In this document: piece by piece, positions 1-64,000 of the stretch
How the letters are laid out: the number at the start of each line of letters is the position of its first letter
Numbering within the stretch: the stretch's first letter is position 1
Source: Spongiibacter nanhainus
Lineage (GTDB): Bacteria; Pseudomonadota; Gammaproteobacteria; Pseudomonadales; Spongiibacteraceae
DNA: 64,000 nt
Assembly (NCBI RefSeq): GCF_016132545.1
Contig: NZ_CP066167.1
Coordinates: forward strand, 248,001 to 312,000
Reading direction: 5' to 3'
Notes under the pieces: model-generated
Database searches by the model: none
Seen by the model: the letters and a program-made list of their open reading frames with translations, nothing else
What the model was told of the DNA's origin: nothing
Program-made: the position numbers and the translations under genes

Positions 1-599
1 TGTTGCGGCAGCGAGGCTTGGGACTGAAACTGATTGACCACAATGCCCTCAAGGTTGAGGTCGGGGTTGTGATCTTCGCGAATCTCCTCAACGGTTTCCA
101 GCAGGCCCATCAGTGCGCCCTGGGAAAAACTGTCGCAATCGAAGGGGATCAACAGGCTGTCGGCGGCAATTAGCGCTGAGCGGCTGTAAAAATTGAGGGC
201 CGGCGGCGTATCAATGTAAATATGTTGATACTCTTCCTGTAGCTTATTGAGGGCATCCCGCAGCTTGTAGATTTTGTGACGGGTTTCCAGCTCCCGCTCA
301 ATGACAGCCAGCTCGGGGTTGGAGGGCATCAGGTAGAGGTTGTCGAACTCGGTTTCGTAGATACAGTCGCCGGCGGCTTTGTTCTTGCCAAACAGGGATA
401 GCTTCTGCTTAAAGAAGTCGGCGGCGTTGTCGTCCAGATCCCGAAATTGGTCCCCAACCAGGTATTCGCTGCTGTTGCCCTGAATATCCAGGTCAATTAA
501 TAAGGTTTTAATGCCTTTCCAGGCACTGATCGCCGCCAGGTTACAGCTGATGCTGGTTTTTCCGACGCCGCCTTTCTGGTTGAAGATAACTCGCTTCAT
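1..599 (-). CDS. ParA/MinD-family ATPase (partial, 3' end outside window)
   Basis: About 199 N-terminal codons of a ParA-type P-loop ATPase are visible; the gene starts with ATG at 599 and runs off the left edge. Residues 9-16 form the deviant Walker A box KGGVGKTS with the signature lysine, and the IYIDTPPA stretch near residue 120 is the Walker B-like box. Proteins of this family partition chromosomes or plasmids, or position protein complexes, by forming ATP-dependent dimers on DNA. No ParB-like gene is visible, so the cargo is unknown. The next gene, riboflavin synthase, is divergent. The family is clear; whether this is a chromosomal Soj or an orphan ParA cannot be decided from this fragment. 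Confidence 0.88.
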   Translation of the reverse strand, partial: MKRVIFNQKGGVGKTSISCNLAAISAWKGIKTLLIDLDIQGNSSEYLVGDQFRDLDDNAADFFKQKLSLFGKNKAAGDCIYETEFDNLYLMPSNPELAVIERELETRHKIYKLRDALNKLQEEYQHIYIDTPPALNFYSRSALIAADSLLIPFDCDSFSQGALMGLLETVEEIREDHNPDLNLEGIVVNQFQSQASLPQ

Positions 600-715
600 G
601 CTGGGTTTCCGGTGGGTTGGGTAGTGGTGCTGAATCGTAAAATGATTATGCTAGCAGCTCCCTTGGGTCGACGCTATGGCCTGGATGGGGGCCGGTGAAT
701 TTGCAGGAGGGAAGT

Positions 716-1336
716 ATGTATACAGGTATCGTCCACGGTGCGTATCCACTGACGGGGCTCGAGCGCAAACCGGGCCTACACCAACTGACCCTCGACCTGC
801 CTGAGCCGCTGCTGGCGGGCTTGACCATCGGTGCCAGCGTGGGGCTGGACGGGGTGTGTATGACCGTGACCGGAATCGACGGGGCGGCGGTGTCCTTTGA
901 TGCTATGCAGGAAACCTTGCAGCTCACCACCCTTGGCGAGCGACAGCGCGGAGACCGAGTCAATGTTGAGCGCTCTGCCAAACAGGGAGCGGAGATTGGT
1001 GGGCATTTGATCTCTGGTCATGTTGATGGCACAGCGGCGCTTGTTGCGCGGGAGGAGAGCGAAAACAACCTGACTCTCAGCTTTGCACTGCCAGCTGCTT
1101 TGGCCAAGTATGTGTTTAAAAAGGGTTTTATCGCTATTAACGGTTGCAGTCTGACGGTGGCGGATCTGGACCGACAGCAGGGGGTTTGGTCGGTCTGCCT
1201 GATTCCGGAGACTCGCCGGGTAACGAATCTGGATGCCCTTGAGGTTGGCGACCGGGTGAATATCGAAGTGGATCGTCAGACTCAGGTAATCGTGGATACG
1301 GTCGAGCGGGTGCTGGCTGAACGTGGCGACGCCTGA
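716..1336 (+). CDS. ribE: riboflavin synthase (alpha subunit)
   Basis: Converts two 6,7-dimethyl-8-ribityllumazine molecules into riboflavin plus a pyrimidinedione, the last step of vitamin B2 synthesis. The 206 residues hold two lumazine-binding barrels: the first begins MYTGIVHG and contains GLDGVCMTV, the second contains HLISGHVDG and AINGCSLTV. ATG 716 was chosen because a GGAGG box lies at 706-710 and the family starts with M(F/Y)TGIV; a GTG at 695 would add seven residues in front of the ribosome site. The gene stands alone, not in a rib operon, and ends at a bidirectional terminator. A second copy elsewhere in the genome is possible. Confidence 0.93.
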   Translation: MYTGIVHGAYPLTGLERKPGLHQLTLDLPEPLLAGLTIGASVGLDGVCMTVTGIDGAAVSFDAMQETLQLTTLGERQRGDRVNVERSAKQGAEIGGHLISGHVDGTAALVAREESENNLTLSFALPAALAKYVFKKGFIAINGCSLTVADLDRQQGVWSVCLIPETRRVTNLDALEVGDRVNIEVDRQTQVIVDTVERVLAERGDA

Positions 1337-1363
1337 CCGGGCAATTCGCGCTGACACAAAAAA

Positions 1364-1386
1364 GGGGCGTTGTGGCGCCCCTTTTT
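1364..1386. terminator. bidirectional rho-independent terminator
   Basis: Stem GGGGCG (1364-1369) and CGCCCC (1376-1381) with a 6-nt loop, preceded by an A run and followed by a T run, so it can stop transcription from both sides. It lies between the convergent riboflavin synthase and nitronate monooxygenase-like genes. Confidence 0.85.
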
Positions 1387-1410
1387 ATTTTGTTGCCTGT
1401 AGTGTCTAAC

Positions 1411-2538
1411 TTAGGCTTCGGGCATCAAGCTGTTGACCCGGTCCAGCGCATCCACGTACTCCGTTACCAGACGGAAAATCACCTGACGGGTGGATTCCAC
1501 CTGATTGATCTGCCCGACTACCTGGCCGACCGGATTAAAGGCCACTTTCTGGCAATCGCCCACTGCAGCGTATTTGGCCGTGCGGCGAATACCGTCGCCG
1601 GTGACCAGACCCTGGAGGGGCATACCCAGTGGTTTGGGGTTGGCGGGATCTTCCCAGGCTTCGGTCCAGTCGTTTTTCAGCATCCGGCAGGGCTTGCCGG
1701 TCCAGGAGCGAGAGCGCACGGTGTCTTCGCTGGAGGCTTTGAGCAGCGATTCTTTCTGGGCGGGCTCAGCGTGTGCTTCTTCCACGGTCAGCCACAGGGA
1801 ACCGGTCCATACGCCGGCACAGCCCATGCTCATGGCCGCCAGCATTTGCTGGCCGCTACCGATGCCGCCGGCGGCCAGAACTGGGATGTCTCCCGCCGCA
1901 GCAACGGCCTGGGGCCAGAAAACGACAGAGCCGACGTCGCCGGTGTGACCGCCACCTTCGCCGCCCTGGGCGATGATGAAATCCAAGCCGGCTTCTTTGT
2001 GGGCCACAACCTGCTTCACTTTACCGCACAGTGCGCCAACCAGGCGGCCACTGTCCTGAATGCGTTTGACTTTATCGGCCGGCGGCGTGCCCAGGGCGTT
2101 GGCAATCAGCTTACACTTCGGACGGGTCAAGGCTTCTTCCAGCAGAGGCGTGGCGGTCGCTTCGGTCCAGCCCAACAGGCCCATGCTGTGGGAGCCGTCC
2201 GGCCATTCGGGTACGCCGTGGTCAGCCAGTAGCTTCTGGGCAAACTCAATGTGCTCTTCCGGCACCATGCTCCACAATTGTTTTTCCAGATCTTCCGGTG
2301 ACATGTCACCCATGCCTTCGTACTTCTGGGGGATGACGATGTCCACGCCGTAGGGCAGGTCGCCAATGTGCTCGTCAATCCAGTCGAGCTCCTCTTTCAG
2401 TTCTTCAGGAGAGAAACCAACGGCGCCCAATACGCCAATGCCGCCCGCTTTACTGACGGCTACCACCACATCGCGGCAGTGGGTAAAGGCAAAGATTGGG
2501 TATTCAATGCCAAGTTTGTCGCATAGTTCGGTGTGCAT
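1411..2538 (-). CDS. nitronate monooxygenase family protein (2-nitropropane dioxygenase-like)
   Basis: A 375-residue FMN-dependent TIM-barrel enzyme of the nitronate monooxygenase family, which oxidises alkyl nitronates; many members act on other, unknown substrates. The N-terminus (KLGIEYPIFAFTHCRDVVVAVSKAGG) and the phosphate-binding AAGGIGSG loop fit the family, and the GGEGGGHTG stretch carries the usual active-site histidine. ATG 2538 is preceded by an AGGA box; an upstream start would add 30 residues unlike the family. It converges with riboflavin synthase and has its own transcription unit. The exact substrate is not known. Confidence 0.85.
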   Translation of the reverse strand: MHTELCDKLGIEYPIFAFTHCRDVVVAVSKAGGIGVLGAVGFSPEELKEELDWIDEHIGDLPYGVDIVIPQKYEGMGDMSPEDLEKQLWSMVPEEHIEFAQKLLADHGVPEWPDGSHSMGLLGWTEATATPLLEEALTRPKCKLIANALGTPPADKVKRIQDSGRLVGALCGKVKQVVAHKEAGLDFIIAQGGEGGGHTGDVGSVVFWPQAVAAAGDIPVLAAGGIGSGQQMLAAMSMGCAGVWTGSLWLTVEEAHAEPAQKESLLKASSEDTVRSRSWTGKPCRMLKNDWTEAWEDPANPKPLGMPLQGLVTGDGIRRTAKYAAVGDCQKVAFNPVGQVVGQINQVESTRQVIFRLVTEYVDALDRVNSLMPEA

Positions 2539-2796
2539 AATTCCTGCCTCGCTGTCTGCAATCACCCCTCTTCGGTCAGGGTGTATCTTGTCGACAGGCA
2601 GTATTGGTCCACGGTCTTGCACCAGCAATGTCGTAATCTATCCAACCCGACTGACTAAAAAGATCAGCGCCAGACTTGTGCTGCCGTCGGCGGAGGGGTA
2701 AAAAGAGGGATATCGCCACAGCCCGACTATGTCGCTGGTGACTGTTGGATTCGCTGGAGTCACGCAGACTCCACTTTTTGGATTTTATTGCACACC

Positions 2797-2997
2797 ATGG
2801 ACAATTGCCTTTCGCCCGGCGCCCGCATTTTGTTATTGCAACGCAAACACCGACAGTTGGATGAGGAAATCACCCGATTGTCGGAGAATCCCTATCAAAA
2901 CCAATTGATGTTGCGGCGATTAAAGAAAGAAAAGCTCAAAATCAAAGATACGATAGAGTGGCTGAAAAACACCATGATTCCGGACCTGGACGCGTAG
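2797..2997 (+). CDS. DUF465 (YdcH-like) small coiled-coil protein
   Basis: A 66-residue charged protein with heptad-like leucines, matching the DUF465/YdcH family of short cytosolic helical-hairpin proteins. The LLLQRKHRQLDEEI and LRRLKKEKLKIKDTI stretches are the two helices. ATG 2797 gives MDNCLSPG; a TTG nine bases upstream is possible but less likely. The family is abundant in proteobacteria and has no firmly established function. The gene is monocistronic; a perfect inverted repeat starts 20 bp after its stop codon. Confidence 0.8.
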   Translation: MDNCLSPGARILLLQRKHRQLDEEITRLSENPYQNQLMLRRLKKEKLKIKDTIEWLKNTMIPDLDA

Positions 2998-3016
2998 GGA
3001 GTCGGTCACACCCGTG

Positions 3017-3036
3017 GTGTGAGATATGTCTCACAC
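3017..3036. repeat. perfect inverted repeat (8-4-8)
   Basis: Arms GTGTGAGA and TCTCACAC separated by TATG. There is no T run after it, so it is not a standard terminator; it could be an operator or an mRNA 3' hairpin of the DUF465 gene. Confidence 0.6.
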
Positions 3037-3154
3037 AAATTGACGCAAATGTCTGCTTTTTCCTGATGAGTGACTGTGGATAATAGGAATTGTCAGGAAG
3101 ACATGGGCGTCCAACGGACTGGATGCGACAAAGGATGTCACAAACCCATAAAAA

Positions 3155-3186
3155 GGCCGGAGCGCAACGCTCCGGCCTTTTTTTAT
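3155..3186 (+). terminator. rho-independent terminator
   Basis: A perfect 10-bp stem GGCCGGAGCG / CGCTCCGGCC with a CAA loop, flanked by an A run and nine T residues. It ends either the DUF465 transcript or an unrecognised short RNA. Confidence 0.88.
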
Positions 3187-3366
3187 CCCCTGAACTCAGC
3201 CCTTCGTTTTTTGTACTTTTCCATTTTCATGGGGCCTGAAATGGTCTATCTTTATTTTTTGTAATATTTCACTGAAACATCTCGCCTGCACAACGACGCG
3301 AAAAGAGTCGCCAAGAGAATCGCCACATAAGAAGCGAGTCTCTGTACAGCTTATGAGGGACTATGT

Positions 3367-5766
3367 ATGAAGTTTGTTCGCCACCCGCTGGCCATTGCGC
3401 TGGTATCCTGTGTTGCTCTTTCTTCCTGTGGTGGAGATAGCAGTAGCAACAAAAACAAAGACGGTAACAACCCACCAGCGGGCACCAGTGTGCTGGTGAC
3501 CCCTTCTCTGGGTTTGGTTTCCAATGCTACTTTGCGTGCTCTGGAGCCCGATAACAGTACTGAGATAGCGGTTGGCGAAACTGGCGACAATGGCGAGGCT
3601 CTGATCGACCTCGGTAGTTACAGTGGCCCCGTTATCTATGAAGTCAGCGGCGATGACGACGCCATGTACTACGATGAGGTACTGATGACTCAAGTGCCTT
3701 TCCCCGCTGGCAATGTCATACGCGCCTTGTCGCCGACAGCCAATGATGCCGCGATCACGCCGTTGACTGAGTTGGCCTATCAGCTGGCGGTGAATGCCGG
3801 CAATTTCCCGCTGACGGCAGAAATAATCAACGAATTAAATGAAGCGGTGCGGGCGGGTTTGGCGCCTGGGCTGAACAACATTCTCTCAGTACCAACTCTG
3901 CTGGGCGGTGACAGCGACCCCGGTTCTCTGGCAGACGATGAAGCCGGACGTTATGCATTAGTGCTTGCTGCATTAGCCTATTTGGCCGAAAACGATGTGA
4001 ATGGCAGCCCCGCACTGACAGTGCTAAAAGCCATAGTGAGCGACATTGCCGATGGCGATATCGACGGTGAAGTCGATGGTACGCCCGTCGCTGATAGCCC
4101 GTATGGCGACTTTACCAATGATATGGCCACTGCATTGGCGTCTGCAGCAAACGCCTACAACTATGCCGGCGATCCTCAGGCTCAAGAGCCATTTGACACC
4201 GATTTAGACGGTGATGGCGGCACTGACGATGGTGGTGCAACCGATGACGGCGGTGCCACAGATGACGGCGGTGCCACGGATGACGGTGGTGCTACGGACG
4301 ACGGTGGTGCTACGGACGACGGTGGCGCGACTGATGATGGTGGTGCCACAGATGATGGTGGTGCCACAGATGATGGCGGTGCCACAGATGATGGTGGTGC
4401 CACGGATGATGGTGGCGCGACTGATGATGGCGGTGCCACAGATGATGGCGGTGCAGCCGATGATGGCGGTGCCACGGATGATGGCGGTGCCACGGATGAT
4501 GGTGGCGCGACTGATGATGGCGGTGCCACAGATGATGGCGGTGCAACCGATGATGGTGGTGCAACCGATGATGGTGGTGCAACCGATGATGGTGGTGCAA
4601 CCGATGATGGTGGTGCAACCGATGATGGTGGTGCCACAGATGATGGTGGTGCCACAGATGATGGTGGTGCCACAGATGATGGTGGTGTGACCGACGACGG
4701 TGGTGCCACGGACGATGGTGGTGCGACTGATGATGGCGGTGCCACGGACGACGGTGGCGCGACTGATGATGGCGGTGCCACAGATGATGGCGGTGCAACC
4801 GATGATGGTGGTGGTGCCACAGATGATGGCGGCGCGACTGATGATGGCGGTGCCACAGATGATGGCGGTGCCACAGATGATGGTGGTGCCACGGATGATG
4901 GCGGTGCTACGGACGATGGTGGTGCCACGGATGATGGTGGCGCGACTGATGATGGCGGTGCCACAGATGATGGCGGTGCAGCCGATGATGGCGGTGCCAC
5001 GGATGATGGCGGCGCGGCTGATGACGGTGGTGCTACGGACGATGGTGGTGCCACAGACGATGGTGGTGCTACTGATGGTGGTGGTGTGTCGGGCGGTAGC
5101 GCACTCGCTTGTGGTGATTTATCGATATACGAAGCAGTTGGTACCACATACCAGTTTGTCTTTGAGTCAACCGATGGTGAATCCGAAGTCGTTTTGACTA
5201 CGACATCTGAAACTGAGGTTACTCAAGTTACGGACTTTAAAGGCAACCAAGCTGTGGAGGCCCGTTCTGAAGTGGATGCTGATGCGACGGACGATACTTT
5301 CGATTCACAGTCTGTCACTTTTTCATACTCGGGTGACGCGGATGGTGGCAATACCTTGCTTACCTATGGAGTGGTGACAGAAGCGGAGTCGGCGCAGCTT
5401 CCTGGAACTACTATTACTACCACCATATCGTTTGACCCTGCCCGTGAGCAACGATTCGACTTGAACCCAGGTGATAGTTACATCCAGACTTTCACGCAAA
5501 CGGTGGAGACTGATTTTGGAGGCTTCCCTGTGCCCGGTGGACAGGATCCACAAGTTAGCGAGCGCACCGTTACTACAACATATCTGGGGCGTGAAACTAT
5601 TACGGTGCCTGCAGGGACGTTTGAAACCTGCAAGTTCACTGACTCCGACGGTGGTACCGAATGGTTATCCGTAGGTGATGGTTTACCAGTAAAAACTGAG
5701 GCAGATGGTGACGAGAGTGTTTTGATTAGCGCAACGATCAATGGCCAGGCAGTTACTGGAAATTGA
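3367..5766 (+). CDS. lipoprotein with about 47 tandem DDGGAT hexapeptides
   Basis: A 799-residue predicted outer-surface or periplasmic lipoprotein. Residues 1-21 form a signal peptide ending in the lipobox LSSC, followed by GGDSSSN. Residues about 30-285 are a globular N-terminal part. From codon 286 (nt 4222) to nt 5070 there are 47 units of the type (T/A)DDGG(A/V), one carrying an extra glycine, then a C-terminal domain of about 220 residues that resembles DUF3108-like beta proteins ([24 protein letters not shown]). The repeat is very acidic and flexible and could bind calcium or act as a stalk; that is inference. ATG 3367 has a GAGGGA box seven bases upstream. I do not recognise a named family for the whole protein. 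Confidence 0.85.
4222..5088 (+). repeat. 18-bp coding minisatellite (47 units plus a degenerate one)
   Basis: The tract consists of 18-bp units encoding six residues. Forty-seven units fill 4222-5070 (849 bp = 47 x 18 plus one extra codon at about 4810), followed by one degenerate unit. Units differ at synonymous third positions (GGT/GGC, GAT/GAC, ACA/ACG/ACT/ACC), and higher-order blocks of several units recur. Confidence 0.92.
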
Positions 5767-5793
5767 TATACAACTGTTTGCTTTCTGCGATAA

Positions 5794-5822
5794 ACGGAGC
5801 GCTCAGGCGCTCCGTTTTTTTA
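5794..5822 (+). terminator. rho-independent terminator
   Basis: Stem ACGGAGCGC (5794-5802), loop TCAG, GCGCTCCGT (5807-5815), then a T run. It closes the repeat-lipoprotein gene and lies just upstream of cmoM. Confidence 0.9.
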
Positions 5823-5838
5823 TGTCTGAAGAAAAACT

Positions 5839-6606
5839 ATGCCCGATAGAAATTTCGACGACCTGGCCCAGCGTTTTCGCACCAATATCTACGGCAACCC
5901 CAAGGGTGAGATTCGTTTAACCTCGGTATGGCAAGAGCTGACTAAACATCTACCGTCGTTGGCCGAGGGCGGTAAAACCGTGTGGGATGCCGGTGGAGGT
6001 TTGGGACAGCTGAGCGCGCTGCTTTTGGAACAGGGTCACAATGTGATCCTCAGTGACATCTCCAGCGAAATGTTGGCCCAAGCACGGCGAGATTTAACCG
6101 ACTATGTCGACAGCGGGCAGCTAAAAATCCAGCAGTGTGCTATTCAAGACGCTGTTCAAGGCGAGGCTTTTGATGTGGTTGTGTGCCACGCGGTGCTGGA
6201 GTGGGTCGAGGAGCCGGAGCCGGTCATTGCCAATTTGGTGGCGGCGCTGCGCCCCGGTGGCTATATGTCGCTGATGTTTTACAACCGCAACGCGCTGATT
6301 TTAAGCAACATGGCCAAAGGCAACCTGTATAAACTGCGGGATGAAGACTTTGCCGGGCACCCGGGTGGTTTGACGCCCTCTTATCCCAGGGATCCGCAGT
6401 GGGTAATGAAGGCCGTACAATCAGCGGGCCTGATGGTGGCGGCCAGGCGGGGTGTTCGCTTGTGCTATGACTTAATGCCCCGGGCTGTTCGCGCCCAGCG
6501 CAGTGTCGAGGATATGTTGGCGATTGATTGGCAGTACGGCGCCCTCGAGCCGTTTTGGCAGCTTGGGCGCTACGTCCATTTGCTGTGTCGAAAGCCCCTC
6601 GACTAG
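5839..6606 (+). CDS. cmoM: tRNA 5-carboxymethoxyuridine methyltransferase CmoM
   Basis: SAM-dependent methyltransferase that turns cmo5U34 into mcmo5U34 in the wobble position of several tRNAs. The 255-residue protein starts PDRNFDDLAQRF, as CmoM (formerly SmtA) does, and has the class I motif VWDAGGGLGQLSALL near residue 50, the acidic LSDIS ribose-binding strand and the family stretch LMFYNRNALIL. It begins about 16 bp after a terminator, so it probably has its own promoter overlapping the terminator region. It converges with the DUF962 gene, with only eight bases between the stop codons. Confidence 0.9.
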   Translation: MPDRNFDDLAQRFRTNIYGNPKGEIRLTSVWQELTKHLPSLAEGGKTVWDAGGGLGQLSALLLEQGHNVILSDISSEMLAQARRDLTDYVDSGQLKIQQCAIQDAVQGEAFDVVVCHAVLEWVEEPEPVIANLVAALRPGGYMSLMFYNRNALILSNMAKGNLYKLRDEDFAGHPGGLTPSYPRDPQWVMKAVQSAGLMVAARRGVRLCYDLMPRAVRAQRSVEDMLAIDWQYGALEPFWQLGRYVHLLCRKPLD

Positions 6607-6614
6607 GGTTTCGC

Positions 6615-7079
6615 TCATGCGGCTTGGCGGTAGCGGATGCCCAGTTTGTCGAAGGTTGCGCCGAGGATCCACAGTGGGCCGATTAGCAGAAACAAGATGT
6701 CGGTAAAAAATGATGGCTTCTGGGATTCGGCCTTGTGACCGACAAACTGCAGCGCCCAGGCAATAATCCAGATGGCCGCTGCGGGCATCCACATTGGCAC
6801 GTTAATGTGGGCTTGATAGAGCATGATGCCGGCGGCAATGGCTAAGACAAAGGGCAACATGCCCAACGCCAGCTTAATGGACAGATAGCCGTAGAAAGCC
6901 ATTGCCAGAATCAGCAGTAGCTGCCCCACATTGGCCTCGACAAAAGGCAGAGGCACCAGCCACAGCAGGGCGATGGTGGTTACCGCAATGGCAGGCACAC
7001 AGTAGTAATGAATAAGCTTGTTGCGCGGATTTTGGTGGGCGGCGTTATATTCGTCGAGCCACTGTTCTAGGCTGCGCAT
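6615..7079 (-). CDS. Mpo1-like (DUF962) membrane protein
   Basis: A 154-residue protein of the DUF962/Mpo1 family; the yeast member is an iron-dependent dioxygenase for alpha-oxidation of 2-hydroxy fatty acids. The N-terminal LDEYNAAHQNPRNKLIHYYCVP holds the conserved H..N...H motif, four hydrophobic segments follow, and QFVGHKAE supplies a further conserved His. It probably sits in the inner membrane. The 2-hydroxy acid substrate is inferred only from the yeast homologue. It is last in a possible run of minus-strand genes starting at about 7985. Confidence 0.82.
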   Translation of the reverse strand: MRSLEQWLDEYNAAHQNPRNKLIHYYCVPAIAVTTIALLWLVPLPFVEANVGQLLLILAMAFYGYLSIKLALGMLPFVLAIAAGIMLYQAHINVPMWMPAAAIWIIAWALQFVGHKAESQKPSFFTDILFLLIGPLWILGATFDKLGIRYRQAA

Positions 7080-7157
7080 AGTCGATCCCCTGTTTGTGTC
7101 TTTATGAGACTGACTGTATCGAAAACGGCCTGACGGGTAATTGGCTTAAATGACAGG

Positions 7158-7589
7158 TTACTTTGGGTCCGTTGGGCCCAGATCGACGCGGATAAACGCC
7201 CGGCGCTTTTTGCGCCCCGCCAAGCCGGCGCCGATATCCAACAGTCGCATCTGCCAGCCGTACTTTTTTACCAGCGCTCGGTGAGCGCGTTGTGCTTCTT
7301 CGCCGCTGATCAATTCGGCACTGGCCTCTTGGTCCCCTTCCAGGCGTTTGCCGCTCACTGTACAGGGTGCAACGCGACATTCGCTGAAATTGCGAAGGCG
7401 TTTTACCTTGCCTGCATCACCGGCTGAAAACATATACAAGGTGTTGTGGTCACCTGCACACCAGACCGGTGTTGGCACAAAGCTGCCATCGCGTTTGCGG
7501 GTGCTTAGCAACATGTAGGGGGACCGGTGCAGGTCTTGTCTCGGTGTTTGTGTGGCGCTGGCTGTTGCTTTTGAACTAGGTGGTGCCAT
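7158..7589 (-). CDS. PPOX-class (pyridoxamine 5'-phosphate oxidase-like) flavin or F420-dependent oxidoreductase
   Basis: A 143-residue split-barrel protein. RSPYMLLSTRKRDGSFVPTPVWCAGD followed by YMFSAGDAGKVKRLRNFSECRVAP is the typical N-terminal half of TIGR03666-like PPOX proteins, often annotated as F420-dependent; whether this organism makes F420 is unknown, and FMN or heme are alternatives. The C-terminal RRAFIRVDLGP strand is also typical. ATG 7589 was chosen over a TTG two codons upstream. It lies 78 bp upstream of the DUF962 gene on the same strand. Confidence 0.78.
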   Translation of the reverse strand: MAPPSSKATASATQTPRQDLHRSPYMLLSTRKRDGSFVPTPVWCAGDHNTLYMFSAGDAGKVKRLRNFSECRVAPCTVSGKRLEGDQEASAELISGEEAQRAHRALVKKYGWQMRLLDIGAGLAGRKKRRAFIRVDLGPTDPK

Positions 7590-7700
7590 GGGCAAGTGGA
7601 CTCGACGTTTTGGGGTTAACAGTGCTGGGCCCCATTGTTGCCCAGTGGCTGTGCGTCGTCCACTTGCTTTGCTTATTTGTGGCAGCTGGCTGGCTTCAGT

Positions 7701-7829
7701 TTAGACCAGTTGCGCCAGGCTATAGACAATCGTGCCGGCGGCAACCGCCAACAAAATGACCCGCATGCCGATCAGGGCTGAGTTGCTGGCGTGGTCGGCG
7801 CAAAAAGCTTTAGTATGAAAATCCATCAT
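7701..7829 (-). CDS. small single-pass membrane protein (42 aa)
   Basis: Too short for most gene callers. The reading frame begins ATG-ATG at 7829, with a strong GGAGGA box seven bases upstream. The product has a 22-residue polar N-terminus containing DFHTKAFCADHASN and one membrane segment (ILLAVAAGTIVYSLAQL). It is followed by the PPOX gene and preceded, 36 bp away, by another small membrane protein of the same design. No family is recognised. Confidence 0.7.
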   Translation of the reverse strand: MMDFHTKAFCADHASNSALIGMRVILLAVAAGTIVYSLAQLV

Positions 7830-7865
7830 GATGTTTTCCTCCGTTGAAGTAGTCGCGCAAGTCGC

Positions 7866-7985
7866 TTAGATAGCGACCATGCAGAAAATAAGACCAGCGG
7901 CAACGATGGCAAGCAGACTTGCCCGTGCAGCGATATCCATTACATTTTCTACGGCGTTTTGCTGTTGAATAGTCATGTGGCTCAT
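7866..7985 (-). CDS. small single-pass membrane protein (39 aa)
   Basis: The frame starts at ATG 7985 behind an AAGGGAGA ribosome site. It encodes a polar N-terminus rich in Gln and Asn (MTIQQQNAVENVMD) and one hydrophobic helix (SLLAIVAAGLIFCMVAI). The helix resembles the one in the next gene (LLAxVAAGxI), so the two are probably old paralogues. Both could be subunit-like small proteins of a membrane complex; their role is unknown. Confidence 0.7.
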   Translation of the reverse strand: MSHMTIQQQNAVENVMDIAARASLLAIVAAGLIFCMVAI

Positions 7986-8278
7986 GGCGTTCTCCCTTTG
8001 GAGTGGCTGCTAAATTTGACAGTTTCAGTATAGGGAGCGAGGCCGTTACAGTGGGTTACAGGTCGGGATCAACAGGGCTGTTGGTAAAGCTGCTTAGATG
8101 GCGGTTTTTAATCTATTTTTTGGCTATAAAATCTAAGTTTTACAACGGCTTACGTTTATTATTAGCGGCTTGTAATAAAGCGGTTAGCAAGGGGTAACGA
8201 TGGCCGTTGGGTTACATCTCGGTAAGGTATTGGTTTGGGGCTACAAAAATGGCCTCGGTGTGGCTTGCCGAAGCTTTT

Positions 8279-9487
8279 TTAGGCTCCGGTTTCGCTGCTG
8301 GGAGCAAGGGCGACAAAGCGGGTATCGGCAATCTTTGGGCGCGCTCCCAGGGTGGGTTTAATCGCTTTAATCACCCGGTCGGCGGTATGCCTGTAACTGG
8401 TCAGCTTGCCCCCGTATACCGCCACCATGCTGGGCCTGGATGCCGGTTCACAGTGCAGGACGGTATCCCGATCCCGTTCGTTGGCTGATTCGTCAGAGCG
8501 GGGTAGAACCCGTAGCCCCGCCCAGGCGTCCAGTACCTCAGTGTCGGCATTGGGGAAGTAGTGGCGGAGGGTCTCCTGAAGATAGTGAATCTCTTCCGGG
8601 CTGGCCTCGACGCTGTCCGCCCCTTGCTCATGGAGAATTTCCGTGGTTCCCACCAGGGTCTGCTCACCCCAGGGCATGGCGAAAACGGCCCGCTGGTCGA
8701 TGGGCGACTCCAGGTAATACACCCCCTGGGTCAGTCGGCCGTTGACCAGTATGTGGCTGCCCTTGACCAAGTCGACCTCCCTGGCGACGCTGCCACTGTC
8801 GATCCGTTTGGCAATATCGTTGACCCAGGGCCCGGTGGCGTTGATCAGACAGCGGCACTGGCAGGTCACCGATCGGCCGTTCATTTCCAGGTGCAGCAGA
8901 TAGCCCAGTGCGTTTTTCTCGGCCCGCAGAAAATTGGCTGGGCAGTAGGTGTTGGCACCCATGTCTTGTGCCGACTCAATCACCGCCTCGGTGAGCTTGC
9001 GGTCGTCAGTCTGACCATCCCAGTATTGAAAGACAGCCTGAAGATTCTGGGTATCCAGCCCGTCCAGAGTCGACCACTCGCTGCGCTTGAGTTTGCGAAA
9101 ACGGGCCAGCTTGCCGCCGCCGCTCAGCAGAAAATACAGCATCAGTCCGGCGCGGATTTGCCACGCGCGGCGGCGAGTGTGGCGATAGATGGGAATGTGA
9201 AATTTGACCGGCCGCACTAAATCAGGGGCGTTGCGCAATAAGTGCGCACGTTCCTGCAGGCTGTGGTAAACCAGCGGAATTTGCCCGGTCTCCAAGTAGC
9301 GGAGACCGCCGTGGATCAGTTTACTGGAGCGCCGGGAGGTCCCCGCCGCCCAGTGCTGGCGTTCGAAAATGGCCGCTTTGTAGCCGGCGGCGACCGCTGC
9401 CTGTGCAATCCCGGCGCCCTGGACGCCACCGCCGATTACGGCCACTTCTGTGTCTATATGCTCTGGCGTGTTGTGATGTTCAGGCAA
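8279..9487 (-). CDS. GlpD-family FAD-dependent glycerol-3-phosphate dehydrogenase-like protein (short form)
   Basis: Contains the FAD-binding AVIGGGVQGAGIAQAAV motif and the GlpD signatures TSRRSSKLIHGGLRYLE, NATGPWVNDIA and YGGKLTSYRHTAD. GlpD oxidises glycerol 3-phosphate to dihydroxyacetone phosphate at the membrane and reduces quinone. At about 402 residues it lacks the helical C-terminal domain of the usual 500-residue enzyme, so its activity is less certain. I chose TTG 9487, which follows GGAGG and overlaps the stop of the upstream phosphodiesterase gene by eight bases, suggesting coupled translation. A longer start at 9514 is possible. The pair would degrade glycerophosphodiesters. 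Confidence 0.82.
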   Translation of the reverse strand: MPEHHNTPEHIDTEVAVIGGGVQGAGIAQAAVAAGYKAAIFERQHWAAGTSRRSSKLIHGGLRYLETGQIPLVYHSLQERAHLLRNAPDLVRPVKFHIPIYRHTRRRAWQIRAGLMLYFLLSGGGKLARFRKLKRSEWSTLDGLDTQNLQAVFQYWDGQTDDRKLTEAVIESAQDMGANTYCPANFLRAEKNALGYLLHLEMNGRSVTCQCRCLINATGPWVNDIAKRIDSGSVAREVDLVKGSHILVNGRLTQGVYYLESPIDQRAVFAMPWGEQTLVGTTEILHEQGADSVEASPEEIHYLQETLRHYFPNADTEVLDAWAGLRVLPRSDESANERDRDTVLHCEPASRPSMVAVYGGKLTSYRHTADRVIKAIKPTLGARPKIADTRFVALAPSSETGA

Positions 9488-10223
9488 GCCCGAATTCCTC
9501 CAATACTTCGCCAATCTGAAAGGTCTCTACGGCTGCGGCGCCCCGCTCAAACCAGTAGCGTGCGTCGGTGGCGGTGCTGACCTCGTAGATCAATGCTGGC
9601 CACGGCAAGGTGCGCAGGTCGATATCGCCAGGCACGATGGTGCGATCGCAGAACACTACCTCTGGCTGCAGTTGCCACAGTGAGGCCAGTTGCCAGTCCG
9701 GCCACTGGTCAAATACGGGTGCATGGCGCTGCCAACCCTGCCTCTTGGCGTAGAGCAGTGCTTCCAGCTCAAAACTGATCAGCACGCAGCGGGATTCCAC
9801 GCCGCTCAGTGCCGTCGCAACCGCGTTGTACACCGTTGTTGCATCAAATTGACTGAGACTTTCTGCCTTGAGCTCGACAAAGCAGTTGGCCTGGGGGTGC
9901 TCCGTCAGCAAGGTAGCGACCTCCCGCAGCGGGCAGACCCCCACACCGTCTGATGTTGCAAAACGCGAGCCAAAGCGGGAGGGCTCAAAGGCGGTGAATG
10001 TCTTCAACTCGCTGGCAGAGTAGTCCCAGATCATGCCTTCTTGCTGGCAAAGGCGCTCCAGGCCGGGGTCGTGGAAGGCAAAGGCCACACCGTCGGCACT
10101 GAGCTGGACATCCAGCTCCAGATTGACCGCGCCGGCGGCAATAGCCTCGCGAAAGGCTAGCAAGGTGTTTTCCGGGTAGCGGTGACGCCAGCCCCGGTGG
10201 GCGACAAAATGTTCAGCGTGCAT
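9480..10223 (-). CDS. glycerophosphodiester phosphodiesterase
   Basis: Cleaves glycerophosphodiesters to glycerol 3-phosphate and an alcohol. The 247-residue TIM-barrel protein has the family motif HRG followed by YPENT near residues 9-20, ELDVQLSADG for metal binding and FHDPGLER with the second catalytic His. There is no signal peptide, so it resembles the cytosolic UgpQ rather than the periplasmic GlpQ. The product is the substrate of the overlapping downstream GlpD-like gene, which supports a two-gene catabolic operon. Confidence 0.88.
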   Translation of the reverse strand: MHAEHFVAHRGWRHRYPENTLLAFREAIAAGAVNLELDVQLSADGVAFAFHDPGLERLCQQEGMIWDYSASELKTFTAFEPSRFGSRFATSDGVGVCPLREVATLLTEHPQANCFVELKAESLSQFDATTVYNAVATALSGVESRCVLISFELEALLYAKRQGWQRHAPVFDQWPDWQLASLWQLQPEVVFCDRTIVPGDIDLRTLPWPALIYEVSTATDARYWFERGAAAVETFQIGEVLEEFGLA

Positions 10224-10352
10224 AGCGGCATTGGCGTAGAAAACAGTTCACGTTACTTTATCGGCTATCGATTGCCGGCGCGACAGAAACACGTTCGGCG
10301 GTGAGGAACGTATAATTCCCTTCAAACGATATCGACGTTATTGGAGAAAAGC

Positions 10353-11747
10353 ATGACAGTGAGTTCGGTGAAAACCTTGTTGGCGGGCGATGTCTCCCCC
10401 GGTGCGGAGGTGGAGGTACGCGGTTGGCTGCGCAGCCGGCGGGACTCCAAGGGTGGCTTTTCCTTTCTTGCTATTCACGACGGCTCCTGTCACCCCGCGA
10501 TTCAGGCCGTGGTGCCTGGTGAAATAGATAACTACCAGAGCGAGGTTTTACACTTAACTGCCGGGTGCTCAGTCATTGTGCGGGGCGAGCTGGTGGCCTC
10601 TCAGGGCAAGGGCCAGTCGGTGGAAATCCAGGCCCGTGAAGTTGAGGTTATCGGTTGGGTGGACGACCCAGAGAGTTACCCGGTGGCCAAGAAGCGCCAC
10701 ACCTTCGAATACCTGCGCAGCGTCGCTCATTTGCGACCGCGGACCAATACCTTTGGCGCCATCACCCGGGTGCGCACGGTGCTGGCCAATGCCGTGCACC
10801 GCTATTTCTTTGAGCGGGGCTTTCAGTGGATCAACACCCCTTTGATCACCGCCAGTGACTGCGAGGGGGCGGGAGAGCTGTTCCGGGTGAGCACTCTGGA
10901 TATGGTGAATCCACCGCGACAAGATGATGGCCGCATCGATTTTAACGAAGACTTCTTTGGCAGGGAGGCCTTCCTTACCGTCTCCGGCCAGCTCAATGCC
11001 GAGGCCTATTGCTTGGCGATGTCCAAGGTCTATACCTTTGGGCCCACTTTCCGTGCGGAAAACTCCAATACCAGTCGCCACCTGGCTGAATTCTGGATGG
11101 TGGAGCCGGAGATCGCCTTCGCCAACCTGGATGACGATGCAGCTTTGGCTGAGGACTTCTTGCGTTATTTGCTAAATGCGGTGCTGGAGCAGTGTCAGGA
11201 AGATCTGGGCTTCTTCAACCAGTTTATCGACAAGACCGTGTTGGAGCGCCTGGAGAAAGTCGCTGGCAGCGACTTCGCCCGGCTGGATTATAGCGATGCG
11301 GTCAGGGTGCTGGAAAAATCCGGCAAGTCCTTTGAGTACCCTGTGCAGTGGGGGGCGGACTTACAGTCAGAGCACGAGCGCTATTTGTGCGAGGAGTATG
11401 TGGGTGGGCCAGTGATCGTCACCCACTACCCCAAGGAAATCAAAGCCTTCTATATGCGCCTTAATGACGATGATAGAACCGTGGCGGCGATGGATGTGCT
11501 GGCGCCGGGCATCGGCGAAATTATCGGCGGCAGTCAGCGGGAAGAGCGCCTGGACGTGTTGGACCGGCGCATGGCGGAACAGGGAGTCCACGGTCTGGAC
11601 TGGTACCGGGACCTGCGCCGCTATGGCACTGTGCCCCACGCTGGCTTTGGTTTGGGCTTTGAGCGCCTGCTTAACTACATCACCGGCATGGAAAACATCC
11701 GCGATGCAATTCCCTTCCCCCGGGTGCCCCGCCACGCTGAATTTTAG
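10353..11747 (+). CDS. asnS: asparaginyl-tRNA synthetase
   Basis: Charges tRNA-Asn with asparagine. The 464-residue class II enzyme has an N-terminal OB-fold anticodon-binding domain ([20 protein letters not shown]), motif 2 ([18 protein letters not shown]) and motif 3 ([10 protein letters not shown]). ATG 10353 follows a GGAGA box; a TTG 12 bases upstream lies inside that ribosome site and is not used. It is a single gene, convergent with rnb. Confidence 0.96.
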
Positions 11748-11788
11748 CTGGCGGGCGCGGAAGGGGATTCAGGCGGAGAGCGGGGCGC

Positions 11789-13732
11789 CTAGCTCTCGCC
11801 TTGCGCCTTCTCTGTCTCAGTCTCCATCGGCGCCTGCTCGGGCTCCAGCAGAGTGAAGATCAGGCGGCGCTGGAAGGGATCGATCTCCGCGACCTTCACG
11901 TTTACCGCTTGCTCCAGCTGGTAATTTTTCTCCGCGTTGAACAGTCGCAGGGTGTCCGCGTCGAAGCTAAGTTTTTCGGGGATGGAGCGGGCTTCCACAA
12001 AACCACTGATGCCGGTGTCGTTGAGCTCCACGGTAAAGCCGCCGCCATTCATGTGGGCTATGCGTCCCTGGTAGACGGCATCTTTATCCTGCCCAGCCAA
12101 GTACTGATACTGCAGCCACTGCTCCAGCTGGCGGCTGGCCTGACGGCTGTGGCGCAGCTGTTCTTGCAGTGCGGCAATGGTCTCGTCGTCGGGTAGCGCG
12201 GGCTGCTCGCCCTGAAGTTTGGCGCGGATGCAGCGCTGTACTAGCAGGTCGCTGTATTTGCGCAGCGGCGACGTAAAGGTGGAGTAGCGCTCCAAGCCCA
12301 GGCCAAAGTGAGGCTTGGGCGAGGTGCTGAGCTCTCCGGGGCGCAGCATGCGGGCAAAAATGCTCTGCAGAGGCAGCGTAGAATCGGTGGTTTCGGCGGC
12401 CTTGATCAGCGCCTGGTAACCCTCGAGTGATGTGATGTCAGTGCCTGCCAACGCGGGCAGCTCGCTGGCGATAACCTTGTTGACGCTGTCGTAGCGGTCT
12501 TCCCGCAGGCCGGGGTGGCTGTTGTACAGAGCCGGGCTGTCCCCCAGCCACTGGGCCGCGGCGCGGTTGGCGGCCAGCATACACTCCTCCACCAGGCGGT
12601 GAGCGTCGTTGCGATCGACCCGTGCAATCGCGCAGATGCGCTTATTGTCGTCCAGCTCGTAGCGGAAGTCCGGTTGCTCGGGCATGATCAGGTAGTGCTG
12701 GCGTCGGTAAGCCTTGAGAGCATCGGCTGCCGCCTTGAGATGGCCCAGCGCGTCGTGGTCCAGGGTGTCGCTGCCGTCCAGGTGCTGTTGGACCTGTTGG
12801 TAGCTAAGTTTGGCGTGGGAGCGGATCAGCGCTTCACTAAACTGAATGTCGCTGATTTCGCCCTCGGCGCTCACCTTTAATCGGCAGACAATGGCGGCCC
12901 GATCGACGTCGGGCAGCAGTGAGCAGCGGTCCTGGGTGATGGCCTCGGGCAGCATGGGCTGGGCGCAGCCGGGCAGGTAAACGGTATTGGCGCGGGCTCT
13001 GGCAGCCAGATCCAGGGGGCTGCCTGGGGCAATGTAGGCACCGGGGTCGGCAACCGCGATCACCAGCTGCCAGCCGTCGCCTTCGGGGGCCGCCCACAGG
13101 GCGTCGTCCACGTCCCGGGTATCGGCGGAGTCGATGGTAACCAGTGGCAGATCCCGCAGATCTTCCCGGGCTTCGGCGCGGCTATCCTGCTCGGGTATGT
13201 CGTCATTGGGCCACTGTCGAGGTAATTCAAACTTGCTGATGGTATAGCGCCCCTCAATGCCGGCCTCGTCGGGCTGACCAATATTGTCGATGATATTGAC
13301 TTGGGACTTGCCGTCCCGAAAGGGGTGGCGGGTGACCTTGACCTGGAGCAGGTCGCCGGGCTTGGCCTTTTTACGCTGTGAAGGGGGGATAAACAGCAGT
13401 TTGTTGAACCGGGGCAGATCCGGCTCTACAAAATGGCCCTGCCCCCTGATCACATAGCGGCCGGTAAAGATGCCCAGCGGGCTGTCGATCAGTTTTTCCA
13501 GCTCGGCTTTGAACTTGCCCTTGTCGTCAGTGATGACGTTGATGCGTACTCGGTCGCCGGGGAACACCCGCTGCATCTCATCCGGGGCCAGAAAGACGTC
13601 ACGGCCGTCGTCCAGCTTAACGAAGCCGAAGCGTCGCTGGCTGCCGCGCACTTCGCCCTCGCCCCGGTCTTTGCTTTCAATAATGTTGGTTTTCAACTGC
13701 TTGAGTTGAGAAAGGGAGTCCTGGTCGAGCAT
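11789..13732 (-). CDS. rnb: exoribonuclease II (RNase II family)
   Basis: A 3'-to-5' processive exoribonuclease of mRNA decay. The 647-residue protein has N-terminal cold-shock-like domains (RRFGFVKLDDGRDVFLAP), the RNB catalytic domain with IDSADTRDVDDALW carrying the metal-binding aspartates and FTSPLRKYSDLLVQRC, and a C-terminal S1 domain (MNGGGFTVELNDTGISGFV). The length fits RNase II rather than the longer RNase R. Its promoter must lie in the 484-bp gap shared with the divergent phoH-type gene. Confidence 0.9.
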   Translation of the reverse strand: MLDQDSLSQLKQLKTNIIESKDRGEGEVRGSQRRFGFVKLDDGRDVFLAPDEMQRVFPGDRVRINVITDDKGKFKAELEKLIDSPLGIFTGRYVIRGQGHFVEPDLPRFNKLLFIPPSQRKKAKPGDLLQVKVTRHPFRDGKSQVNIIDNIGQPDEAGIEGRYTISKFELPRQWPNDDIPEQDSRAEAREDLRDLPLVTIDSADTRDVDDALWAAPEGDGWQLVIAVADPGAYIAPGSPLDLAARARANTVYLPGCAQPMLPEAITQDRCSLLPDVDRAAIVCRLKVSAEGEISDIQFSEALIRSHAKLSYQQVQQHLDGSDTLDHDALGHLKAAADALKAYRRQHYLIMPEQPDFRYELDDNKRICAIARVDRNDAHRLVEECMLAANRAAAQWLGDSPALYNSHPGLREDRYDSVNKVIASELPALAGTDITSLEGYQALIKAAETTDSTLPLQSIFARMLRPGELSTSPKPHFGLGLERYSTFTSPLRKYSDLLVQRCIRAKLQGEQPALPDDETIAALQEQLRHSRQASRQLEQWLQYQYLAGQDKDAVYQGRIAHMNGGGFTVELNDTGISGFVEARSIPEKLSFDADTLRLFNAEKNYQLEQAVNVKVAEIDPFQRRLIFTLLEPEQAPMETETEKAQGES

Positions 13733-14216
13733 GGAGTGGTGTACCTGTTGGCGCCCCGGCAGAGGAGCGGTGTAGTGGGAAAAGGCCGTCGATAAAAGGG
13801 CGATAGGGTAGCGGAAATCGCCCCCGGCGTCTTGTCGAGTTTATGACTCTGCACCAGATGAGCCAACACGGTCGCTGGTGCGCAGCTCATGTTTTGAACA
13901 GCGGTCGGGCAGGAGCGACCATCCAGCACAATAACGGTTGACATTGTTGGTGTGGAGTTTCAATAATCGAGGCAAGTGGTCTTTTTGTGGAGCGGTCATA
14001 CTTTTGCCGTCATCGCTCAGCGGCCTTCGCGCCGACAGCTCAACCGACACCCCAGGCACCTCGTCTGATATTGCCGACTCGCGCGATACTGACCCTGCCG
14101 CAGCCCCCTTCACCTCTTCCAATCGCCCCCTGTCGTCGGCAACCAATGCGCCGGACTCTGCGTCTGCGCGCGGGCGTTCTGCGCTCTGTGCCGACACCCC
14201 CAATCGAGAGCCTGCT
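13733..14216. other. divergent promoter region rnb / phoH with long phoH leader
   Basis: A 484-bp gap between divergent genes. A good sigma-70 promoter pointing to the PhoH gene lies at 13938-13967; the remaining 249 bp would be an unusually long 5' leader. Reading frames crossing this leader have a serine- and alanine-rich composition unlike PhoH proteins and are not called. Confidence 0.5.
13938..13967 (+). promoter_or_regulatory. sigma-70-like promoter for the PhoH-family gene
   Basis: TTGACA (13938-13943) and AATAAT (13962-13967) separated by 18 bp. The promoter overlaps the far-upstream alternative start of the gene, which supports the downstream start at 14217. Confidence 0.65.
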
Positions 14217-15602
14217 ATGGAAAAAATCTTCGTCCTTGATACCAACGTGCTGCTTCACGACCCGATGGCATTGAACGCGTTTCAGGAACACCGGGTGGTG
14301 GTACCGATGACGGTACTGGAAGAGCTGGATCACATTAAGGACCGTCGCGACAAGGATGTCAGTCGCGAGGCACGCATTGCCATCAATGCCATCGACAAAA
14401 TTCTGTTTAACGCCTCCCCCAAGGAGATTCAGGATGGCGTGGCCCTGCCTTCAACCGCAGAATTGCAGCCCACCGGCTGCCTGGCGATCTTTCCCGACCA
14501 GTTGATTAACCACGACACTGGCGCACCTTATCTGGACGGTACCCCTCAGCAGGCTAACGACAACCGCATTATCAATGTGGCGCTGCACCTGCAAAGCAAG
14601 CAACCCGACGCCCATGTCTGCCTGGTGACCAAAGACATCAACATGCGACTCAAGGCCAAGGGCTCGGGTCTGGAGAATGTGGAGGATTACCGCCGCGACC
14701 GGGTGCTGGACGATATCGACTATATGTCCAAGGGCTACGAACATATTGCCGGCCGCTTTTGGGATCAGGTGGAGTCGGTGGAGACCTTGCGAGAGGGTTC
14801 CCAGGCCATCCATATTGTCAGCCGCGACGTGGTGCCCAATGTCCACATCAATCAGTTTATTTATGACGACAACGGCTTTGTCGGCATGGTGCGGGCACTG
14901 GATGACCAGCGCATGGAGCTGCTGGACTTGTGCCGGGAACGCTTGATGAACCAGCATATGTGGGGCCTTAAGCCCCGCAGCCTGGAGCAGGCCATGGCCT
15001 TCTTTTTGGTGGCCCAGCCCAATATCGATATGACGGTGTTAACGGGCCCGGCGGGTTCGGGCAAGACCCTGATTGCCCTGGCCTACGGGCTGCACGCCAT
15101 TCTCGAAGAGAAGCGCTATGACAAATTGATTGTGGCGCGATCGACGCCGCCGATGGCAGAGGATATCGGCTTCTTACCCGGCACTGAGGAAGAGAAAATG
15201 GCGCCCTGGCTGGCGGCTTTTGACGACAACCTGGAGGTGCTCCACGGCAGTGACGAGTCGCCCTTTAGCAGTATTGAATACGTCAAAGACAAGGCCAATA
15301 TCCAGTTTAAGTCGTTGAATTTTATGCGGGGCCGTTCCTTCAATAACGCCTATATCGTCATTGACGAGGCCCAGGGTCTGACTCAGTTCCAGCTCAAGTC
15401 CATCATCACCCGGGTTGGGGTGAACTCCAAAATCGTGGTGCTGGGTAACCTGGCGCAGATCGATAACAAGTACATTTCGCCGCTGACCTCGGGGCTGACC
15501 TACCTGTCCGAGAAGAGCAAACATTTTCCTCACGCTGGAATCATGCACGTCAACGGCATAGAGCGCTCTCGCCTGGCCGCTTTTGCCGAGGAGAACCTGT
15601 AA
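14217..15602 (+). CDS. PIN/PhoH-family ATPase (PhoH2-like)
   Basis: A 461-residue protein with an N-terminal PIN nuclease domain (FVLDTNVLLHDP, then EELDHIKDRR) and a C-terminal PhoH ATPase domain with Walker A LTGPAGSGKTLIAL and Walker B YIVIDEAQGL. PhoH2 proteins in other bacteria unwind and cleave RNA; the cellular role is not settled. ATG 14217 was chosen because MEKIFVLDTN is the family start, a GAGAG box lies upstream, and the longer frame would begin in the -35 box of the promoter. Confidence 0.9.
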   Translation: MEKIFVLDTNVLLHDPMALNAFQEHRVVVPMTVLEELDHIKDRRDKDVSREARIAINAIDKILFNASPKEIQDGVALPSTAELQPTGCLAIFPDQLINHDTGAPYLDGTPQQANDNRIINVALHLQSKQPDAHVCLVTKDINMRLKAKGSGLENVEDYRRDRVLDDIDYMSKGYEHIAGRFWDQVESVETLREGSQAIHIVSRDVVPNVHINQFIYDDNGFVGMVRALDDQRMELLDLCRERLMNQHMWGLKPRSLEQAMAFFLVAQPNIDMTVLTGPAGSGKTLIALAYGLHAILEEKRYDKLIVARSTPPMAEDIGFLPGTEEEKMAPWLAAFDDNLEVLHGSDESPFSSIEYVKDKANIQFKSLNFMRGRSFNNAYIVIDEAQGLTQFQLKSIITRVGVNSKIVVLGNLAQIDNKYISPLTSGLTYLSEKSKHFPHAGIMHVNGIERSRLAAFAEENL

Positions 15603-15689
15603 GCCCGTCTATACGTGTAAGCCACCACTGTGACGCCGCGCGCAACTTTTTAAAATAGTGGCATTGAAAATGCGGCGCACAGGTGGAGC

Positions 15690-15938
15690 ATGTTGGAAGA
15701 CAAGCGCAGCGGTGAACAGCCAGTTCCGGAGAACTCCCGGGACCTGCTTACCGACGGACAATTACAGTCCTTAAAGCGAATGGAAAACTTTGGCTGGTCG
15801 CTGAAGTTTATTCGCCAGCCCCGCTGTCAGCCCCCTATCGTGGTGATTGAGAACCCGGTGGGCACCAGCATTGCGGTGCTGGCCGAAGATGGCCGGCTGG
15901 ATATCCGCCCGCAGATTGCCATGCGAGACGCCAGCTAA
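15690..15938 (+). CDS. conserved small protein of unknown function (82 aa)
   Basis: An 82-residue soluble protein with a good GGTGGAG ribosome site before ATG 15690. It contains LTDGQLQSLKRMENFGWSLKFIRQ and VVIENPVGTSIAVLAEDG. I do not recognise the family, but the composition and context (between the PhoH and DUF971 genes) fit a real gene. It ends nine bases from the stop of the convergent DUF971 gene. Confidence 0.7.
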   Translation: MLEDKRSGEQPVPENSRDLLTDGQLQSLKRMENFGWSLKFIRQPRCQPPIVVIENPVGTSIAVLAEDGRLDIRPQIAMRDAS

Positions 15939-15947
15939 GCCCTCCGT

Positions 15948-16328
15948 TTAGCTATCGAAGAAGCGTACCACCTGCTCATCGGGGTCGCGGCTGGCGCCGG
16001 CCTCGTGCAAGCGTTCCAGATAAGCCTGCCACAGGGCGTCCTGGTTTTCCCCTAGCTCCCGCAAGTAAGACCAGGAATAAATACCGGTGTCGTGGCCGTC
16101 GCTAAAGCTCAGTTGCAGGGCATAGTTCCCCACCGGGGCGATATCGACAATGTCCACATTGGCCTTGCCGTGCTGCAGGACCTCCTGTCCTGGGCCGTGA
16201 CCCCGTACCTCTGCCGACGGCGAATGCACTCGCAGGAATTCACAGCTGAGCCGAAAGCTGCTGCCATCGGCGTAGCACAGCTCCAGTTCCCGGGATTTTT
16301 TGTGCAGTTTTATATCAGTCGGCGTCAT
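15948..16328 (-). CDS. DUF971 domain protein
   Basis: A 126-residue protein of the DUF971 family, related to the N-terminal domain of gamma-butyrobetaine hydroxylase. It contains LELCYADGSSFRLSCEFLRVHSPSAEV and FSDGHDTGIYSWSYLREL. It lies 15 bp downstream of hslU; the same order hslV-hslU-DUF971 is known in Pseudomonas. No function is established; Fe-S or zinc binding has been proposed for relatives. Confidence 0.85.
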   Translation of the reverse strand: MTPTDIKLHKKSRELELCYADGSSFRLSCEFLRVHSPSAEVRGHGPGQEVLQHGKANVDIVDIAPVGNYALQLSFSDGHDTGIYSWSYLRELGENQDALWQAYLERLHEAGASRDPDEQVVRFFDS

Positions 16329-16343
16329 CGAAGCAGGCCCTAA

Positions 16344-17687
16344 TTACAGAATAAAGCGACTCAGATCTTCGTCCTGAGCCAGCTCGCCCAGCTGCTCGCC
16401 AACATAGTCGGCATCCACCGTTAGTGCCTCGGTGCGGTCGCCGGCGCTGTAAGAGATTTCCTCCAGCAGGCGTTCCATTACCGTGTGCAGCCGGCGGGCG
16501 CCGATATTCTCGGTGCGCTCGTTAACCTGCCAGGCGGTCTCGGCAATGCGGCGGATACCGTCCTCACTGAAAGTGACTTCCAGGCCTTCGGTGGCCAGCA
16601 AGGCGCGGTATTGCTCCGTTAGCGATGCCCGGGGCTCGGTGAGAATGCGCTCGAAGTCGTCGGGGGTCAACGCTGACAGCTCGACCCGGATCGGCAGGCG
16701 GCCCTGAAGTTCGGGAATCAGGTCCGAGGGCTTGCTAAGGTGGAAGGCGCCGGAGGCCACAAATAGAATGTGGTCAGTGCGAATCATGCCGTGCTTGGTG
16801 CTGACGGTGCAGCCTTCAATCAATGGCAGCAGGTCTCGCTGCACCCCTTCCCGGGAGACGTCGGCCCCGCCGGTTTCCTGGCGCTTGGCGACTTTGTCGA
16901 TTTCGTCGATAAACACAATGCCGTTTTGCTCAACCGATTCCACCGCCTGCATTTTCAACTCTTCTTCGTTGATCAGTTTGGCGGCCTCTTCGTCCTGAAT
17001 CTGCTTGAAAGCGGCTTTTACGGTCATGCGCCGGGTCTTGCGGCGGTCGCCCCCCATTTTGGAGAACATGCCCTGCAATTGACTGGTCATTTCCTCCATG
17101 CCTGGCGGCGCCATGATTTCTACACCCACTGGCGCCGCGCTGACCTCCACGTCGATTTCCCGGTCGTCCAGTTCGCCTTCCCGCAGCTTTTTGCGGAACA
17201 CCTGGCGGGTGGAGCTTTCTTTGTCTTCAGTCTCGCCCCGGGCGGCGGGGAGCAGGGCATCGAGAATGCGTTCCTCAGTGGCGTCCATAGCGCGGTGGGC
17301 TACCTGGGCCATGGCTCGCTCGCGGTGGAGTTTCAGTGAGGCGTCCACCAAATCCCGGATGATGGATTCCACATCCCGGCCGACGTAACCTACCTCGGTA
17401 AACTTGGTGGCTTCTACCTTAATAAAGGGCGCGCCGGCCAGCTTGGCCAGGCGGCGGGCGATTTCGGTTTTGCCGACCCCGGTGGGGCCAATCATGAGAA
17501 TGTTCTTAGGGGTAATTTCCGGCTGCAGCTCTTCGGCCACCTGCATCCGCCGCCAGCGATTGCGCAGCGCAATGGCCACGGCCCGCTTGGCGTCCTGTTG
17601 GCCGATGATGTGCTTGTCCAGTTCGTGGACGATTTCCCGCGGCGTCATGGTGGACGGCAGGTTCGCGGAGGGAGTGTTGTTAGCCAT
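16344..17687 (-). CDS. hslU: ATP-dependent protease ATPase subunit HslU
   Basis: A 447-residue AAA+ unfoldase that feeds proteins to the HslV peptidase. It starts with the typical [17 protein letters not shown], has Walker [20 protein letters not shown], an I domain around residues 110-240, Walker [13 protein letters not shown] and the C-terminal tail ending LSRFIL that docks onto HslV. It starts six bases after the hslV stop, so the two are cotranscribed. Confidence 0.97.
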
Positions 17688-17693
17688 AGTCTT

Positions 17694-18233
17694 CTAGTAT
17701 TCCAGAGTCTCGATAGTGCGGCTGTGGTTGGTGTAGATGCAGATATCGCCGGCGATGTTCAGCCCTTTCTCGACAATATCCAGCGCACCCAGCTCGGTGT
17801 TATCCATCAGCGCTCGCGCGGCGGCGGTGGCAAAGGAGCCGCCGGAGCCGATGGCGATCATGTTGTCTTCCGGTTCGATGACGTCGCCGTTGCCGCTGAT
17901 CACCAGGGTGGTTTCCTTGTCGGCGACGATCAGCAGTGCCTCCAGTTGCCGCAGGGCCCGCTCGCTGCGCCAGGCCTTGGCCAACTCGACGGCGGCCCGC
18001 ACCAGTTTGCCCTGGTGTTTCTCCAGCTGGGTTTCGAAGAGTTCGAAGAGGGTGAAGGCGTCGGCCGTGCCGCCGGCAAATCCGGCGATAACCTTGTCTT
18101 TATAAAGTCGACGCACCTTGCGGGCGTTGCCTTTCATCACCGTGTTGCCCAGGGTGACCTGGCCGTCGCCGCCCACTACCACCTGATTGCCGCGGCGAAC
18201 GGAGAGAATAGTTGTGCCGTGGAACTGTTCCAC
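17694..18233 (-). CDS. hslV: ATP-dependent protease peptidase subunit HslV
   Basis: The threonine peptidase of the HslVU complex, 179 residues. The mature N-terminus is expected at the first Thr of TTILSVRR after a six-residue propeptide (MEQFHG), slightly longer than in E. coli. [19 protein letters not shown] and [15 protein letters not shown] are family motifs. It lies between a SPOR-domain gene and hslU, as in Pseudomonas. Confidence 0.97.
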
Positions 18234-18320
18234 TTGAAGCTCCTTGTCTCTTGGCTCAAGCGTCAGTAATGGGGGTGGTGCCGGGGCTTTTCAAGCGTCC
18301 CTGGCCCAGCCCGGTAGCGA

Positions 18321-18941
18321 TCAGTTCTTGCGGCGGATCACCAGGGTGTCGATGCCCTCGGCAATCAGTTTGGCCCGGGCTTCCGACAGGGTGTTGTGGG
18401 TCAGGAAGGGGCCAACGTGAACCCGATGCCAGCGCTCGCCGTTGATCTCCACAGTCTCCACCCGGGCATCCAGAGCCAGCAGCAGAATCTGCGCCCGGCG
18501 GCTTTCCGCATCTTCGTTGGTGCGGAAGGAGCCCGCTTGCAGGGTGTACTGCTCGCCGGTCTGGAAGGTTTTCTCTGGCGGTAGGGCCGGTTCGACTTTC
18601 TTCTCGGTACTGGTGTCGCTGGGCGTGACCACCTTGGGCTCGGCCTTGGGAGTCTCGTCAGGAACGATGACTTCCCGCTCGGGCAGCAAGGTAAAAAAGT
18701 CGAACTTGGTGTTATTGGCGGGGCGCTCGGCCTCGCTCTGTTTGCTCTCGGCTTTGGCGGTTTTAGGGGCAGCGGTGCTGGCCGGTGTCCTGGGGCTGTC
18801 GCCGTCCACCGCTTTGAAAACCAGCACCGTGGCCACCACGCCGGCGATAAAACCACTGCCCAGCAGGACCGACGCGGGTAGACCGGGACGGGTATTGGGG
18901 CTGCGGGTTGCGCCGCGGGTGCTGCGTTTTTTGGTCGCCAT
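18321..18941 (-). CDS. SPOR-domain cell-division-type protein (FtsN-like)
   Basis: A 206-residue inner-membrane protein: basic cytosolic N-terminus, one membrane helix at about residues 24-45 (SVLLGSGFIAGVVATVLVF), a proline- and lysine-rich periplasmic linker, and a C-terminal SPOR domain (YTLQAGSFRTNEDAESRRAQ to HRVHVGPF) that binds denuded septal peptidoglycan. The layout is that of FtsN, though the gene could be another SPOR protein. It begins three bases after argS ends and precedes hslV. Confidence 0.85.
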   Translation of the reverse strand: MATKKRSTRGATRSPNTRPGLPASVLLGSGFIAGVVATVLVFKAVDGDSPRTPASTAAPKTAKAESKQSEAERPANNTKFDFFTLLPEREVIVPDETPKAEPKVVTPSDTSTEKKVEPALPPEKTFQTGEQYTLQAGSFRTNEDAESRRAQILLLALDARVETVEINGERWHRVHVGPFLTHNTLSEARAKLIAEGIDTLVIRRKN

Positions 18942-18944
18942 GCC

Positions 18945-20702
18945 TTACATTTCCTCCGGGGCGCTTACGCCCAGCAGGTTCAATCCATTGCGCAGTACTT
19001 GCTGTACTGCCACTGACAGGGCCAAACGTGCATCCCGCAGGGCCCGCTCTTCGCCCAGGATTTTGTGGGCGTTGTAATAACTGTGGAACTCTCCCGCCAG
19101 TTCCCGCAGGTAGTGGGCGAGGCTGTGGGGCTCGAACTGCTCGGCGGCGTTGGCCAATACCTCGGGGTAGCGGGCCAGTCGCACCAGCAGTTGCTTTTCC
19201 ACTTCTTCACTCAGTACCGGCAGGGCCGCCAAACCGGTTTCCTGACTCCAGCCTTCGCCGGCTTCATCTAGCTTGCGCAGGATGCTGGCCACCCGAGCGT
19301 GGGCGTACTGAATGTAGTACACCGGGTTGTCTTTGCTCTGGGACTTGGCCAGCTCCAGGTCAAAGTCGGTGGCCTGGTCCGCCTTGCGCATAATGTAGAA
19401 GAAGCGCGCTGCGTCGTCGCCCACTTCCTGGCGCAGCTCTCGCAGGGTAACAAAGGAGCCGCTGCGGGTAGACATCTGTACTTGTTCATCGCCCCGGAAA
19501 AGTGAGACGAACTGCACAAGCCGGATAATCAGCCGCTCGGGATCCACATCCAGTGCCTGCAGTGCCGCCTTCACCCGGGCGATGTAGCCGTGGTGATCGG
19601 CGCCCCAAATATTGACCACACGATCGAAGCCCCGTTCGAATTTATTGAGGTGATAGGCAATATCGGAGGCAAAGTAGGTGGTCTGGCCGTTGTCCCGCTG
19701 CACCACCCGGTCTTTGTCGTCGCCAAACTGGGTGGACAAAAACCATTTGGCGCCGTCGCGGACTTCGATAAAGCCCTTGTCTTCCAAGCGGGCAATGGCG
19801 GCTTCCACTTGGTTGGGGTCGACGGTTAGGCTGCGCTCTGAGAACCAGGCCTGAAAATGGACGCCAAATTCTTCGAGATCGGTGCGGATATCGCCGAGGA
19901 TCTCATCCAAGCCCTTGGCAAAGGGAATCTGGTAATCCTTGCCCAGTAGGGACTTGGCGCGGTTGATCAGGCCGTCAATGTGCAATTCCTTGTCGCCGCC
20001 CTCCGGTGCATCGGCGGGGATATCGGCCATGACCTCGGCGGCGCTGTGGCGCAAGGTATCGCCGTGGCTGTGGTGCAGGTCTTCGCCGTAGTGGCGGATG
20101 TAGTCGCCCTGATAGCCGTTGCTGGGGAAGGGCAGGTCCTCGCCGCAGGCCTGCAGATAGCGCAGCCAGACACTGGTGCCGAGGATATCCATTTGCCGAC
20201 CGGCGTCGTTGACGTAGTACTCCCGGCTGACGTCGTAGCCAGCGGCTTCCAACATGGCGGCGACACTGGCGCCATAGGCGGCGCCCCGGCCGTGACCCAC
20301 GTGCAGCGGCCCGGTGGGGTTGGCGGAGACAAATTCCACCTGAATGCGCTGGCCCTGATCGGCGCGGCGGCCAAACTGCTCGCCCTGGGCGAAAATCTGC
20401 TCGACGATCTGGAACTGGCTGGCCTCGTTCATAAAGAAGTTGATAAAGCCCGGCCCGGCGATTTCCACCTTGGTGACCTGCTCACTGTCGGGCAGGGCAT
20501 CAATAATCTGTTGGGCGATGGCTCGCGGGTTGGACTTCAGCGGCTTGGCCAGGGTCATGGCCACATTGCTGGCAAAGTCGCCGTGGGACTTGTCCCGGGT
20601 GCGTTCCACCTGAATATTGATGGGCAGATCATCCGGCCAGGTGCCCTTGGCCATCAGTGACTTCAGAGCCTGTTCCAATAACTGGGCGACGGTGTCTTTC
20701 AT
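18945..20702 (-). CDS. argS: arginyl-tRNA synthetase
   Basis: A 585-residue class I enzyme charging tRNA-Arg. An N-terminal additional domain is followed by the HIGH-type motif [13 protein letters not shown], the anticodon-binding DALR domain at the C-terminus ([27 protein letters not shown]) and, in place of KMSKS, the [13 protein letters not shown] stretch usual for ArgS. Located between priA and the SPOR gene, in one minus-strand block. Confidence 0.96.
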
Positions 20703-20856
20703 GGGTGGTGACGACTCTCAGGTAGCGTGGCAATAGTGCTGGGCCTGGCGCGATGCGCGGGCCCTAAAAATAGGGCCGCGTATTATCGCTGTTTCGCCGG
20801 CTGACTGCCAACGTGAATAATTGGAGGGGGTGTTAACCGGCCCTAGCTGGCCTCAA

Positions 20857-23052
20857 CTAACTGGCTTCAATAGGATCGACATCCACCGACCAGCGCAGCC
20901 CGCCGGTTTTTTTTAACTGTTCGCCAGTGGTGCAGGCAAGTGTCAGTTGGCGGTGTAACTCCCCTCGGCGCGTGGCCTGCAAAATCAATGACGCCCGGTA
21001 GCGGCCGGCCCGGCGAGTCATGGGGGCGGGCAAGGGGCCGATGCACTGGCCGCCAATGCCTTGATCTACCAGGGCGGTTTTAATGGCGGATAAAAAGGCC
21101 TCGGCCTGATCCAGTCGCGCGGCGTCGGCACGAATCAGCGCGCAGGGGGCGTAAGGCGGCAGTCCCAGCAGTTTGCGCTCACTGAGCTGCTGGCTGGCAA
21201 AGGCGCGATAGCCCTGCTGGACCAGTGTCAGCAGGGCGGGGTGCTCAGGGCAGTGAGTCTGGATCAACACCCGTCCGGGGCGCTCCCGCCCGGCCCGGCC
21301 CGCGACCTGCACCAGCAGTTGGCCGCTGCGCTCGGCGGCCCGGTAGTCGGGGCTGAACAGACCGGCGTCGATATCGAGAATGCCGACCAGGGTCACGTCG
21401 GGAAAATGATGGCCTTTGGCCAGCATTTGGGTGCCCACCAGAATGGCCGGCTTGCCCTCGTGAACCCGGTCCACCAGCCTCGCCATGCTGCCTTTCTGCG
21501 AGGTGCTGTCCCGGTCGATGCGGATGACTTCGGTGCTGGCAAGGGTGTCGGCAAAGTGATGGCGCAGAAACAGTTCCAGCTTTTCCGTGCCGGGGCCGTC
21601 GAACAGCCACTGGTGATTGTGGCAGTCGGGGCAGTGGTCGGGTAGGGGGCGGATGGCGTCGCAGTGGTGGCAGCGCAGGTGGCGCTGGCGAAAATGCACG
21701 GTCATTCGCGCATCGCAGGCGTGACAATCGGCTACCCAGCCGCAGCTGTGGCATTGCAATTGGGGCGCGTAGCCCCGGCGGTTGAGAAATAGCAGTACCT
21801 GTTCCCCAGCTGCCAGGGTGTCGGCGATGTGCTTGAGCAGCACCTCGTCGAGCCCTTCTTTTAAGGGTCGCTGGCGGGCGTCCACCAGGGTCAGGTGCGG
21901 GCTATCTCCGGCGGCGCGGCGAGTGAGCTGCAGGGTTTGGTAGCGACCCAAATTGGCGTTGTGCAAGCTGTCCAGGCTGGGCGTGGCACTGGCCAATACC
22001 ACTGGGCAGTCCAGGTCGGCGGCGCGTTTTACCGCGATATCCCGCGCCGAGTAGCGCCAGCCTTCCTGTTGCTTATAGGAGGCGTCGTGTTCCTCGTCGA
22101 CGATAATCAACCCCAGCCGGGGCAGGTCGACAAATACCGCCGAGCGGGTACCCAGCACAATATCGCAGTCGCCGTTTTGGGCTCGTTGCCAGTTCTGGTA
22201 GCGCTCGCTGTCCCCCATACCCGAGTGCAGGCTGGCCACCCGGCCGGGAAAGCGGGACTCGACTCGGGACAGGGTCTGGGGAGTGAGGCCAATCTCGGGT
22301 ATCAGTACCAGCGCCTGTTTGCCTTGCTCCAACTGGGCGGCGATGGCCTGGAGGTAGACCTCGGTTTTGCCGCTGCCGGTAACCCCCTCCAGCAGAAAAC
22401 GGGCAAAGCCCTGGGCACCGTTGATCGCTTCCACCGCGCTGCGCTGTTCGTCCCGCAGTGCCAGCGGTGCTTGGGGAGGGGGTGGCGCTGGAGACGGCGC
22501 GCTGGCTTGTTCAATCAGGTTCTGCTCGGCCAGTTGCCGCAGTTGCTGTCGAGTGAAGCCGGCTTCCCGTAAGGTGTCGCCACTGAGGGGGGCATTGGCC
22601 GCCATTAGCGTAGCGAGTAACTCCCGCTGTCGATGGGCGCGCTTAGAGAGCTGGTCGACACTGGCGCCGGTTGAAGCTTGCCAGTAGAGCGTGACTTGGG
22701 TCTGCGGTGGTTTGGCGGAACGCAGTCGCACCGGCAGCATATTTTGAAGGCACTCGCCGATGGGATGGTGGTAGTAGTTGGCGGCCCAGCGGCCCAGTTC
22801 CATCAGAGCCGGCGACAGGGTCGGCCGGTCACTGTCCAGAACCTCAATGACCGACTTCAGTTTGTCGGTATCGACTTTGGCGCTGGCGCAGGGCGCCACC
22901 ACAACCCCCACCAGGCGGCGGTTGCCGAAGGGCACCAGTACGCGCTGCCCCGGCTCAGGGTGTCGGTCGCTTGGCCAACGATAGTCAAAAGTCCGCCGCA
23001 GCGGGCAGGGTACGGCGACCGAGACCAGTAAGGGTGATTGCAATTGCGGCAT
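20857..23052 (-). CDS. priA: primosomal protein N' (replication restart helicase PriA)
   Basis: A 731-residue 3'-to-5' DNA helicase that reloads the replisome at stalled forks. Walker A is GVTGSGKTEVYL, the DEAH-type box is VDEEHDASYKQ, and eight cysteines in the CHSCGW...CHHCD...CPDCH region bind two zinc ions. ATG 23052 gives MPQLQSPLLVSVAVPCPL, the family start; an in-frame start 150 bp upstream would add unrelated residues. It is divergent from rpmE. Confidence 0.95.
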   Translation of the reverse strand: MPQLQSPLLVSVAVPCPLRRTFDYRWPSDRHPEPGQRVLVPFGNRRLVGVVVAPCASAKVDTDKLKSVIEVLDSDRPTLSPALMELGRWAANYYHHPIGECLQNMLPVRLRSAKPPQTQVTLYWQASTGASVDQLSKRAHRQRELLATLMAANAPLSGDTLREAGFTRQQLRQLAEQNLIEQASAPSPAPPPPQAPLALRDEQRSAVEAINGAQGFARFLLEGVTGSGKTEVYLQAIAAQLEQGKQALVLIPEIGLTPQTLSRVESRFPGRVASLHSGMGDSERYQNWQRAQNGDCDIVLGTRSAVFVDLPRLGLIIVDEEHDASYKQQEGWRYSARDIAVKRAADLDCPVVLASATPSLDSLHNANLGRYQTLQLTRRAAGDSPHLTLVDARQRPLKEGLDEVLLKHIADTLAAGEQVLLFLNRRGYAPQLQCHSCGWVADCHACDARMTVHFRQRHLRCHHCDAIRPLPDHCPDCHNHQWLFDGPGTEKLELFLRHHFADTLASTEVIRIDRDSTSQKGSMARLVDRVHEGKPAILVGTQMLAKGHHFPDVTLVGILDIDAGLFSPDYRAAERSGQLLVQVAGRAGRERPGRVLIQTHCPEHPALLTLVQQGYRAFASQQLSERKLLGLPPYAPCALIRADAARLDQAEAFLSAIKTALVDQGIGGQCIGPLPAPMTRRAGRYRASLILQATRRGELHRQLTLACTTGEQLKKTGGLRWSVDVDPIEAS

Positions 23053-23362
23053 AGCCCCACAAAAAGTGCGAAATTCAGGACCAGGGCGGCGCAGTGCTCG
23101 CCCTGCAAAAGCCGCCAGTGTAGCGGAAATTGCGCCCACACTGATCCGCTTCGACGTGTGAAGTCTGCAAAGGGAGGCGCAATTTACGGCAGGGGCCCGC
23201 ATTGCTTGCTTCTCACCGGTTTTCTGTTAACATTCGCCGCCTATTTTTCGGTGTGGCTGTCGGTGTAGTGCCGGTTGTGCGGAACTGAAAAATCAACTCG
23301 GCGCGGTGCCCGGCGCAAAAAGATCGGGTGGCGGCGCCCCATGAGGCGATGAGGACAAACCA

Positions 23363-23581
23363 ATGAAAGCGGATATCCATCCCAAGTACGAGGCTGTAAG
23401 CGTTACCTGCAGCTGTGGCAACAAATTCGATACGCGCTCTACCCTGGCTGAAGACTTGCACGTTGACGTCTGCTCAGAGTGCCACCCCTTCTACACCGGT
23501 AAGCAGAAAATGCTGGACAGCGGCGGTCGTGTCGATCGCTTCCGCAAGCGTTTTGGCAGCCGCGGCAGCGTCAAGTCGTAA
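23363..23581 (+). CDS. rpmE: 50S ribosomal protein L31, zinc-binding type
   Basis: A 72-residue ribosomal protein that bridges the subunits. Cys16, Cys18, Cys37 and Cys40 mark the zinc-binding (C+) form, the one normally used when zinc is plentiful. It starts [12 protein letters not shown] and ends with a basic tail. It is divergent from priA, as in Pseudomonas, and is followed by a terminator. Confidence 0.97.
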
Positions 23582-23648
23582 GCGCGACGCTGTTTTGATC
23601 TGCGGTAAGCATCACCAAGGCACCGCAGGCGCAGAGCGAAAACAAGAG

Positions 23649-23681
23649 ATGCCCGGTCGGATACGGCCGGGCATTTTTTTA
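23649..23681 (+). terminator. rho-independent terminator overlapping the next start codon
   Basis: Stem ATGCCCGG (23649-23656) and CCGGGCAT (23667-23674) with a 10-nt loop and seven T residues. It stops the rpmE transcript, and its first three bases are the best start codon of the downstream nuclease gene. Confidence 0.82.
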
Positions 23682-24440
23682 TGGCTGGTCGCCGCGATGT
23701 TGGCGACGGCGAGCGCTCGTGCCGCCTGCCCCCTGCCCAACAATACTGAGCCGGTGCGCATTGCCTCGGTGGTGGATGGTGACAGCTTGCGATTGGTCAG
23801 CGGTGAACGACTGCGCTTGGTCAATATTAACGCTGCCGAGATGAACGATCGCGGCGATAAGTTGGTCTTGGCTCGGCGAGCCCGGCGCTTTGTCGCTGAA
23901 CAACTGGCCAAGGCCGAGTCCGTTGTCATAAAACGCTACGGTCACGACCCCTACAATCGCACCTTGGCGGAGGTCTTTGTTGACGGTCGCCACCTGGGGG
24001 AGACCCTTCTGGCGGAGGGCCTGGCCTGGCGCATTGCCGTGCCGCCGGCTGTCAATACCGATAGCTGCCTGACTCGGGCTGAAGCCGGGGCTCGTCAAGC
24101 GGTCCGCGGTCTCTGGGCCCTAGCGCCATTGCCCAGTCTTAAAGCGGGCAAGGCAGATCAGGGCTTTGCCGTCATCCGCGGCCGAGTGGAGTCAGTGACT
24201 GCAGCGGGGACGAGCCTGTGGATCGACCTGGATGGCGACGTGGTGCTGCGCCTGGCCGACAAAGATCGGCGCTACTTCGCCAGTGTTGGCGACAGCGCAG
24301 TGCCTCGGGTAGGTCAATTTTTGGAAGTGCGTGGCTGGCTGCGCCATCGGCGTCCGCCTCGCCCCGGGTTTGCCAGCCTAGTGATGGATCTGCGCCACCC
24401 CTTAATGATGACTGCCGTGCACAAAAACGAGGCGCGGTAG
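23649..24440 (+). CDS. secreted thermonuclease-like (SNase-family) protein
   Basis: A 263-residue exported protein. Residues 1-25 form a signal peptide (FLWLVAAMLATASARA then ACPLP). The SNase fold follows, with VVDGDSLRL, RLRLVNINAAEM and the RYGHDPYNRTLAEVF stretch, which hold the Arg, Asp and Glu positions of the staphylococcal nuclease active site. The C-terminal 90 residues look like an added OB-type domain (VIRGRVESVTAAG). ATG 23649 lies within the rpmE terminator stem; a later ATG at 23697 would cut the signal peptide. A longer in-frame extension into rpmE is not credible. Confidence 0.8.
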   Translation: MPGRIRPGIFLWLVAAMLATASARAACPLPNNTEPVRIASVVDGDSLRLVSGERLRLVNINAAEMNDRGDKLVLARRARRFVAEQLAKAESVVIKRYGHDPYNRTLAEVFVDGRHLGETLLAEGLAWRIAVPPAVNTDSCLTRAEAGARQAVRGLWALAPLPSLKAGKADQGFAVIRGRVESVTAAGTSLWIDLDGDVVLRLADKDRRYFASVGDSAVPRVGQFLEVRGWLRHRRPPRPGFASLVMDLRHPLMMTAVHKNEAR

Positions 24441-24631
24441 ATATTACTTTTGGAAACCGGTGATATAAGCGAAAGCCGCCAATGACGGGCGTTTTAGGGG
24501 ATAAGCTTGTGGCTTAAAGCGGATTTCTATATGCTTTCACGCCATTTCCGACAACCCAAAGAATCGGCAGCCACTGATGCGGTCAGTGCGCAGGCAGCAA
24601 CAACGCTTTTGCACACGTCGTCCCGGCCGCT

Positions 24632-24668
24632 CTCGGAGGATGTTGGGCAGCATAGCCCGACCTCCGAG
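24632..24668 (+). promoter_or_regulatory. strong hairpin in the leader of the malic enzyme gene
   Basis: CTCGGAGG (24632-24639) pairs with CCTCCGAG (24661-24668), and inside it GGGC (24645-24648) pairs with GCCC (24655-24658) around a six-base loop. There is no T run, so it is not a terminator. It ends 33 bases before the start codon and may control translation or stability. Confidence 0.55.
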
Positions 24669-24701
24669 CCCAGAAAAATACGCCGAACTGAGAGATAAGC
24701 G

Positions 24702-25949
24702 ATGTCCAAAGATGTAAAGCAGGCCGCACTGGATTACCACTCGGTGCCCACCCCCGGCAAAATTGGCATTTCTCTGACTAAGCCTGCTGAAACCCAGTAC
24801 GACTTGTCACTGGCCTATAGCCCCGGTGTGGCGGAGCCAGTGCGGGAGATCGCCAAGGACCCCATCAACGCCTACAAGTACACCAGCAAGGGCAATCTGG
24901 TGGCGGTGATCTCCAACGGCAGTGCCATTCTCGGTTTGGGTGATCTTGGCCCGCTGGCCAGCAAACCCGTTATGGAAGGCAAAGCCCTGCTGTTTAAGCG
25001 ATTTGCCGACCTGGACTCCATTGATATTGAAGTGGACACCCAGGACTCCCAAGAATTTATCGATACCGTTAAACGTATTTCCGGCACCTTTGGCGGTATC
25101 AACCTGGAAGACATCAAAGCCCCCGAGTGCTTCGAGATCGAGCGCATTCTGATTGAAGAGTGCAACATTCCCATCTTCCACGACGACCAGCACGGCACCG
25201 CCATCGTGACCGCGGCGGGTATGCTCAATGCGCTGGAAATTCAGGGTAAAAAAATCGAAGACGCCAAAGTGGTGTGCCTGGGGGCGGGCTCAGCGGCCAT
25301 CGCCTGTATGCGCCTGCTGATAGCATTGGGTGCCCGCTACGAAAACATCTATATGATCGACCGCCGCGGTGTGATTTATCCCGGACGTGAAGGTCTGAAT
25401 AAATACAAGCGAGAATTCCAGAACGACACCGGTGCCCGCACCCTGGCCGACGCCATCGATGGCGCCGACGTCTTTGTCGGCCTGTCCGGCCCCAACCTGC
25501 TTAGCGAAGATATGCTGCGCTCCATGGCCGAGCGTCCCATCGTATTTGCCTGCTCCAACCCCGACCCCGAGATTCGTCCCGAACTGGCTTTGGCCGTGCG
25601 GGACGACCTGATCATGGCCACCGGCCGCTCCGACTACCCCAACCAGGTTAACAATGTGTTGGGCTTCCCCTTCATCTTTCGTGGTGCCCTGGACGTGCGC
25701 GCCACCGCCATCAATGAAGAGATGAAGGTGGCCGCGGTTCACGCTATCCGCGAACTGGCCAAAGAGCCCGTGCCCGAGGTGGTGATCGAAGCCTGTGGCG
25801 TGGGTGAGTTGTCCTTTGGCCCCGGCTACATTATTCCCAAGCCGGTGGATCGCCGTTTGCTCGGCGCCGTGGCGGGGGCGGTTGCCCGCGCGGCGGTAGA
25901 TAGTGGGGTGGCGTTGTTGCCATATCCGGAACATTACCCACTGTCGTAG
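24702..25949 (+). CDS. malic enzyme (short form, no phosphotransacetylase domain)
   Basis: Oxidative decarboxylation of malate to pyruvate with NAD(P). The 415-residue protein has the typical [15 protein letters not shown], the metal-binding [11 protein letters not shown] and the Rossmann motif [13 protein letters not shown]. It lacks the C-terminal phosphotransacetylase-like domain of MaeB (about 760 residues). Cofactor preference cannot be read with confidence. It is monocistronic, preceded by a structured leader, and followed by a repeat-rich intergenic element. Confidence 0.92.
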
Positions 25950-26027
25950 GTTGTGGGGCTTGGGCCGTCGGCGGCCCATGCCCTTTGGGCGCCCTGTCGC
26001 GTTTGTATTTGCATACCGTTAGCACAG

Positions 26028-26502
26028 TTTTCGCCCTGCTGGGCGACCTACTTCATTTTGTGTGAAAAAGAAGTAGGCAAGAAAAGCACACCCCTATCGC
26101 TCGCCCTGCGGGTACCCTGCGCTTCTCACCATTCAATGAAAACGCTGCGGAACTCGCCTGACGGCTCAAACAGTCCTCGCTAAAAGCCTTTCATTGAATG
26201 GCTGCGATGCTCGGCGAGCTCAAAGGGGAATAAACCCCGGTGCCAGTAGTTGGAAAAGAACACCCTTTGCTCAATGTGGCATCCCGGGCCCCTTCAGCCC
26301 CGCCGAGCATCGCAGAAGCTGAACGGAGTAAGCGCGAGGACTGTTTGAGCGAAGCGAGTTCCGCAGCGCCCGTTCAGATTCGAGAAGCGCAGGGGATCGC
26401 TGGCGTTTTTTGCCAGCGACGGGGATGCAGGGTGTCTTTTCTCTTTGCTGACTTTCTCTTTGGACAAGCAAAGAGAAAGTCAGTCGCCCAGCAGGGCGAA
26501 AA
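26028..26502. repeat. large nested inverted-repeat intergenic element
   Basis: The outer 19-bp arms (26028-26046 and 26484-26502) are perfect reverse complements, built around CGCCCTGCTGGGCGA. Further inside, GCGAGGACTGTTTGAGC at 26334-26350 matches the complement at 26164-26180, and CCATTCAATGAAA (26129-26141) pairs with 26189-26201. The area between the arms contains stop codons in the frames I read and no protein motif. Comparable long palindromic elements beginning GGCGACCTACTT are known from many gammaproteobacterial intergenic regions; the present one is probably a member. The gap 25950-26732 holds no gene. Confidence 0.75.
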
Positions 26503-26732
26503 AAATGCAGGAACGCACTTTTACACACCCGACAGGGTGCCCGCAGGGCGAGGGTCAAGGACGACCCGAGTGAACCCCGTGCTAAGAATTAGCCAATACC
26601 CACTCGACAGAGTATCCAAATGGCAAGGGCCACCGATGGCCCAACCAAACCACCTCTTCTACCATTCATGTTATAAACCCCGTTAGAAAATCCCCATCGT
26701 CGCGACAGCGGCAACAATAAAAGGCTTCTTCT

Positions 26733-27536
26733 ATGTCTCAACGCATCTTCATCACCGGTGGCGCCTCGGGTCTGGGTTTGGCACTGGCCCACCGCTTCGC
26801 AGACAGCGGCGCAAGCGTTTGCATCGGCGATATCCATACCGAGCGCGGTAGCGAGGCTGAGCAGGCGCTGGCAGCTAAAGCCACCGCCAAATTCCTTACC
26901 TGTGATGTGCAGAGAGAGAGCGATCTGCAAGCGGCCGCCGATTGGCTGTTGGCCGAGTGGGGCGGTGTCGATGTGGTGATCAATAACGCGGGGGTGGCTT
27001 CCGCCGGGGCCATCGATGAGTTCTCCATGGCGGACTGGCAGTGGGTGATGGATATCAATCTGCTGGGGGTGGTGCGGGGCTGTAAGGTGTTTTCTGCGTT
27101 AATGAAGAACCAGGGTAGTGGTCACATCGTCAATATTGCCTCGCTGGCAGGGCTGATTCATCCGCCGCGGATGGGGTCTTACTGCGCCACTAAAGCGGCA
27201 GTGGTGGCACTGTCGGAGTCGATGAGTCTGGAGCTGGATGGCGACAATATTGCGGTGTCGGTGGTGTGTCCGGGATTCTTCCGCACTAATCTGTCGGAGA
27301 GTGTGCGAGCGTCTGACAGCAGCGCTCAGGTGATGACGGAGAAGCTGGTCAGCAAAGCGAAAGTCGGTGCGGAGGAAATTGCCGACGCGGTCTACACTGG
27401 TATTGTGCAGCGGGATTACTACATCATTCCCCAGGCGGACGCCCGTCGCAATTGGCGTTTAAAGCGCTGGCTGCCCTTCAAGCGTTATCGGCAAATGATG
27501 TTGAAAAGTACGGCGGGAATGATGCGGCGGGGCTAG
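26733..27536 (+). CDS. short-chain dehydrogenase/reductase
   Basis: A 267-residue NAD(P)-dependent oxidoreductase with FITGGASGLGLALAHRFAD for the cofactor, NNAGVAS, and the catalytic YCATKAA with Ser upstream in VNIASLAGL. The substrate is unknown. It is the first gene after the large inverted-repeat element and stands alone on the plus strand. Confidence 0.88.
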   Translation: MSQRIFITGGASGLGLALAHRFADSGASVCIGDIHTERGSEAEQALAAKATAKFLTCDVQRESDLQAAADWLLAEWGGVDVVINNAGVASAGAIDEFSMADWQWVMDINLLGVVRGCKVFSALMKNQGSGHIVNIASLAGLIHPPRMGSYCATKAAVVALSESMSLELDGDNIAVSVVCPGFFRTNLSESVRASDSSAQVMTEKLVSKAKVGAEEIADAVYTGIVQRDYYIIPQADARRNWRLKRWLPFKRYRQMMLKSTAGMMRRG

Positions 27537-27589
27537 GGGCTGGTTTTTGTAAAGGCCCCCAAACACCCTAGCTCTGCCGCAGAGGCCGC

Positions 27590-28018
27590 TTAGCCGCACA
27601 CCGCCATCAAGGTGCGAATCGCCATTGCCAGTAGCGCGAGTGTACCCAGCACGAAAACCGAAAAGCGCGCCATCACCACATTGCTGGTGCAGTGAATCAG
27701 GCTGTGCACAATGCGGCTGCCTACGTAAAACCAGGCCAGATACAGGTTGACCCCGCTACCCGCACCGATCACCGCCAAGGTCAGGGCGGTGGCGTAAAAA
27801 ATCGTGGGCTGCTCCATCAAGTGGTTGTAGTTATCCGCCTTGAACTGCACTTTGCGATCGAGTTGGGTGGCGAGCTCGGATGTGCGTTCTCCAGCATCGG
27901 GTCCCAGACCCGCTTTTTGAATGGCGGGCAAGCGCACGGCTGCCATCCAAAATAGGATCAAGATACTCCAGATCACCAGGACGATTACCGGGGTAAGAAT
28001 CGGGGAAATTTCGGTCAT
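27590..28018 (-). CDS. MAPEG-family membrane protein
   Basis: A 142-residue protein with four predicted membrane helices of the MAPEG family (membrane-associated eicosanoid and glutathione metabolism). The stretch KADNYNHLMEQPTIFYATALTLAVIG is the diagnostic motif, with YVGSRIVHSLIH near the third helix. Bacterial members are mostly uncharacterised; glutathione-dependent activity is possible. It converges with the SDR gene. Confidence 0.83.
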   Translation of the reverse strand: MTEISPILTPVIVLVIWSILILFWMAAVRLPAIQKAGLGPDAGERTSELATQLDRKVQFKADNYNHLMEQPTIFYATALTLAVIGAGSGVNLYLAWFYVGSRIVHSLIHCTSNVVMARFSVFVLGTLALLAMAIRTLMAVCG

Positions 28019-28110
28019 GTTTTGTCTCCATAGCTGTTATTGTGCGTGACGAATATTAGCAGTGTTTACATTCCAGGCAATGACAAGTTGCCACTCGTTC
28101 TGGGGGAAGC

Positions 28111-28860
28111 ATGTTCCGCAAAAATATTCTGATTACCGGTGCGAGCTCCGGGCTGGGCGAAGAAATGGCGCGGATGTATGCCGCCAAGGGCCACAACCTG
28201 GCCCTATGTGCTCGGCGTTTAGAGAATCTCGAGACCTTAAAAAACGACCTGGCAGCCAAGCACCCGAGCATCACTATTGCCATCAAGTCTCTGGATGTCT
28301 GCGATTACGATCAGGTGTTTGTGGTGTTCAGGGAGTTTCAGAAAGAGCTGGGCGGCCTGGACCGGATTATCGTCAATGCCGGCATGGGTAAGGGCGCGTC
28401 GCTGGGTACCGGTTACTTCAAAGCCAACCGCCAGACGGCGGAGACCAACTTTATTGCCGGCATCGCCCAGTGCGAGGCGGCGATGGAAATCTTCCGGGAG
28501 CAGAACGCTGGCCATCTGGTGACGATTTCGTCGATGAGTGCTTTACGAGGCTTGCCGGGCTCGGTGAGCGTATACTCGGCCAGCAAAGCGGCGCTGCGCA
28601 ATCTGACCGAGAGCATCAGGGTCGACATGATGGACAGCCCCATTGCGGTGAGCTGCATTCTGCCTGGCTTTATCCTTACTCCCATCAATGAGCGCCGCAA
28701 GCAGGCGCCGTTTCGGGTCGATCTGCAAACCGGTTGTCGGGCCATTGTGAAGGCCATCGATAAAGAAGTGGGCGAGGCCAAGGTGCCGGCCTGGCCCTGG
28801 GTGCCACTGGGTTGGATTCTCAACGTGGCGCCGCTGTGGCTGGTGAGAAAGCTCTCCTAG
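28111..28860 (+). CDS. short-chain dehydrogenase/reductase
   Basis: A 249-residue SDR with LITGASSGLGEEMARMYAAKG, NAGMGKG, and the active-site YSASKAAL with Ser in TISSMSAL. The C-terminal tail (WPWVPLGWILNVAPLWLVRK) is hydrophobic, hinting at membrane association. Substrate unknown; it converges with a CNNM/CBS transporter gene. Confidence 0.88.
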   Translation: MFRKNILITGASSGLGEEMARMYAAKGHNLALCARRLENLETLKNDLAAKHPSITIAIKSLDVCDYDQVFVVFREFQKELGGLDRIIVNAGMGKGASLGTGYFKANRQTAETNFIAGIAQCEAAMEIFREQNAGHLVTISSMSALRGLPGSVSVYSASKAALRNLTESIRVDMMDSPIAVSCILPGFILTPINERRKQAPFRVDLQTGCRAIVKAIDKEVGEAKVPAWPWVPLGWILNVAPLWLVRKLS

Positions 28861-28891
28861 CGGTATCGGTGACTGTTTAGGGATCTTTTCT

Positions 28892-29962
28892 TTAGGATTC
28901 GTTCTCCAGGTTTTCCAGTGCGTCGTCGTTGGGGACCAAGCCCAAGCGCTCGGCGCGTTGCTCCCACAGGCGCCGTGCGAGCGCCTGCATATCCACGGTG
29001 TGGTCGGTTTCGTCGACAATCTCCAGGCCGAGCAAGGTCTCTACCAGGTCCTCGGTGGTCACCAGCCCGAGGACGGCACCGTATTCATTGACCACCATGG
29101 CCATTTGATCTCGGCCCTCTACCATACGCCGCCACAGGGAATCTAAAGACTGATTCTCCGGCACTGTCAGCAGCTCCCGGCGCAATGCGCTGAGGGGCGT
29201 TCCTGGAGTGTCGATGGCGGCACGCAGTAAATCGTCCTTGCGTACAAAACCGTGAATATTGTCGGCCTGCTCCCGGTACAGCGGGATGCGGGAGAAGGGA
29301 AGCTTCCTGGCCCGGGCATCCGCGACGGTGAGGTCTTCGTCAAAGGCGAAAATAACGGGTCGGGGCGTCATCACGTCTTTGGCCTTCAGCGCCCGAAAGC
29401 GCAATACGCTGGCTAACTGGGCGGACTCCTCTTTGCTCAACACTCCTTCCCGGGCGCCCAATTCTGCCAGTGCGGCAAATTCGTCCCGGCTCACCGAATG
29501 GGTGGGGGCGTTTTTGGACAGTAGCCGGGTAATACCCTGAGACATAACCACCAGTGGATACATACTCCAGATCACTACCCGCAAGGTCTGCGCACAAGCC
29601 GGCGCAAGCTGCCGCCAGAACAGCGCCCCCAGGGTTTTGGGAATAATCTCCGATACCACCAGAATCAGCAGGGTGAGCACCGCCGAGATTACCCCGAAGT
29701 AGACCTCACCAAATACCTTGGTGGCTTGGGCCCCGGCGCCGGCGGCGCCCACCGTGTGGGCAATGGTGTTGAGACTGAGTATGGCCGCCAATGGACGGTC
29801 GATGTCGTCCTTGTAGCGGCGCCACAGTTTGGCACTGCGGTGGCCCTTCTCGTTCTCTGAAGCCACGTAAGAGGGGGTAATACTCAGCAGCACCGCCTCC
29901 AGCACCGAGCACAGGAAGGACATGCCCAGGGCGAGGGCGACAAAAGCAATCAGCGCGATCAT
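28892..29962 (-). CDS. CNNM/CBS-domain membrane protein (HlyC/CorC family)
   Basis: A 356-residue inner-membrane protein. The N-terminal DUF21/CNNM domain has about four hydrophobic segments (FVALALGMSFLCSVLEAVLLS; LTLLILVVSEIIPK with a conserved EIIPKT motif), followed by paired CBS domains (VMTPRPVIFAF to TTEDLVETLLG). The family transports Mg2+/Co2+ or regulates such transport; the C-terminal CorC-HlyC domain is missing. Confidence 0.87.
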   Translation of the reverse strand: MIALIAFVALALGMSFLCSVLEAVLLSITPSYVASENEKGHRSAKLWRRYKDDIDRPLAAILSLNTIAHTVGAAGAGAQATKVFGEVYFGVISAVLTLLILVVSEIIPKTLGALFWRQLAPACAQTLRVVIWSMYPLVVMSQGITRLLSKNAPTHSVSRDEFAALAELGAREGVLSKEESAQLASVLRFRALKAKDVMTPRPVIFAFDEDLTVADARARKLPFSRIPLYREQADNIHGFVRKDDLLRAAIDTPGTPLSALRRELLTVPENQSLDSLWRRMVEGRDQMAMVVNEYGAVLGLVTTEDLVETLLGLEIVDETDHTVDMQALARRLWEQRAERLGLVPNDDALENLENES

Positions 29963-30054
29963 GACTGTGGGCTCATCGGGTTATGTGTCTGTTCTACGCT
30001 AGCACAGAGCTGCGTGGACGTGAGAGGGGCAGGGAAAAGATTCTTAATCCATTG

Positions 30055-30636
30055 CTAGGCTGACAGCGCACCATCCTCAACCAAAATTGAGTCCAATAGC
30101 GACTTTAAGGTTTCGGCATCCCGGCAGGGCAGCATGACTGTGCGCTCTCGCTGATCGGTGGAAGCATAGGGCGGCAGTACATAGCTGATGGCCAGCCCAG
30201 GGCCAGTGTAGCCAAACTGCCGGCTGCGCAGGGTGCGGCTTTGTTGGTCCCAGCGCGGTTGTAACCAGGACCGCCACCAGGGTGGCGGGTAAGGGGTAAT
30301 GGCGAGCCCAGTGATATGGCCAATATCGAGAATGCCAAGCCCCTTGCGGCCGGCCTCCCGGTAGCGAAGCTCAAAGCGGGGGTGAGCACCCGGGTACTCG
30401 GGGCCAAAGCGGCGCACGCTAATGCGGCAGCCGTAAAAATAGTGAACCAGGGCAAATACGCCGGCCCACAGCCCCAGACAGCTCGCTATACCGGTCCCGG
30501 TGAACAGGGCAGTGCGGGGCAGGGGAGTAAACCACAGGGCCCCGCCAGCCACCATAATGGCCGCGAGCAATGAGGCCTGGGGTTTAGACCGCGCGCGGGT
30601 CGTAAACAGGAGCTCACCGAACATGGCAGTGAGCAT
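30055..30636 (-). CDS. membrane protein of unknown function (193 aa)
   Basis: Two predicted membrane helices at about residues 22-62 (LLAAIMVAGGALWFTPL and GIASCLGLWAGVFALVHYF) followed by a cytosolic domain of about 130 residues rich in beta strands, with GYTGPGLAISYVLPPYAS and a C-terminal helix. The layout resembles bacterial membrane proteins with a PH-like domain, but I recognise no specific family. It sits between ettA and the CNNM gene, same strand. Confidence 0.65.
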   Translation of the reverse strand: MLTAMFGELLFTTRARSKPQASLLAAIMVAGGALWFTPLPRTALFTGTGIASCLGLWAGVFALVHYFYGCRISVRRFGPEYPGAHPRFELRYREAGRKGLGILDIGHITGLAITPYPPPWWRSWLQPRWDQQSRTLRSRQFGYTGPGLAISYVLPPYASTDQRERTVMLPCRDAETLKSLLDSILVEDGALSA

Positions 30637-30726
30637 GAGTGTGGCGGGCTCGGCGGATGCGAGCTTGGCTGAAGCCGGCGGAAAGGGCGGGGAGCCCAGC
30701 GGCTCCCCGGCTTGGGACGAGCATGT

Positions 30727-32388
30727 CTACTTGAGCTTTTTGTACTTCATCCGCTGCGGGCCGGCGTTTTTGCCTTTGCGCTGGACGAAGTCCTCGTGGT
30801 ACTCGGTGTAGTTGCCTTCAAAGAACACCACTTCACTGTCCCCTTCATAGGCAAGAATGTGGGTGGCGATGCGATCCAGGAACCAGCGATCGTGAGAGAT
30901 CACCAGAGCGCAGCCGGGGAAGTCCAGCAGCGCTTCTTCCAAGGCGCGAAGGGTTTCCACGTCCAGGTCGTTGGAGGGTTCGTCCAACAGCAATACGTTG
31001 CCGCCTTCCTTTAGGGTGCAGGCCAATTGCAGTCGGCCCCGCTCACCCCCAGACAGTTCACCAACCCGCTTTTGCTGGTCGCTGCCCTTAAAGTTAAAGC
31101 GGCCAATATAGGCCCGTGAGGGCACTTCGTAGCCGCCGATCTGCAGCATGTCGCGACCGTCTGACACAGCCTCCCAAACCGTTTGCTTGTCGTCCAGGGC
31201 GTCCCGCATTTGTTCCACTGACACCATTTTGACGGTTTCGCCAATTTCGATCGTGCCGCTGTCCGGCTGTTCTTTGCCGGTGAGCATCCGGAACAACGTG
31301 GATTTACCGGCGCCGTTACCACCGACAATACCGACAATGGCACCCTTGGGAATGGAGAAACTCAGGTCCTGAATCAGCATGCGGTCGTCGTAACCCTTGC
31401 TGATATTGTTAACCTCAATCACCTTGTCGCCCAAGCGGGGGCCGGGTGGAATGTAAATCTCGTTGGTCTCGCTGCGGCTCTGGTATTCCTGGCTTTGCAG
31501 CTCTTCAAAGCGAGCCAGGCGCGCCTTGCTCTTGCTTTGGCGGCCCTTGGCGTTGCTGCGTACCCACTCCAACTCAGAGGCGATGGTTTTCTGGCGGGAG
31601 GCCTCGGATTTGGCCTCTTGCTCCAGGCGCTTCTCTTTGGCTTCCAGCCAATCCGAGTAGTTGCCCTCGTAGGGAATACCCCGACCCCGGTCCAGTTCCA
31701 GAATCCAGCCGGCGGCATTGTCCAGAAAGTAGCGGTCGTGGGTAATGGCCACTACGGTGCCGGGGAAGTCGCACAAAAAGCGCTCCAGCCAGGCGACGGA
31801 TTCTGCATCCAGGTGGTTGGTGGGCTCGTCCAACAGCAGCATATCCGGGGCGGACATCAGTAGCCGGCACAGTGCCACCCGGCGGCGCTCACCACCGGAG
31901 AGTTTGGTCACATCCGCATCCCAGGGCGGCAGGCGCAGCGCGTCGGCGGCCACTTCCAGCTTGTGGTCCAGATTGTGGGCATCGGTGGCCTGAATGATGT
32001 CTTCCAGCTCTGCCTGGCGTTTGGCCAGGGCATCAAAATCGGCATCGGGCTCGGCGTAGGCGGCGTAGACCTTGTCCAACTCCGCCAGGGCGTCCTTGGC
32101 TTCAGCCACCCCCTCTTCTACATTGCCGCGGACATCTTTATCCGGGTTCAGCTGAGGCTCCTGGGGCAAGTAGCCAATATTGATGCCGGGCTGGGGGCGG
32201 GCCTCGCCATTAAACTCGGTATCAACACCCGCCATAATCCTCAGCAGGGTAGACTTACCCGCACCGTTTAAGCCCAGTACGCCGATTTTGGCGCCGGGGA
32301 AAAAAGATAGAGAGATATCGCTAAGAATTTCTCGCTTGGGGGGCACAATCTTGCCCACGCGATTCATGGTGTAGACGAACTGCGCCAT
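30727..32388 (-). CDS. ettA: energy-dependent translational throttle protein EttA (ABC-F)
   Basis: A 553-residue ABC-F ATPase that binds the ribosomal E site and gates entry into the elongation cycle according to ATP level. Two ABC domains are seen: Walker A GLNGAGKSTLLR and GGNGAGKSTLFR, signatures LSGGERRRVAL and LSGGERGRLQL, Walker B LLLDEPTNHLD and LLLDEPSNDLD, with the EttA arm insertion near residue 100. ATG 32388 gives the family start MAQFVYTMNRVGK. The frame stays open upstream into the recombinase remnant, but that is not part of the gene. This is the last housekeeping gene before the catabolic island. Confidence 0.95.
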   Translation of the reverse strand: MAQFVYTMNRVGKIVPPKREILSDISLSFFPGAKIGVLGLNGAGKSTLLRIMAGVDTEFNGEARPQPGINIGYLPQEPQLNPDKDVRGNVEEGVAEAKDALAELDKVYAAYAEPDADFDALAKRQAELEDIIQATDAHNLDHKLEVAADALRLPPWDADVTKLSGGERRRVALCRLLMSAPDMLLLDEPTNHLDAESVAWLERFLCDFPGTVVAITHDRYFLDNAAGWILELDRGRGIPYEGNYSDWLEAKEKRLEQEAKSEASRQKTIASELEWVRSNAKGRQSKSKARLARFEELQSQEYQSRSETNEIYIPPGPRLGDKVIEVNNISKGYDDRMLIQDLSFSIPKGAIVGIVGGNGAGKSTLFRMLTGKEQPDSGTIEIGETVKMVSVEQMRDALDDKQTVWEAVSDGRDMLQIGGYEVPSRAYIGRFNFKGSDQQKRVGELSGGERGRLQLACTLKEGGNVLLLDEPSNDLDVETLRALEEALLDFPGCALVISHDRWFLDRIATHILAYEGDSEVVFFEGNYTEYHEDFVQRKGKNAGPQRMKYKKLK

Positions 32389-32494
32389 GTTGACTCCACA
32401 AAAATAGAAAGTTGTGCCGATTATACCGGCGATAGACTGGAACGCACGGTATCGAATCGTGGCGGTGGGCGCAATATGGTGCCGGTACGGTCTA

Positions 32495-32620
32495 TTATGG
32501 TTCGCTAAATGGGCTGTAATGACCTGCTCGGCCACCGCGCTGCAGAGTGTGGGTGTATATTCGGTTGTGCGTACGTCGGTATGACCGAAGTGGGCCCGAA
32601 TAATCCGTATTGGAACTTCC
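32495..32620 (-). pseudogene. frameshifted C-terminal remnant of a tyrosine recombinase
   Basis: Read on the minus strand, one frame gives IIRAHFGHTDVRTT (about 32607-32563) and a shifted frame continues IYTHTLQRGGRAGHYSPF to a stop at 32495. Joined by a single frameshift they match the end of integron-type or XerC-like integrases (LGHxDVxTTxIYTHVLxRGG), including the GH box and the catalytic tyrosine of IYTH. Only this tail remains. It lies just behind ettA, at the left edge of the catabolic region, and marks an old integration. Confidence 0.62.
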
Positions 32621-32684
32621 CGAGTAATATCGGCAACTCCTCGCTGGCGGACTCCAGGTAAACCAGACTGCAAAGGAACCTAAC

Positions 32685-33089
32685 ATGAATGGAATCCCCG
32701 AAGGATTTGAACCATTGTCACGAACAAGCCCCTTCACTGAGTTGCTTGGCCCCATCTATCAGAAAACAGGTTCCTCAGGTTTGATTATTGGTCTTAAGGC
32801 GGACCGGAAGCATTGTAACGGTCGCGGCATCGTCCACGGAGGTGTGTTGGGCACACTTGCCGATATCGCTATGGGCTACAGCTCGGCTTTCGCAACTGAG
32901 CCCCCCACGCCGTTGGTTACAACAAGCCAAACTATAGATTATGTGGGTAAGGCTGAGAGAGGAGACTGGATAGAGGTCCACACAGACGTACAAAAGGTTG
33001 GCCGTAGCACAGCATTTGCCAATTGCTATTTTCACGTTGGTTCAAAGCGTATTGCCAGAGCCAGCGCGGTGTTCAGTGTCGTGGCTTAA
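32685..33089 (+). CDS. PaaI-type hotdog thioesterase
   Basis: A 134-residue hotdog-fold protein that would hydrolyse acyl-CoA thioesters in the cytosol. The diagnostic stretch is GIVHGGVLGTLADIAMGY with the catalytic HGG motif near residues 50-55; TTSQTIDYVGKAERGDWIEV is the usual second half. It is the first gene of the island and may release or recycle CoA from intermediates. It is followed, 157 bp later, by a SnoaL-like gene. Confidence 0.86.
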   Translation: MNGIPEGFEPLSRTSPFTELLGPIYQKTGSSGLIIGLKADRKHCNGRGIVHGGVLGTLADIAMGYSSAFATEPPTPLVTTSQTIDYVGKAERGDWIEVHTDVQKVGRSTAFANCYFHVGSKRIARASAVFSVVA

Positions 33090-33246
33090 TAGTCTTATAA
33101 CCAGTCACAAAAAAGAATGGTGGGTATTCTTGGCGGTGTTTATCTCGAAACACAGATGACGTGGCCAGGCTCTTATCAACAGTAGTCCACGCAGCTACCA
33201 TCTCCCAAACTAAAATTAGAAAATAATTAAACGGAGCTGCGGGTTT

Positions 33247-33753
33247 ATGTCTATATCATCGGGTCAAACGGTAGAGGAGCGTTTGCAGGCGATTGAAGAC
33301 CGTCTGGATATCTATCAGGTGATCGCATGCTATGGTTATTCCGTCGATGGTTTGAATACTGATTCTGTTCGCGATTGCTACACAGAAGACGGCGTATATG
33401 AGATTGCTGGTCTGGGTGCCTATGAAGGGCGCGAAAAAATTGCCAACATTACAAAAGATCCCTTTCATCAGGCGCTTGTTGGTGCAGGTTGCGCGCATGC
33501 TTCTACGCTACCCTATGTTGTTATTGATGGGGATAAAGCAGTAGCAACCTGTCATACCATGGTTGTAACGAATGGTGAAGACGGTTTTTCAGTCTGGCGT
33601 CTCAGTGCCTCACGGATAAACTTGAGTAGGCAGTCCGGCGGTGGTTGGAAGATAAGTCATCGTCAGGTCACTCTTCTTGATGGCAACTCTAGTGGTCCAG
33701 AACTATTGGCGCGATTAAGACAGGCTCCCGATGACGTGCAGGGGCTGGCGTGA
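33247..33753 (+). CDS. SnoaL-like / NTF2-fold protein
   Basis: A 168-residue protein of the SnoaL_4 type. An N-terminal helix (VEERLQAIEDRLDIYQVIACYGYSVDG) leads into the alpha+beta barrel with DCYTEDGVYEIAG and a conserved GAGCAHASTLPYVVIDGD stretch. Such proteins act as isomerases, dehydratases or ring hydroxylase small-subunit relatives and are frequent in steroid and aromatic catabolic clusters. Function not assignable. It converges with the LysR gene 33803-34756. Confidence 0.8.
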   Translation: MSISSGQTVEERLQAIEDRLDIYQVIACYGYSVDGLNTDSVRDCYTEDGVYEIAGLGAYEGREKIANITKDPFHQALVGAGCAHASTLPYVVIDGDKAVATCHTMVVTNGEDGFSVWRLSASRINLSRQSGGGWKISHRQVTLLDGNSSGPELLARLRQAPDDVQGLA

Positions 33754-33802
33754 TATTGGGTTTTGTCAGAGCGGGATCGTGGGCGATTGGTGGAAGGATT
33801 CA

Positions 33803-34756
33803 TTAGTTGGTCTTGTAAAATACCTCCTTCTCACTGAGCCACTTGTCCTCTGGCATTTCTTTACATATGAAGTCTATGAAGTGTCGGACTTTCGACGAGA
33901 TATGGGTTTTGCCATCGAATACGGCCCAAGATTGGCGCCAGTAGAAATTCCAATCTCCGGAGATGGCGACCAGTTCCCCTCGCTGCAGATATTCATGAAC
34001 GAAGAAGTCTGGTAGTTGGGCGATGCCCAACCCTTCCAGTGTGGCGGCTAGGAGGGCGGTGCCATCCTCGCTGACCCAGCTGCCTTTGACTCTAAGTTTT
34101 CTCTCTTCCCGCTGTCCATTAAAAAACCAGCAGCACTCTGGGGTACATAATGCGCTGTGGTCTTTTAAGTCGTTAATGGATTGCGGTGCGCCATGCTTGG
34201 AAAGGTAGTCTGGCGTGCAATAAAGCCGCATTGTATAACCTCCGAGCTTTCTCGCCACCAATGTTGAATCTTCAAGGCTTCCATAGCGAATGGTCAGATC
34301 GTAGCCGTCGCCGATGAGATCGACGTCGTCGTAACTGGTATGGAGTTGAACGGTGATGTCAGGGTGCCTGGCCGAGAAGGCGGCGATAGCAGATGCCATA
34401 TAGCGAACGCCGTAACGGCTGTTAATCGCTACTTTTAGCTTGCCCTGCAAACGGTTGTGAAGATCAGAGAGGTTTGATTCCAGGTCGTCGTAGAGCTGAG
34501 ACATTGACTGAAATTCACGAAAAACCAACGCGCCCGCATCGGTAAGCGTCAGTCTCCGAGTTGAGCGCTGTATCAGCTGTGTAGTTAACCTGTCTTCCAG
34601 GCGTTGTATTTGCTTGCTAATGTGGGAGCGAGAAACGTGTAAGTTTCTGGCCGCTGCGGTGAAGCTGCCCGTCTTCACCACCTGAATAAATTCGTCCACA
34701 CCGTCCCAGCGCCCCTTGGGGGGGAGTTTATCTGTGCTGTATTTCTTAGAGTTCAT
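33803..34756 (-). CDS. LysR-family transcriptional regulator, copy A
   Basis: A 317-residue regulator with an N-terminal winged helix (DEFIQVVKTGSFTAAARNLHVSRSHISKQIQRLEDRL) and a periplasmic-binding-like effector domain (KLKVAINSRYGVRYMASAIAAFSARHPDITVQ). It is homologous over its whole length to the LysR protein at 46570-47529, and both lie directly behind an SDR gene. It starts 17 bp after the SDR stop, so it is cotranscribed with it and probably with the 99-residue protein. Confidence 0.9.
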   Translation of the reverse strand: MNSKKYSTDKLPPKGRWDGVDEFIQVVKTGSFTAAARNLHVSRSHISKQIQRLEDRLTTQLIQRSTRRLTLTDAGALVFREFQSMSQLYDDLESNLSDLHNRLQGKLKVAINSRYGVRYMASAIAAFSARHPDITVQLHTSYDDVDLIGDGYDLTIRYGSLEDSTLVARKLGGYTMRLYCTPDYLSKHGAPQSINDLKDHSALCTPECCWFFNGQREERKLRVKGSWVSEDGTALLAATLEGLGIAQLPDFFVHEYLQRGELVAISGDWNFYWRQSWAVFDGKTHISSKVRHFIDFICKEMPEDKWLSEKEVFYKTN

Positions 34757-34773
34757 CGGTAGCAGGAATCGAG

Positions 34774-35610
34774 CTAGTCAAACTCCACTACTGCATACTC
34801 TGGGTTTCGCTCCTCTATAACGGCGTCACACATATTGCGAAGATACTTGGAGAAGGGGTGGGTAAATATCCAAAACTTACCTCGTTTAACTGCATCAAAC
34901 ACTCTGTTGGCGCACTCCTCTGGGGTGATGCAGTTTGGGTAGGTCTCATCTACCGCCGCTTTCATTTCGGCAATAAGTTCGGGGGAGGCGTCATCGCCCA
35001 GAGACTCCCTGATCCACGGTTCACTGATGTTGCTGGATACCATGCCGGGGCACAATAAAGACACGCTTATGGGCAGCTCTGCCATGATCAGGTCTTGTGC
35101 CAGGCACTCTGTGATACCCTTAACCGCCATTTTAGAGGTAGTGTATTGCGCCATTCCGGGGGCGGCGACCAGTGAGCCCACCGAGCCGGTGTTGACGACA
35201 TGGGCGGGGGTGCCCTGCTCGATCATGCGGGGAACAAACGCACTTATACCGTTGATTACGCCAATGATATTCACCTCAAACACTTCGCGCCACTGATCGA
35301 TACTGAGGTCCCAGCTGCTGCCCATGCGCAGGATGCCGGCGTTATTAAAAAGCAGATCTACGCTTCCAAACCGTGCATAGCATTGTTGGGCAAATTCCTT
35401 CATCGCCTCGGTGTCGGAGACATTCAGTTTGCAAGCGAAAACTTCGGCGCCTTTGGCGCGAAGCTCTGCCTCCACTTCCTTCAGTGATTCGCTATTCATG
35501 TCGGCGATGCAGAGGTTCATCTTCTCGTCGGCTGCCTTATTGGCCAAGCCGCGGCCGATTCCGCTAGCTGCGCCGGTGATGACCGCTGTGCCACCCGCTA
35601 AATTTTTCAC
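34774..35610 (-). CDS. short-chain dehydrogenase/reductase, copy A
   Basis: A 278-residue SDR: VITGAASGIGRGLANKAAD, NNAGILRMGSSWDLS, catalytic YTTSKMAVKG with Ser of VNTGSVGSL, and a C-terminal FWIFTHPFSKYLRN tail. The same length and tail occur in the copy at 45708-46544. Substrate unknown; the GxxNPEYxxVxFD ending is shared. It lies between the 99-residue protein (48 bp upstream) and LysR copy A. Confidence 0.9.
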   Translation of the reverse strand: MKNLAGGTAVITGAASGIGRGLANKAADEKMNLCIADMNSESLKEVEAELRAKGAEVFACKLNVSDTEAMKEFAQQCYARFGSVDLLFNNAGILRMGSSWDLSIDQWREVFEVNIIGVINGISAFVPRMIEQGTPAHVVNTGSVGSLVAAPGMAQYTTSKMAVKGITECLAQDLIMAELPISVSLLCPGMVSSNISEPWIRESLGDDASPELIAEMKAAVDETYPNCITPEECANRVFDAVKRGKFWIFTHPFSKYLRNMCDAVIEERNPEYAVVEFD

Positions 35611-35658
35611 TTTGTAACCCCTTTCTTATTAGCTTTGGATATTGGTTATAGGCAACGT

Positions 35659-35958
35659 TCAGGTAATTCGAGTGCCTGAGAAATCACTTTGACCCATCGG
35701 GCCGACTTTGACTTTGCCCTTCAGCTCGTCGCCCTGGACTTTTACATTGAAGCTCAATTTTACAAGCATGGGTTTAGTGAGTTTGCATACCCATGTGGCG
35801 GTATCGCCGTCGACCTTGCCATCTTCAACTTTGATGATGCCGATAGGGGAGGTCATTTCACCGGTTAGGGTGCTATCTTGGGTTTCAATGGCCATTTTTC
35901 CTTTTTGAGCGCCCATCGGGGTGTTGAGCACAACATCCCAGTTACCTGCAAAGCCCAT
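35659..35958 (-). CDS. 99-residue protein of unknown function, copy A
   Basis: A small soluble protein predicted to be all beta: GNWDVVLNTPMGAQKGKM, then GEMTSPIGIIKVEDGKVDGDTATW and KGKVKVGPMGQSDFSGTRIT. It has no signal peptide. An identical-length paralogue lies at 63085-63384, near the other end of the island. The repeated Asp/Gly-rich turns suggest a lipocalin- or carrier-like barrel, but I recognise no established function. It is first in a minus-strand unit with the SDR and LysR genes. Confidence 0.78.
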   Translation of the reverse strand: MGFAGNWDVVLNTPMGAQKGKMAIETQDSTLTGEMTSPIGIIKVEDGKVDGDTATWVCKLTKPMLVKLSFNVKVQGDELKGKVKVGPMGQSDFSGTRIT

Positions 35959-36303
35959 GTTTCTCTTCCTTTGTTATGTCGTTATCGCCCCTTGATCGGG
36001 GTGCTGGTGTTAATTAGTGAGATTTCATCATAATCCATCTTTGTTGCTTGTTGGTGTGGCCAATTGGAAACAGTCTATTTCTTATGGCGAGTAAAACTTT
36101 GGCATAGGTCCGGGTATGGCTGACTCTCAGAGTTTTGCCTCTGAATAATTTGGATTGGTCGTTGGGTGCTGATTTGCTGTTAATTGGAGACAATGACGTT
36201 ACGAATTGTGTGTTGTCGCCTATGGACCTTGCTGTGTAAGGTGTTGAAAAAATGAGAATGACCAACTTGCCTAATGGGCGAGTGCCAGCGGATAGATATA
36301 AAA
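35959..36303. other. intergenic region between divergent genes
   Basis: 345 bp between the 99-residue gene (minus) and the Old Yellow Enzyme gene (plus), expected to hold both promoters. It contains the short inverted repeat ACAAT / ATTGT near 36191-36210. No strong hexamers or longer palindromes were seen. Confidence 0.4.
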
Positions 36304-37350
36304 ATGAAGCTTTTTGAGGAAGGTAAGCTGGGCGATATTGCCATCGAAAATCGAATTGTTATGGCGCCCATGACGCGATCTCGGGCAGACGACGAATCAG
36401 ATTGTCCAAATCAATTGATGGTCGACTACTACACTCAGCGCAGCTCGGCAGGCATGATTATTACCGAGGGCACGCATCCCAGTGCTGACGGAAAAGGGTA
36501 CTGCCGCACTCCGGGAATCTATACTGAGGCGCAGGTTGCGGCTTGGGAGAAAGTCACTCGTTCGGTACACGATGCGGGTGGCAAAATCGTTTTGCAACTG
36601 ATGCATTGTGGTCGTATAGGGCACCCTTACAACAAGAAAATCGACGCCCGGATTCTGGCACCATCGGCTATTACAGCTCAGGGCGAGATATATACCGAGC
36701 AGGGAATGATGGCGTACCCCAAGCCGGAGGCTATGTCTCATGCCGACATTGTAAGTACCGTCAACGATTATAAAAAGGCGACAGAAAATGCTTTTTCAGC
36801 AGGTTTTGACGGGGTGGAGCTTCATTGTGCTAGCGGTTACCTTCCGGCCCAGTTTTTATCGACAGGGACCAATACCCGCTCAGACAGCTATGGGGGAAGT
36901 CTGGATAACAGGCTGAGGTTTGTCTCTGAAGTGTTGGAGGCGTTGATGAGCGTTCGAGGCTCTGGCCGGGTTGGCTTACGAATTTGCCCGGGTAATACTT
37001 TCAATGATCTACATGACGACGATCCGACAGAGACCTTTAGGGCCCTGCTGAGACGGATCAATGATTTTAATCTGGCATACCTACACGTTATCGATTTACC
37101 GGCCATAGGTTTGCACAATCGTAAGTTGGCGCAGTCAAACTATTCAGGAAAAATAATACTTAATGATAGTTTTGACTGTGAATCTGCGAGTGCTGCTTTG
37201 GACGATTCGCAAATTGCCGCGATAGCCTTTGGCAGGCCGTTTATTGCCAACCCGGATTTGCCAGACCGGTTTCTCAATGGGGCGCCTTTAAGGGAGTTTG
37301 ATAAACGTACTTTATATACCCCAGGTAAGCGGGGTTACACAGATTACTAG
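36304..37350 (+). CDS. Old Yellow Enzyme-family NADH:flavin oxidoreductase
   Basis: A 348-residue FMN-dependent ene-reductase that would reduce the C=C bond of alpha,beta-unsaturated ketones. NRIVMAPMTRSRAD, GKIVLQLMHCGRIGHP and the C-terminal IAFGRPFIANPDLP match the family. The active-site strand reads ELHCASGYLPAQFL where most relatives have HxANGYL, so the usual Asn is replaced by Ser while Tyr is kept. ATG 36304 gives MKLFEEGKLGD; an ATG 30 bp upstream is less likely. Enone reduction fits steroid-like substrates. Confidence 0.87.
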   Translation: MKLFEEGKLGDIAIENRIVMAPMTRSRADDESDCPNQLMVDYYTQRSSAGMIITEGTHPSADGKGYCRTPGIYTEAQVAAWEKVTRSVHDAGGKIVLQLMHCGRIGHPYNKKIDARILAPSAITAQGEIYTEQGMMAYPKPEAMSHADIVSTVNDYKKATENAFSAGFDGVELHCASGYLPAQFLSTGTNTRSDSYGGSLDNRLRFVSEVLEALMSVRGSGRVGLRICPGNTFNDLHDDDPTETFRALLRRINDFNLAYLHVIDLPAIGLHNRKLAQSNYSGKIILNDSFDCESASAALDDSQIAAIAFGRPFIANPDLPDRFLNGAPLREFDKRTLYTPGKRGYTDY

Positions 37351-37512
37351 GGGGCGTTGCTGTGAGCCTAACGGCTATCTCAAGCTCTAATTCATTCACC
37401 AATTCAAACACTTAGCCGCGAAGTGAAACGTGCCGCTATTGGCAACCTTCGCAATACCACCCTTATTCGCATTCGTGTCTGGACCTATGGTTACTAAAGG
37501 AGCATTCCGTCA

Positions 37513-38352
37513 ATGGCCAGTTCTGATTCATTTGTAGAGAAGTACGGCCCCTGGGGCTTGATTTTGGGTGCTTCGGAAGGGGTGGGGTCGGCATTTGCTG
37601 AGGCATTAGCCGCTGAGGGCCTAAATGTTGTGCTGGTTTCCCGCCGTCAGCCTGTCCTTGATGAGCTCGCCGGGGACCTGCGCAATAGCTACAGTGTGGA
37701 GACTCGAGCGCTTTCGATGGATCTCTCGACTGCGGATGTCACGGATTATCTGATGGACAGTGTGGCAGATATCGATATCGGTTTTGTAGTGAACTGTGCG
37801 GGTGCAGATACCGGCTCTGTTCATTTTCTCGATCGCGACCAAGGTAGTGAAGAAGCGATGCTGTTTCGCAATTGCACTATGCTTATGCGGGTATGCCGAC
37901 ACTTTGGCGGGCAAATGGTGGCGCGGGGGCGTGGCGGTATTATTACTATGGGATCGGGGGCGGCCATCGCGGGTACTCCGGGTTTGGCGACCTATACCGG
38001 CACTAAGGCCTTCGATCTACTGTTTTCTGAGGCGCTGTGGGGCGAACTAAAGCCGCGGGGTGTCGATGTTTTGTGTTTGGTGCTACCCGACACCGATACG
38101 CCGGCCTTGCGGAGAGGGCTGTTGCGGCACGGAAAACTCTCCTCTCTGGAAAATGCACCTAAGGGCGCGACGCCCCCGGCCCGCGTTGCGGCAGAGGGGA
38201 TGTCCTTCATTGGTAAAGGGCCCACTCGGATTGTTTCGAGAAAGTTGCGTATTGCCAATTGGATCTTCGGCCTGTTAGGACGCAACACCGCCGTGGTACT
38301 GATGACGGCCGCGACTCGGTGGATAATGGGTGAAGCTAAGCGTGAAGGTTGA
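37513..38352 (+). CDS. short-chain dehydrogenase/reductase
   Basis: A 279-residue SDR with LILGASEGVGSAFAEALAAEG, VVNCAGADTG and the active site GSGAAIAG...YTGTKAF. The C-terminal 40 residues (RIANWIFGLLGRNTAVVLMTAATRW) are hydrophobic, as in long-chain 3-oxoacyl-type or 17-beta-HSD-like SDRs bound to membranes. An AGGAG box lies in front of ATG 37513. It follows the OYE gene by 160 bp on the same strand. Confidence 0.86.
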   Translation: MASSDSFVEKYGPWGLILGASEGVGSAFAEALAAEGLNVVLVSRRQPVLDELAGDLRNSYSVETRALSMDLSTADVTDYLMDSVADIDIGFVVNCAGADTGSVHFLDRDQGSEEAMLFRNCTMLMRVCRHFGGQMVARGRGGIITMGSGAAIAGTPGLATYTGTKAFDLLFSEALWGELKPRGVDVLCLVLPDTDTPALRRGLLRHGKLSSLENAPKGATPPARVAAEGMSFIGKGPTRIVSRKLRIANWIFGLLGRNTAVVLMTAATRWIMGEAKREG

Positions 38353-38452
38353 TGCCCTTTGGTCTTTGCCCTGTGCCACTTTACTAATGGCGGGCTTGCA
38401 ACTAGATTGAGTGTTCGTCGTTGTAAGTTTTTGGTGTAAATTTATAGCCACT

Positions 38453-38863
38453 ATGCCTCCTAGAATCCTTGTGCTCAATCTCTTGTGCTTTTCTGTTGTG
38501 GCGCTACTAAGTGTGCTACCCGCCTCGAATGCTCGTTCGGGTGAGGCGGATGTCATAGACGTCAACCTTAAAGAAACCCAGCCCGGCGTCTACCGTTTCT
38601 ATGTCACCTTGCAACATACCGACGAAGGCTGGGAGCATTACGTGAATAAATGGGAGGTCGCCGGACCGGGTGGCGTTGTGTATGGCACCCGCAAGTTGTT
38701 GCATCCCCATGTTCGGGAGCAGCCCTTCGCTCGGAGTTTATCGGGTGTGGCGATTCCTGATGATGTAGAGAAAGTCACGGTGCGGGCCCACGACTCAGAA
38801 CACGGCTGGGGTGGGCGCAGCGTTGTTGTGGACTTGCCTGGCCGGCAGGGCGATCCCCAGTAG
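38453..38863 (+). CDS. secreted protein of unknown function (136 aa)
   Basis: A signal peptide (residues 1-28, LVLNLLCFSVVALLSVLPASNA) is followed by about 105 residues predicted as a beta sandwich: GVYRFYVTLQHTDEGWEHYVNKWEVAGPGG and VTVRAHDSEHGWGGRSVVVDLP. The histidines in QHTDEGWEHY and HDSEHGWGG could bind metal, which is speculation. ATG 38453 was chosen to place the signal peptide at the N-terminus. The stop codon directly abuts the stop codon of the convergent EAL gene. Confidence 0.75.
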   Translation: MPPRILVLNLLCFSVVALLSVLPASNARSGEADVIDVNLKETQPGVYRFYVTLQHTDEGWEHYVNKWEVAGPGGVVYGTRKLLHPHVREQPFARSLSGVAIPDDVEKVTVRAHDSEHGWGGRSVVVDLPGRQGDPQ

Positions 38864-39634
38864 TCACTCTGTAATGGCGGCCCAATTTATATCGGCGAGG
38901 CTTTCAAACGCCGGTTTAGCCAGCAGGTAGCCTTGGATAAGGTGAATGCCCAGGGCTTTCAGAGAATAGTATTCGCCTACTGTCTCCACACCTTCAGCAA
39001 TCACCTGCATACCCAGCTCGCGGCAGGTGGTCAGAATGCCGCTGACAATGGCGTGTTTGCGGGAGTTGCTATCGATGCCTCGAATAAGCTGCATATCCAG
39101 TTTGAGAATATTGGCCTCCAGTTCGGCCAGCATATTCAGCCCTGAGAATCCGGAACCAAAGTCATCGATGGCAGTAATAAACCCCTGTTCCTGGTAGTGC
39201 TGAAAGATCGACTGAAGGTGAGGAATATCGTCGACTTTTTCAGACTCTGTCACTTCGAACATGATGCGGGAAGTCGGGAATTGGAACTTTTTAGCCGCGG
39301 CCAGGGTAGTGCGAATGCACAGCTCCGGGCGGTACACCGCATTGGGCATAAAGTTGATACTGAGCAGGGATGTGATGCCGAGGCGGGCGGCTAACTCAAC
39401 GGCTTTGACCCGGCAGGCCTGATCGAAGGCATAGCGGTTGTCGTCATTGACGTGCTCAAAGATGGTGGCGGCTGATTGCCCGTCTTTGCCTCTTACCAGT
39501 GCTTCCTGGGCAAACACAGATTTGGAAGAGATGTCGACGATAGGCTGAAAGGCCATAGTGAAATCGAAGTCGAGGGCAGCGGCGTTTAAGCATTCGCTGC
39601 AACCTATGTCGCGAAAGTTCTTTACTTGTTTCAT
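38864..39634 (-). CDS. EAL-domain cyclic-di-GMP phosphodiesterase
   Basis: A 256-residue single-domain EAL protein that would hydrolyse c-di-GMP. The motifs of active enzymes are present: QEALVRG (EAL-type), SINFMPNAV, EVTESE, AIDDFGSGFSGL, LKLDMQLI and AEGVET. The short N-terminus has two cysteines (IGCSECLNA), a possible sensor site, and no membrane segment. ATG 39634 was chosen because the upstream extension of 31 residues is not conserved in style. Link to the catabolic genes is unclear. Confidence 0.9.
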   Translation of the reverse strand: MKQVKNFRDIGCSECLNAAALDFDFTMAFQPIVDISSKSVFAQEALVRGKDGQSAATIFEHVNDDNRYAFDQACRVKAVELAARLGITSLLSINFMPNAVYRPELCIRTTLAAAKKFQFPTSRIMFEVTESEKVDDIPHLQSIFQHYQEQGFITAIDDFGSGFSGLNMLAELEANILKLDMQLIRGIDSNSRKHAIVSGILTTCRELGMQVIAEGVETVGEYYSLKALGIHLIQGYLLAKPAFESLADINWAAITE

Positions 39635-39767
39635 TGCCCAGATTCTTTCATCGCACCAAAAGCTATAGCCTAGACCATATATCGCGGGAGCAAAATACCG
39701 TCGCAATATCGCTATACTCATTAACAATGGGAAGGGTAATTAGACCCCGTTGTGAGAGGAGGAGACC

Positions 39768-40133
39768 ATGAAACCGGACTTTCAGCCTGGTAAAAACATT
39801 GCGATGAAAATACCGGCCCACGAATACGAGTGCACTGTACACTTCTATCGAGAGGTTTTGCGCTTCAAAGAGCTTCCTGGCAGCGGCCCGGATGATACAC
39901 CGCGCTTTGAGTTTGGCGACAAGGTGCTATGGCTGGATTGTATGTCGGGTTTGAGTCAGTCGGAAATTTGGCTTGAGGTAATTGCCAGCGATATAGACTT
40001 GGCTGCAGACTACTTAAAAGAGCAGCACTGCCAGCGCAGAGACGAGATCGAGCCTTTGCCCAACGGTTTGAAAGCATTCTGGATTGCCAGCCCCTCCAAT
40101 ATCATTCATCTGGTATCGAGTCATGAAAACTAA
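39768..40133 (+). CDS. VOC-family (glyoxalase-like) protein
   Basis: A 121-residue single-domain vicinal-oxygen-chelate protein, recognised by YECTVHFYREVLRFKELPGSG and the C-terminal AFWIASPSNIIHLVSS. It could be a small dioxygenase, an antibiotic-binding protein or a lyase; metal ligands are not convincingly complete. A GAGAGGAG box precedes ATG 39768, and the stop overlaps the start of the DoxX-like gene. Confidence 0.75.
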   Translation: MKPDFQPGKNIAMKIPAHEYECTVHFYREVLRFKELPGSGPDDTPRFEFGDKVLWLDCMSGLSQSEIWLEVIASDIDLAADYLKEQHCQRRDEIEPLPNGLKAFWIASPSNIIHLVSSHEN

Positions 40134-40479
40134 ATTTTTGACCGCTGTACTGTCGCTGATCTTTTTCACCTCGGGAGGGGCCAAACTCGCTGGGCTCGAT
40201 TTTGAGGTGGCGGCCTTTCAGCGCTGGGGCTATCCCTTATGGTTTATGTATTTCACTGGCGCCGTTGAGGTGGCGGGGGCCTTGGGCCTATTAATACGGC
40301 CCCTGTCTGCATTGGCTGCGACCGGTTTGGCCATGACGATGTTGGGCGCAGTGGGCACTCATCTTAACCATGCGGAGTGGGGAGCTCTCGTAATCGCTGG
40401 ATTTATCCTGGCTTTGGCGGTAACCCGGGCTTGGCTAGGCAGAGAAGAAATCCGTGCTTTGGTTGCACGATTGGGCTGA
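40123..40479 (+). CDS. DoxX-like membrane protein
   Basis: A 118-residue protein with four predicted membrane helices: FLTAVLSLIFFTSGGAKLAG, WFMYFTGAVEVAGALGLLI, LAATGLAMTMLGAVGTHL and ALVIAGFILALAVTRAWL. The SGGAKLAG and GAVEVAGALGLL motifs are typical of the DoxX-like family. The start at 40123 overlaps the upstream VOC gene by 11 bases, so translation is probably coupled. Function unknown. Confidence 0.8.
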   Translation: MKTKFLTAVLSLIFFTSGGAKLAGLDFEVAAFQRWGYPLWFMYFTGAVEVAGALGLLIRPLSALAATGLAMTMLGAVGTHLNHAEWGALVIAGFILALAVTRAWLGREEIRALVARLG

Positions 40480-40482
40480 GCT

Positions 40483-40779
40483 ATGAGTCGACAAGTGCGC
40501 TCAAAAAACAAAGCGCGGGATCGACTTCCGGTGGACTCCAGCAAGTTGAACATGGGCAACAGCTATTCATCCGCGCCTGAGTATTACTACGATATTGAGT
40601 TTGACTGTCGGGACTGCGGTGCCCACCAGATTTGGACCGCAAAACAACAGAAGTGGTGGTACGAAGAGGCCGGCGGCTACTTCTTTGCCGGTGCTGTTCG
40701 CTGTCGAGATTGTCATATCAAAGAGCGGGAGCGCAAGCGCCAGGCTCGTATTGCGGCTGGGCATGAGCAGGATGGCTAG
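40483..40779 (+). CDS. zinc-ribbon protein (zf-trcl-like)
   Basis: A 98-residue protein with two CxxC knuckles, CRDCGAHQIW and CRDCHIKERER, around an aromatic KQQKWWYEEAGGYFF core, as in the probable zinc-ribbon family PF13451. It may bind nucleic acid. It follows the DoxX-like gene by three bases and probably belongs to the same transcript. It converges with a TonB receptor gene. Confidence 0.8.
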   Translation: MSRQVRSKNKARDRLPVDSSKLNMGNSYSSAPEYYYDIEFDCRDCGAHQIWTAKQQKWWYEEAGGYFFAGAVRCRDCHIKERERKRQARIAAGHEQDG

Positions 40780-40833
40780 CAGGTGTTTTCGGGGCCTGCG
40801 GAGGTAGTTGCTGGCCCCCTGGCGTCGGTGCTT

Positions 40834-43431
40834 TTAGAATCGTTTCTGCACTTCAATTCCATACATGCGGGGTTCGCCGACGATCTCCACAAAATTACCG
40901 ACTGAATCGGCCGAGGCGTTCCAGCCGTTCAGGTAGCGCTCGTCGCTGACATTATTGATCCAGGCAGCGAACCGCAAGTCACCTTGTTGATTTTCCCAGG
41001 AAACTCTTGCATCAATCAATGTGTACTCGTCCGCCATAACGCTGTCTGGGTTGGTTTTTTTGGCATCCCAAGCGCCGTTGTCAAAGCCGTGATAAATCTC
41101 ACCGGTATAGCTCACATCTACGCGAGGTGTGAGGGTGCCGCCCGCTAAACGCCAGCTGTACTGCACGCCGAGGGCAGCGGTTTGTTCGGGTGATTTGGGA
41201 AAGTTCTCATCGCTGCGGTCAACCACAGTTTCGGTCCCCAGCACCAGGTCGAGTAGGTCAAGTTCTTGGTATTCCAGAAACTGGTAGTTGTTGTTGCTGT
41301 AGCTCAGGCTGATTAACAGATTGGCCACCGGTAACCAGCTGACCTCCAGTTCCGCACCGTTTATTTTTGAGCGACCGGCATTGGTGGAGGTCACGACCAA
41401 GGAGTTGGCGGAATCCACGCCAACGGTAATCAGCTGCATATTGTCAAAGTACATCTCATACATCGCCGCGTTCACCCGCAGGGTGCTGTTGAACAGGTCG
41501 AGCTTAGTGCCCAGTTCAAAGTTTTCCAGCAGTTCGGGCTTAACGGTGACCAAGCCGTCGGCGCCTTTAGGCTCCAGGAAGCCCGACTTAAAACCGTTGC
41601 TCCATGTGAAATAGATCAATGCACTGTCTATGGGGGTGCCAATCAGGGGCGATTCTGGAACGAAATAGGAAACCGATGCCATGGGCGTAAATTCAGAAAA
41701 GCTGGCCTCGGCGTTATCCTTCCTGGGTGCACCTAGAGGGGTGCGAATAAGGTCGCCGTCGGGGTCGTCGAACAGACTATTGGCAATGGCAATAGGATCG
41801 TCGGCCCAGGTCCCGCCATTGTATATGTGCAGCCCCATCCCAGGGTCCAGCACTGTAAAGCGAAGATCGCCACCCAGTATGGCGTTAAGTGCGTCGATAT
41901 CGGTTTCCCGGGTAACCAGATCGGAGCGAGTGGTGGCCTCGGTGTATCGGCCGCCCAGGGTGAATTCCAGGTGCTCGGTTATGTGGTAGGTGCCTTGGAT
42001 AAATGCGGCGAAAGTCTCTTCGCTGATATCAAAATCTTGTAGTCTGTCGGGTGTGAGAAAAGCGCCTACCACCGGCGGGTTGGTGCCGCCGGGCAGAATG
42101 GTCGCGGGGTTGGGTTGCTCACCCAGGGCAATGGCGGCCAGTGATGTAAGGTCGATACCTACCAGGGCGTTGCTGGACAGAAACTTCTCGCTTTTCTCTT
42201 CATACTGCCCAAAGAAACCCATCGTATAGTCGAGCTTGCTTTGCAGGGCGGCGCCGGAAAACTGCAGCTCCAGAGTTGTCGAGAGTTGCTTGCCCTTGCC
42301 AAGGGTCAGCGCCTTCAAATACTCGGCGGGGCCGCCGTCGTCGCTGGCGGTTTTGGGGCCGGTTTTGGTGGCGTCACGGTGCCCCAGAATGACTTTGAGG
42401 TTGTTGCCGGATTCAAATTGCCAGTCAAACGTAGCGCCGAGCATCAGTGTCTCCAGCTCCCGGTTTTGACGCTGGCTTGGTCCTTGGTTGGTGGTAAGGT
42501 CAGGCAGAAAACGGCGGTCGTTGGCTTCGCAATTTTCCCGATAGGCCCGGGGTTCGCTGGGGTCGGTATCCCCCGCCCACAATAGCCCGAGACCACCGCC
42601 CAGCAGGGAATTCTCTGAGATGACCCGGCAGTTGTAAGAGGGTGAGCGCTCCCGCACCAGGCCGTAGAAGGCAAAGGTGTCGAGGGTCAGGGTGTCTGAG
42701 GCATCCCAGCGTGTTTGAGCGATTGTCGACCAGCGGTCCAGCGAGCTGTTGTCGTTGGAGGCAGGGTCCTCCAAGTAGCCGTTGCGGCGCTGGGTATTGA
42801 TGGCGAACCGGGTATAGAAGGTATCGCTCAAGGGTAAGTTTGCCACCGCTCTACCGCGTGTCAGGTCGTAGCTGCCCATGCTGCCCTGCACATAACCTTC
42901 GTGGGTATCGGTCGGTTTGGTCAAACTGAATACCAGTGCTCCCCCGGTGTTGTTCTTGCCGAACAGGGTCCCCTGGGGGCCGCGCAGGACCTGAATATTT
43001 TCTACATCGATGGTGTCCATCAATTGGCCGTCCGCCCGAGGGATAAACACTCCGTCCAAATAGGCGCTAACAGAAGGGTTTTGTCGCACAAGCCCAGAGA
43101 GCTGGCCGACTCCCCGCAAAAATATCTGATTGCTCTGACCTTCGACGATCTGCAGGCTGGGAACGATTTTGGCCAAGCCCTTAGCGTTGAGAATACCGCG
43201 CTCTTGAATTTCCAAGCTGCCGATGGCAGTTACCGCAACCGGCGTTTCCTGGATATTTTCGGAGCGCTTGCGGGCCGTCACGTGGACTTCTTCCAGCATG
43301 GTCTTTGATCTGACCTGGCTTGGCTGAGCTTGGGTCTGCTCTTGAGCGTGGGCTGACGCGAGGTCGCCGATATCTGCTATCGCGATAAAGGCTAGACTGA
43401 GTAATGTCGCATTGGGTTTGAGGAAGTTCAT
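40834..43431 (-). CDS. TonB-dependent outer-membrane receptor, 1
   Basis: An 865-residue receptor. A signal peptide (about residues 1-29, ending ASAHA) precedes a TonB box in EEVHVTARKRSENIQE, a plug domain (QVLRGPQGTLFGKNNTGGAL) and a 22-strand barrel ending in KRF, the aromatic terminal residue. The type (VTARKR... QETPVAVTAI) is frequent in bacteria using steroids, lignin fragments and other hydrophobic compounds. It lies behind an SDR and an acetoacetate-decarboxylase-like gene on the same strand and probably imports their substrate. Confidence 0.93.
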   Translation of the reverse strand: MNFLKPNATLLSLAFIAIADIGDLASAHAQEQTQAQPSQVRSKTMLEEVHVTARKRSENIQETPVAVTAIGSLEIQERGILNAKGLAKIVPSLQIVEGQSNQIFLRGVGQLSGLVRQNPSVSAYLDGVFIPRADGQLMDTIDVENIQVLRGPQGTLFGKNNTGGALVFSLTKPTDTHEGYVQGSMGSYDLTRGRAVANLPLSDTFYTRFAINTQRRNGYLEDPASNDNSSLDRWSTIAQTRWDASDTLTLDTFAFYGLVRERSPSYNCRVISENSLLGGGLGLLWAGDTDPSEPRAYRENCEANDRRFLPDLTTNQGPSQRQNRELETLMLGATFDWQFESGNNLKVILGHRDATKTGPKTASDDGGPAEYLKALTLGKGKQLSTTLELQFSGAALQSKLDYTMGFFGQYEEKSEKFLSSNALVGIDLTSLAAIALGEQPNPATILPGGTNPPVVGAFLTPDRLQDFDISEETFAAFIQGTYHITEHLEFTLGGRYTEATTRSDLVTRETDIDALNAILGGDLRFTVLDPGMGLHIYNGGTWADDPIAIANSLFDDPDGDLIRTPLGAPRKDNAEASFSEFTPMASVSYFVPESPLIGTPIDSALIYFTWSNGFKSGFLEPKGADGLVTVKPELLENFELGTKLDLFNSTLRVNAAMYEMYFDNMQLITVGVDSANSLVVTSTNAGRSKINGAELEVSWLPVANLLISLSYSNNNYQFLEYQELDLLDLVLGTETVVDRSDENFPKSPEQTAALGVQYSWRLAGGTLTPRVDVSYTGEIYHGFDNGAWDAKKTNPDSVMADEYTLIDARVSWENQQGDLRFAAWINNVSDERYLNGWNASADSVGNFVEIVGEPRMYGIEVQKRF

Positions 43432-43507
43432 GGTGTCGTCCTGGTTATTTTTATCGCCGACGGTGACGCCCTACTTGGGGCAATGGTATCTAGACCGGTG
43501 GCTCTGC

Positions 43508-44200
43508 CTATCTTGCTATCCCGCCCCGGGAGACTGGGATCAATGCGCCGGTAACGCAGTGTGACTGGGGTGAGGCCAGAAATAGGATCAGATCAGCGAT
43601 CGAGTGGGGGCTGACCCAGTCCCGGGTATCGGCGTCGGGCATGGCCGCGCGATTGTTCGGCGTGTCGATGATGGTGGGCATGATGGCGTTGACATTGATA
43701 GTGGTGTCCGCCAGCTCCTTTGCCAGCGCTTCCGTCATCCGGTGAATACCGGCTTTCGATGCGGCGTAAGCGCCCAGGCCGATATCTGCCGACAGCGCGC
43801 CCACTGCGCCCATATTAATGATACGGCCGGATTGACTCTGTTTCAGTATGGGCAAGGCCGCCTTGGTCATGGTTAGGGCGGTAGCCAGATTGATGTTATG
43901 CATTTTGTGCCAGGTTTCGAGATCACCGTCTTCCAGTGTTTCCCAGCTGAAACCTCCGGCAATGTTAATCAGCGCATCAATGCCACCGAAGGCCTGCGTG
44001 CATTCTTCAATAGCCCGCTGGCAGTCCTCAATCCGTGTTAGGTCCAGGCCGCCAATGTCGATTCCATTGGGATTGTCGCTTGGGGCGGTGTCGGCAACAT
44101 CGACGCGACATACCTTATGACCCTGCTCCACAAAGGTTTGGGATACAACGCTACCAAGGGCACCAAAGCCGCCGGTGATGATGACATTGAGAGTAGTCAT
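43508..44200 (-). CDS. short-chain dehydrogenase/reductase (FabG-like)
   Basis: A 230-residue SDR with VIITGGFGALGSVVSQTFVEQG, NIAGGFSWETLED, YAASKAGIHRM and a conserved Ser-rich NMGAVGALSA. Short, without extra domains, so it is a FabG-like oxidoreductase; substrate unknown. It lies between the ADC-like gene (108 bp upstream) and the TonB receptor (76 bp downstream), all on the minus strand. Confidence 0.88.
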   Translation of the reverse strand: MTTLNVIITGGFGALGSVVSQTFVEQGHKVCRVDVADTAPSDNPNGIDIGGLDLTRIEDCQRAIEECTQAFGGIDALINIAGGFSWETLEDGDLETWHKMHNINLATALTMTKAALPILKQSQSGRIINMGAVGALSADIGLGAYAASKAGIHRMTEALAKELADTTINVNAIMPTIIDTPNNRAAMPDADTRDWVSPHSIADLILFLASPQSHCVTGALIPVSRGGIAR

Positions 44201-44308
44201 GCGGTCTCCAAGTGAAAGCGACCCGCGGGGGCCGCTGAGTGATACGCTATAGGGTTCACTCTTGGCCGCGATAAAGGCGCGGCCAGAGGCGTGCTGGGGT
44301 GAGGAGGC

Positions 44309-45079
44309 CTAATCTCTGGCGGGTGAGCCCATGACGCCAGGCCAGCGACTGCCACCGATGGTATCGACGAAGGGCCAGAAGGCTTTGGGATCCAATGGGC
44401 CTGCCATGGAGATCTCGCGGCTCTTGTATTCCGGCCACCACAGGTGCGCTGAGAGTTGCTCTTTCATGGGTAAGAGGCTGGCGATGGGGTCCCATGGGCT
44501 TTCTTTTAAATTCAGCTTACCGTCCACTGCAAGGCGGTAGCCGGGACCGTACTGGCTGTGAATCTTTACTACGTGAGGGGGGAAGTCGTAGCCCTCCTCG
44601 CCGCCCACTTTGCGGGAGAATTTAGTCCACCATTCATAGCGCTCTGGACCGGTCTCGAGAGGGTCCTCACCGGTGACCTTGCCGCTAAATTCCAAGAAGG
44701 TGTAGCCCTGGTGGTGGCAGCGTGCTTTTACGGTCTCGCCGAGGCGGAAGTATTCGATGTCACAGAGAAACTTGGGTTGGCCATTCATTGCGACGCTGAT
44801 CAGTACCACCCCCTCCTGGTCGATACCGTAGGCCAATGCATACTCACCGGCTTGACCCTCGTATTTGGCGTCCACCGTCATAATGACGCCGTACTCGGGC
44901 TGGTCTAGTACCGGCAAATTGTAAACCGTAACGTTAACGTTGGGTTCGTCGCCCGGCTCGATACCTGGCGGGAGCAATGCGGCAATAGACTCAGGGGTAG
45001 TGCGATAGACAATTTTGAGCATCGGCCACTGGGAAATTTCACCCGGGCTGATCATGGGAGGGTGTATTGAATCTGACAT
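44309..45079 (-). CDS. acetoacetate decarboxylase-like protein
   Basis: A 256-residue protein of the acetoacetate decarboxylase superfamily: LLPPGIEPGDEPNVNVTVYNLPV, MNGQPKFLCDIEYFRLGETVKA and GPGYRLAVDGKLNLKES. The expected Schiff-base lysine is K103 in GQPKF; classical decarboxylases have PKK there, and here the second Lys is Phe, which suggests a different activity such as hydrolysis, aldol chemistry or lyase action. It is the first gene of a minus-strand unit (ADC-like, SDR, TonB receptor) divergent from SDR copy B. Confidence 0.78.
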   Translation of the reverse strand: MSDSIHPPMISPGEISQWPMLKIVYRTTPESIAALLPPGIEPGDEPNVNVTVYNLPVLDQPEYGVIMTVDAKYEGQAGEYALAYGIDQEGVVLISVAMNGQPKFLCDIEYFRLGETVKARCHHQGYTFLEFSGKVTGEDPLETGPERYEWWTKFSRKVGGEEGYDFPPHVVKIHSQYGPGYRLAVDGKLNLKESPWDPIASLLPMKEQLSAHLWWPEYKSREISMAGPLDPKAFWPFVDTIGGSRWPGVMGSPARD

Positions 45080-45707
45080 AACAATCGACCTCTGACATTA
45101 AAATAATTATTGGAATCGGCATGTTTTTCACGGCGCCGCCATCTCGGTGGTAGAGACAAACGGCCTTGCCTGGATGTCCCATCAGCGGAAGAGAAGGTAG
45201 CACCTGTAAGCGACGACGAGAATAAATTATCCGTAACATGACTGTTCACGGCCTCTGTCTAATCGGTGTTGCGCGAGTTGCAATGTGCACTTGTAGGCGG
45301 TGGGGAGCTTTTCTATTGTGTGCTGGCCGATCTTCGCAAGAGGGCTGGACTTTTTAATTGAATTGGATTCAATAATATGTTCAGCTATGGGGTGGAAACC
45401 GCGATGAAGACGGCGGTAGAGAACAATTATGATAATAGAGATAGCTAGGGAACCTTTGCACAAGTTTGCCCATTCCCTTGGGTGCTTAGCACTGCCTCGC
45501 CCGGTGTCATAACTTCGGGTCATTGTGCTGCGGGATTGCCTCGGGATAGTGGAGGCATACAACACTTACAGCACTGTGGTGGCCGATCCGATGATCGGTC
45601 TCATCGGCAATGGGGATGCTGGCGTGGGTTATATCCTTGATCGCCATAGCGCCATAGATAGCAGGGTGGGCAGTCTTTAGTGAAATTAATCAATCCAGGA
45701 GTGTGTT
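45080..45707. other. divergent control region with palindrome
   Basis: A 628-bp gap between the ADC-like gene (minus) and the SDR copy B gene (plus). It contains a palindrome at 45355-45375, shared with the upstream region of the second 99-residue gene, and an IS-end-like sequence at about 45448. A minus-strand reading frame of 112 codons here has no ribosome site or recognisable family and is not called. Confidence 0.5.
45355..45375. promoter_or_regulatory. putative LysR-type operator, TAATTGA-N7-TCAATAA
   Basis: The core ATTGAAT-TGG-ATTCAAT (45357-45373) is a perfect 7-3-7 palindrome. The same framework recurs at 62997-63017. It lies 353 bp upstream of SDR copy B and 276 bp upstream of the ADC-like gene. 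Confidence 0.55.
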
Positions 45708-46544
45708 GTGAATAAGTTTAAAGGCTTAACTGCCGTTGTTACTGGGGCGGCTAGCGGTATTGGTCGAGCCATTGCCACTAAAGCGGCTGGGGAGGGGATG
45801 AACCTGGGACTGGTGGATATGGATCTACCGGCACTTGAGTCCTTTGCCGGGGAGCTGGAGCAGCAGGGTGTGAGCGTGTTTTTCCAGCGCGTGGATGTGA
45901 CTGATGCCCAGGCTATGCAGGGCTTCGCGAACAGCTGTTTTGAGCGCTTTAACACGGTTGGCCTGCTTTTCAACAATGCCGGTATCCTGCGAGTGGGCGG
46001 TGCCTGGGAGCAAAGTGCCGAAGATTGGCAAACGATGTTGTCGGTCAATGTGATGGGGGTGGTCAATGGGGTTAATGCCTTTCTGCCCCGCATCCTCGAG
46101 GCGGGGAACAATGCCCACATTGTGAATACCGGTTCGGTGGGCTCGCTGGTGGCAGCGCCCAATATGGGGCAGTACACCACCTGCAAAATGGCCGTGCGTG
46201 GGCTGACGGAGTGCTTGTATCTGGAGCTAAAAATGCAGCGTATGCCGGTGAATGTCTCGCTACTGTGTCCCGGTCCGGTATCGACCAATATTGCCAATGC
46301 CCTGATCGGTAGTTTTCTGGGAGATGATCCGGATCCTGAGAGGCTCGCTGAAGTGAAGGCGGCCACCGAGGCGGCAGATCCCAATTTTATTTCTCCACAG
46401 GCCTGCGCAGACACGGTATTTGATGCCATCAGGGAGGAGAAATTCTGGATCTTCACTCACCCTCTTAGTGGTCACCTCCACAAGTTGATGCAGGCTATCG
46501 TGAATGGCGAGAATCCAGAGTACTCGGAAGTAAAGTTTGATTAA
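45708..46544 (+). CDS. short-chain dehydrogenase/reductase, copy B
   Basis: A 278-residue SDR, equal in length to copy A (34774-35610) and homologous end to end: VVTGAASGIGRAIATKAAG, NNAGILRVGGAWEQS, YTTCKMAVRGL and the same FWIFTHPLSGHLHK tail. The catalytic Tyr and Lys are present. It is followed after 25 bp by LysR copy B, so the same SDR-LysR pair occurs twice in the island. Substrate unknown. Confidence 0.9.
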   Translation: MNKFKGLTAVVTGAASGIGRAIATKAAGEGMNLGLVDMDLPALESFAGELEQQGVSVFFQRVDVTDAQAMQGFANSCFERFNTVGLLFNNAGILRVGGAWEQSAEDWQTMLSVNVMGVVNGVNAFLPRILEAGNNAHIVNTGSVGSLVAAPNMGQYTTCKMAVRGLTECLYLELKMQRMPVNVSLLCPGPVSTNIANALIGSFLGDDPDPERLAEVKAATEAADPNFISPQACADTVFDAIREEKFWIFTHPLSGHLHKLMQAIVNGENPEYSEVKFD

Positions 46545-46569
46545 AAATCAATGAGCTAAAACGCCAGAG

Positions 46570-47529
46570 GTGCCATTGAATAAGAACATCGTATCGCCAG
46601 TCGGTCGCTGGGACGGCATCGACGAATTTGTGCATTCAGTCTCTACCGGCAGTTTTACGGCTGCCGCGGAGGAGCTGGGTGTGTCCAAGTCTTATGTCAG
46701 CAAGCAGGTGAGTAAGCTCGAGGACAGATTGAATGCCCGCTTGCTGCAGCGCTCAACCCGGCAGCTCACCCTTACTGATGTGGGGGAGGTGTTTTATCGC
46801 GAGTGCACACTTATCTCGAAGCAGTACGAAGATTTGGAGTCAGTTGTTGCCGACATGCAGAACAGCCCCAAGGGGACCCTAAAGGTGGCGATCAACAGCC
46901 GCTTTGGGGTGCACTATATGGCATCTGCGATAGCGTCTTTTGCGCGCATGCACCCGGATATTTCCATTCAAGTCCACTCCAGTTTTCGCGATGTCGATCT
47001 GATTGCTGAGGGTTACGACATAACCATACGCTACGGGGACCTTGCCGACTCGTCCCTGGTGGCCCGCAAGCTGGGTGGCTACACCATGAGTTTGTACGCT
47101 GCGCCCTCCTACTGGGAGGCGTGCGGTATGCCGGAGACCATGGATGACCTCAAGGACCATAATGGTCTCTCCGCGCCTGAACGCATTTGGTATTTTGATA
47201 CGCCTACGGGCAAGCACCGCTTCCGGGTTGATGGCAGTTGGATCAGCGAAGATGGCCTGGCCCTGATGGCCGCTGCCAAGGAAGGGATAGGCATTGCTCA
47301 GTTGCCCGATTTTTTTGCGGCCAGTGCGGTAGAGTCCGGTGAGTTGGTTAGGTTGCCGCGGCAATGGAATTTTTACTGGCGGGCCTCTTGGGCGGTGTAT
47401 GCAGGCAATCAACACCTCTCTGCGAAAGTCCGCTTTTTTATCGACTTTTTGTGCCAGTCCATGGCGGGCAACACTTGGCTCAAGTATCGGGATGTGTTTT
47501 ACAGCGCCCGTGGTGATGATGGGTCGTGA
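46570..47529 (+). CDS. LysR-family transcriptional regulator, copy B
   Basis: A 319-residue LysR protein starting with GTG 46570. The winged helix (DEFVHSVSTGSFTAAAEELGVSKSYVSKQVSKLEDRL) and effector domain match copy A closely, including VAINSRFGVHYMASAIA and LVARKLGGYTM. It is translationally close to SDR copy B. It may regulate the divergent ADC-like unit, the SDR gene itself and the catabolic operon that starts 416 bp downstream on the same strand. Confidence 0.9.
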   Translation: MPLNKNIVSPVGRWDGIDEFVHSVSTGSFTAAAEELGVSKSYVSKQVSKLEDRLNARLLQRSTRQLTLTDVGEVFYRECTLISKQYEDLESVVADMQNSPKGTLKVAINSRFGVHYMASAIASFARMHPDISIQVHSSFRDVDLIAEGYDITIRYGDLADSSLVARKLGGYTMSLYAAPSYWEACGMPETMDDLKDHNGLSAPERIWYFDTPTGKHRFRVDGSWISEDGLALMAAAKEGIGIAQLPDFFAASAVESGELVRLPRQWNFYWRASWAVYAGNQHLSAKVRFFIDFLCQSMAGNTWLKYRDVFYSARGDDGS

Positions 47530-47945
47530 AATTTCCCGGTCGCTGTGTTTCTAGCCCTGCTCGCGTCAGCGAGCGCTCAAGCTAGGTAGTCTTAAAGGCG
47601 AATTGATGGGTCTTTGGTGGCTGCCCTGTGGGTGTTGTTGCTCCCAACCTGGTGGTTGCACGATACGGTTGGCAATTTTCTCGCTTCCCCTTTATTGAGT
47701 CATATAAAATTAATATCGCTGTGTGCATTTTTGTCCTGAATGAAATTTAATATTCCAGATATGCTGCGTTAATATTTTATAAGTGATTGATATAAATACA
47801 TTTATATTTATTGTTGCCAGTATTTTTCAGGTTTGACGGGATTGTTATTTAATCAGAGACAATGTGATTACATCTAGGCTCTTCCCTGCTTATTGAGTGA
47901 GGTATATATTTTTTCCCTCAGTAGCAACGACAGAGAATAAATGCT
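47530..47945. other. AT-rich promoter region of the catabolic operon
   Basis: 416 bp, markedly richer in A and T than its neighbours, between LysR copy B and the amidohydrolase gene. It contains a perfect palindrome at 47790-47807 and the sequence TTGACG near 47833, a possible -35 box without a clear -10 partner. No coding frame is supported. Confidence 0.5.
47790..47807. promoter_or_regulatory. AT-rich palindrome, possible operator
   Basis: ATATAAAT-AC-ATTTATAT, a perfect 8-2-8 palindrome about 138 bp upstream of the first gene of the ring-cleavage operon. Its position fits a regulator binding site. Confidence 0.5.
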
Positions 47946-49121
47946 ATGGATCGTTTTCTCATTGTATCTACAGATGGTCATGCAGGGCTGCCAATGGAGC
48001 GGTATCGGGACTATCTGGATTCCAAATACCATGCCGCCTTTGATGAGGCGCTGCCGATTCAGCGGGAGATGACACGGCAGGCGGAAGAGTTCTTACTGCT
48101 TTCCGATTTTAACGACAAGTGGCGCGAGGACGCGGGTGATGGTCTGGCTGGCGCTTGGGATGGCTCCGTGCGCAATCGGGTGATCGACGCCGATGGGGTC
48201 GCTGCCGAAGTGCTCTTCCCCGATGGCATCACCGAAATGAATGCGCCGCCTTTCGGCGCCGGTTTGGCATTGAAGCCCTGGGGTATCGACCCCGAACTGC
48301 AGTGGGCCGGTGCTCGCGCTCACAACCGGTGGATTGCCGAGTTCTGTAAAGAGGATCCTGTGCGCCGGATTGGTCTGGCAATTGTGCTGATGCTCTACGA
48401 TGTGGATGAGGCGCTGCGTGAAGTGAAATGGGCTCACGAGAACGGCCTCAAAGGCATTTTGATTCCGCCTTTGATGGGTGACAAAGACGCCTACAACCAT
48501 CCCAAGTACTACCCGATCTGGGAATACTGCGCGGAGAATGGTCTGGTTGTACATACTCACTCGGGTCCCTCGCCTGACTACGACTACACCCTGCCTGGTG
48601 CCATTGGGGTGTTTGTGACCGAGTTTGCTTGGTGGGCTGCTCGGCCGCTGTGGTTTCTGATCTTTGGTGGTGTGTTCGAGAAGTTTCCTAAGCTGAAGTT
48701 TGCCCTGACCGAAGTCAGCGAGTTCTGGATTCCCCATATGCTGGAGCTGATGGACGTGCGTGCCTCGGTTAAGCACACCTCCGGGAAGTTGGGTGACTTC
48801 CGTAGCCATTTGACCATGAAGCCCAGCGAGTACTTCCGTCGCAATGTATGGGTGGGAGCATCGGCGCTGTTCGATGAAGGTTCCACTGCCGTGCGCCACG
48901 AAATCGGTATCGAAAACGTGATGTGGGGGACCGACTACCCGCATCCCGAGGGCAGTTGGCCGCATACCAAAGAGAAGATGGAAGCCTATTTGAAGGGTGT
49001 GCCAGAGAATGAACTGGAGCTCATGCTCTCGGGTAACGCGGTGAATTGTTACGACCTCGACGTCGATAAGCTCAACGTCATCGCTGAGCGTATTGGCCCA
49101 GTCAGATCGGCGTTCGCATAA
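47946..49121 (+). CDS. amidohydrolase_2-family protein (metal-dependent hydrolase or decarboxylase)
   Basis: A 391-residue TIM-barrel protein of the ACMSD/LigW/LigY group. The N-terminal DGH near residue 10 supplies metal ligands, VVHTHSG the next His, and WGTDYPHPEGSWP the aspartate near the C-terminus. Relatives hydrolyse C-C bonds or decarboxylate aromatic acids. It is the first gene of the operon with a Rieske oxygenase and extradiol genes, so a role in processing an aromatic acid or a ring-cleavage product is likely; which one is open. Confidence 0.85.
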   Translation: MDRFLIVSTDGHAGLPMERYRDYLDSKYHAAFDEALPIQREMTRQAEEFLLLSDFNDKWREDAGDGLAGAWDGSVRNRVIDADGVAAEVLFPDGITEMNAPPFGAGLALKPWGIDPELQWAGARAHNRWIAEFCKEDPVRRIGLAIVLMLYDVDEALREVKWAHENGLKGILIPPLMGDKDAYNHPKYYPIWEYCAENGLVVHTHSGPSPDYDYTLPGAIGVFVTEFAWWAARPLWFLIFGGVFEKFPKLKFALTEVSEFWIPHMLELMDVRASVKHTSGKLGDFRSHLTMKPSEYFRRNVWVGASALFDEGSTAVRHEIGIENVMWGTDYPHPEGSWPHTKEKMEAYLKGVPENELELMLSGNAVNCYDLDVDKLNVIAERIGPVRSAFA

Positions 49122-49150
49122 CTCGGCTTACATGAAAAGAGGGGGGATGA

Positions 49151-50125
49151 ATGGTGGCGGAACGTTTTCCTATGCCGATGCCTTTCGGCTGGTTCTGTAT
49201 CGGATTCAGCGATGAGCTTGAAAATAACGAAGTGAAAAACCTGCACTACTTCGAGAGGGAGATGGTGCTGTTTAGGACGGCGTCGGGGAAGGTGGGGTTG
49301 ACCAGCCCGGTTTGTCCCCACCTGGGGGCCCATCTGGGCCACGGTGGCACCGTACAGGGAGAGTCATTGCGCTGCCCCTTTCACCACTGGCAGTACGATA
49401 AAGAAGGGATTATCACAGCTATTCCCTATGCCAAGCGTATTCCCCCCAAGTGGGAGGGAAAGCCCTGTCTGAAAACCTACCCGGTGTGTGAAAAGAACAA
49501 TGTGATCTGGGCATGGTATCACCCAGAGGAAAAGGCGCCTGATTACGATGTGCTCGATCTGCCAGAGTCCCGGGATCCGGAGTGGGAGCACAGTCGCCGA
49601 TACCAGTGGACCTTTGCCTCCTGTCCCCAGGAAATTGCTGAAAATGGAGTCGATGTCGCCCACTTTCAGTTTGTTCACAACATGGAAGCAGTGCCCCTGG
49701 GTAAGACCGAGTACGAAGGCCATATTCGTCGCAGTCATGTGTCGGGGCCCAAAACGGTCCCCAATGAAAAGGGCGAGATGGAGGAAGTCGAGGTCAGCGT
49801 CAGTGTTGTGCAAAACGGCGCTGGACAAAAATGGACCCGATTCAGTGGCCTGGGTGACTACCTAGTGCAGGTGCTTGTTACCCCTATTACCCGAGAGCAA
49901 GTGGATGTTCGATTTGCTTACAGCCATCCCAAGTATGAGAAGGGCAGCTATCTGGATGCCGTCATGGAGTTTGCTATTGCATCCACCAATGGTCAGCAAG
50001 GGGTGGAGGGAGATATCCCAATTTGGGATAAGAAATTCCATCTGGAAAACCCTGTCCTGTGTGATGGCGACGGGCCGATTATGCAGTTCAGAAAGTACTT
50101 CTCCCAATTCTACAACTTCGCTTAG
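49151..50125 (+). CDS. Rieske non-heme iron oxygenase (KshA-like)
   Basis: A 324-residue oxygenase with the Rieske [2Fe-2S] ligands C55, H57, C75, H78 (CPHLG and CPFHHW) and the mononuclear iron motif ENGVDVAHFQFVH, with His171 and His176. The single-component-type length and motifs resemble 3-ketosteroid 9-alpha-hydroxylase (KshA), Neverland-type and O-demethylating oxygenases. A reductase partner is needed and none is encoded nearby. A GGGGGGA run precedes ATG 49151. Substrate: polycyclic ketone or aryl ether, not decided. Confidence 0.88.
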   Translation: MVAERFPMPMPFGWFCIGFSDELENNEVKNLHYFEREMVLFRTASGKVGLTSPVCPHLGAHLGHGGTVQGESLRCPFHHWQYDKEGIITAIPYAKRIPPKWEGKPCLKTYPVCEKNNVIWAWYHPEEKAPDYDVLDLPESRDPEWEHSRRYQWTFASCPQEIAENGVDVAHFQFVHNMEAVPLGKTEYEGHIRRSHVSGPKTVPNEKGEMEEVEVSVSVVQNGAGQKWTRFSGLGDYLVQVLVTPITREQVDVRFAYSHPKYEKGSYLDAVMEFAIASTNGQQGVEGDIPIWDKKFHLENPVLCDGDGPIMQFRKYFSQFYNFA

Positions 50126-50171
50126 ACGCTGATTGGCCACATTAACCAACGATAACAAGGTGGAATGATAA

Positions 50172-51371
50172 ATGAATAATCACCAGGAAATTGATCTACG
50201 GGGCCTGAATTCAGCGCGCGCCCAGGAACTTATAGAAAGAGCGAAAGCCCTAGGCCCGGTTTTGAAAGAGCGGTCGGCCGATGCGGCAGCGCAAAGCAAG
50301 ATACCCGAGGAAACCATTGCTGATTTTCAGGACGCGGGATTTTTTAAGATTCTGCAGTCGGAAAAATACGGTGGCTACGAGATGGATCCACAGGTTTACT
50401 ACCGTGTTGTTCTGGAGGTGGCGAAGTCATGTATGTCCTCAGCTTGGGTGTTGAGTGTTATTGGCGTACATAACTGGCAGCTTAACCTTATGGATGCCGA
50501 GGCCGCCGAGGAAGTATGGAAGAATGATCCGACAGTGCTGATTTCTTCATCCTATGCGCCGGTCGGCTTGGTGGAGGCTGTCGAGGGTGGCTACAAGTTG
50601 AGCGGTCGCTGGAGTTTCTCCAGTGGTTGTGAACACTGCAAGTGGGTCTTTCTTGGTGGCGTCGTGCCGGTGGAAGGAGAGCCCTGGGATATTAAGAACT
50701 ACCGCACTTTCCTAGTACCGATAGAAGATTACACGATCGAGAAAAACTGGGATGTTGTTGGGCTAAAGGCTACTGGAAGTCACGACATTGAGCTTACCGA
50801 TGTGTTTGTACCGGACTACAGAACTCATCGCATGTTGGAAGATGCGCTAACTGACAAGCACAAAGATAAGCGTCCCCTTTACCAGCTGCCCTTTATGCAG
50901 GTGTTTTCCCGGGCGGTGTGTACAGCGACGCTGGGTACTTTGGAGTCGGCGTTGGAGGACTATATCCAAGTGGCGCAATTCCGCATTGCCGGCGGCAAGC
51001 TAATGCGAGACCACGACGACTCTAAGCGCATAGCGGCACAGGTCAAGGCTGCCGTGGAATCTATGAAACTAATCATGATGGATAGCTTTGACGCCATGAT
51101 GCGCAGCGCAGAAACCGGTGTTGAGCTGGGCATGGTTGAGCGGGCACGCTTCCGCTACGAGAGCTCCCTGGTTGCCGATCGGTGTATTGCCCTATCTTCC
51201 AAAATGCTTAAGGCAGCAGGTTCGGGCGCCATTCGAAACGGCAGCCCTTTGCTGAAAAAGCATTTGGATATGCTGGCAAGCCAGGCCCACATTGCCAATA
51301 TTTCCGAGTCCTTTGAGATCAATCTGGGCGGAGTCCTGTTTGGTCACGAGCCCACGGAGCTGGGGCTGTAG
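50172..51371 (+). CDS. acyl-CoA dehydrogenase-fold flavin monooxygenase (HsaA-like)
   Basis: A 399-residue protein of the group D flavin monooxygenases. GFFKILQSEKYGGYEMDP and SSGCEHCKWVFLGGV are typical of HsaA-like enzymes, which hydroxylate a phenol to a catechol using FMNH2 from a separate reductase (HsaB-like). The protein is longer than and distinct from acyl-CoA dehydrogenases. It lies between the Rieske and meta-cleavage hydrolase genes and probably produces the catechol cut by the extradiol enzyme. Reductase not seen here. Confidence 0.83.
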   Translation: MNNHQEIDLRGLNSARAQELIERAKALGPVLKERSADAAAQSKIPEETIADFQDAGFFKILQSEKYGGYEMDPQVYYRVVLEVAKSCMSSAWVLSVIGVHNWQLNLMDAEAAEEVWKNDPTVLISSSYAPVGLVEAVEGGYKLSGRWSFSSGCEHCKWVFLGGVVPVEGEPWDIKNYRTFLVPIEDYTIEKNWDVVGLKATGSHDIELTDVFVPDYRTHRMLEDALTDKHKDKRPLYQLPFMQVFSRAVCTATLGTLESALEDYIQVAQFRIAGGKLMRDHDDSKRIAAQVKAAVESMKLIMMDSFDAMMRSAETGVELGMVERARFRYESSLVADRCIALSSKMLKAAGSGAIRNGSPLLKKHLDMLASQAHIANISESFEINLGGVLFGHEPTELGL

Positions 51372-51450
51372 GCTTCCGACTTGTTGCGTCGCCGGGCTTT
51401 TGGCTGACGCGCTGCAGGCTAATAACGAATAACAGATTGAGGTAAGTTCC

Positions 51451-52296
51451 ATGACGATGAACGGCGCGCTGCCAGACGAAAACTATGCACATTGCCCTAA
51501 CGGCTATCGGATTCACTACATCGACAAGGGTGATGGCCCTGTGGTGGTGTTTCTTCACGGCTCCGGTCCTGGGGCAAGCGGTTACAGTAACTTTAAGGAC
51601 AACTATCCGGTATTTGTCGAGAATGGCTATCGCTGTATTGTGCCGGATCTAATTGGCTTTGGTTTTTCCGATAAGCCTGACGATGTTCAGCATCCGCTGT
51701 CTTTCTTCGTTGAATGCGTTAAGCAAACTCTGGACCTTGCAGGGGTCGAGGAGTGTGTGGTTGTTGGCAATTCACTGGGTGGCGCGGTGGCCATTGGCCT
51801 GGCGCTGGAGCACCCCGATTTAGTCAAAAAGCTGATTGTGATGGCCCCGGGTGGTATGAGCCAAACTGAAGAATACTTCGCCATGCCCGGCATGCAGAAG
51901 ATGTTTGAAGTCTACGGCTCTGGCGAGACCATAACACCGGCAATGATGAAAGAGTTTTTCTCCGCAGCGCTGGTGCACGATCCGAAGAGTGTGACTGACG
52001 AGCTGATAGCCGAGCGCGCGCAAATCATGGAGATCATGAATGGCCACGTGATGATCACCATGCAAATCCCGTATCTGGTGGAGCGCCTCCCCGAATTGCA
52101 GTGTCCGGTTCTGGGTTTTTGGGGCACTGATGACCGCATGATGCCGGACAGTGGGATTCTCGGGTTCGCCAAAAATTGCGCCAATCTAAAGCTGTTGTTG
52201 ATTTCTGAATGTGGCCACTGGGTGATGGTGGAGCACCGAGAGTTGTTCAACAAGGAATGTCTGGAATTTATCGCCGATGACAAGGGGGCGAAGTAA
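51451..52296 (+). CDS. alpha/beta hydrolase, meta-cleavage product hydrolase type (HsaD/BphD-like)
   Basis: A 281-residue serine hydrolase that would cleave the C-C bond of a meta ring-fission product. The triad is Ser108 in GNSLGG, Asp228 in WGTDDRMMP and His256 in CGHWVMVEH; the oxyanion region is HGSGPGASGYSNF, as in BphD and HsaD. The gene overlaps the extradiol dioxygenase gene by one base (TAATG), so the two are translationally coupled, as expected for successive steps. Confidence 0.9.
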   Translation: MTMNGALPDENYAHCPNGYRIHYIDKGDGPVVVFLHGSGPGASGYSNFKDNYPVFVENGYRCIVPDLIGFGFSDKPDDVQHPLSFFVECVKQTLDLAGVEECVVVGNSLGGAVAIGLALEHPDLVKKLIVMAPGGMSQTEEYFAMPGMQKMFEVYGSGETITPAMMKEFFSAALVHDPKSVTDELIAERAQIMEIMNGHVMITMQIPYLVERLPELQCPVLGFWGTDDRMMPDSGILGFAKNCANLKLLLISECGHWVMVEHRELFNKECLEFIADDKGAK

Positions 52297-53195
52297 TGAC
52301 TATTCGCAGTATAGGTTACGCTTTTATCGAGTCTACCGACCCGCAAAAGTGGCTGAGTTACGGTACTGAAGTCCTGGGCATGATGAATTCATCCTGGCGT
52401 GAGCATGACGAAAACATCTACTTGAGAATTGACGAGCGGCCGTTCCGGTTTGTGATTACCCCGGGCGAGCGGGATCGGCTGCAATTGATCGGCTTTGAGG
52501 CCTATGACGCCGATGACTTCAATAAGACTGTAGACGCGCTGGGCTCCCAGGGGGTCGAATTTGTTAAAGGCAGCGCCGAGGAGCGGCGCTTGCGCGGCGT
52601 GCGCGACTTGGTACGGTTTGATGATCCTGCCGGCAATACCGTAGAGCTGTATTATGGTGCAGAGCTGGATTACAGCAAGTTCGTCTCTCCTACCGGCGTA
52701 TCGGCCTTTGTCACCGGATTGAACGGCAGTCACGGTTTTGGTCATGCTGTTCTTCCCGCCCCGAACCTTGAAGAGACCCATCAGTTTTATCGGGATGTGC
52801 TAGGTCTTGGCGATACTGACTATATGAACTTTAAGTTCGGAGACGATCCCGAAGATCCCGGCCTGGGTTTGTATTTTATGCATGTAGAAAACCCGCGGCA
52901 TCATTCGCTGGCGCTGTTTGGTGGAGAAAGCCCCTTGGGATGTATTCATCTCATGCTGGAAGTGAGTACCGTGGACGAGGTGGGGGAGTGCCTTGGTCGT
53001 GTGGTCGATAGAGAAATTCCCATTACTTCCACACTTGGTCGCCATACCAATGACCGTATGTTGTCTTTCTACATGATGACGCCTGCGGGTTTCCCGCTGG
53101 AGTATGGCTGCGACGGTATGCAGATGGACTGGGAAAACTATACACCGACTACGACTACGACCCCGAGTCTCTGGGGGCATAAATTCTCTCTCTAG
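52296..53195 (+). CDS. type I extradiol dioxygenase (HsaC/BphC-like)
   Basis: A 299-residue two-domain VOC protein that would open a catechol ring next to the hydroxyls. The iron ligands are His150, His203 (in PRHHSLAL) and Glu269 (in GFPLEYGC). The catalytic LGRHTNDRMLSFY signature with His250 and Tyr259 is complete, so the enzyme should be active. HsaC acts on the steroid-derived 3,4-DHSA; BphC on biphenyl catechols. The position in the operon between hydrolase and SDR supports a complete meta-cleavage module. Confidence 0.92.
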   Translation: MTIRSIGYAFIESTDPQKWLSYGTEVLGMMNSSWREHDENIYLRIDERPFRFVITPGERDRLQLIGFEAYDADDFNKTVDALGSQGVEFVKGSAEERRLRGVRDLVRFDDPAGNTVELYYGAELDYSKFVSPTGVSAFVTGLNGSHGFGHAVLPAPNLEETHQFYRDVLGLGDTDYMNFKFGDDPEDPGLGLYFMHVENPRHHSLALFGGESPLGCIHLMLEVSTVDEVGECLGRVVDREIPITSTLGRHTNDRMLSFYMMTPAGFPLEYGCDGMQMDWENYTPTTTTTPSLWGHKFSL

Positions 53196-53264
53196 CTTGG
53201 TAGAAATGCTACTTGGCGAAGCTAAGATCAGCGGTACGCAACAATAATAGTAAGGATTTGGTGA

Positions 53265-54137
53265 ATGAGTATGGGTAAGCTTTCAGGAAAAACCGCGGTA
53301 GTGACCGGTGGCGCCAGCGGCGTGGGCTTTGCAATTTGTCAGCGTTTTGGTCGCGAAGGTATGAATATCGTCGTGGCTGATATTGAGCAGGCCGCGCTGG
53401 ACCGGGCGGTTGGCCAGCTCGAGAGTGAAGGTGTTCGCGCCAAGGGTGTGGTGACGGATGTGACTGATGAGCAATCGGTTCGGAATTTGTGTGAGCAGGC
53501 GTACGATACCTTTTCCCAGGTAGACATGCTTTTCAACAATGCCGGGGTTGGTGTCAAGGAGGCTGATCGTAAGATATGGGAGCTCACTGCCAATGATTGG
53601 AGCTGGGGTTACTCGGTCAATGTGATGGGCATTGCCAATGGCGTGCGCGCTTTTGTGCCCAAAATGCTGGAGGTGGGTAAACCCTGCCATATCATCAATA
53701 CTACGTCCTTTAATGGTGCATGTATTTCTTTTCCTACAACGCCAATTTATGCGTCATCTAAGGCAGCGGTTACATCTCTAACAGAAGTGCTTTATGCGCA
53801 GTTGGCCAAAGTTGCCCCAGATATCAAGGTGCACTTGTTGTTTCCTGGGCCACATATGGTCAACACCCAGATTCTAGCTTCACAGCGCAATCGTCAGGAG
53901 AAATTCAAAGACGACAACAAAGTCGAGGATTACCTGACCATGGAAGATTTGAAAAAATCGGCGTTGGGTGCCAATGCAGAATTTAAACTAACCGAGCCTG
54001 AAGAGGTTGCCGAGAGTTGCTACGAGGGTGTGATGGCTGGTCAATTCTGGATTCGGCCGTATTTGGAAGAGCATCAGGCAATGATAAGCGGCCGGACGGA
54101 AAGTGTGTTAAAGAATGAAAATCCGGCTGTTATGTAA
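53265..54137 (+). CDS. short-chain dehydrogenase/reductase
   Basis: A 290-residue SDR with VVTGGASGVGFAICQRFGREG, NNAGVGVKEADRK and the active site NTTSFNGA...YASSKAAVTSL. The C-terminal region has FKLTEPEEVAESCYEGVMAGQFWI, distinct from copies A and B. It is the last gene of the ring-cleavage operon, followed by a weak hairpin. It could oxidise a hydroxyl of the substrate before ring attack. Confidence 0.9.
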   Translation: MSMGKLSGKTAVVTGGASGVGFAICQRFGREGMNIVVADIEQAALDRAVGQLESEGVRAKGVVTDVTDEQSVRNLCEQAYDTFSQVDMLFNNAGVGVKEADRKIWELTANDWSWGYSVNVMGIANGVRAFVPKMLEVGKPCHIINTTSFNGACISFPTTPIYASSKAAVTSLTEVLYAQLAKVAPDIKVHLLFPGPHMVNTQILASQRNRQEKFKDDNKVEDYLTMEDLKKSALGANAEFKLTEPEEVAESCYEGVMAGQFWIRPYLEEHQAMISGRTESVLKNENPAVM

Positions 54138-54142
54138 CTGAA

Positions 54143-54190
54143 AAAGAACACAGTACGACCGCTCGCAGAAACGCAACTGCTGTATTCTTT
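54143..54190 (+). terminator. possible weak terminator of the ring-cleavage operon
   Basis: AAAGAACACAG (54143-54153) pairs with CTGTATTCTTT (54180-54190) with one mismatch and a 26-base loop; only a short T run follows. Weak evidence. Confidence 0.3.
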
Positions 54191-54259
54191 CCAGAATGTG
54201 GATTTGAGTAAGATAACGATAAAAGCAGTGTCTATGTCGCCGCAAAATGGGTCAATGAT

Positions 54260-56053
54260 ATGAAAGTGGGGAGGGATCGTCATATCCTCAGTGCTCCGGC
54301 TTCGTTCAGCGGCTGGCGGTATATGTTGGGTATGATATTGATGGCCGCTGCTTTCTTTACTCACGCGTCCCAGAATCCTCCTAACGTTCTGGTGATTGTT
54401 GCGGATGACATGGGTTGGTCGGATATCAGTGCCTTTGGTAGCGAGATACGCACACCGACCTTGGACGCCCTCGCTAGCGAGGGCGTAACCATGACCAATT
54501 TTCATGTCTCACCAACCTGCTCCCCAACCCGGGCGATGTTAATGAGCGGTGTTGATAGTCACCTTGCCGGGCTGGGTACCATGGCCGGTGTGCAAGCGCC
54601 AAACCAGTTAAACTCGGAGAATTACGCGGGGCAGCTCAGCGACGATGTTGTTACCTTGGCTGAGGGGCTTAAGGCAGCTGGCTACACGACGCTGATGAGC
54701 GGCAAGTGGCACCTGGCCAAAGAAGCGAACCAGTATCCCAATGTCCGCGGTTTCGATCAGTCGTACTTTTTGTTGGAAGGTGGCGCCAGCCATTACAGTG
54801 ATGGCGCTGCGCTCTATCCCGGTGCCGGACCGAATTATATGGAAAATGGTCAGCCGGCGACCCTGCCGGAGGACTTCTATTCCTCAAAGTACTATACCGA
54901 CAAAATAATTGAGTATATTCGCCAAGTGGACGGCGAGAGGCCGTTCTTCGCTTATCTTGCCTACACTGCTCCCCATGACCCATTACATGTGCCGGAGCCC
55001 TGGCGTGCCAAGTACAGCGGTGTCTACTCGGCCGGTCCGGATTCCATTCGGCGTCAGCGCTTGGCAGAGTTGACCAACCGCGGGTTGATTCCCGACGGCA
55101 TTGAAACTTGGGGTGCACCAAAATTTCCAAAGTTTATACCGGCCCATATTCCGTCTTGGGACAGCCTGACTGATCAGGAGCGAGAGGACGCCGCACGGCC
55201 AATGGAAATCTACGCCGGGATGATCGAATTCATGGACGATCAGATCTCGCGACTCATTGATTTTCTTCGGGAGTCGGGGGAGCTTGAAAATACCTATATC
55301 GTGTTTCTTTCCGACAATGGCCCCAACGCGGCAACACCTTTGTCCTACCCGAATATGAGTAGGGATTACTACCGAAGTAGGTTTATTGAGCCGGGTGCAC
55401 AAGAAGGTGAGCCTGGAAGTCATCCCTACTTGGGGCGAGAGTGGGCTTGGGCATCGGCAACGCCATTCAAGCTATATAAGGGTGCGATCTCAGAGGGCGG
55501 AGTAAGGTCGCCACTGATTGTTGTCGGTCCGAAGGTAGCCAAGGGTCGGCGTTCAGCGCAGCTCGCTCATGTCACGGATTTGCCCGCCACTGTTTACGAA
55601 CTAGCTGGTATCGACCCACAGGGCAGTGAAGTGTTTAGGGGCAAGCATAAACCTTCTGGTGTGTCTCTCATTGAAAACTGGACCGACCCAACGGCAGCAC
55701 ACTCTCGCCAGTTTGCCATCGAGCTTTTTGGGCATCAGGCTGCCATTGCTGGAGATTGGAAGATAACCCGCCTTATGCCACCTGTGGGTAGCGGGAAATG
55801 GGAGCTGTACAACTTGCAGTTAGACCCCGGGGAGATGAACAATCTTGCTGAAGCGCAGCCCGAAAAGTTGGATGAGATGATTGTGCAGTATCAGGATTAC
55901 GAAGAACAGGTGGGTGTTATTCCCCCGAGACCGCCAATAAGCGTCTCTTTGGGAGATCTGTTTACCGGGGAGTGTAGCCCGGTGTGTAAAGCTACTGTGT
56001 CGATAATTGATTTTATTATGGCGATTTGGGTAAAGGCGTCGACCGACTCGTAA
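54260..56053 (+). CDS. sulfatase (arylsulfatase type)
   Basis: A 597-residue type I sulfatase. The active-site motif CSPTRAMLMSG places the formylglycine-forming Cys at residue 87; VADDMGW supplies two calcium ligands, and SGKWHLAK and SDNGPNAATP are further family motifs. A hydrophobic segment at residues 19-36 ending THASQNPPN looks like a signal peptide, so it should act in the periplasm. It would desulfate aryl or steroid sulfates. A formylglycine-generating enzyme is needed from elsewhere. Confidence 0.9.
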   Translation: MKVGRDRHILSAPASFSGWRYMLGMILMAAAFFTHASQNPPNVLVIVADDMGWSDISAFGSEIRTPTLDALASEGVTMTNFHVSPTCSPTRAMLMSGVDSHLAGLGTMAGVQAPNQLNSENYAGQLSDDVVTLAEGLKAAGYTTLMSGKWHLAKEANQYPNVRGFDQSYFLLEGGASHYSDGAALYPGAGPNYMENGQPATLPEDFYSSKYYTDKIIEYIRQVDGERPFFAYLAYTAPHDPLHVPEPWRAKYSGVYSAGPDSIRRQRLAELTNRGLIPDGIETWGAPKFPKFIPAHIPSWDSLTDQEREDAARPMEIYAGMIEFMDDQISRLIDFLRESGELENTYIVFLSDNGPNAATPLSYPNMSRDYYRSRFIEPGAQEGEPGSHPYLGREWAWASATPFKLYKGAISEGGVRSPLIVVGPKVAKGRRSAQLAHVTDLPATVYELAGIDPQGSEVFRGKHKPSGVSLIENWTDPTAAHSRQFAIELFGHQAAIAGDWKITRLMPPVGSGKWELYNLQLDPGEMNNLAEAQPEKLDEMIVQYQDYEEQVGVIPPRPPISVSLGDLFTGECSPVCKATVSIIDFIMAIWVKASTDS

Positions 56054-56113
56054 ACAGCTTTGGCGATGGTTTTTACAGCTTGACTTATTAGTATAAAAAC
56101 AGGGACAGATTAC

Positions 56114-56989
56114 GTGGCGACAATTGGCACCACACCGGCTAAAAATGAGCTCGACCTGATGGATATGGTCGAACAATCACTGTCTAGTGAAAGTCGTGCG
56201 ATACGGCACCACAAATCCTTTTCCAAGCTGGCTAAGCTATTGTTCTCGCCGAGGTTGAGCGGTGTAAGTAATTTGTCCCCGTCCCCGGTGTTGATGGTGG
56301 GAAACCACTCGTTGTTTTCACTGGATGTGCCCTTGATTCAGTCCTCTATGCTGACTGAGACAGGGCGCTTCGTCAGGGCAATGGCGGATAAAGTGCTGTT
56401 CAAAAACCCTTCCACAAAAAGTCTGATTCTGAACATGGGGGGAGTGTTGGGAAGCCCGGTGGTCGGTTCGTCCTTGATGGAAAAGGGAAAAGACTTGATG
56501 GTCTTTCCCGGCGGCTCATACGAGGTTAATAAACCAATCCACGAACGTTACACGTTAAAGTGGAAAGACCGCGTTGGCTTTGTCCGCCTGGCGGCCAAAC
56601 ACGGGTATACCATTCTACCGTTTGCAACTGTAGGCCCCGATGAATTCTATGATCGATACTGCGAGGGTATCGAGTGGTTCGACTCCCCCTTTGGCAAACT
56701 ACTCAGAAAGACCGGGCTACTAAGTGATAACATCCGACAGGATCTGCTGGTCCCGATTCCAAAGGGGGTGCTGGGGACTTTTATTCCAAAGCCACAAAAG
56801 TTCTATATGGGAATTTGTGAGCCACTGAATCTTTCAGAATATAAATCCCAAGATTTAGATGATGGTACCTTGGTTGAGATCCGTGATGTGGTTGCTCATC
56901 GCATTGAAGCTAAGATTCACGAGCTATTGCTAATGAGAGTACAGGAGTCGAGTCGAGGCAATTGGCTTAGGCGACAACTGGTGCGATAA
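56114..56989 (+). CDS. lysophospholipid/DAGAT-like acyltransferase
   Basis: A 291-residue protein of the PlsC-like acyltransferase superfamily. The motif VGNHSLFSLDVPLIQ has His and Asp five residues apart where PlsC enzymes have four, as in some DGAT2- and mycobacterial-like members; VFPGGSYEVNKP is the acyl-acceptor motif. It starts with GTG 56114. Products could be acylglycerols, wax esters or an acylated substrate. It lies between the sulfatase and the TonB receptor. Confidence 0.78.
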   Translation: MATIGTTPAKNELDLMDMVEQSLSSESRAIRHHKSFSKLAKLLFSPRLSGVSNLSPSPVLMVGNHSLFSLDVPLIQSSMLTETGRFVRAMADKVLFKNPSTKSLILNMGGVLGSPVVGSSLMEKGKDLMVFPGGSYEVNKPIHERYTLKWKDRVGFVRLAAKHGYTILPFATVGPDEFYDRYCEGIEWFDSPFGKLLRKTGLLSDNIRQDLLVPIPKGVLGTFIPKPQKFYMGICEPLNLSEYKSQDLDDGTLVEIRDVVAHRIEAKIHELLLMRVQESSRGNWLRRQLVR

Positions 56990-57287
56990 AAATGAAAGGT
57001 ATTTGTTCGCACTCAAAAACAATAAATCTACAATTTTAAGATTATATCCAGATATAGACAGCGTTATAGTGTAAGTCGAGTAGCTGCGCATTGCAGACTG
57101 ATAATTAAGATATGAATCTAAAAACCTCATAAGAAGGCTTTGTAAGCGATCGGCGGTGCGAAGGTCTTTTGGCTTGAGGATTTATGACCGCATGTAGCAA
57201 GCGGAAACTTAAAATCAGGCTCGCCAGAGGCCCTATGGTGAAGTAACTATAAGATCAAAAATTCCTAGAAGCATTGAAGTGAGAGAT

Positions 57288-59771
57288 ATGAAAAAAATAA
57301 CCTTATTAACCAGCATCGTCACCTTTATTGCCTTGCCCAATTTATCGGTAGCCCAAGAAGAGGCTCCGAAGCGTGTTGCACAACTAGAGGAGGTTGTCGT
57401 AACTGCCCGTAAGCGGAGCGAAAGCCAGCAAGATGTTCCAGTGGCGGTTACAGCCATTAGTAGCGAGCAGATGGCGGCGAATAACATTGCCACTATTGCT
57501 GATGTCGCCAAAATTGCCCCCAGCCTTGATCAGCGCGAAGGTAGAAAGCAGGGTGGCTTCTCAATTCGCGGTGTCGGTCAGGTCAGGATAAACGAAGTGC
57601 AGGCCGATCCGGGTGTCGCCGTGTATATGGATGGTATATTCCTGGCACGGAATGATAGTCAGCTATTGGATACAGTAGCCATTGAAAACGTACAGGTGCT
57701 CAGGGGGCCGCAGGGTACGCTGTTTGGTAAAAACAGCGTGGGCGGCGCGATTATCGTCACTACCAAGGACCCGGCCGAGGAAACGATGCTAAGCTTTAGT
57801 AGCAAGCTCGATACACTTGGTCAGCGAAATGCGACGATCTCCCTTGACCTCCCGCTAATTGAGGATCGATTGCTCTCCAAGTTTACCTTTGGCTCAGTAA
57901 AATCCGATGGTTACGCAGAAGACCTGGATACCGGTGCGCACATGGGTGACGATGACCGCCTGATGGCGGCGCTGCAGCTGTACTGGCGTATTAGCGATAA
58001 TATGTCGATGAAGTCATTGGCTTACTTTAATGACCAGGACGAAAACATACCGCCTCACTATTGTCAGCAGATAACCCTCAATGGGGCCCTAAGTTATGCT
58101 CGCGCGCCGGGTCGCCCAGAGGCCTACCACGAAGCCTGTAGCAATGCTGAGCGCTTGATTGGTCAAGAAAAGGTGCAAACGGAGAACTACGGGAACGAGT
58201 TCGTTTCGCAGGACGCGCTCTTCGGAAATACCCTGACCTGGGATTTTGAGTCGGGTACTTTAAAAAGTATTACCTCCTATGTTCTTAAGGGAGATAATTT
58301 CAGCGATTTCGACTTCGATGCCACGGACTTGCTAGCAATTCGGAATACCGCTCACGTTCGCAACCAGCTAAAGGAACAAGGTGTCTATAGCGACGAGGGG
58401 AGTCGCTACACTCTAGGGCAGGAATTGCAGTACTCGGGCTTGGCCTTACAGGATAGATTAACTTATACCGTGGGCTTGTTTGCCTCGTGGGAATCCCTGG
58501 ATCGCCAGTTGGAGGGCCAGTCTTCCACCCGTGAGGGTTGGGTAGGGTTTGAAAGCCTACCGGGTCTGCCCAACATCAATATGCTCTGTGGTTTGTTGCC
58601 GGAAGACTGTCTCTATGTTCGCGGGGTGAACAATACGGCGCTTAGCTCATACGACAATACCTCCTACGCGGCGTTCTCTCAGGTAATTTACGACATTACG
58701 CCAACGCTGCACCTCACTGCCGGTCTTCGTTATTCCTATGAACAGCGGGAGATTCGCGTAGAGCAGTTTGAGGCAGAAGCGGTTCCTCCGGTGGCAGGTA
58801 TCGTGCCACTGCCTCCCGGTACTCCCATCACCGTTATGACAGAGACGATGTTCAATAACCTGGAGGGAATGGATATTCAGCTCTCAAGGGGTGAGATTCA
58901 GCGCAGCGAAATTGACTTCGAACGACTGTCGCCGATGATAAGCTTATCCTGGGATGCGTCGGAGCATTTCCAGTGGAACAATGTTGATGCACTTATGATT
59001 TACGGTAGTGTCAGCGAGGGCTTTAAGTCGGGCGGTTTCAATGTGTTGTCTACTGGCATTGACAGTTTCGATCCAGAATTTGTCGTGAGTTCTGAAATTG
59101 GCTTTAAGCTGGATGCCCTGCAACGGTCAATGCGCTTGAATATGGCTCTGTATAATTCGGACTACAAAGACATCCAAGTTGTTGTTGCCGACATCCCCTC
59201 TCTGGGCGCGCCCGAAATATTTACCAACAACGCCGGTTTGGCCAGGATGCGTGGTGTGGAGGCCGAGTTGATGTGGCTGCTTAGTCACAATTGGGTGATC
59301 AACGCCTCTGGCAATTTCATTGATGCCGAATTCCTGGAGTATGACGATACGGTGAACGACCCGGTTACTGGTACGCCGGGGCCCGTTGATCGCAGCGACG
59401 AACCTTTTCCCTTTATACCTGAATTCGTCTATAACCTTTCCGTCAATTACAGTCGGGAGTTTAGCTTTGGACTGCTTGATTTCGTGTTGAGCCGAAATAC
59501 TCGCTCCGAGCAATTTATCGGTGGCGACGCAATGGCCGGTTTACCTCAATTCAGGGATGATGCAACGATCAAAGGGTTTAGTACCTGGTCGGCGAGAGCG
59601 TCTTGGATTCCGCGAGACAACAGGGACATCCGCGTGTCAATTTATGGTAACAATATTACCAATAAAGAATATGTGGCTACAGGCAGCGCGGTTTACTCTG
59701 GCTTCGGCACCAATTCTATTACGATGGGTAAAGAGGCTCACTTTGGCCTAGACTTTAAATACGGATTTTAA
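57288..59771 (+). CDS. TonB-dependent outer-membrane receptor, 2
   Basis: An 827-residue receptor with a signal peptide (MKKITLLTSIVTFIALPNLSVA), TonB box LEEVVVTARKRSESQQ, plug motif NVQVLRGPQGTLFGKNSVGGAI and a barrel ending in KYGF. ATG 57288 was chosen because the signal peptide follows directly; GTG 57279 adds three residues. It is homologous to the receptor at 40834-43431. Followed by the DUF3604 gene after 65 bp, an arrangement suggesting uptake and processing of one substrate. Confidence 0.93.
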   Translation: MKKITLLTSIVTFIALPNLSVAQEEAPKRVAQLEEVVVTARKRSESQQDVPVAVTAISSEQMAANNIATIADVAKIAPSLDQREGRKQGGFSIRGVGQVRINEVQADPGVAVYMDGIFLARNDSQLLDTVAIENVQVLRGPQGTLFGKNSVGGAIIVTTKDPAEETMLSFSSKLDTLGQRNATISLDLPLIEDRLLSKFTFGSVKSDGYAEDLDTGAHMGDDDRLMAALQLYWRISDNMSMKSLAYFNDQDENIPPHYCQQITLNGALSYARAPGRPEAYHEACSNAERLIGQEKVQTENYGNEFVSQDALFGNTLTWDFESGTLKSITSYVLKGDNFSDFDFDATDLLAIRNTAHVRNQLKEQGVYSDEGSRYTLGQELQYSGLALQDRLTYTVGLFASWESLDRQLEGQSSTREGWVGFESLPGLPNINMLCGLLPEDCLYVRGVNNTALSSYDNTSYAAFSQVIYDITPTLHLTAGLRYSYEQREIRVEQFEAEAVPPVAGIVPLPPGTPITVMTETMFNNLEGMDIQLSRGEIQRSEIDFERLSPMISLSWDASEHFQWNNVDALMIYGSVSEGFKSGGFNVLSTGIDSFDPEFVVSSEIGFKLDALQRSMRLNMALYNSDYKDIQVVVADIPSLGAPEIFTNNAGLARMRGVEAELMWLLSHNWVINASGNFIDAEFLEYDDTVNDPVTGTPGPVDRSDEPFPFIPEFVYNLSVNYSREFSFGLLDFVLSRNTRSEQFIGGDAMAGLPQFRDDATIKGFSTWSARASWIPRDNRDIRVSIYGNNITNKEYVATGSAVYSGFGTNSITMGKEAHFGLDFKYGF

Positions 59772-59836
59772 GCGCGGTTTTGTAGAGCGGGCCAGTGCTA
59801 TCTGGCCTAATACCTATTTGGAAGAGAGGGAACACT

Positions 59837-61747
59837 TTGTTTAGTTGCGCGAGAACTGCTGGGCCGACTACCTGTTTTACTATGGTCCTCCTTATATGTT
59901 GGCTTGTGGGATGTAAGCCAGTAGACGATCCGTCACTATTTCCAGAATACCATAGCAGTAACGCCCGCCCTGAGGCAGATATGCCAATCGTCCCCAGTAA
60001 TCCAGAGCGTAATCTGCTTTGGGGTGATCTTCATATCCATACCAGTTTGTCTACCGATGCCTTTGTTATGGGTGTAAGGGCTATGCCGGATGACGCATAC
60101 CATTTTGCTAAAGGCGGTGAGATAGCTCATGCGGCTAAATATGGTATCCGTATTAGTGAGCCCCTGGACTTCGCTGCGGTAACAGATCATTCCGAGTACC
60201 TCGGGGTGGTCCGTGCCCAGGATCCGGATCTGCCGCTGTCTCGCCGTTCACTGAGAGACAGGCTGCTAAACGATGGGCCGCTTCTGTTTACCTATGCATG
60301 GCTGCGCACCATGCTTGGCTTCGACCCGAAAGTTGGTCAGGTGCCGGGTGGTGAGGAAATGATGGCGGATGCCTGGCGCGAAATTATCGCCAGCGCCGAG
60401 CGAAACTACGACCCCGGCCGTTTTACCACGTTTATCGGCTATGAGTGGTCGTCTATGCCGGATAAAAACAACCTACACCGCAATGTAATATATCGCGGAA
60501 GTGAGGTTCCAGACCAACCATTTAGCTCGACCATGTCTCAGGACCCGGAGGATCTGTGGACGGCGCTGGAGAATCAGCGAGCCAGAGGCATGGCCAATCT
60601 TGCCATTCCCCATAATGGCAACGTCAGCAACGGACTGATGTATGGGGATAAGACCTTTAGCAGTGAAGATATGAATAGCGATTACGCAGAGCGCCGGATG
60701 CGTAATGAGCCGATCAGCGAAATTTTTCAAATCAAGGGAACATCCGAAACTCATCCGGAACTTTCCCCGGATGATGAGTTTGCTGATTTTGAAATCTTCG
60801 ACACACTGATGTCGGGCAAAATCCGTCAGGCGAAAGCGAAGGGCGGGTATAGCAGAGACGCCCTGCGCCTGGGGATCGAAATGGATCATCGGGAGGGGTT
60901 TAACCCGTATCGGTTTGGCGTAATCGGCAGTAGTGATAGCCACAATGCGTCTACTCCGGTTGAAGAGGATAACTTCACCGGCAAACTGCCCTTGCTAGAC
61001 GGAAGTGCGGGTATTCGATTGGGCAAGAGTGTGGTTCTTCCGCTTCAGTATCAGTTATCACGGCGCTGGGGCGCCGCCGGACTTGCCGCAGTATGGGCTA
61101 CCTCTAACACTCGAGAGGCGATCTTCGATGCTATGCGCAGAAAGGAGACCTACGCGACATCGGGGCCGCGAATTTCGGTTCGCTTTTTTGGTGGCTGGAA
61201 CTATCCAGCTGACTTAGTGCAGCATGAGCAGCGTATACCCCTTGCCGAGGAAAACGGTGTGCCGATGGGCGGAGACTTACCGCCTTTACAGGGCGATGCA
61301 CCAAGCTTTGCCGTATGGGCAAGTAAGGATCCCCGCAGTGGTAATCTTGATCGTATTCAGATTATTAAAGGCTGGGTAGATGACGAAGGGCGTTCACAGG
61401 AGCGCATCTACAATGTGGCGCTGTCGGACGGCCGTATAGCGGATGAGACTACGGGCCAAGTGCCGCCTGTCGGCAACACGGTGGATGTGGAAAACGCCAC
61501 CTATACCAACGATATTGGGGATGGGCAACTGTGGGCGGTTTGGCAGGACCCCGACTTTGAGCCTGAACAAAGTGCATTTTACTATGCCCGCGTTCTTGAG
61601 ATACCCACCCCTCGCTGGTCAACTTACGATGCTGTCAAGCTGGGTGAAGAGCCTATAGAGCCGACGTCCATTCAGGAGCGAGCGGTGACTTCTGCTATCT
61701 GGTACCGGCCGCCATCAACGACCATAACTCAAGCGCCCATGCTTTAA
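59837..61747 (+). CDS. DUF3604 lipoprotein (PHP-fold, putative metal-dependent hydrolase)
   Basis: A large protein with GDLHIHTSLSTDAF, FAAVTDHSEYLG, AIPHNGNVSNG and SSDSHNAST, the metal-binding histidines and aspartates of PHP-type phosphoesterases, and the rest typical of DUF3604. The N-terminal hydrophobic stretch ends WLVGC, a lipobox. I chose TTG 59837, which has AGAGGGA upstream; ATG 59882 lacks a ribosome site but would also keep a signal peptide. The function is unknown; DUF3604 genes often adjoin TonB receptors in marine and sphingomonad genomes. Confidence 0.82.
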   Translation: MFSCARTAGPTTCFTMVLLICWLVGCKPVDDPSLFPEYHSSNARPEADMPIVPSNPERNLLWGDLHIHTSLSTDAFVMGVRAMPDDAYHFAKGGEIAHAAKYGIRISEPLDFAAVTDHSEYLGVVRAQDPDLPLSRRSLRDRLLNDGPLLFTYAWLRTMLGFDPKVGQVPGGEEMMADAWREIIASAERNYDPGRFTTFIGYEWSSMPDKNNLHRNVIYRGSEVPDQPFSSTMSQDPEDLWTALENQRARGMANLAIPHNGNVSNGLMYGDKTFSSEDMNSDYAERRMRNEPISEIFQIKGTSETHPELSPDDEFADFEIFDTLMSGKIRQAKAKGGYSRDALRLGIEMDHREGFNPYRFGVIGSSDSHNASTPVEEDNFTGKLPLLDGSAGIRLGKSVVLPLQYQLSRRWGAAGLAAVWATSNTREAIFDAMRRKETYATSGPRISVRFFGGWNYPADLVQHEQRIPLAEENGVPMGGDLPPLQGDAPSFAVWASKDPRSGNLDRIQIIKGWVDDEGRSQERIYNVALSDGRIADETTGQVPPVGNTVDVENATYTNDIGDGQLWAVWQDPDFEPEQSAFYYARVLEIPTPRWSTYDAVKLGEEPIEPTSIQERAVTSAIWYRPPSTTITQAPML

Positions 61748-61801
61748 TTGGTCACCACTGATAACCCCTTTCAATACAGGCAAGCAAGACAGCAGGCTGA
61801 C

Positions 61802-62584
61802 ATGATTTCTTTTCAAAGCAAAAACGGTGTTGGCCTGATTCAAATCGATGATCCTCCAACAAAAAATAGCCTGAGCGAAAGTATGGCGGAGGCGATGCTT
61901 GAAGTATTACTTGAGGTTGAGTCCGACAGCAGCGTTCAAGTGCTGGTGATTACGGCCTTGGGGGAGGTGTTCTGCTCCGGGGGGAATGTCAAAGATTTCA
62001 CCAGCTTCCCCGGCGATCGGGGGGGCTATGTCGGGGGTATGATGGAGCGGGTCTACAACCCGCTTGTCAGCCGGTTGCGCGCATTGCCAATGCCTACCAT
62101 TGTGGCCTTGAATGGTCCAGCAATCGGAGCCGGTGTCGGTTTGGCCTTAAATGCCGATTTTGTTTTTGCCGACGAGGAGTCTTATTTCCATCTGCCCTTT
62201 GTGCCTAAGTTCGCTATCGTCCCCGATTTTGGTTCCGGTTGGCTATTGGTGAGAGCTATTGGCTATAGCAAAGCTCTGGCACTGTGTTTGAATGGTGAGC
62301 GGATTTCTGCTGCGAAAGCTATGGAGATGGGCTTGGTCCAGCAGGTGTGCAAGCCAGGGGCGGCACTCAGTGATGCGTTATTTTTGGCAGAGCAGATTTG
62401 TCGTTGTGCAGGTACCGCTACTCTGAGGACAAAGGAATTGCTCAGGCAAGCTGAACACATGGAAATTGATGACTATTTGTCCTTTGAAAAAAAACTTCAG
62501 GCCGAAAGCTTCAATAGCCGCTCGTTTGACGAGGCTATCGCGGCTTTTAAGGGGAGGCGTGTGCCTGATTTTCGTGGCATGTAG
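61802..62584 (+). CDS. enoyl-CoA hydratase/isomerase family protein
   Basis: A 260-residue crotonase-fold protein. VFCSGGNVKDF and NGPAIGAGVGLALNADFVFA form the oxyanion hole. At the second catalytic position it has VPDFGSGW; with Asp instead of Glu pairs this suggests an isomerase-type rather than a classical hydratase, as in PaaG-like enzymes. ATG 61802 was chosen; a TTG 54 bases upstream directly follows the DUF3604 stop. It would act on CoA intermediates after ring opening. Confidence 0.84.
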   Translation: MISFQSKNGVGLIQIDDPPTKNSLSESMAEAMLEVLLEVESDSSVQVLVITALGEVFCSGGNVKDFTSFPGDRGGYVGGMMERVYNPLVSRLRALPMPTIVALNGPAIGAGVGLALNADFVFADEESYFHLPFVPKFAIVPDFGSGWLLVRAIGYSKALALCLNGERISAAKAMEMGLVQQVCKPGAALSDALFLAEQICRCAGTATLRTKELLRQAEHMEIDDYLSFEKKLQAESFNSRSFDEAIAAFKGRRVPDFRGM

Positions 62585-62967
62585 GCTAACTTGTTCTGTA
62601 AAGACTCTGGGCTGTCGCTTGTGGATAAGCCGCGATAGCAAATCTGTGGAAGATGAAAGGCAAATAAAAAGTTACTAAAAGGTAACTAAAGCCATTGTCA
62701 GGTGATAAGCGCTGCCGGCAGGCACTTTTGATAGTGCTGCAACTGGAAAAACATCGTCGCTAACCAAGGCTGAAAGCGTGGTAACCGGCTGCCTTTCAGG
62801 AAAGCGATTTAAAAGCAGCTGGCGCATCAATTACCTGAGCACTGTAAGCGTTTGAATGAAAAAGAAAAATAATAGTAAAAGTTGAGCGAGCAAAAGTGTG
62901 TTGTCGAAATAATTGGGGCGACATGCATTGTAAATAACTTTATGTCGATTTTTGTTTTCTGGCCATG

Positions 62968-62996
62968 TTGTCTGCAATCTAAATAGAGGCTAACAT
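62968..62996 (+). promoter_or_regulatory. sigma-70-like promoter upstream of the 99-residue gene B
   Basis: TTGTCT (62968-62973), 17 bp, TAACAT (62991-62996). The -10 box directly abuts the palindrome that would cover the transcription start, an arrangement usual for repression. Confidence 0.5.
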
Positions 62997-63017
62997 TAAT
63001 TGAGCAGAATTCAATTA
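62997..63017. promoter_or_regulatory. putative operator, TAATTGA-N7-TCAATTA
   Basis: A perfect 7-7-7 inverted repeat, GCAGAAT as spacer, 68 bp upstream of ATG 63085. The same framework occurs at 45355-45375. Confidence 0.55.
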
Positions 63018-63084
63018 GTGTTGATTGCTGCTGTAAGAGTAGATAGGCGTGTCGCGCCATAAACCAATAATGGAGAATACAACA

Positions 63085-63384
63085 ATGAGTATTGCTGGTA
63101 ACTGGGATATCGTGCTCAACACGCCCATGGGTAAGCAGAAAGGTAAAATGAGCGCCAATGTGGATGGTGGTGAGCTGGCGGGCGAAATTCTCTCCCCGCT
63201 GGGTGCGATTCTTATCGAGGATGGTAAAACCGATGGTGACTCAGCTCAGTGGAACTGTAAGGTTACGACGCCAATTGCTATGACCTTGGAGTTTGATGTA
63301 ACCGTCGATGGCGATGACTTGAAGGGCGAAGTGAAAGTTGGGCCAATGGGCAAAAACTCTGTAGAGGGTACGCGGGCATCTTAG
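63085..63384 (+). CDS. 99-residue protein of unknown function, copy B
   Basis: Same length as copy A (35659-35958) and similar along the whole chain: GNWDIVLNTPMGKQKGKM, EDGKTDGDSAQW, KGEVKVGPMGKNSVEGTRAS. No signal peptide; predicted beta barrel. The start ATG 63085 matches the paralogue and follows a TGGAG box; an ATG 15 bases upstream is possible. It is monocistronic with its own promoter and operator. Function unknown; perhaps a binding protein for an intermediate of the island pathway. Confidence 0.8.
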   Translation: MSIAGNWDIVLNTPMGKQKGKMSANVDGGELAGEILSPLGAILIEDGKTDGDSAQWNCKVTTPIAMTLEFDVTVDGDDLKGEVKVGPMGKNSVEGTRAS

Positions 63385-63447
63385 GGGGCGGCGCTCTAGA
63401 GTTCGGCGCTTAATTCCATTCATTTGTATCGCTTCCCGCTCTTCAAG

Positions 63448-63480
63448 CCCCGGTCCTGGGTGACCGGGGTCGCTCTCTCC
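63448..63480 (+). terminator. possible rho-independent terminator of the 99-residue gene B
   Basis: Stem CCCCGGTC (63448-63455) and GACCGGGG (63462-63469), followed by a pyrimidine-rich TCGCTCTCTCCC stretch instead of a clean T run. Confidence 0.5.
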
Positions 63481-63699
63481 CTTTTTCGTTTCCTCTCCTA
63501 CATACCTATTCTCTCCGTTTCTAAATGTGCCGATGGCTTGCGCGGCCGGTATGGGTTTTCTGTTGCTTGGTCTTTTGTGCCGGTCAAATTGATAGGGTTT
63601 ATCTGTAAAAACTCTGTCCTTAATTGAGTCTTGCTGGTCATTTTGTTATTGAGCTATAGTCAATTAAGCTTAAAGACAAGCTTGGTCATTCGATAAACG

Positions 63700-63774
63700 A
63701 TGGCACGCCTGGGCTCCTTTGGGGGTGCCAAAAAAGGTGTGCCCAAAAAGAAGCGTATGAAAAGCGCGAAATAA
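63700..63774 (+). CDS. possible 24-residue basic peptide
   Basis: ATG 63700 to TAA 63774 encodes MARLGSFGGAKKGVPKKKRM followed by KSAK. It has no clear ribosome site. The high lysine content is unusual, but the evidence is thin. Confidence 0.25.
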   Translation: MARLGSFGGAKKGVPKKKRMKSAK

Positions 63775-63858
63775 GTTAGGAAGAAAAACGTAGCGCTTTT
63801 CCTGCTGCCCCCAGGGCTCGGCATGGCCCGCGTCCGGGTATTTGGTGCGAATAAAAAT

Positions 63859-64000
63859 ATGAGCGAATCAGAACTAGTACAAGAGCTCTCTGCTGACGGA
63901 AAACTGCGTTTAATAATGAATCGCCCTGAGGTTCATAACGCGTTCGACGATCGCCAGGTAGCTAATCTTACCGATGCCTTGCTGGCGGCGGCCGAAAACC
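63859..64000 (+). CDS. enoyl-CoA hydratase (LiuC/methylglutaconyl-CoA hydratase-like), partial
   Basis: The first 47 codons are visible: after MSESELVQELSADG comes MNRPEVHNAFDD and ANLTDALLAAAEN, typical of methylglutaconyl-CoA hydratases of leucine degradation (LiuC). The gene runs off the right edge. It could equally be another crotonase, since only the N-terminus is seen. Confidence 0.75.
   Translation, partial: MSESELVQELSADGKLRLIMNRPEVHNAFDDRQVANLTDALLAAAEN

Follow-up and report, generated by a model that had tools for sequence, protein, structure and literature searches.

What substrate is served by a six-gene operon of Spongiibacter nanhainus in which a set of meta-cleavage enzymes follows an 'amidohydrolase' and a Rieske oxygenase? 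The operon occupies 47946..54137 of the window (the whole 64,000-nucleotide stretch analysed), where all six open reading frames of the initial annotation are intact and lie on the + strand. Pfam agrees with the families first assigned (Amidohydro_2; Rieske and KshA_C; an acyl-CoA-dehydrogenase-like flavin monooxygenase; an alpha/beta hydrolase; BphC_D1 and Glyoxalase; SDR), and the HsaD-HsaC junction reads TAATG, a one-base overlap as first described. The reading favoured here, and judged reasonably probable, is that the locus consists of two modules and is dedicated to the catabolism of a steroid-like polycycle; the amidohydrolase-fold protein would act as a monooxygenase. The operon and its surroundings contain the following features.

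44309..45079, - strand: acetoacetate-decarboxylase (ADC)-like protein (PF06314) with candidate Schiff-base Lys103, divergent from the operon and 2.9 kb upstream
45708..46544, + strand: SDR kept with the locus in several relatives
46570..47529, + strand: LysR regulator (Pfam), homologues of which adjoin the module in relatives, including sphingomonads
47946..49121, + strand: 'amidohydrolase' (PF04909), candidate amidohydrolase-related dinuclear oxygenase (ARO), with Asp10, His12, His205, Glu256, Asp330, His333 and Glu335
49151..50125, + strand: Rieske oxygenase, predicted to be KshA-related and not KshA (Rieske and KshA_C domains, motif conservation, tree), with Cys55-His57, Cys75-His78, Asp168, His171, His176 and Asp307
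50172..51371, + strand: HsaA-type flavin monooxygenase, oxygenase component (NCBIfam HsaA; solved 3-HSA hydroxylase 2rfq; tree)
51451..52296, + strand: HsaD-type meta-cleavage-product hydrolase (best NCBIfam match)
52296..53195, + strand: HsaC-type extradiol dioxygenase, type I (top solved match 2zi8, 239 bits; tree)
53265..54137, + strand: SDR oxidoreductase, PRK06194-like (profile match), a common partner of the amidohydrolase-Rieske pair (neighbour counts)
54260..56053, + strand: sulfatase (PF00884) whose active-site motif CSPTR lies at residue 87; several relatives have a homologue in their loci
57279..59771, + strand: TonB-type outer-membrane receptor, possibly for substrate uptake, named from its translation without a Pfam scan (74% in the same-genus locus)
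59795..61747, + strand: DUF3604 protein (PF12228, 728.7 bits), homologues in several relatives' loci

No match to HsaE, HsaF or HsaG was found within the window, and a scan of 32 window proteins showed neither a small Rieske ferredoxin nor a ferredoxin reductase. A scan for promoters and terminators gave 16 and 17 sites, equal to the number in shuffles. The operon is no orphan aromatic set: another steroid-type set, with KshA, HsaC, HsaA, HsaD, hydratase, acetaldehyde dehydrogenase and KstD homologues, is found elsewhere in the same genome. The absence of kstD and reductases, noted in the initial annotation, holds within the window (no PF00890 match in it, and no ferredoxin-reductase family among the 32 of its proteins that were scanned). 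Elsewhere in the genome, the best NCBIfam match of the five PF00890 proteins scanned is 3-ketosteroid delta-1-dehydrogenase, at 325 to 648 bits against a cut-off of 789. Two HsaB-like flavin reductases, one with an in-frame TAG, also lie elsewhere in the genome; both score below the cut-off of a model that matches in 9/14 control genomes as well.

The Rieske oxygenase and its relation to KshA

The window Rieske protein shares with KshA the Rieske and KshA_C domains and the ligands of both iron sites, its Rieske motif and 2-His-1-carboxylate triad being present. Solved KshA proteins are 386 to 394 residues long and the window protein only 324, and in a tree of 113 rows thinned to 96 it is excluded from the clade of seven HsaC-adjacent KshAs (100/100) and falls within an amidohydrolase-only clade of 30 (100/99). 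Of the rows of this tree labelled 'none', many come from loci with flanks of ~1.5 kb, where an amidohydrolase may lie farther off. The catalytic helix, EIAENGVDVAHFQFVH, likewise differs from the pattern E[LI][VI]DNMAD.AHF[GA]P[VI]H, which fits 9/9 HsaC-adjacent copies. On sequence grounds, the protein is KshA-related rather than KshA itself. A dead oxygenase serving as electron donor only was rejected, as the two His and Asp168 are kept in all 89 paired Rieske rows and Asp307 in 88 (rows over 250 residues, within 4.5 kb of an amidohydrolase; 83 distinct, the window's included).

The alternative that survives best, although an unlikely one, is that this protein is another 9-alpha-hydroxylase isoenzyme (KshA2) with a peripheral amidohydrolase beside it; the locus would then simply duplicate the 9,10-seco pathway for a 3-ketosteroid that differs only slightly. 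Its KshA_C domain, its best solved matches, which are KshAs, and the adjacent HsaA, HsaC and HsaD are all consistent with such an isoenzyme. Furthermore, on heterologous expression 3/5 KshA homologues of Chol11 yielded the 9,10-seco-steroid that was expected (PMC8540908). The placement outside the KshA clade, the divergent helix and the occurrence of the pair without nearby Hsa genes in most loci (best 79 of 533 relatives) argue against it.

The ring-A enzymes

The best NCBIfam models of the three ring-A enzymes are HsaA (328 bits), HsaD (160.5) and HsaC (291), with cut-offs of 450, 400 and 450, none of which is reached. This shortfall is uninformative, since the corresponding enzymes of the other set in this genome, at 372, 175 and 296 bits, miss the same cut-offs. 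The objection that the extradiol enzyme cannot be HsaC when it misses the NF045631 cut-off fails likewise, since the HsaC next to KshA in this genome falls short of it too. The hydrolase triad Ser108, Asp228 and His256 is correct as first given. For the extradiol enzyme, His150 and Glu269 of the ligands first named are present, but His203 is likelier a second-sphere His; the second ligand would be His218, in 'CIHLML', because of the BphC ligand pattern, which we take to be His146, His210 and Glu260. Read against this pattern, the type I extradiol fold and its metal site (His150, His218, Glu269) are present.

In trees, each of the three enzymes groups with relatives' copies near the same 'amidohydrolase'-Rieske pair. 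HsaC falls within a 33-row group (100/100, with forks open near the base) that holds KshA-adjacent HsaCs (hits of at least 250 residues; 43 rows reduced to 39 on removal of rows with stops and identical rows). HsaA (hits of at least 210 residues; 48 to 44 rows) is sister to the HsaAs of six clusters, which carry HsaD in 6/6, HsaF in 5/6 and HsaE and HsaG in 3/6, and it is distant from the HsaA that adjoins KshA in the same genome. HsaD adjoins the HsaDs of relatives' ring-A clusters, which hold HsaA and HsaD and, in most cases, HsaF. Identity to the other set is 39% for HsaA, 49% for HsaD and 62% for HsaC, and the window enzymes are best described as a second, paralogous set. The 9,10-seco-steroid pathway (HsaA, HsaC and HsaD, or TesA2, TesB and TesD) employs the same three enzymes, with residues that are intact here; the window enzymes lie inside or adjoin its proteobacterial lineages, but as this second set. 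Their most likely predicted role is ring-A cleavage in a compound of the 9,10-seco-steroid type.

The initial annotation had weighed steroid and biaryl breakdown equally, and had regarded the substrate as open unless the Rieske and extradiol proteins fell inside a known family. It is supported in that the meta-cleavage set is complete and similar to HsaA, HsaC and HsaD, and that the 'amidohydrolase' is an unusual addition. The equal weighting is less well supported, given the tree placements of the three enzymes; the extradiol protein belongs to a family whose substrate class is assigned, and the Rieske protein lies outside the KshA clade. A biaryl, a lignin dimer or a diterpenoid with an aromatic ring is a rather improbable substrate in place of a steroid. 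BphC follows HsaC closely (278 vs 291 bits), BphD nearly ties with HsaD (158.6 vs 160.5 bits), and the oxygenase PtmU3, discussed below, functions in diterpenoid biosynthesis (PMC7782822). In contrast, the HsaA model leads the next by 328 to 176 bits, HsaC is placed with KshA-adjacent copies, HsaA and HsaD stand beside relatives' HsaA-HsaD clusters, and the amidohydrolase co-occurs with HsaC genomes. The LigX/LigZ variant of this idea was discarded, as HsaC and BphC were the top matches and no LigZ-type family appeared among the results.

The amidohydrolase-fold protein

The PF04909 'amidohydrolase' family comprises more than 100,000 proteins, mostly uncharacterised (PMC10811679). For the window protein, which has the PF04909 fold expected of an ARO, the initial label appears to be a misreading. 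The ARO ligand set (DxH, H, E and DxxH, as in AibH2) is complete, and its six metal-binding residues are kept in 113 to 117 of 117 distinct rows (129 copies found, of which 122 over 300 residues were kept; 123 rows with the window's). Glu335, an acidic residue two past the last His, is present in 116/117 rows and aligns with the HxE of PtmU3; such a residue is reported solely for dinuclear members (PMC7782822). The top match of a structure model by VIA-align is PtmU3, and the top sequence match is likewise an oxygenase; plain Foldseek ranking gives decarboxylases from row 11 on. Since the reported dinuclear ligands are all present and PtmU3 ranks best by VIA-align, the protein is probably a monooxygenase and not a hydrolase.

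PtmU3, AibH2 and SfbO have the same fold and metal-binding residues as the window protein, but in structural alignments the PtmU3, SfbO and AibH1H2 entries are only ~21 to 24% identical to it. AibH2-like genes also resemble the window gene in their pairing with a Rieske [2Fe-2S] protein. Published AibH2-like genes adjoin a small Rieske protein, with 90% co-occurrence (PMC10401708), and a later survey covered Rieske proteins under 250 residues (PMC10811679). The window partner, in contrast, is a complete Rieske oxygenase that retains the two iron sites. No match to the amidohydrolase was found on plasmids in PLSDB at 1e-60. A PDB entry carries the title DitZ, from Rhodococcus rhodochrous; the literature search found no paper on this protein.

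It is quite doubtful that the protein is instead a true hydrolase or decarboxylase, removing for example the amide conjugate of a bile-acid-like substrate and leaving the Rieske protein as the sole oxygenase of its module. Besides the full dinuclear ligand set with its extra acidic residue, an oxygenase tops both the sequence and the VIA matches, and the gene is paired with a Rieske gene. Several reports speak for such a role: characterised PF04909 enzymes are more often single-zinc enzymes of non-redox reactions (PMC10401708), a bile salt amidase, Nov2c227, is described from Sphingobium Chol11 (PMC8399759), and deconjugation is the proposed role of an induced 'amidohydrolase' in Caenibius tardaugens (PMC12882949).

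Recurrence of the pair and the proposed pathway

The 79 homologous loci compared are the best 79 of 533 relatives, and are therefore biased to close homologues and not independent. Within 5 kb and on the same strand, these best 79 of 533 have a KshA-like Rieske gene in 67 (Gammaproteobacteria, sphingomonads, Myxococcota), an SDR in 45 and an ADC-fold protein in 54, as counted with profiles made from hits in the same 79 loci; in the remaining 12/79 a Rieske oxygenase is missing from this range. The window's gene order recurs in Zhongshania aquimaris CAU 1632. Close HsaA (61-74%), HsaD and HsaC occur within ~10 kb on either strand in just 9, 8 and 4 of the best 79, so the pair and its partners (module 1) appear independent of the ring-A enzymes (module 2). 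These counts are preferred to the same-strand ones (8, 5 and 4), which miss four loci with a close HsaA on the opposite strand and include, among the eight HsaAs, three relatives of 25-29%. No HsaC match at 1e-40 was found in 22/49 amidohydrolase genomes (50 of the best 79 loci), and among genomes reached through loci L099 to L143, which are more distant, only 8/27 have one. With HsaC missing in many of the latter, the substrates of distant homologues may differ, and the steroid link is weaker beyond the window's close relatives. The amidohydrolase-Rieske family is seen in Pseudomonadota, Myxococcota and one Gemmatimonadota bin. A literature search, with most subscription papers outside its reach, found no published amidohydrolase-KshA pairing.

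In the pathway proposed here, two members of module 1 would oxygenate the substrate: the amidohydrolase-fold protein, as a monooxygenase with a dinuclear centre (Fe2 or Mn/Fe), and the KshA-related Rieske protein. The other two members, the SDR and the Schiff-base ADC-like protein, would act on the product next, by oxidation and decarboxylation (or retro-aldol cleavage). Ring A, aromatised in the 9,10-seco intermediate, would then be hydroxylated, meta-cleaved and hydrolysed by module 2, alongside the other set of the genome. Sequence and structure directly show the gene content, the intact metal-binding and catalytic residues, the fold and ligands typical of AROs, the distinct clades of the paralogues and the repeated pairing. 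We infer the action of the amidohydrolase-fold protein as an oxygenase in the cell, the union of the modules in one pathway and the order of steps. The candidate Schiff-base Lys of the ADC-like protein is kept in 43/43 aligned rows, and this protein may, as a tentative and weakly inferred role, decarboxylate a beta-keto acid formed by the oxygenases.

The small ferredoxin AibG is thought to pass electrons to AibH2. By analogy, it is conceivable, if decidedly speculative, that the amidohydrolase-fold protein and the Rieske protein form one two-oxygenase machine, in which the Rieske protein would oxygenate the substrate and also relay electrons to its neighbour's dinuclear centre. Least probable is module 1 as a unit for C-4 (or other) demethylation of methylated sterols, with Rieske and ARO taking methyl to carboxyl, the SDR giving the beta-keto acid and the ADC-like protein decarboxylating it: the SDR partner, the conserved Lys and a weak match to SdmA (4beta-methylsterol monooxygenase, 49.6 bits) fit this scheme, but that score is far under the 600-bit cut-off and below that of solved KshA (123 bits), the ADC-like protein is close by in only part of the best 79 of 533 loci, as counted above, and the chemical logic is hypothetical.

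Under the favoured reading, the window's branch of PF04909 offers a concrete, testable example of a family label that is probably mistaken, for an enzyme that would be an oxygenase. The pairing of this enzyme with a full Rieske oxygenase recurs across phyla, and a survey limited to small Rieske proteins would miss it. If the two-oxygenase machine were real, a widespread family would couple two C-H oxidations of steroid-like molecules. Within the group of the window, ring-A cleavage enzymes of its own accompany the pair, and there is therefore a narrow substrate class to test. Ultimately, the locus suggests a steroid-like substrate outside the range of the genome's other set, hinting at an uncharacterised breakdown route for steroid-like molecules.

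Organization of the operon

The six plus-strand ORFs of the operon are all intact and have little spacing between them, and their Pfam families agree with the gene families proposed in the initial annotation.

47946-54137, plus strand: operon of amidohydrolase (PF04909), Rieske oxygenase, HsaA, HsaD, HsaC and SDR genes
47946-49121, plus strand: 'amidohydrolase', a candidate amidohydrolase-related dinuclear oxygenase (ARO)
49151-50125, plus strand: KshA-related Rieske oxygenase

The HsaD stop and the HsaC start have one base in common (TAATG), which was also the annotated overlap, and a motif check recovered the proposed HsaD triad (Ser108, Asp228, His256). Of the three metal ligands assigned to HsaC, His150 and Glu269 were retained; however, the BphC pattern places the remaining ligand at His218, so His203 would be a second-sphere residue. 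Beyond these genes, the same strand encodes a CSPTR-motif sulfatase, an acyltransferase, a DUF3604 protein, and, named from translation rather than from a family scan, a TonB-type receptor and an enoyl-CoA-hydratase-like ORF. A scan of 32 window proteins turned up no electron donor, in line with the reported absence of reductases in the window.

Pairing of the amidohydrolase with Rieske oxygenases

Among 79 named loci, the best of 533 relatives retrieved with an alignment of the amidohydrolase, a KshA_C-type Rieske gene lies within 5 kb on the amidohydrolase strand in 67, an acetoacetate-decarboxylase-like (ADC-like) gene in 54, and an SDR gene in 45. Counting both strands, only 9, 8, and 4 of the 79 have a close HsaA, HsaD, and HsaC gene, respectively, at a distance of up to about 10 kb. 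Where at least 5 kb is available on each side (57 loci), and with both strands counted, the Rieske gene is present in 49, and Rieske, ADC-like, and SDR genes are all present in 32; the adjacency expected by chance, for four such genes in 4 Mb, is about 1%. Zhongshania, Halieaceae, sphingomonads, and Myxococcota are among the hosts, as is one Gemmatimonadota bin. Three sphingomonad loci inspected gene by gene (L081, L090, and L097) feature a TonB receptor, MFS, amidohydrolase, LysR, Rieske, ADC-like, SDR, and MFS gene in that order, the MFS genes having been scanned against Pfam in L097 only. Two Sphingomonas-type genomes (L084 and L085) carry the module in two copies about 9 kb apart.

In a Rieske tree of 96 rows, the label 'near an amidohydrolase' needs four changes, at least two of them forced by well-supported branches, and the KshA side holds three Myxococcota rows near an amidohydrolase. 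The pairing therefore covers more than one Rieske lineage, through either repeated recruitment or loss. In the same tree, seven HsaC-adjacent KshAs form a clade of their own (100/100). All 89 paired Rieske rows retain the Rieske ligands, the two catalytic histidines, and Asp168, and 88 retain Asp307 (Glu in the remaining one); thus, both partners look like working oxygenases.

Link to steroid genes

Within the order, the amidohydrolase was found at 1e-60 in 20 of 194 genomes (at least 63% identity in five, 48 to 54% in the others), and an HsaC-like gene at 1e-40, a limit that also admits other extradiol enzymes, in 57. The latter is present in 19 of the 20 amidohydrolase genomes versus 38 of the 174 without one (Fisher p 1e-10, uncorrected for kinship). 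Beyond the order the association is weaker. The 49 genomes tested, which hold 50 of the 79 loci, include 27 with an HsaC match: 19 of 22 genomes reached via relatives' loci L066 to L098 (57 to 85% identity), three of these 19 being Myxococcota with only 37 to 39% HsaC identity, and 8 of 27 via L099 to L143. We therefore propose a role in steroid breakdown only for the window and its near relatives.

The window HsaC clusters with one same-genus, two Zhongshania, and two Halioglobus copies (99/99; 39 rows), and the amidohydrolase-Rieske pair lies near all six. The window HsaA falls in a clade of 12 rows (100/100), all with the pair within about 10 kb. Its sister rows are the HsaAs of seven relatives; in the six regions fetched, HsaD is present in six, HsaF in five, and HsaE with HsaG in three, and these HsaA-HsaD clusters would act on steroids, judging by their families. 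HsaD follows the pattern of HsaA (11 rows, 95/95). Deeper forks are unsure in some trees owing to long branches; the placements suggest a 9,10-seco-steroid-like ring A as the best substrate class for the three enzymes.

At one related locus (G174; L056:11046-12280) HsaA is broken into two overlapping reading frames, and that genome carries a second HsaA. HsaA-like genes of two same-genus genomes (L253 and G148:C3:151112-152308) have two in-frame TAG codons apiece.

Elsewhere in the genome, a single contig of 4.08 Mb that includes the window, a KshA-like gene at about 2.34 Mb (KshA_C 239 bits versus 108 for the window's Rieske gene) adjoins an HsaC and an HsaA, 62% and 39% identical to the window's. 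Some 6 to 8 kb away are acetaldehyde dehydrogenase, 2-oxopent-4-enoate hydratase, and HsaD (49% identical). This HsaC falls among copies from the same genus, two or more of which are KshA-adjacent, and the KshA-adjacent HsaA is placed apart from the window's. Homologues of kstD, which is absent from the window, lie elsewhere in the genome: all five long PF00890 proteins scanned outside the window have 3-ketosteroid delta-1-dehydrogenase as top NCBIfam match, at 325 to 648 bits, under the 789-bit cut-off. The window's ring-A genes are therefore a second, paralogous set. Two further KshA_C-type Rieske genes of this genome (C1:108362-109324 and 1271936-1272895) share 46% and 42% identity with that of the window; the 20 kb surrounding them gave no amidohydrolase match.

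G+C is 0.55-0.63 over 1-32 kb of the window versus 0.49-0.56 over 32-64 kb, and only one of six other same-genus genomes searched has the amidohydrolase; the catabolic stretch (32001-64000) looks as if it had been acquired. Another LysR and SDR pair (33803-35610) shares 57% and 53% identity with the genes at 46570 and 45708, respectively, lies near an old-yellow-enzyme-type reductase (36274) and is perhaps a sister steroid locus.

Proposed route and novelty

The TonB-type receptor would import the substrate, from which the sulfatase perhaps takes off a sulfate ester, and, by family and pairing, the Rieske and dinuclear proteins would oxygenate the polycycle. The SDR and ADC-like protein would act next; a beta-keto acid decarboxylation or retro-aldol step by the latter is plausible, if rather doubtful, because its Schiff-base lysine is kept in 43 of 43 aligned rows. 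Ring A would then be aromatised, and HsaA, HsaC, and HsaD would follow in the order outlined in PMC8399759 and PMC8540908. Across the ADC-like proteins of the module, that of window 44309-45079 among them, the active site has two subtypes, GEPKK-like (23/43) and GQPK[FY]-like (20/43), the latter without a lysine beside the Schiff-base lysine.

A search of the accessible literature did not find the amidohydrolase-Rieske pairing described, and overlap is possible with work on Sphingobium Chol11 (KshA homologues and the bile salt amidase Nov2c227). The ARO surveys consulted (PMC10811679; PMC10401708) are based on small Rieske proteins. The novelty would lie in a recurrent new partnership between enzyme families that are already known.
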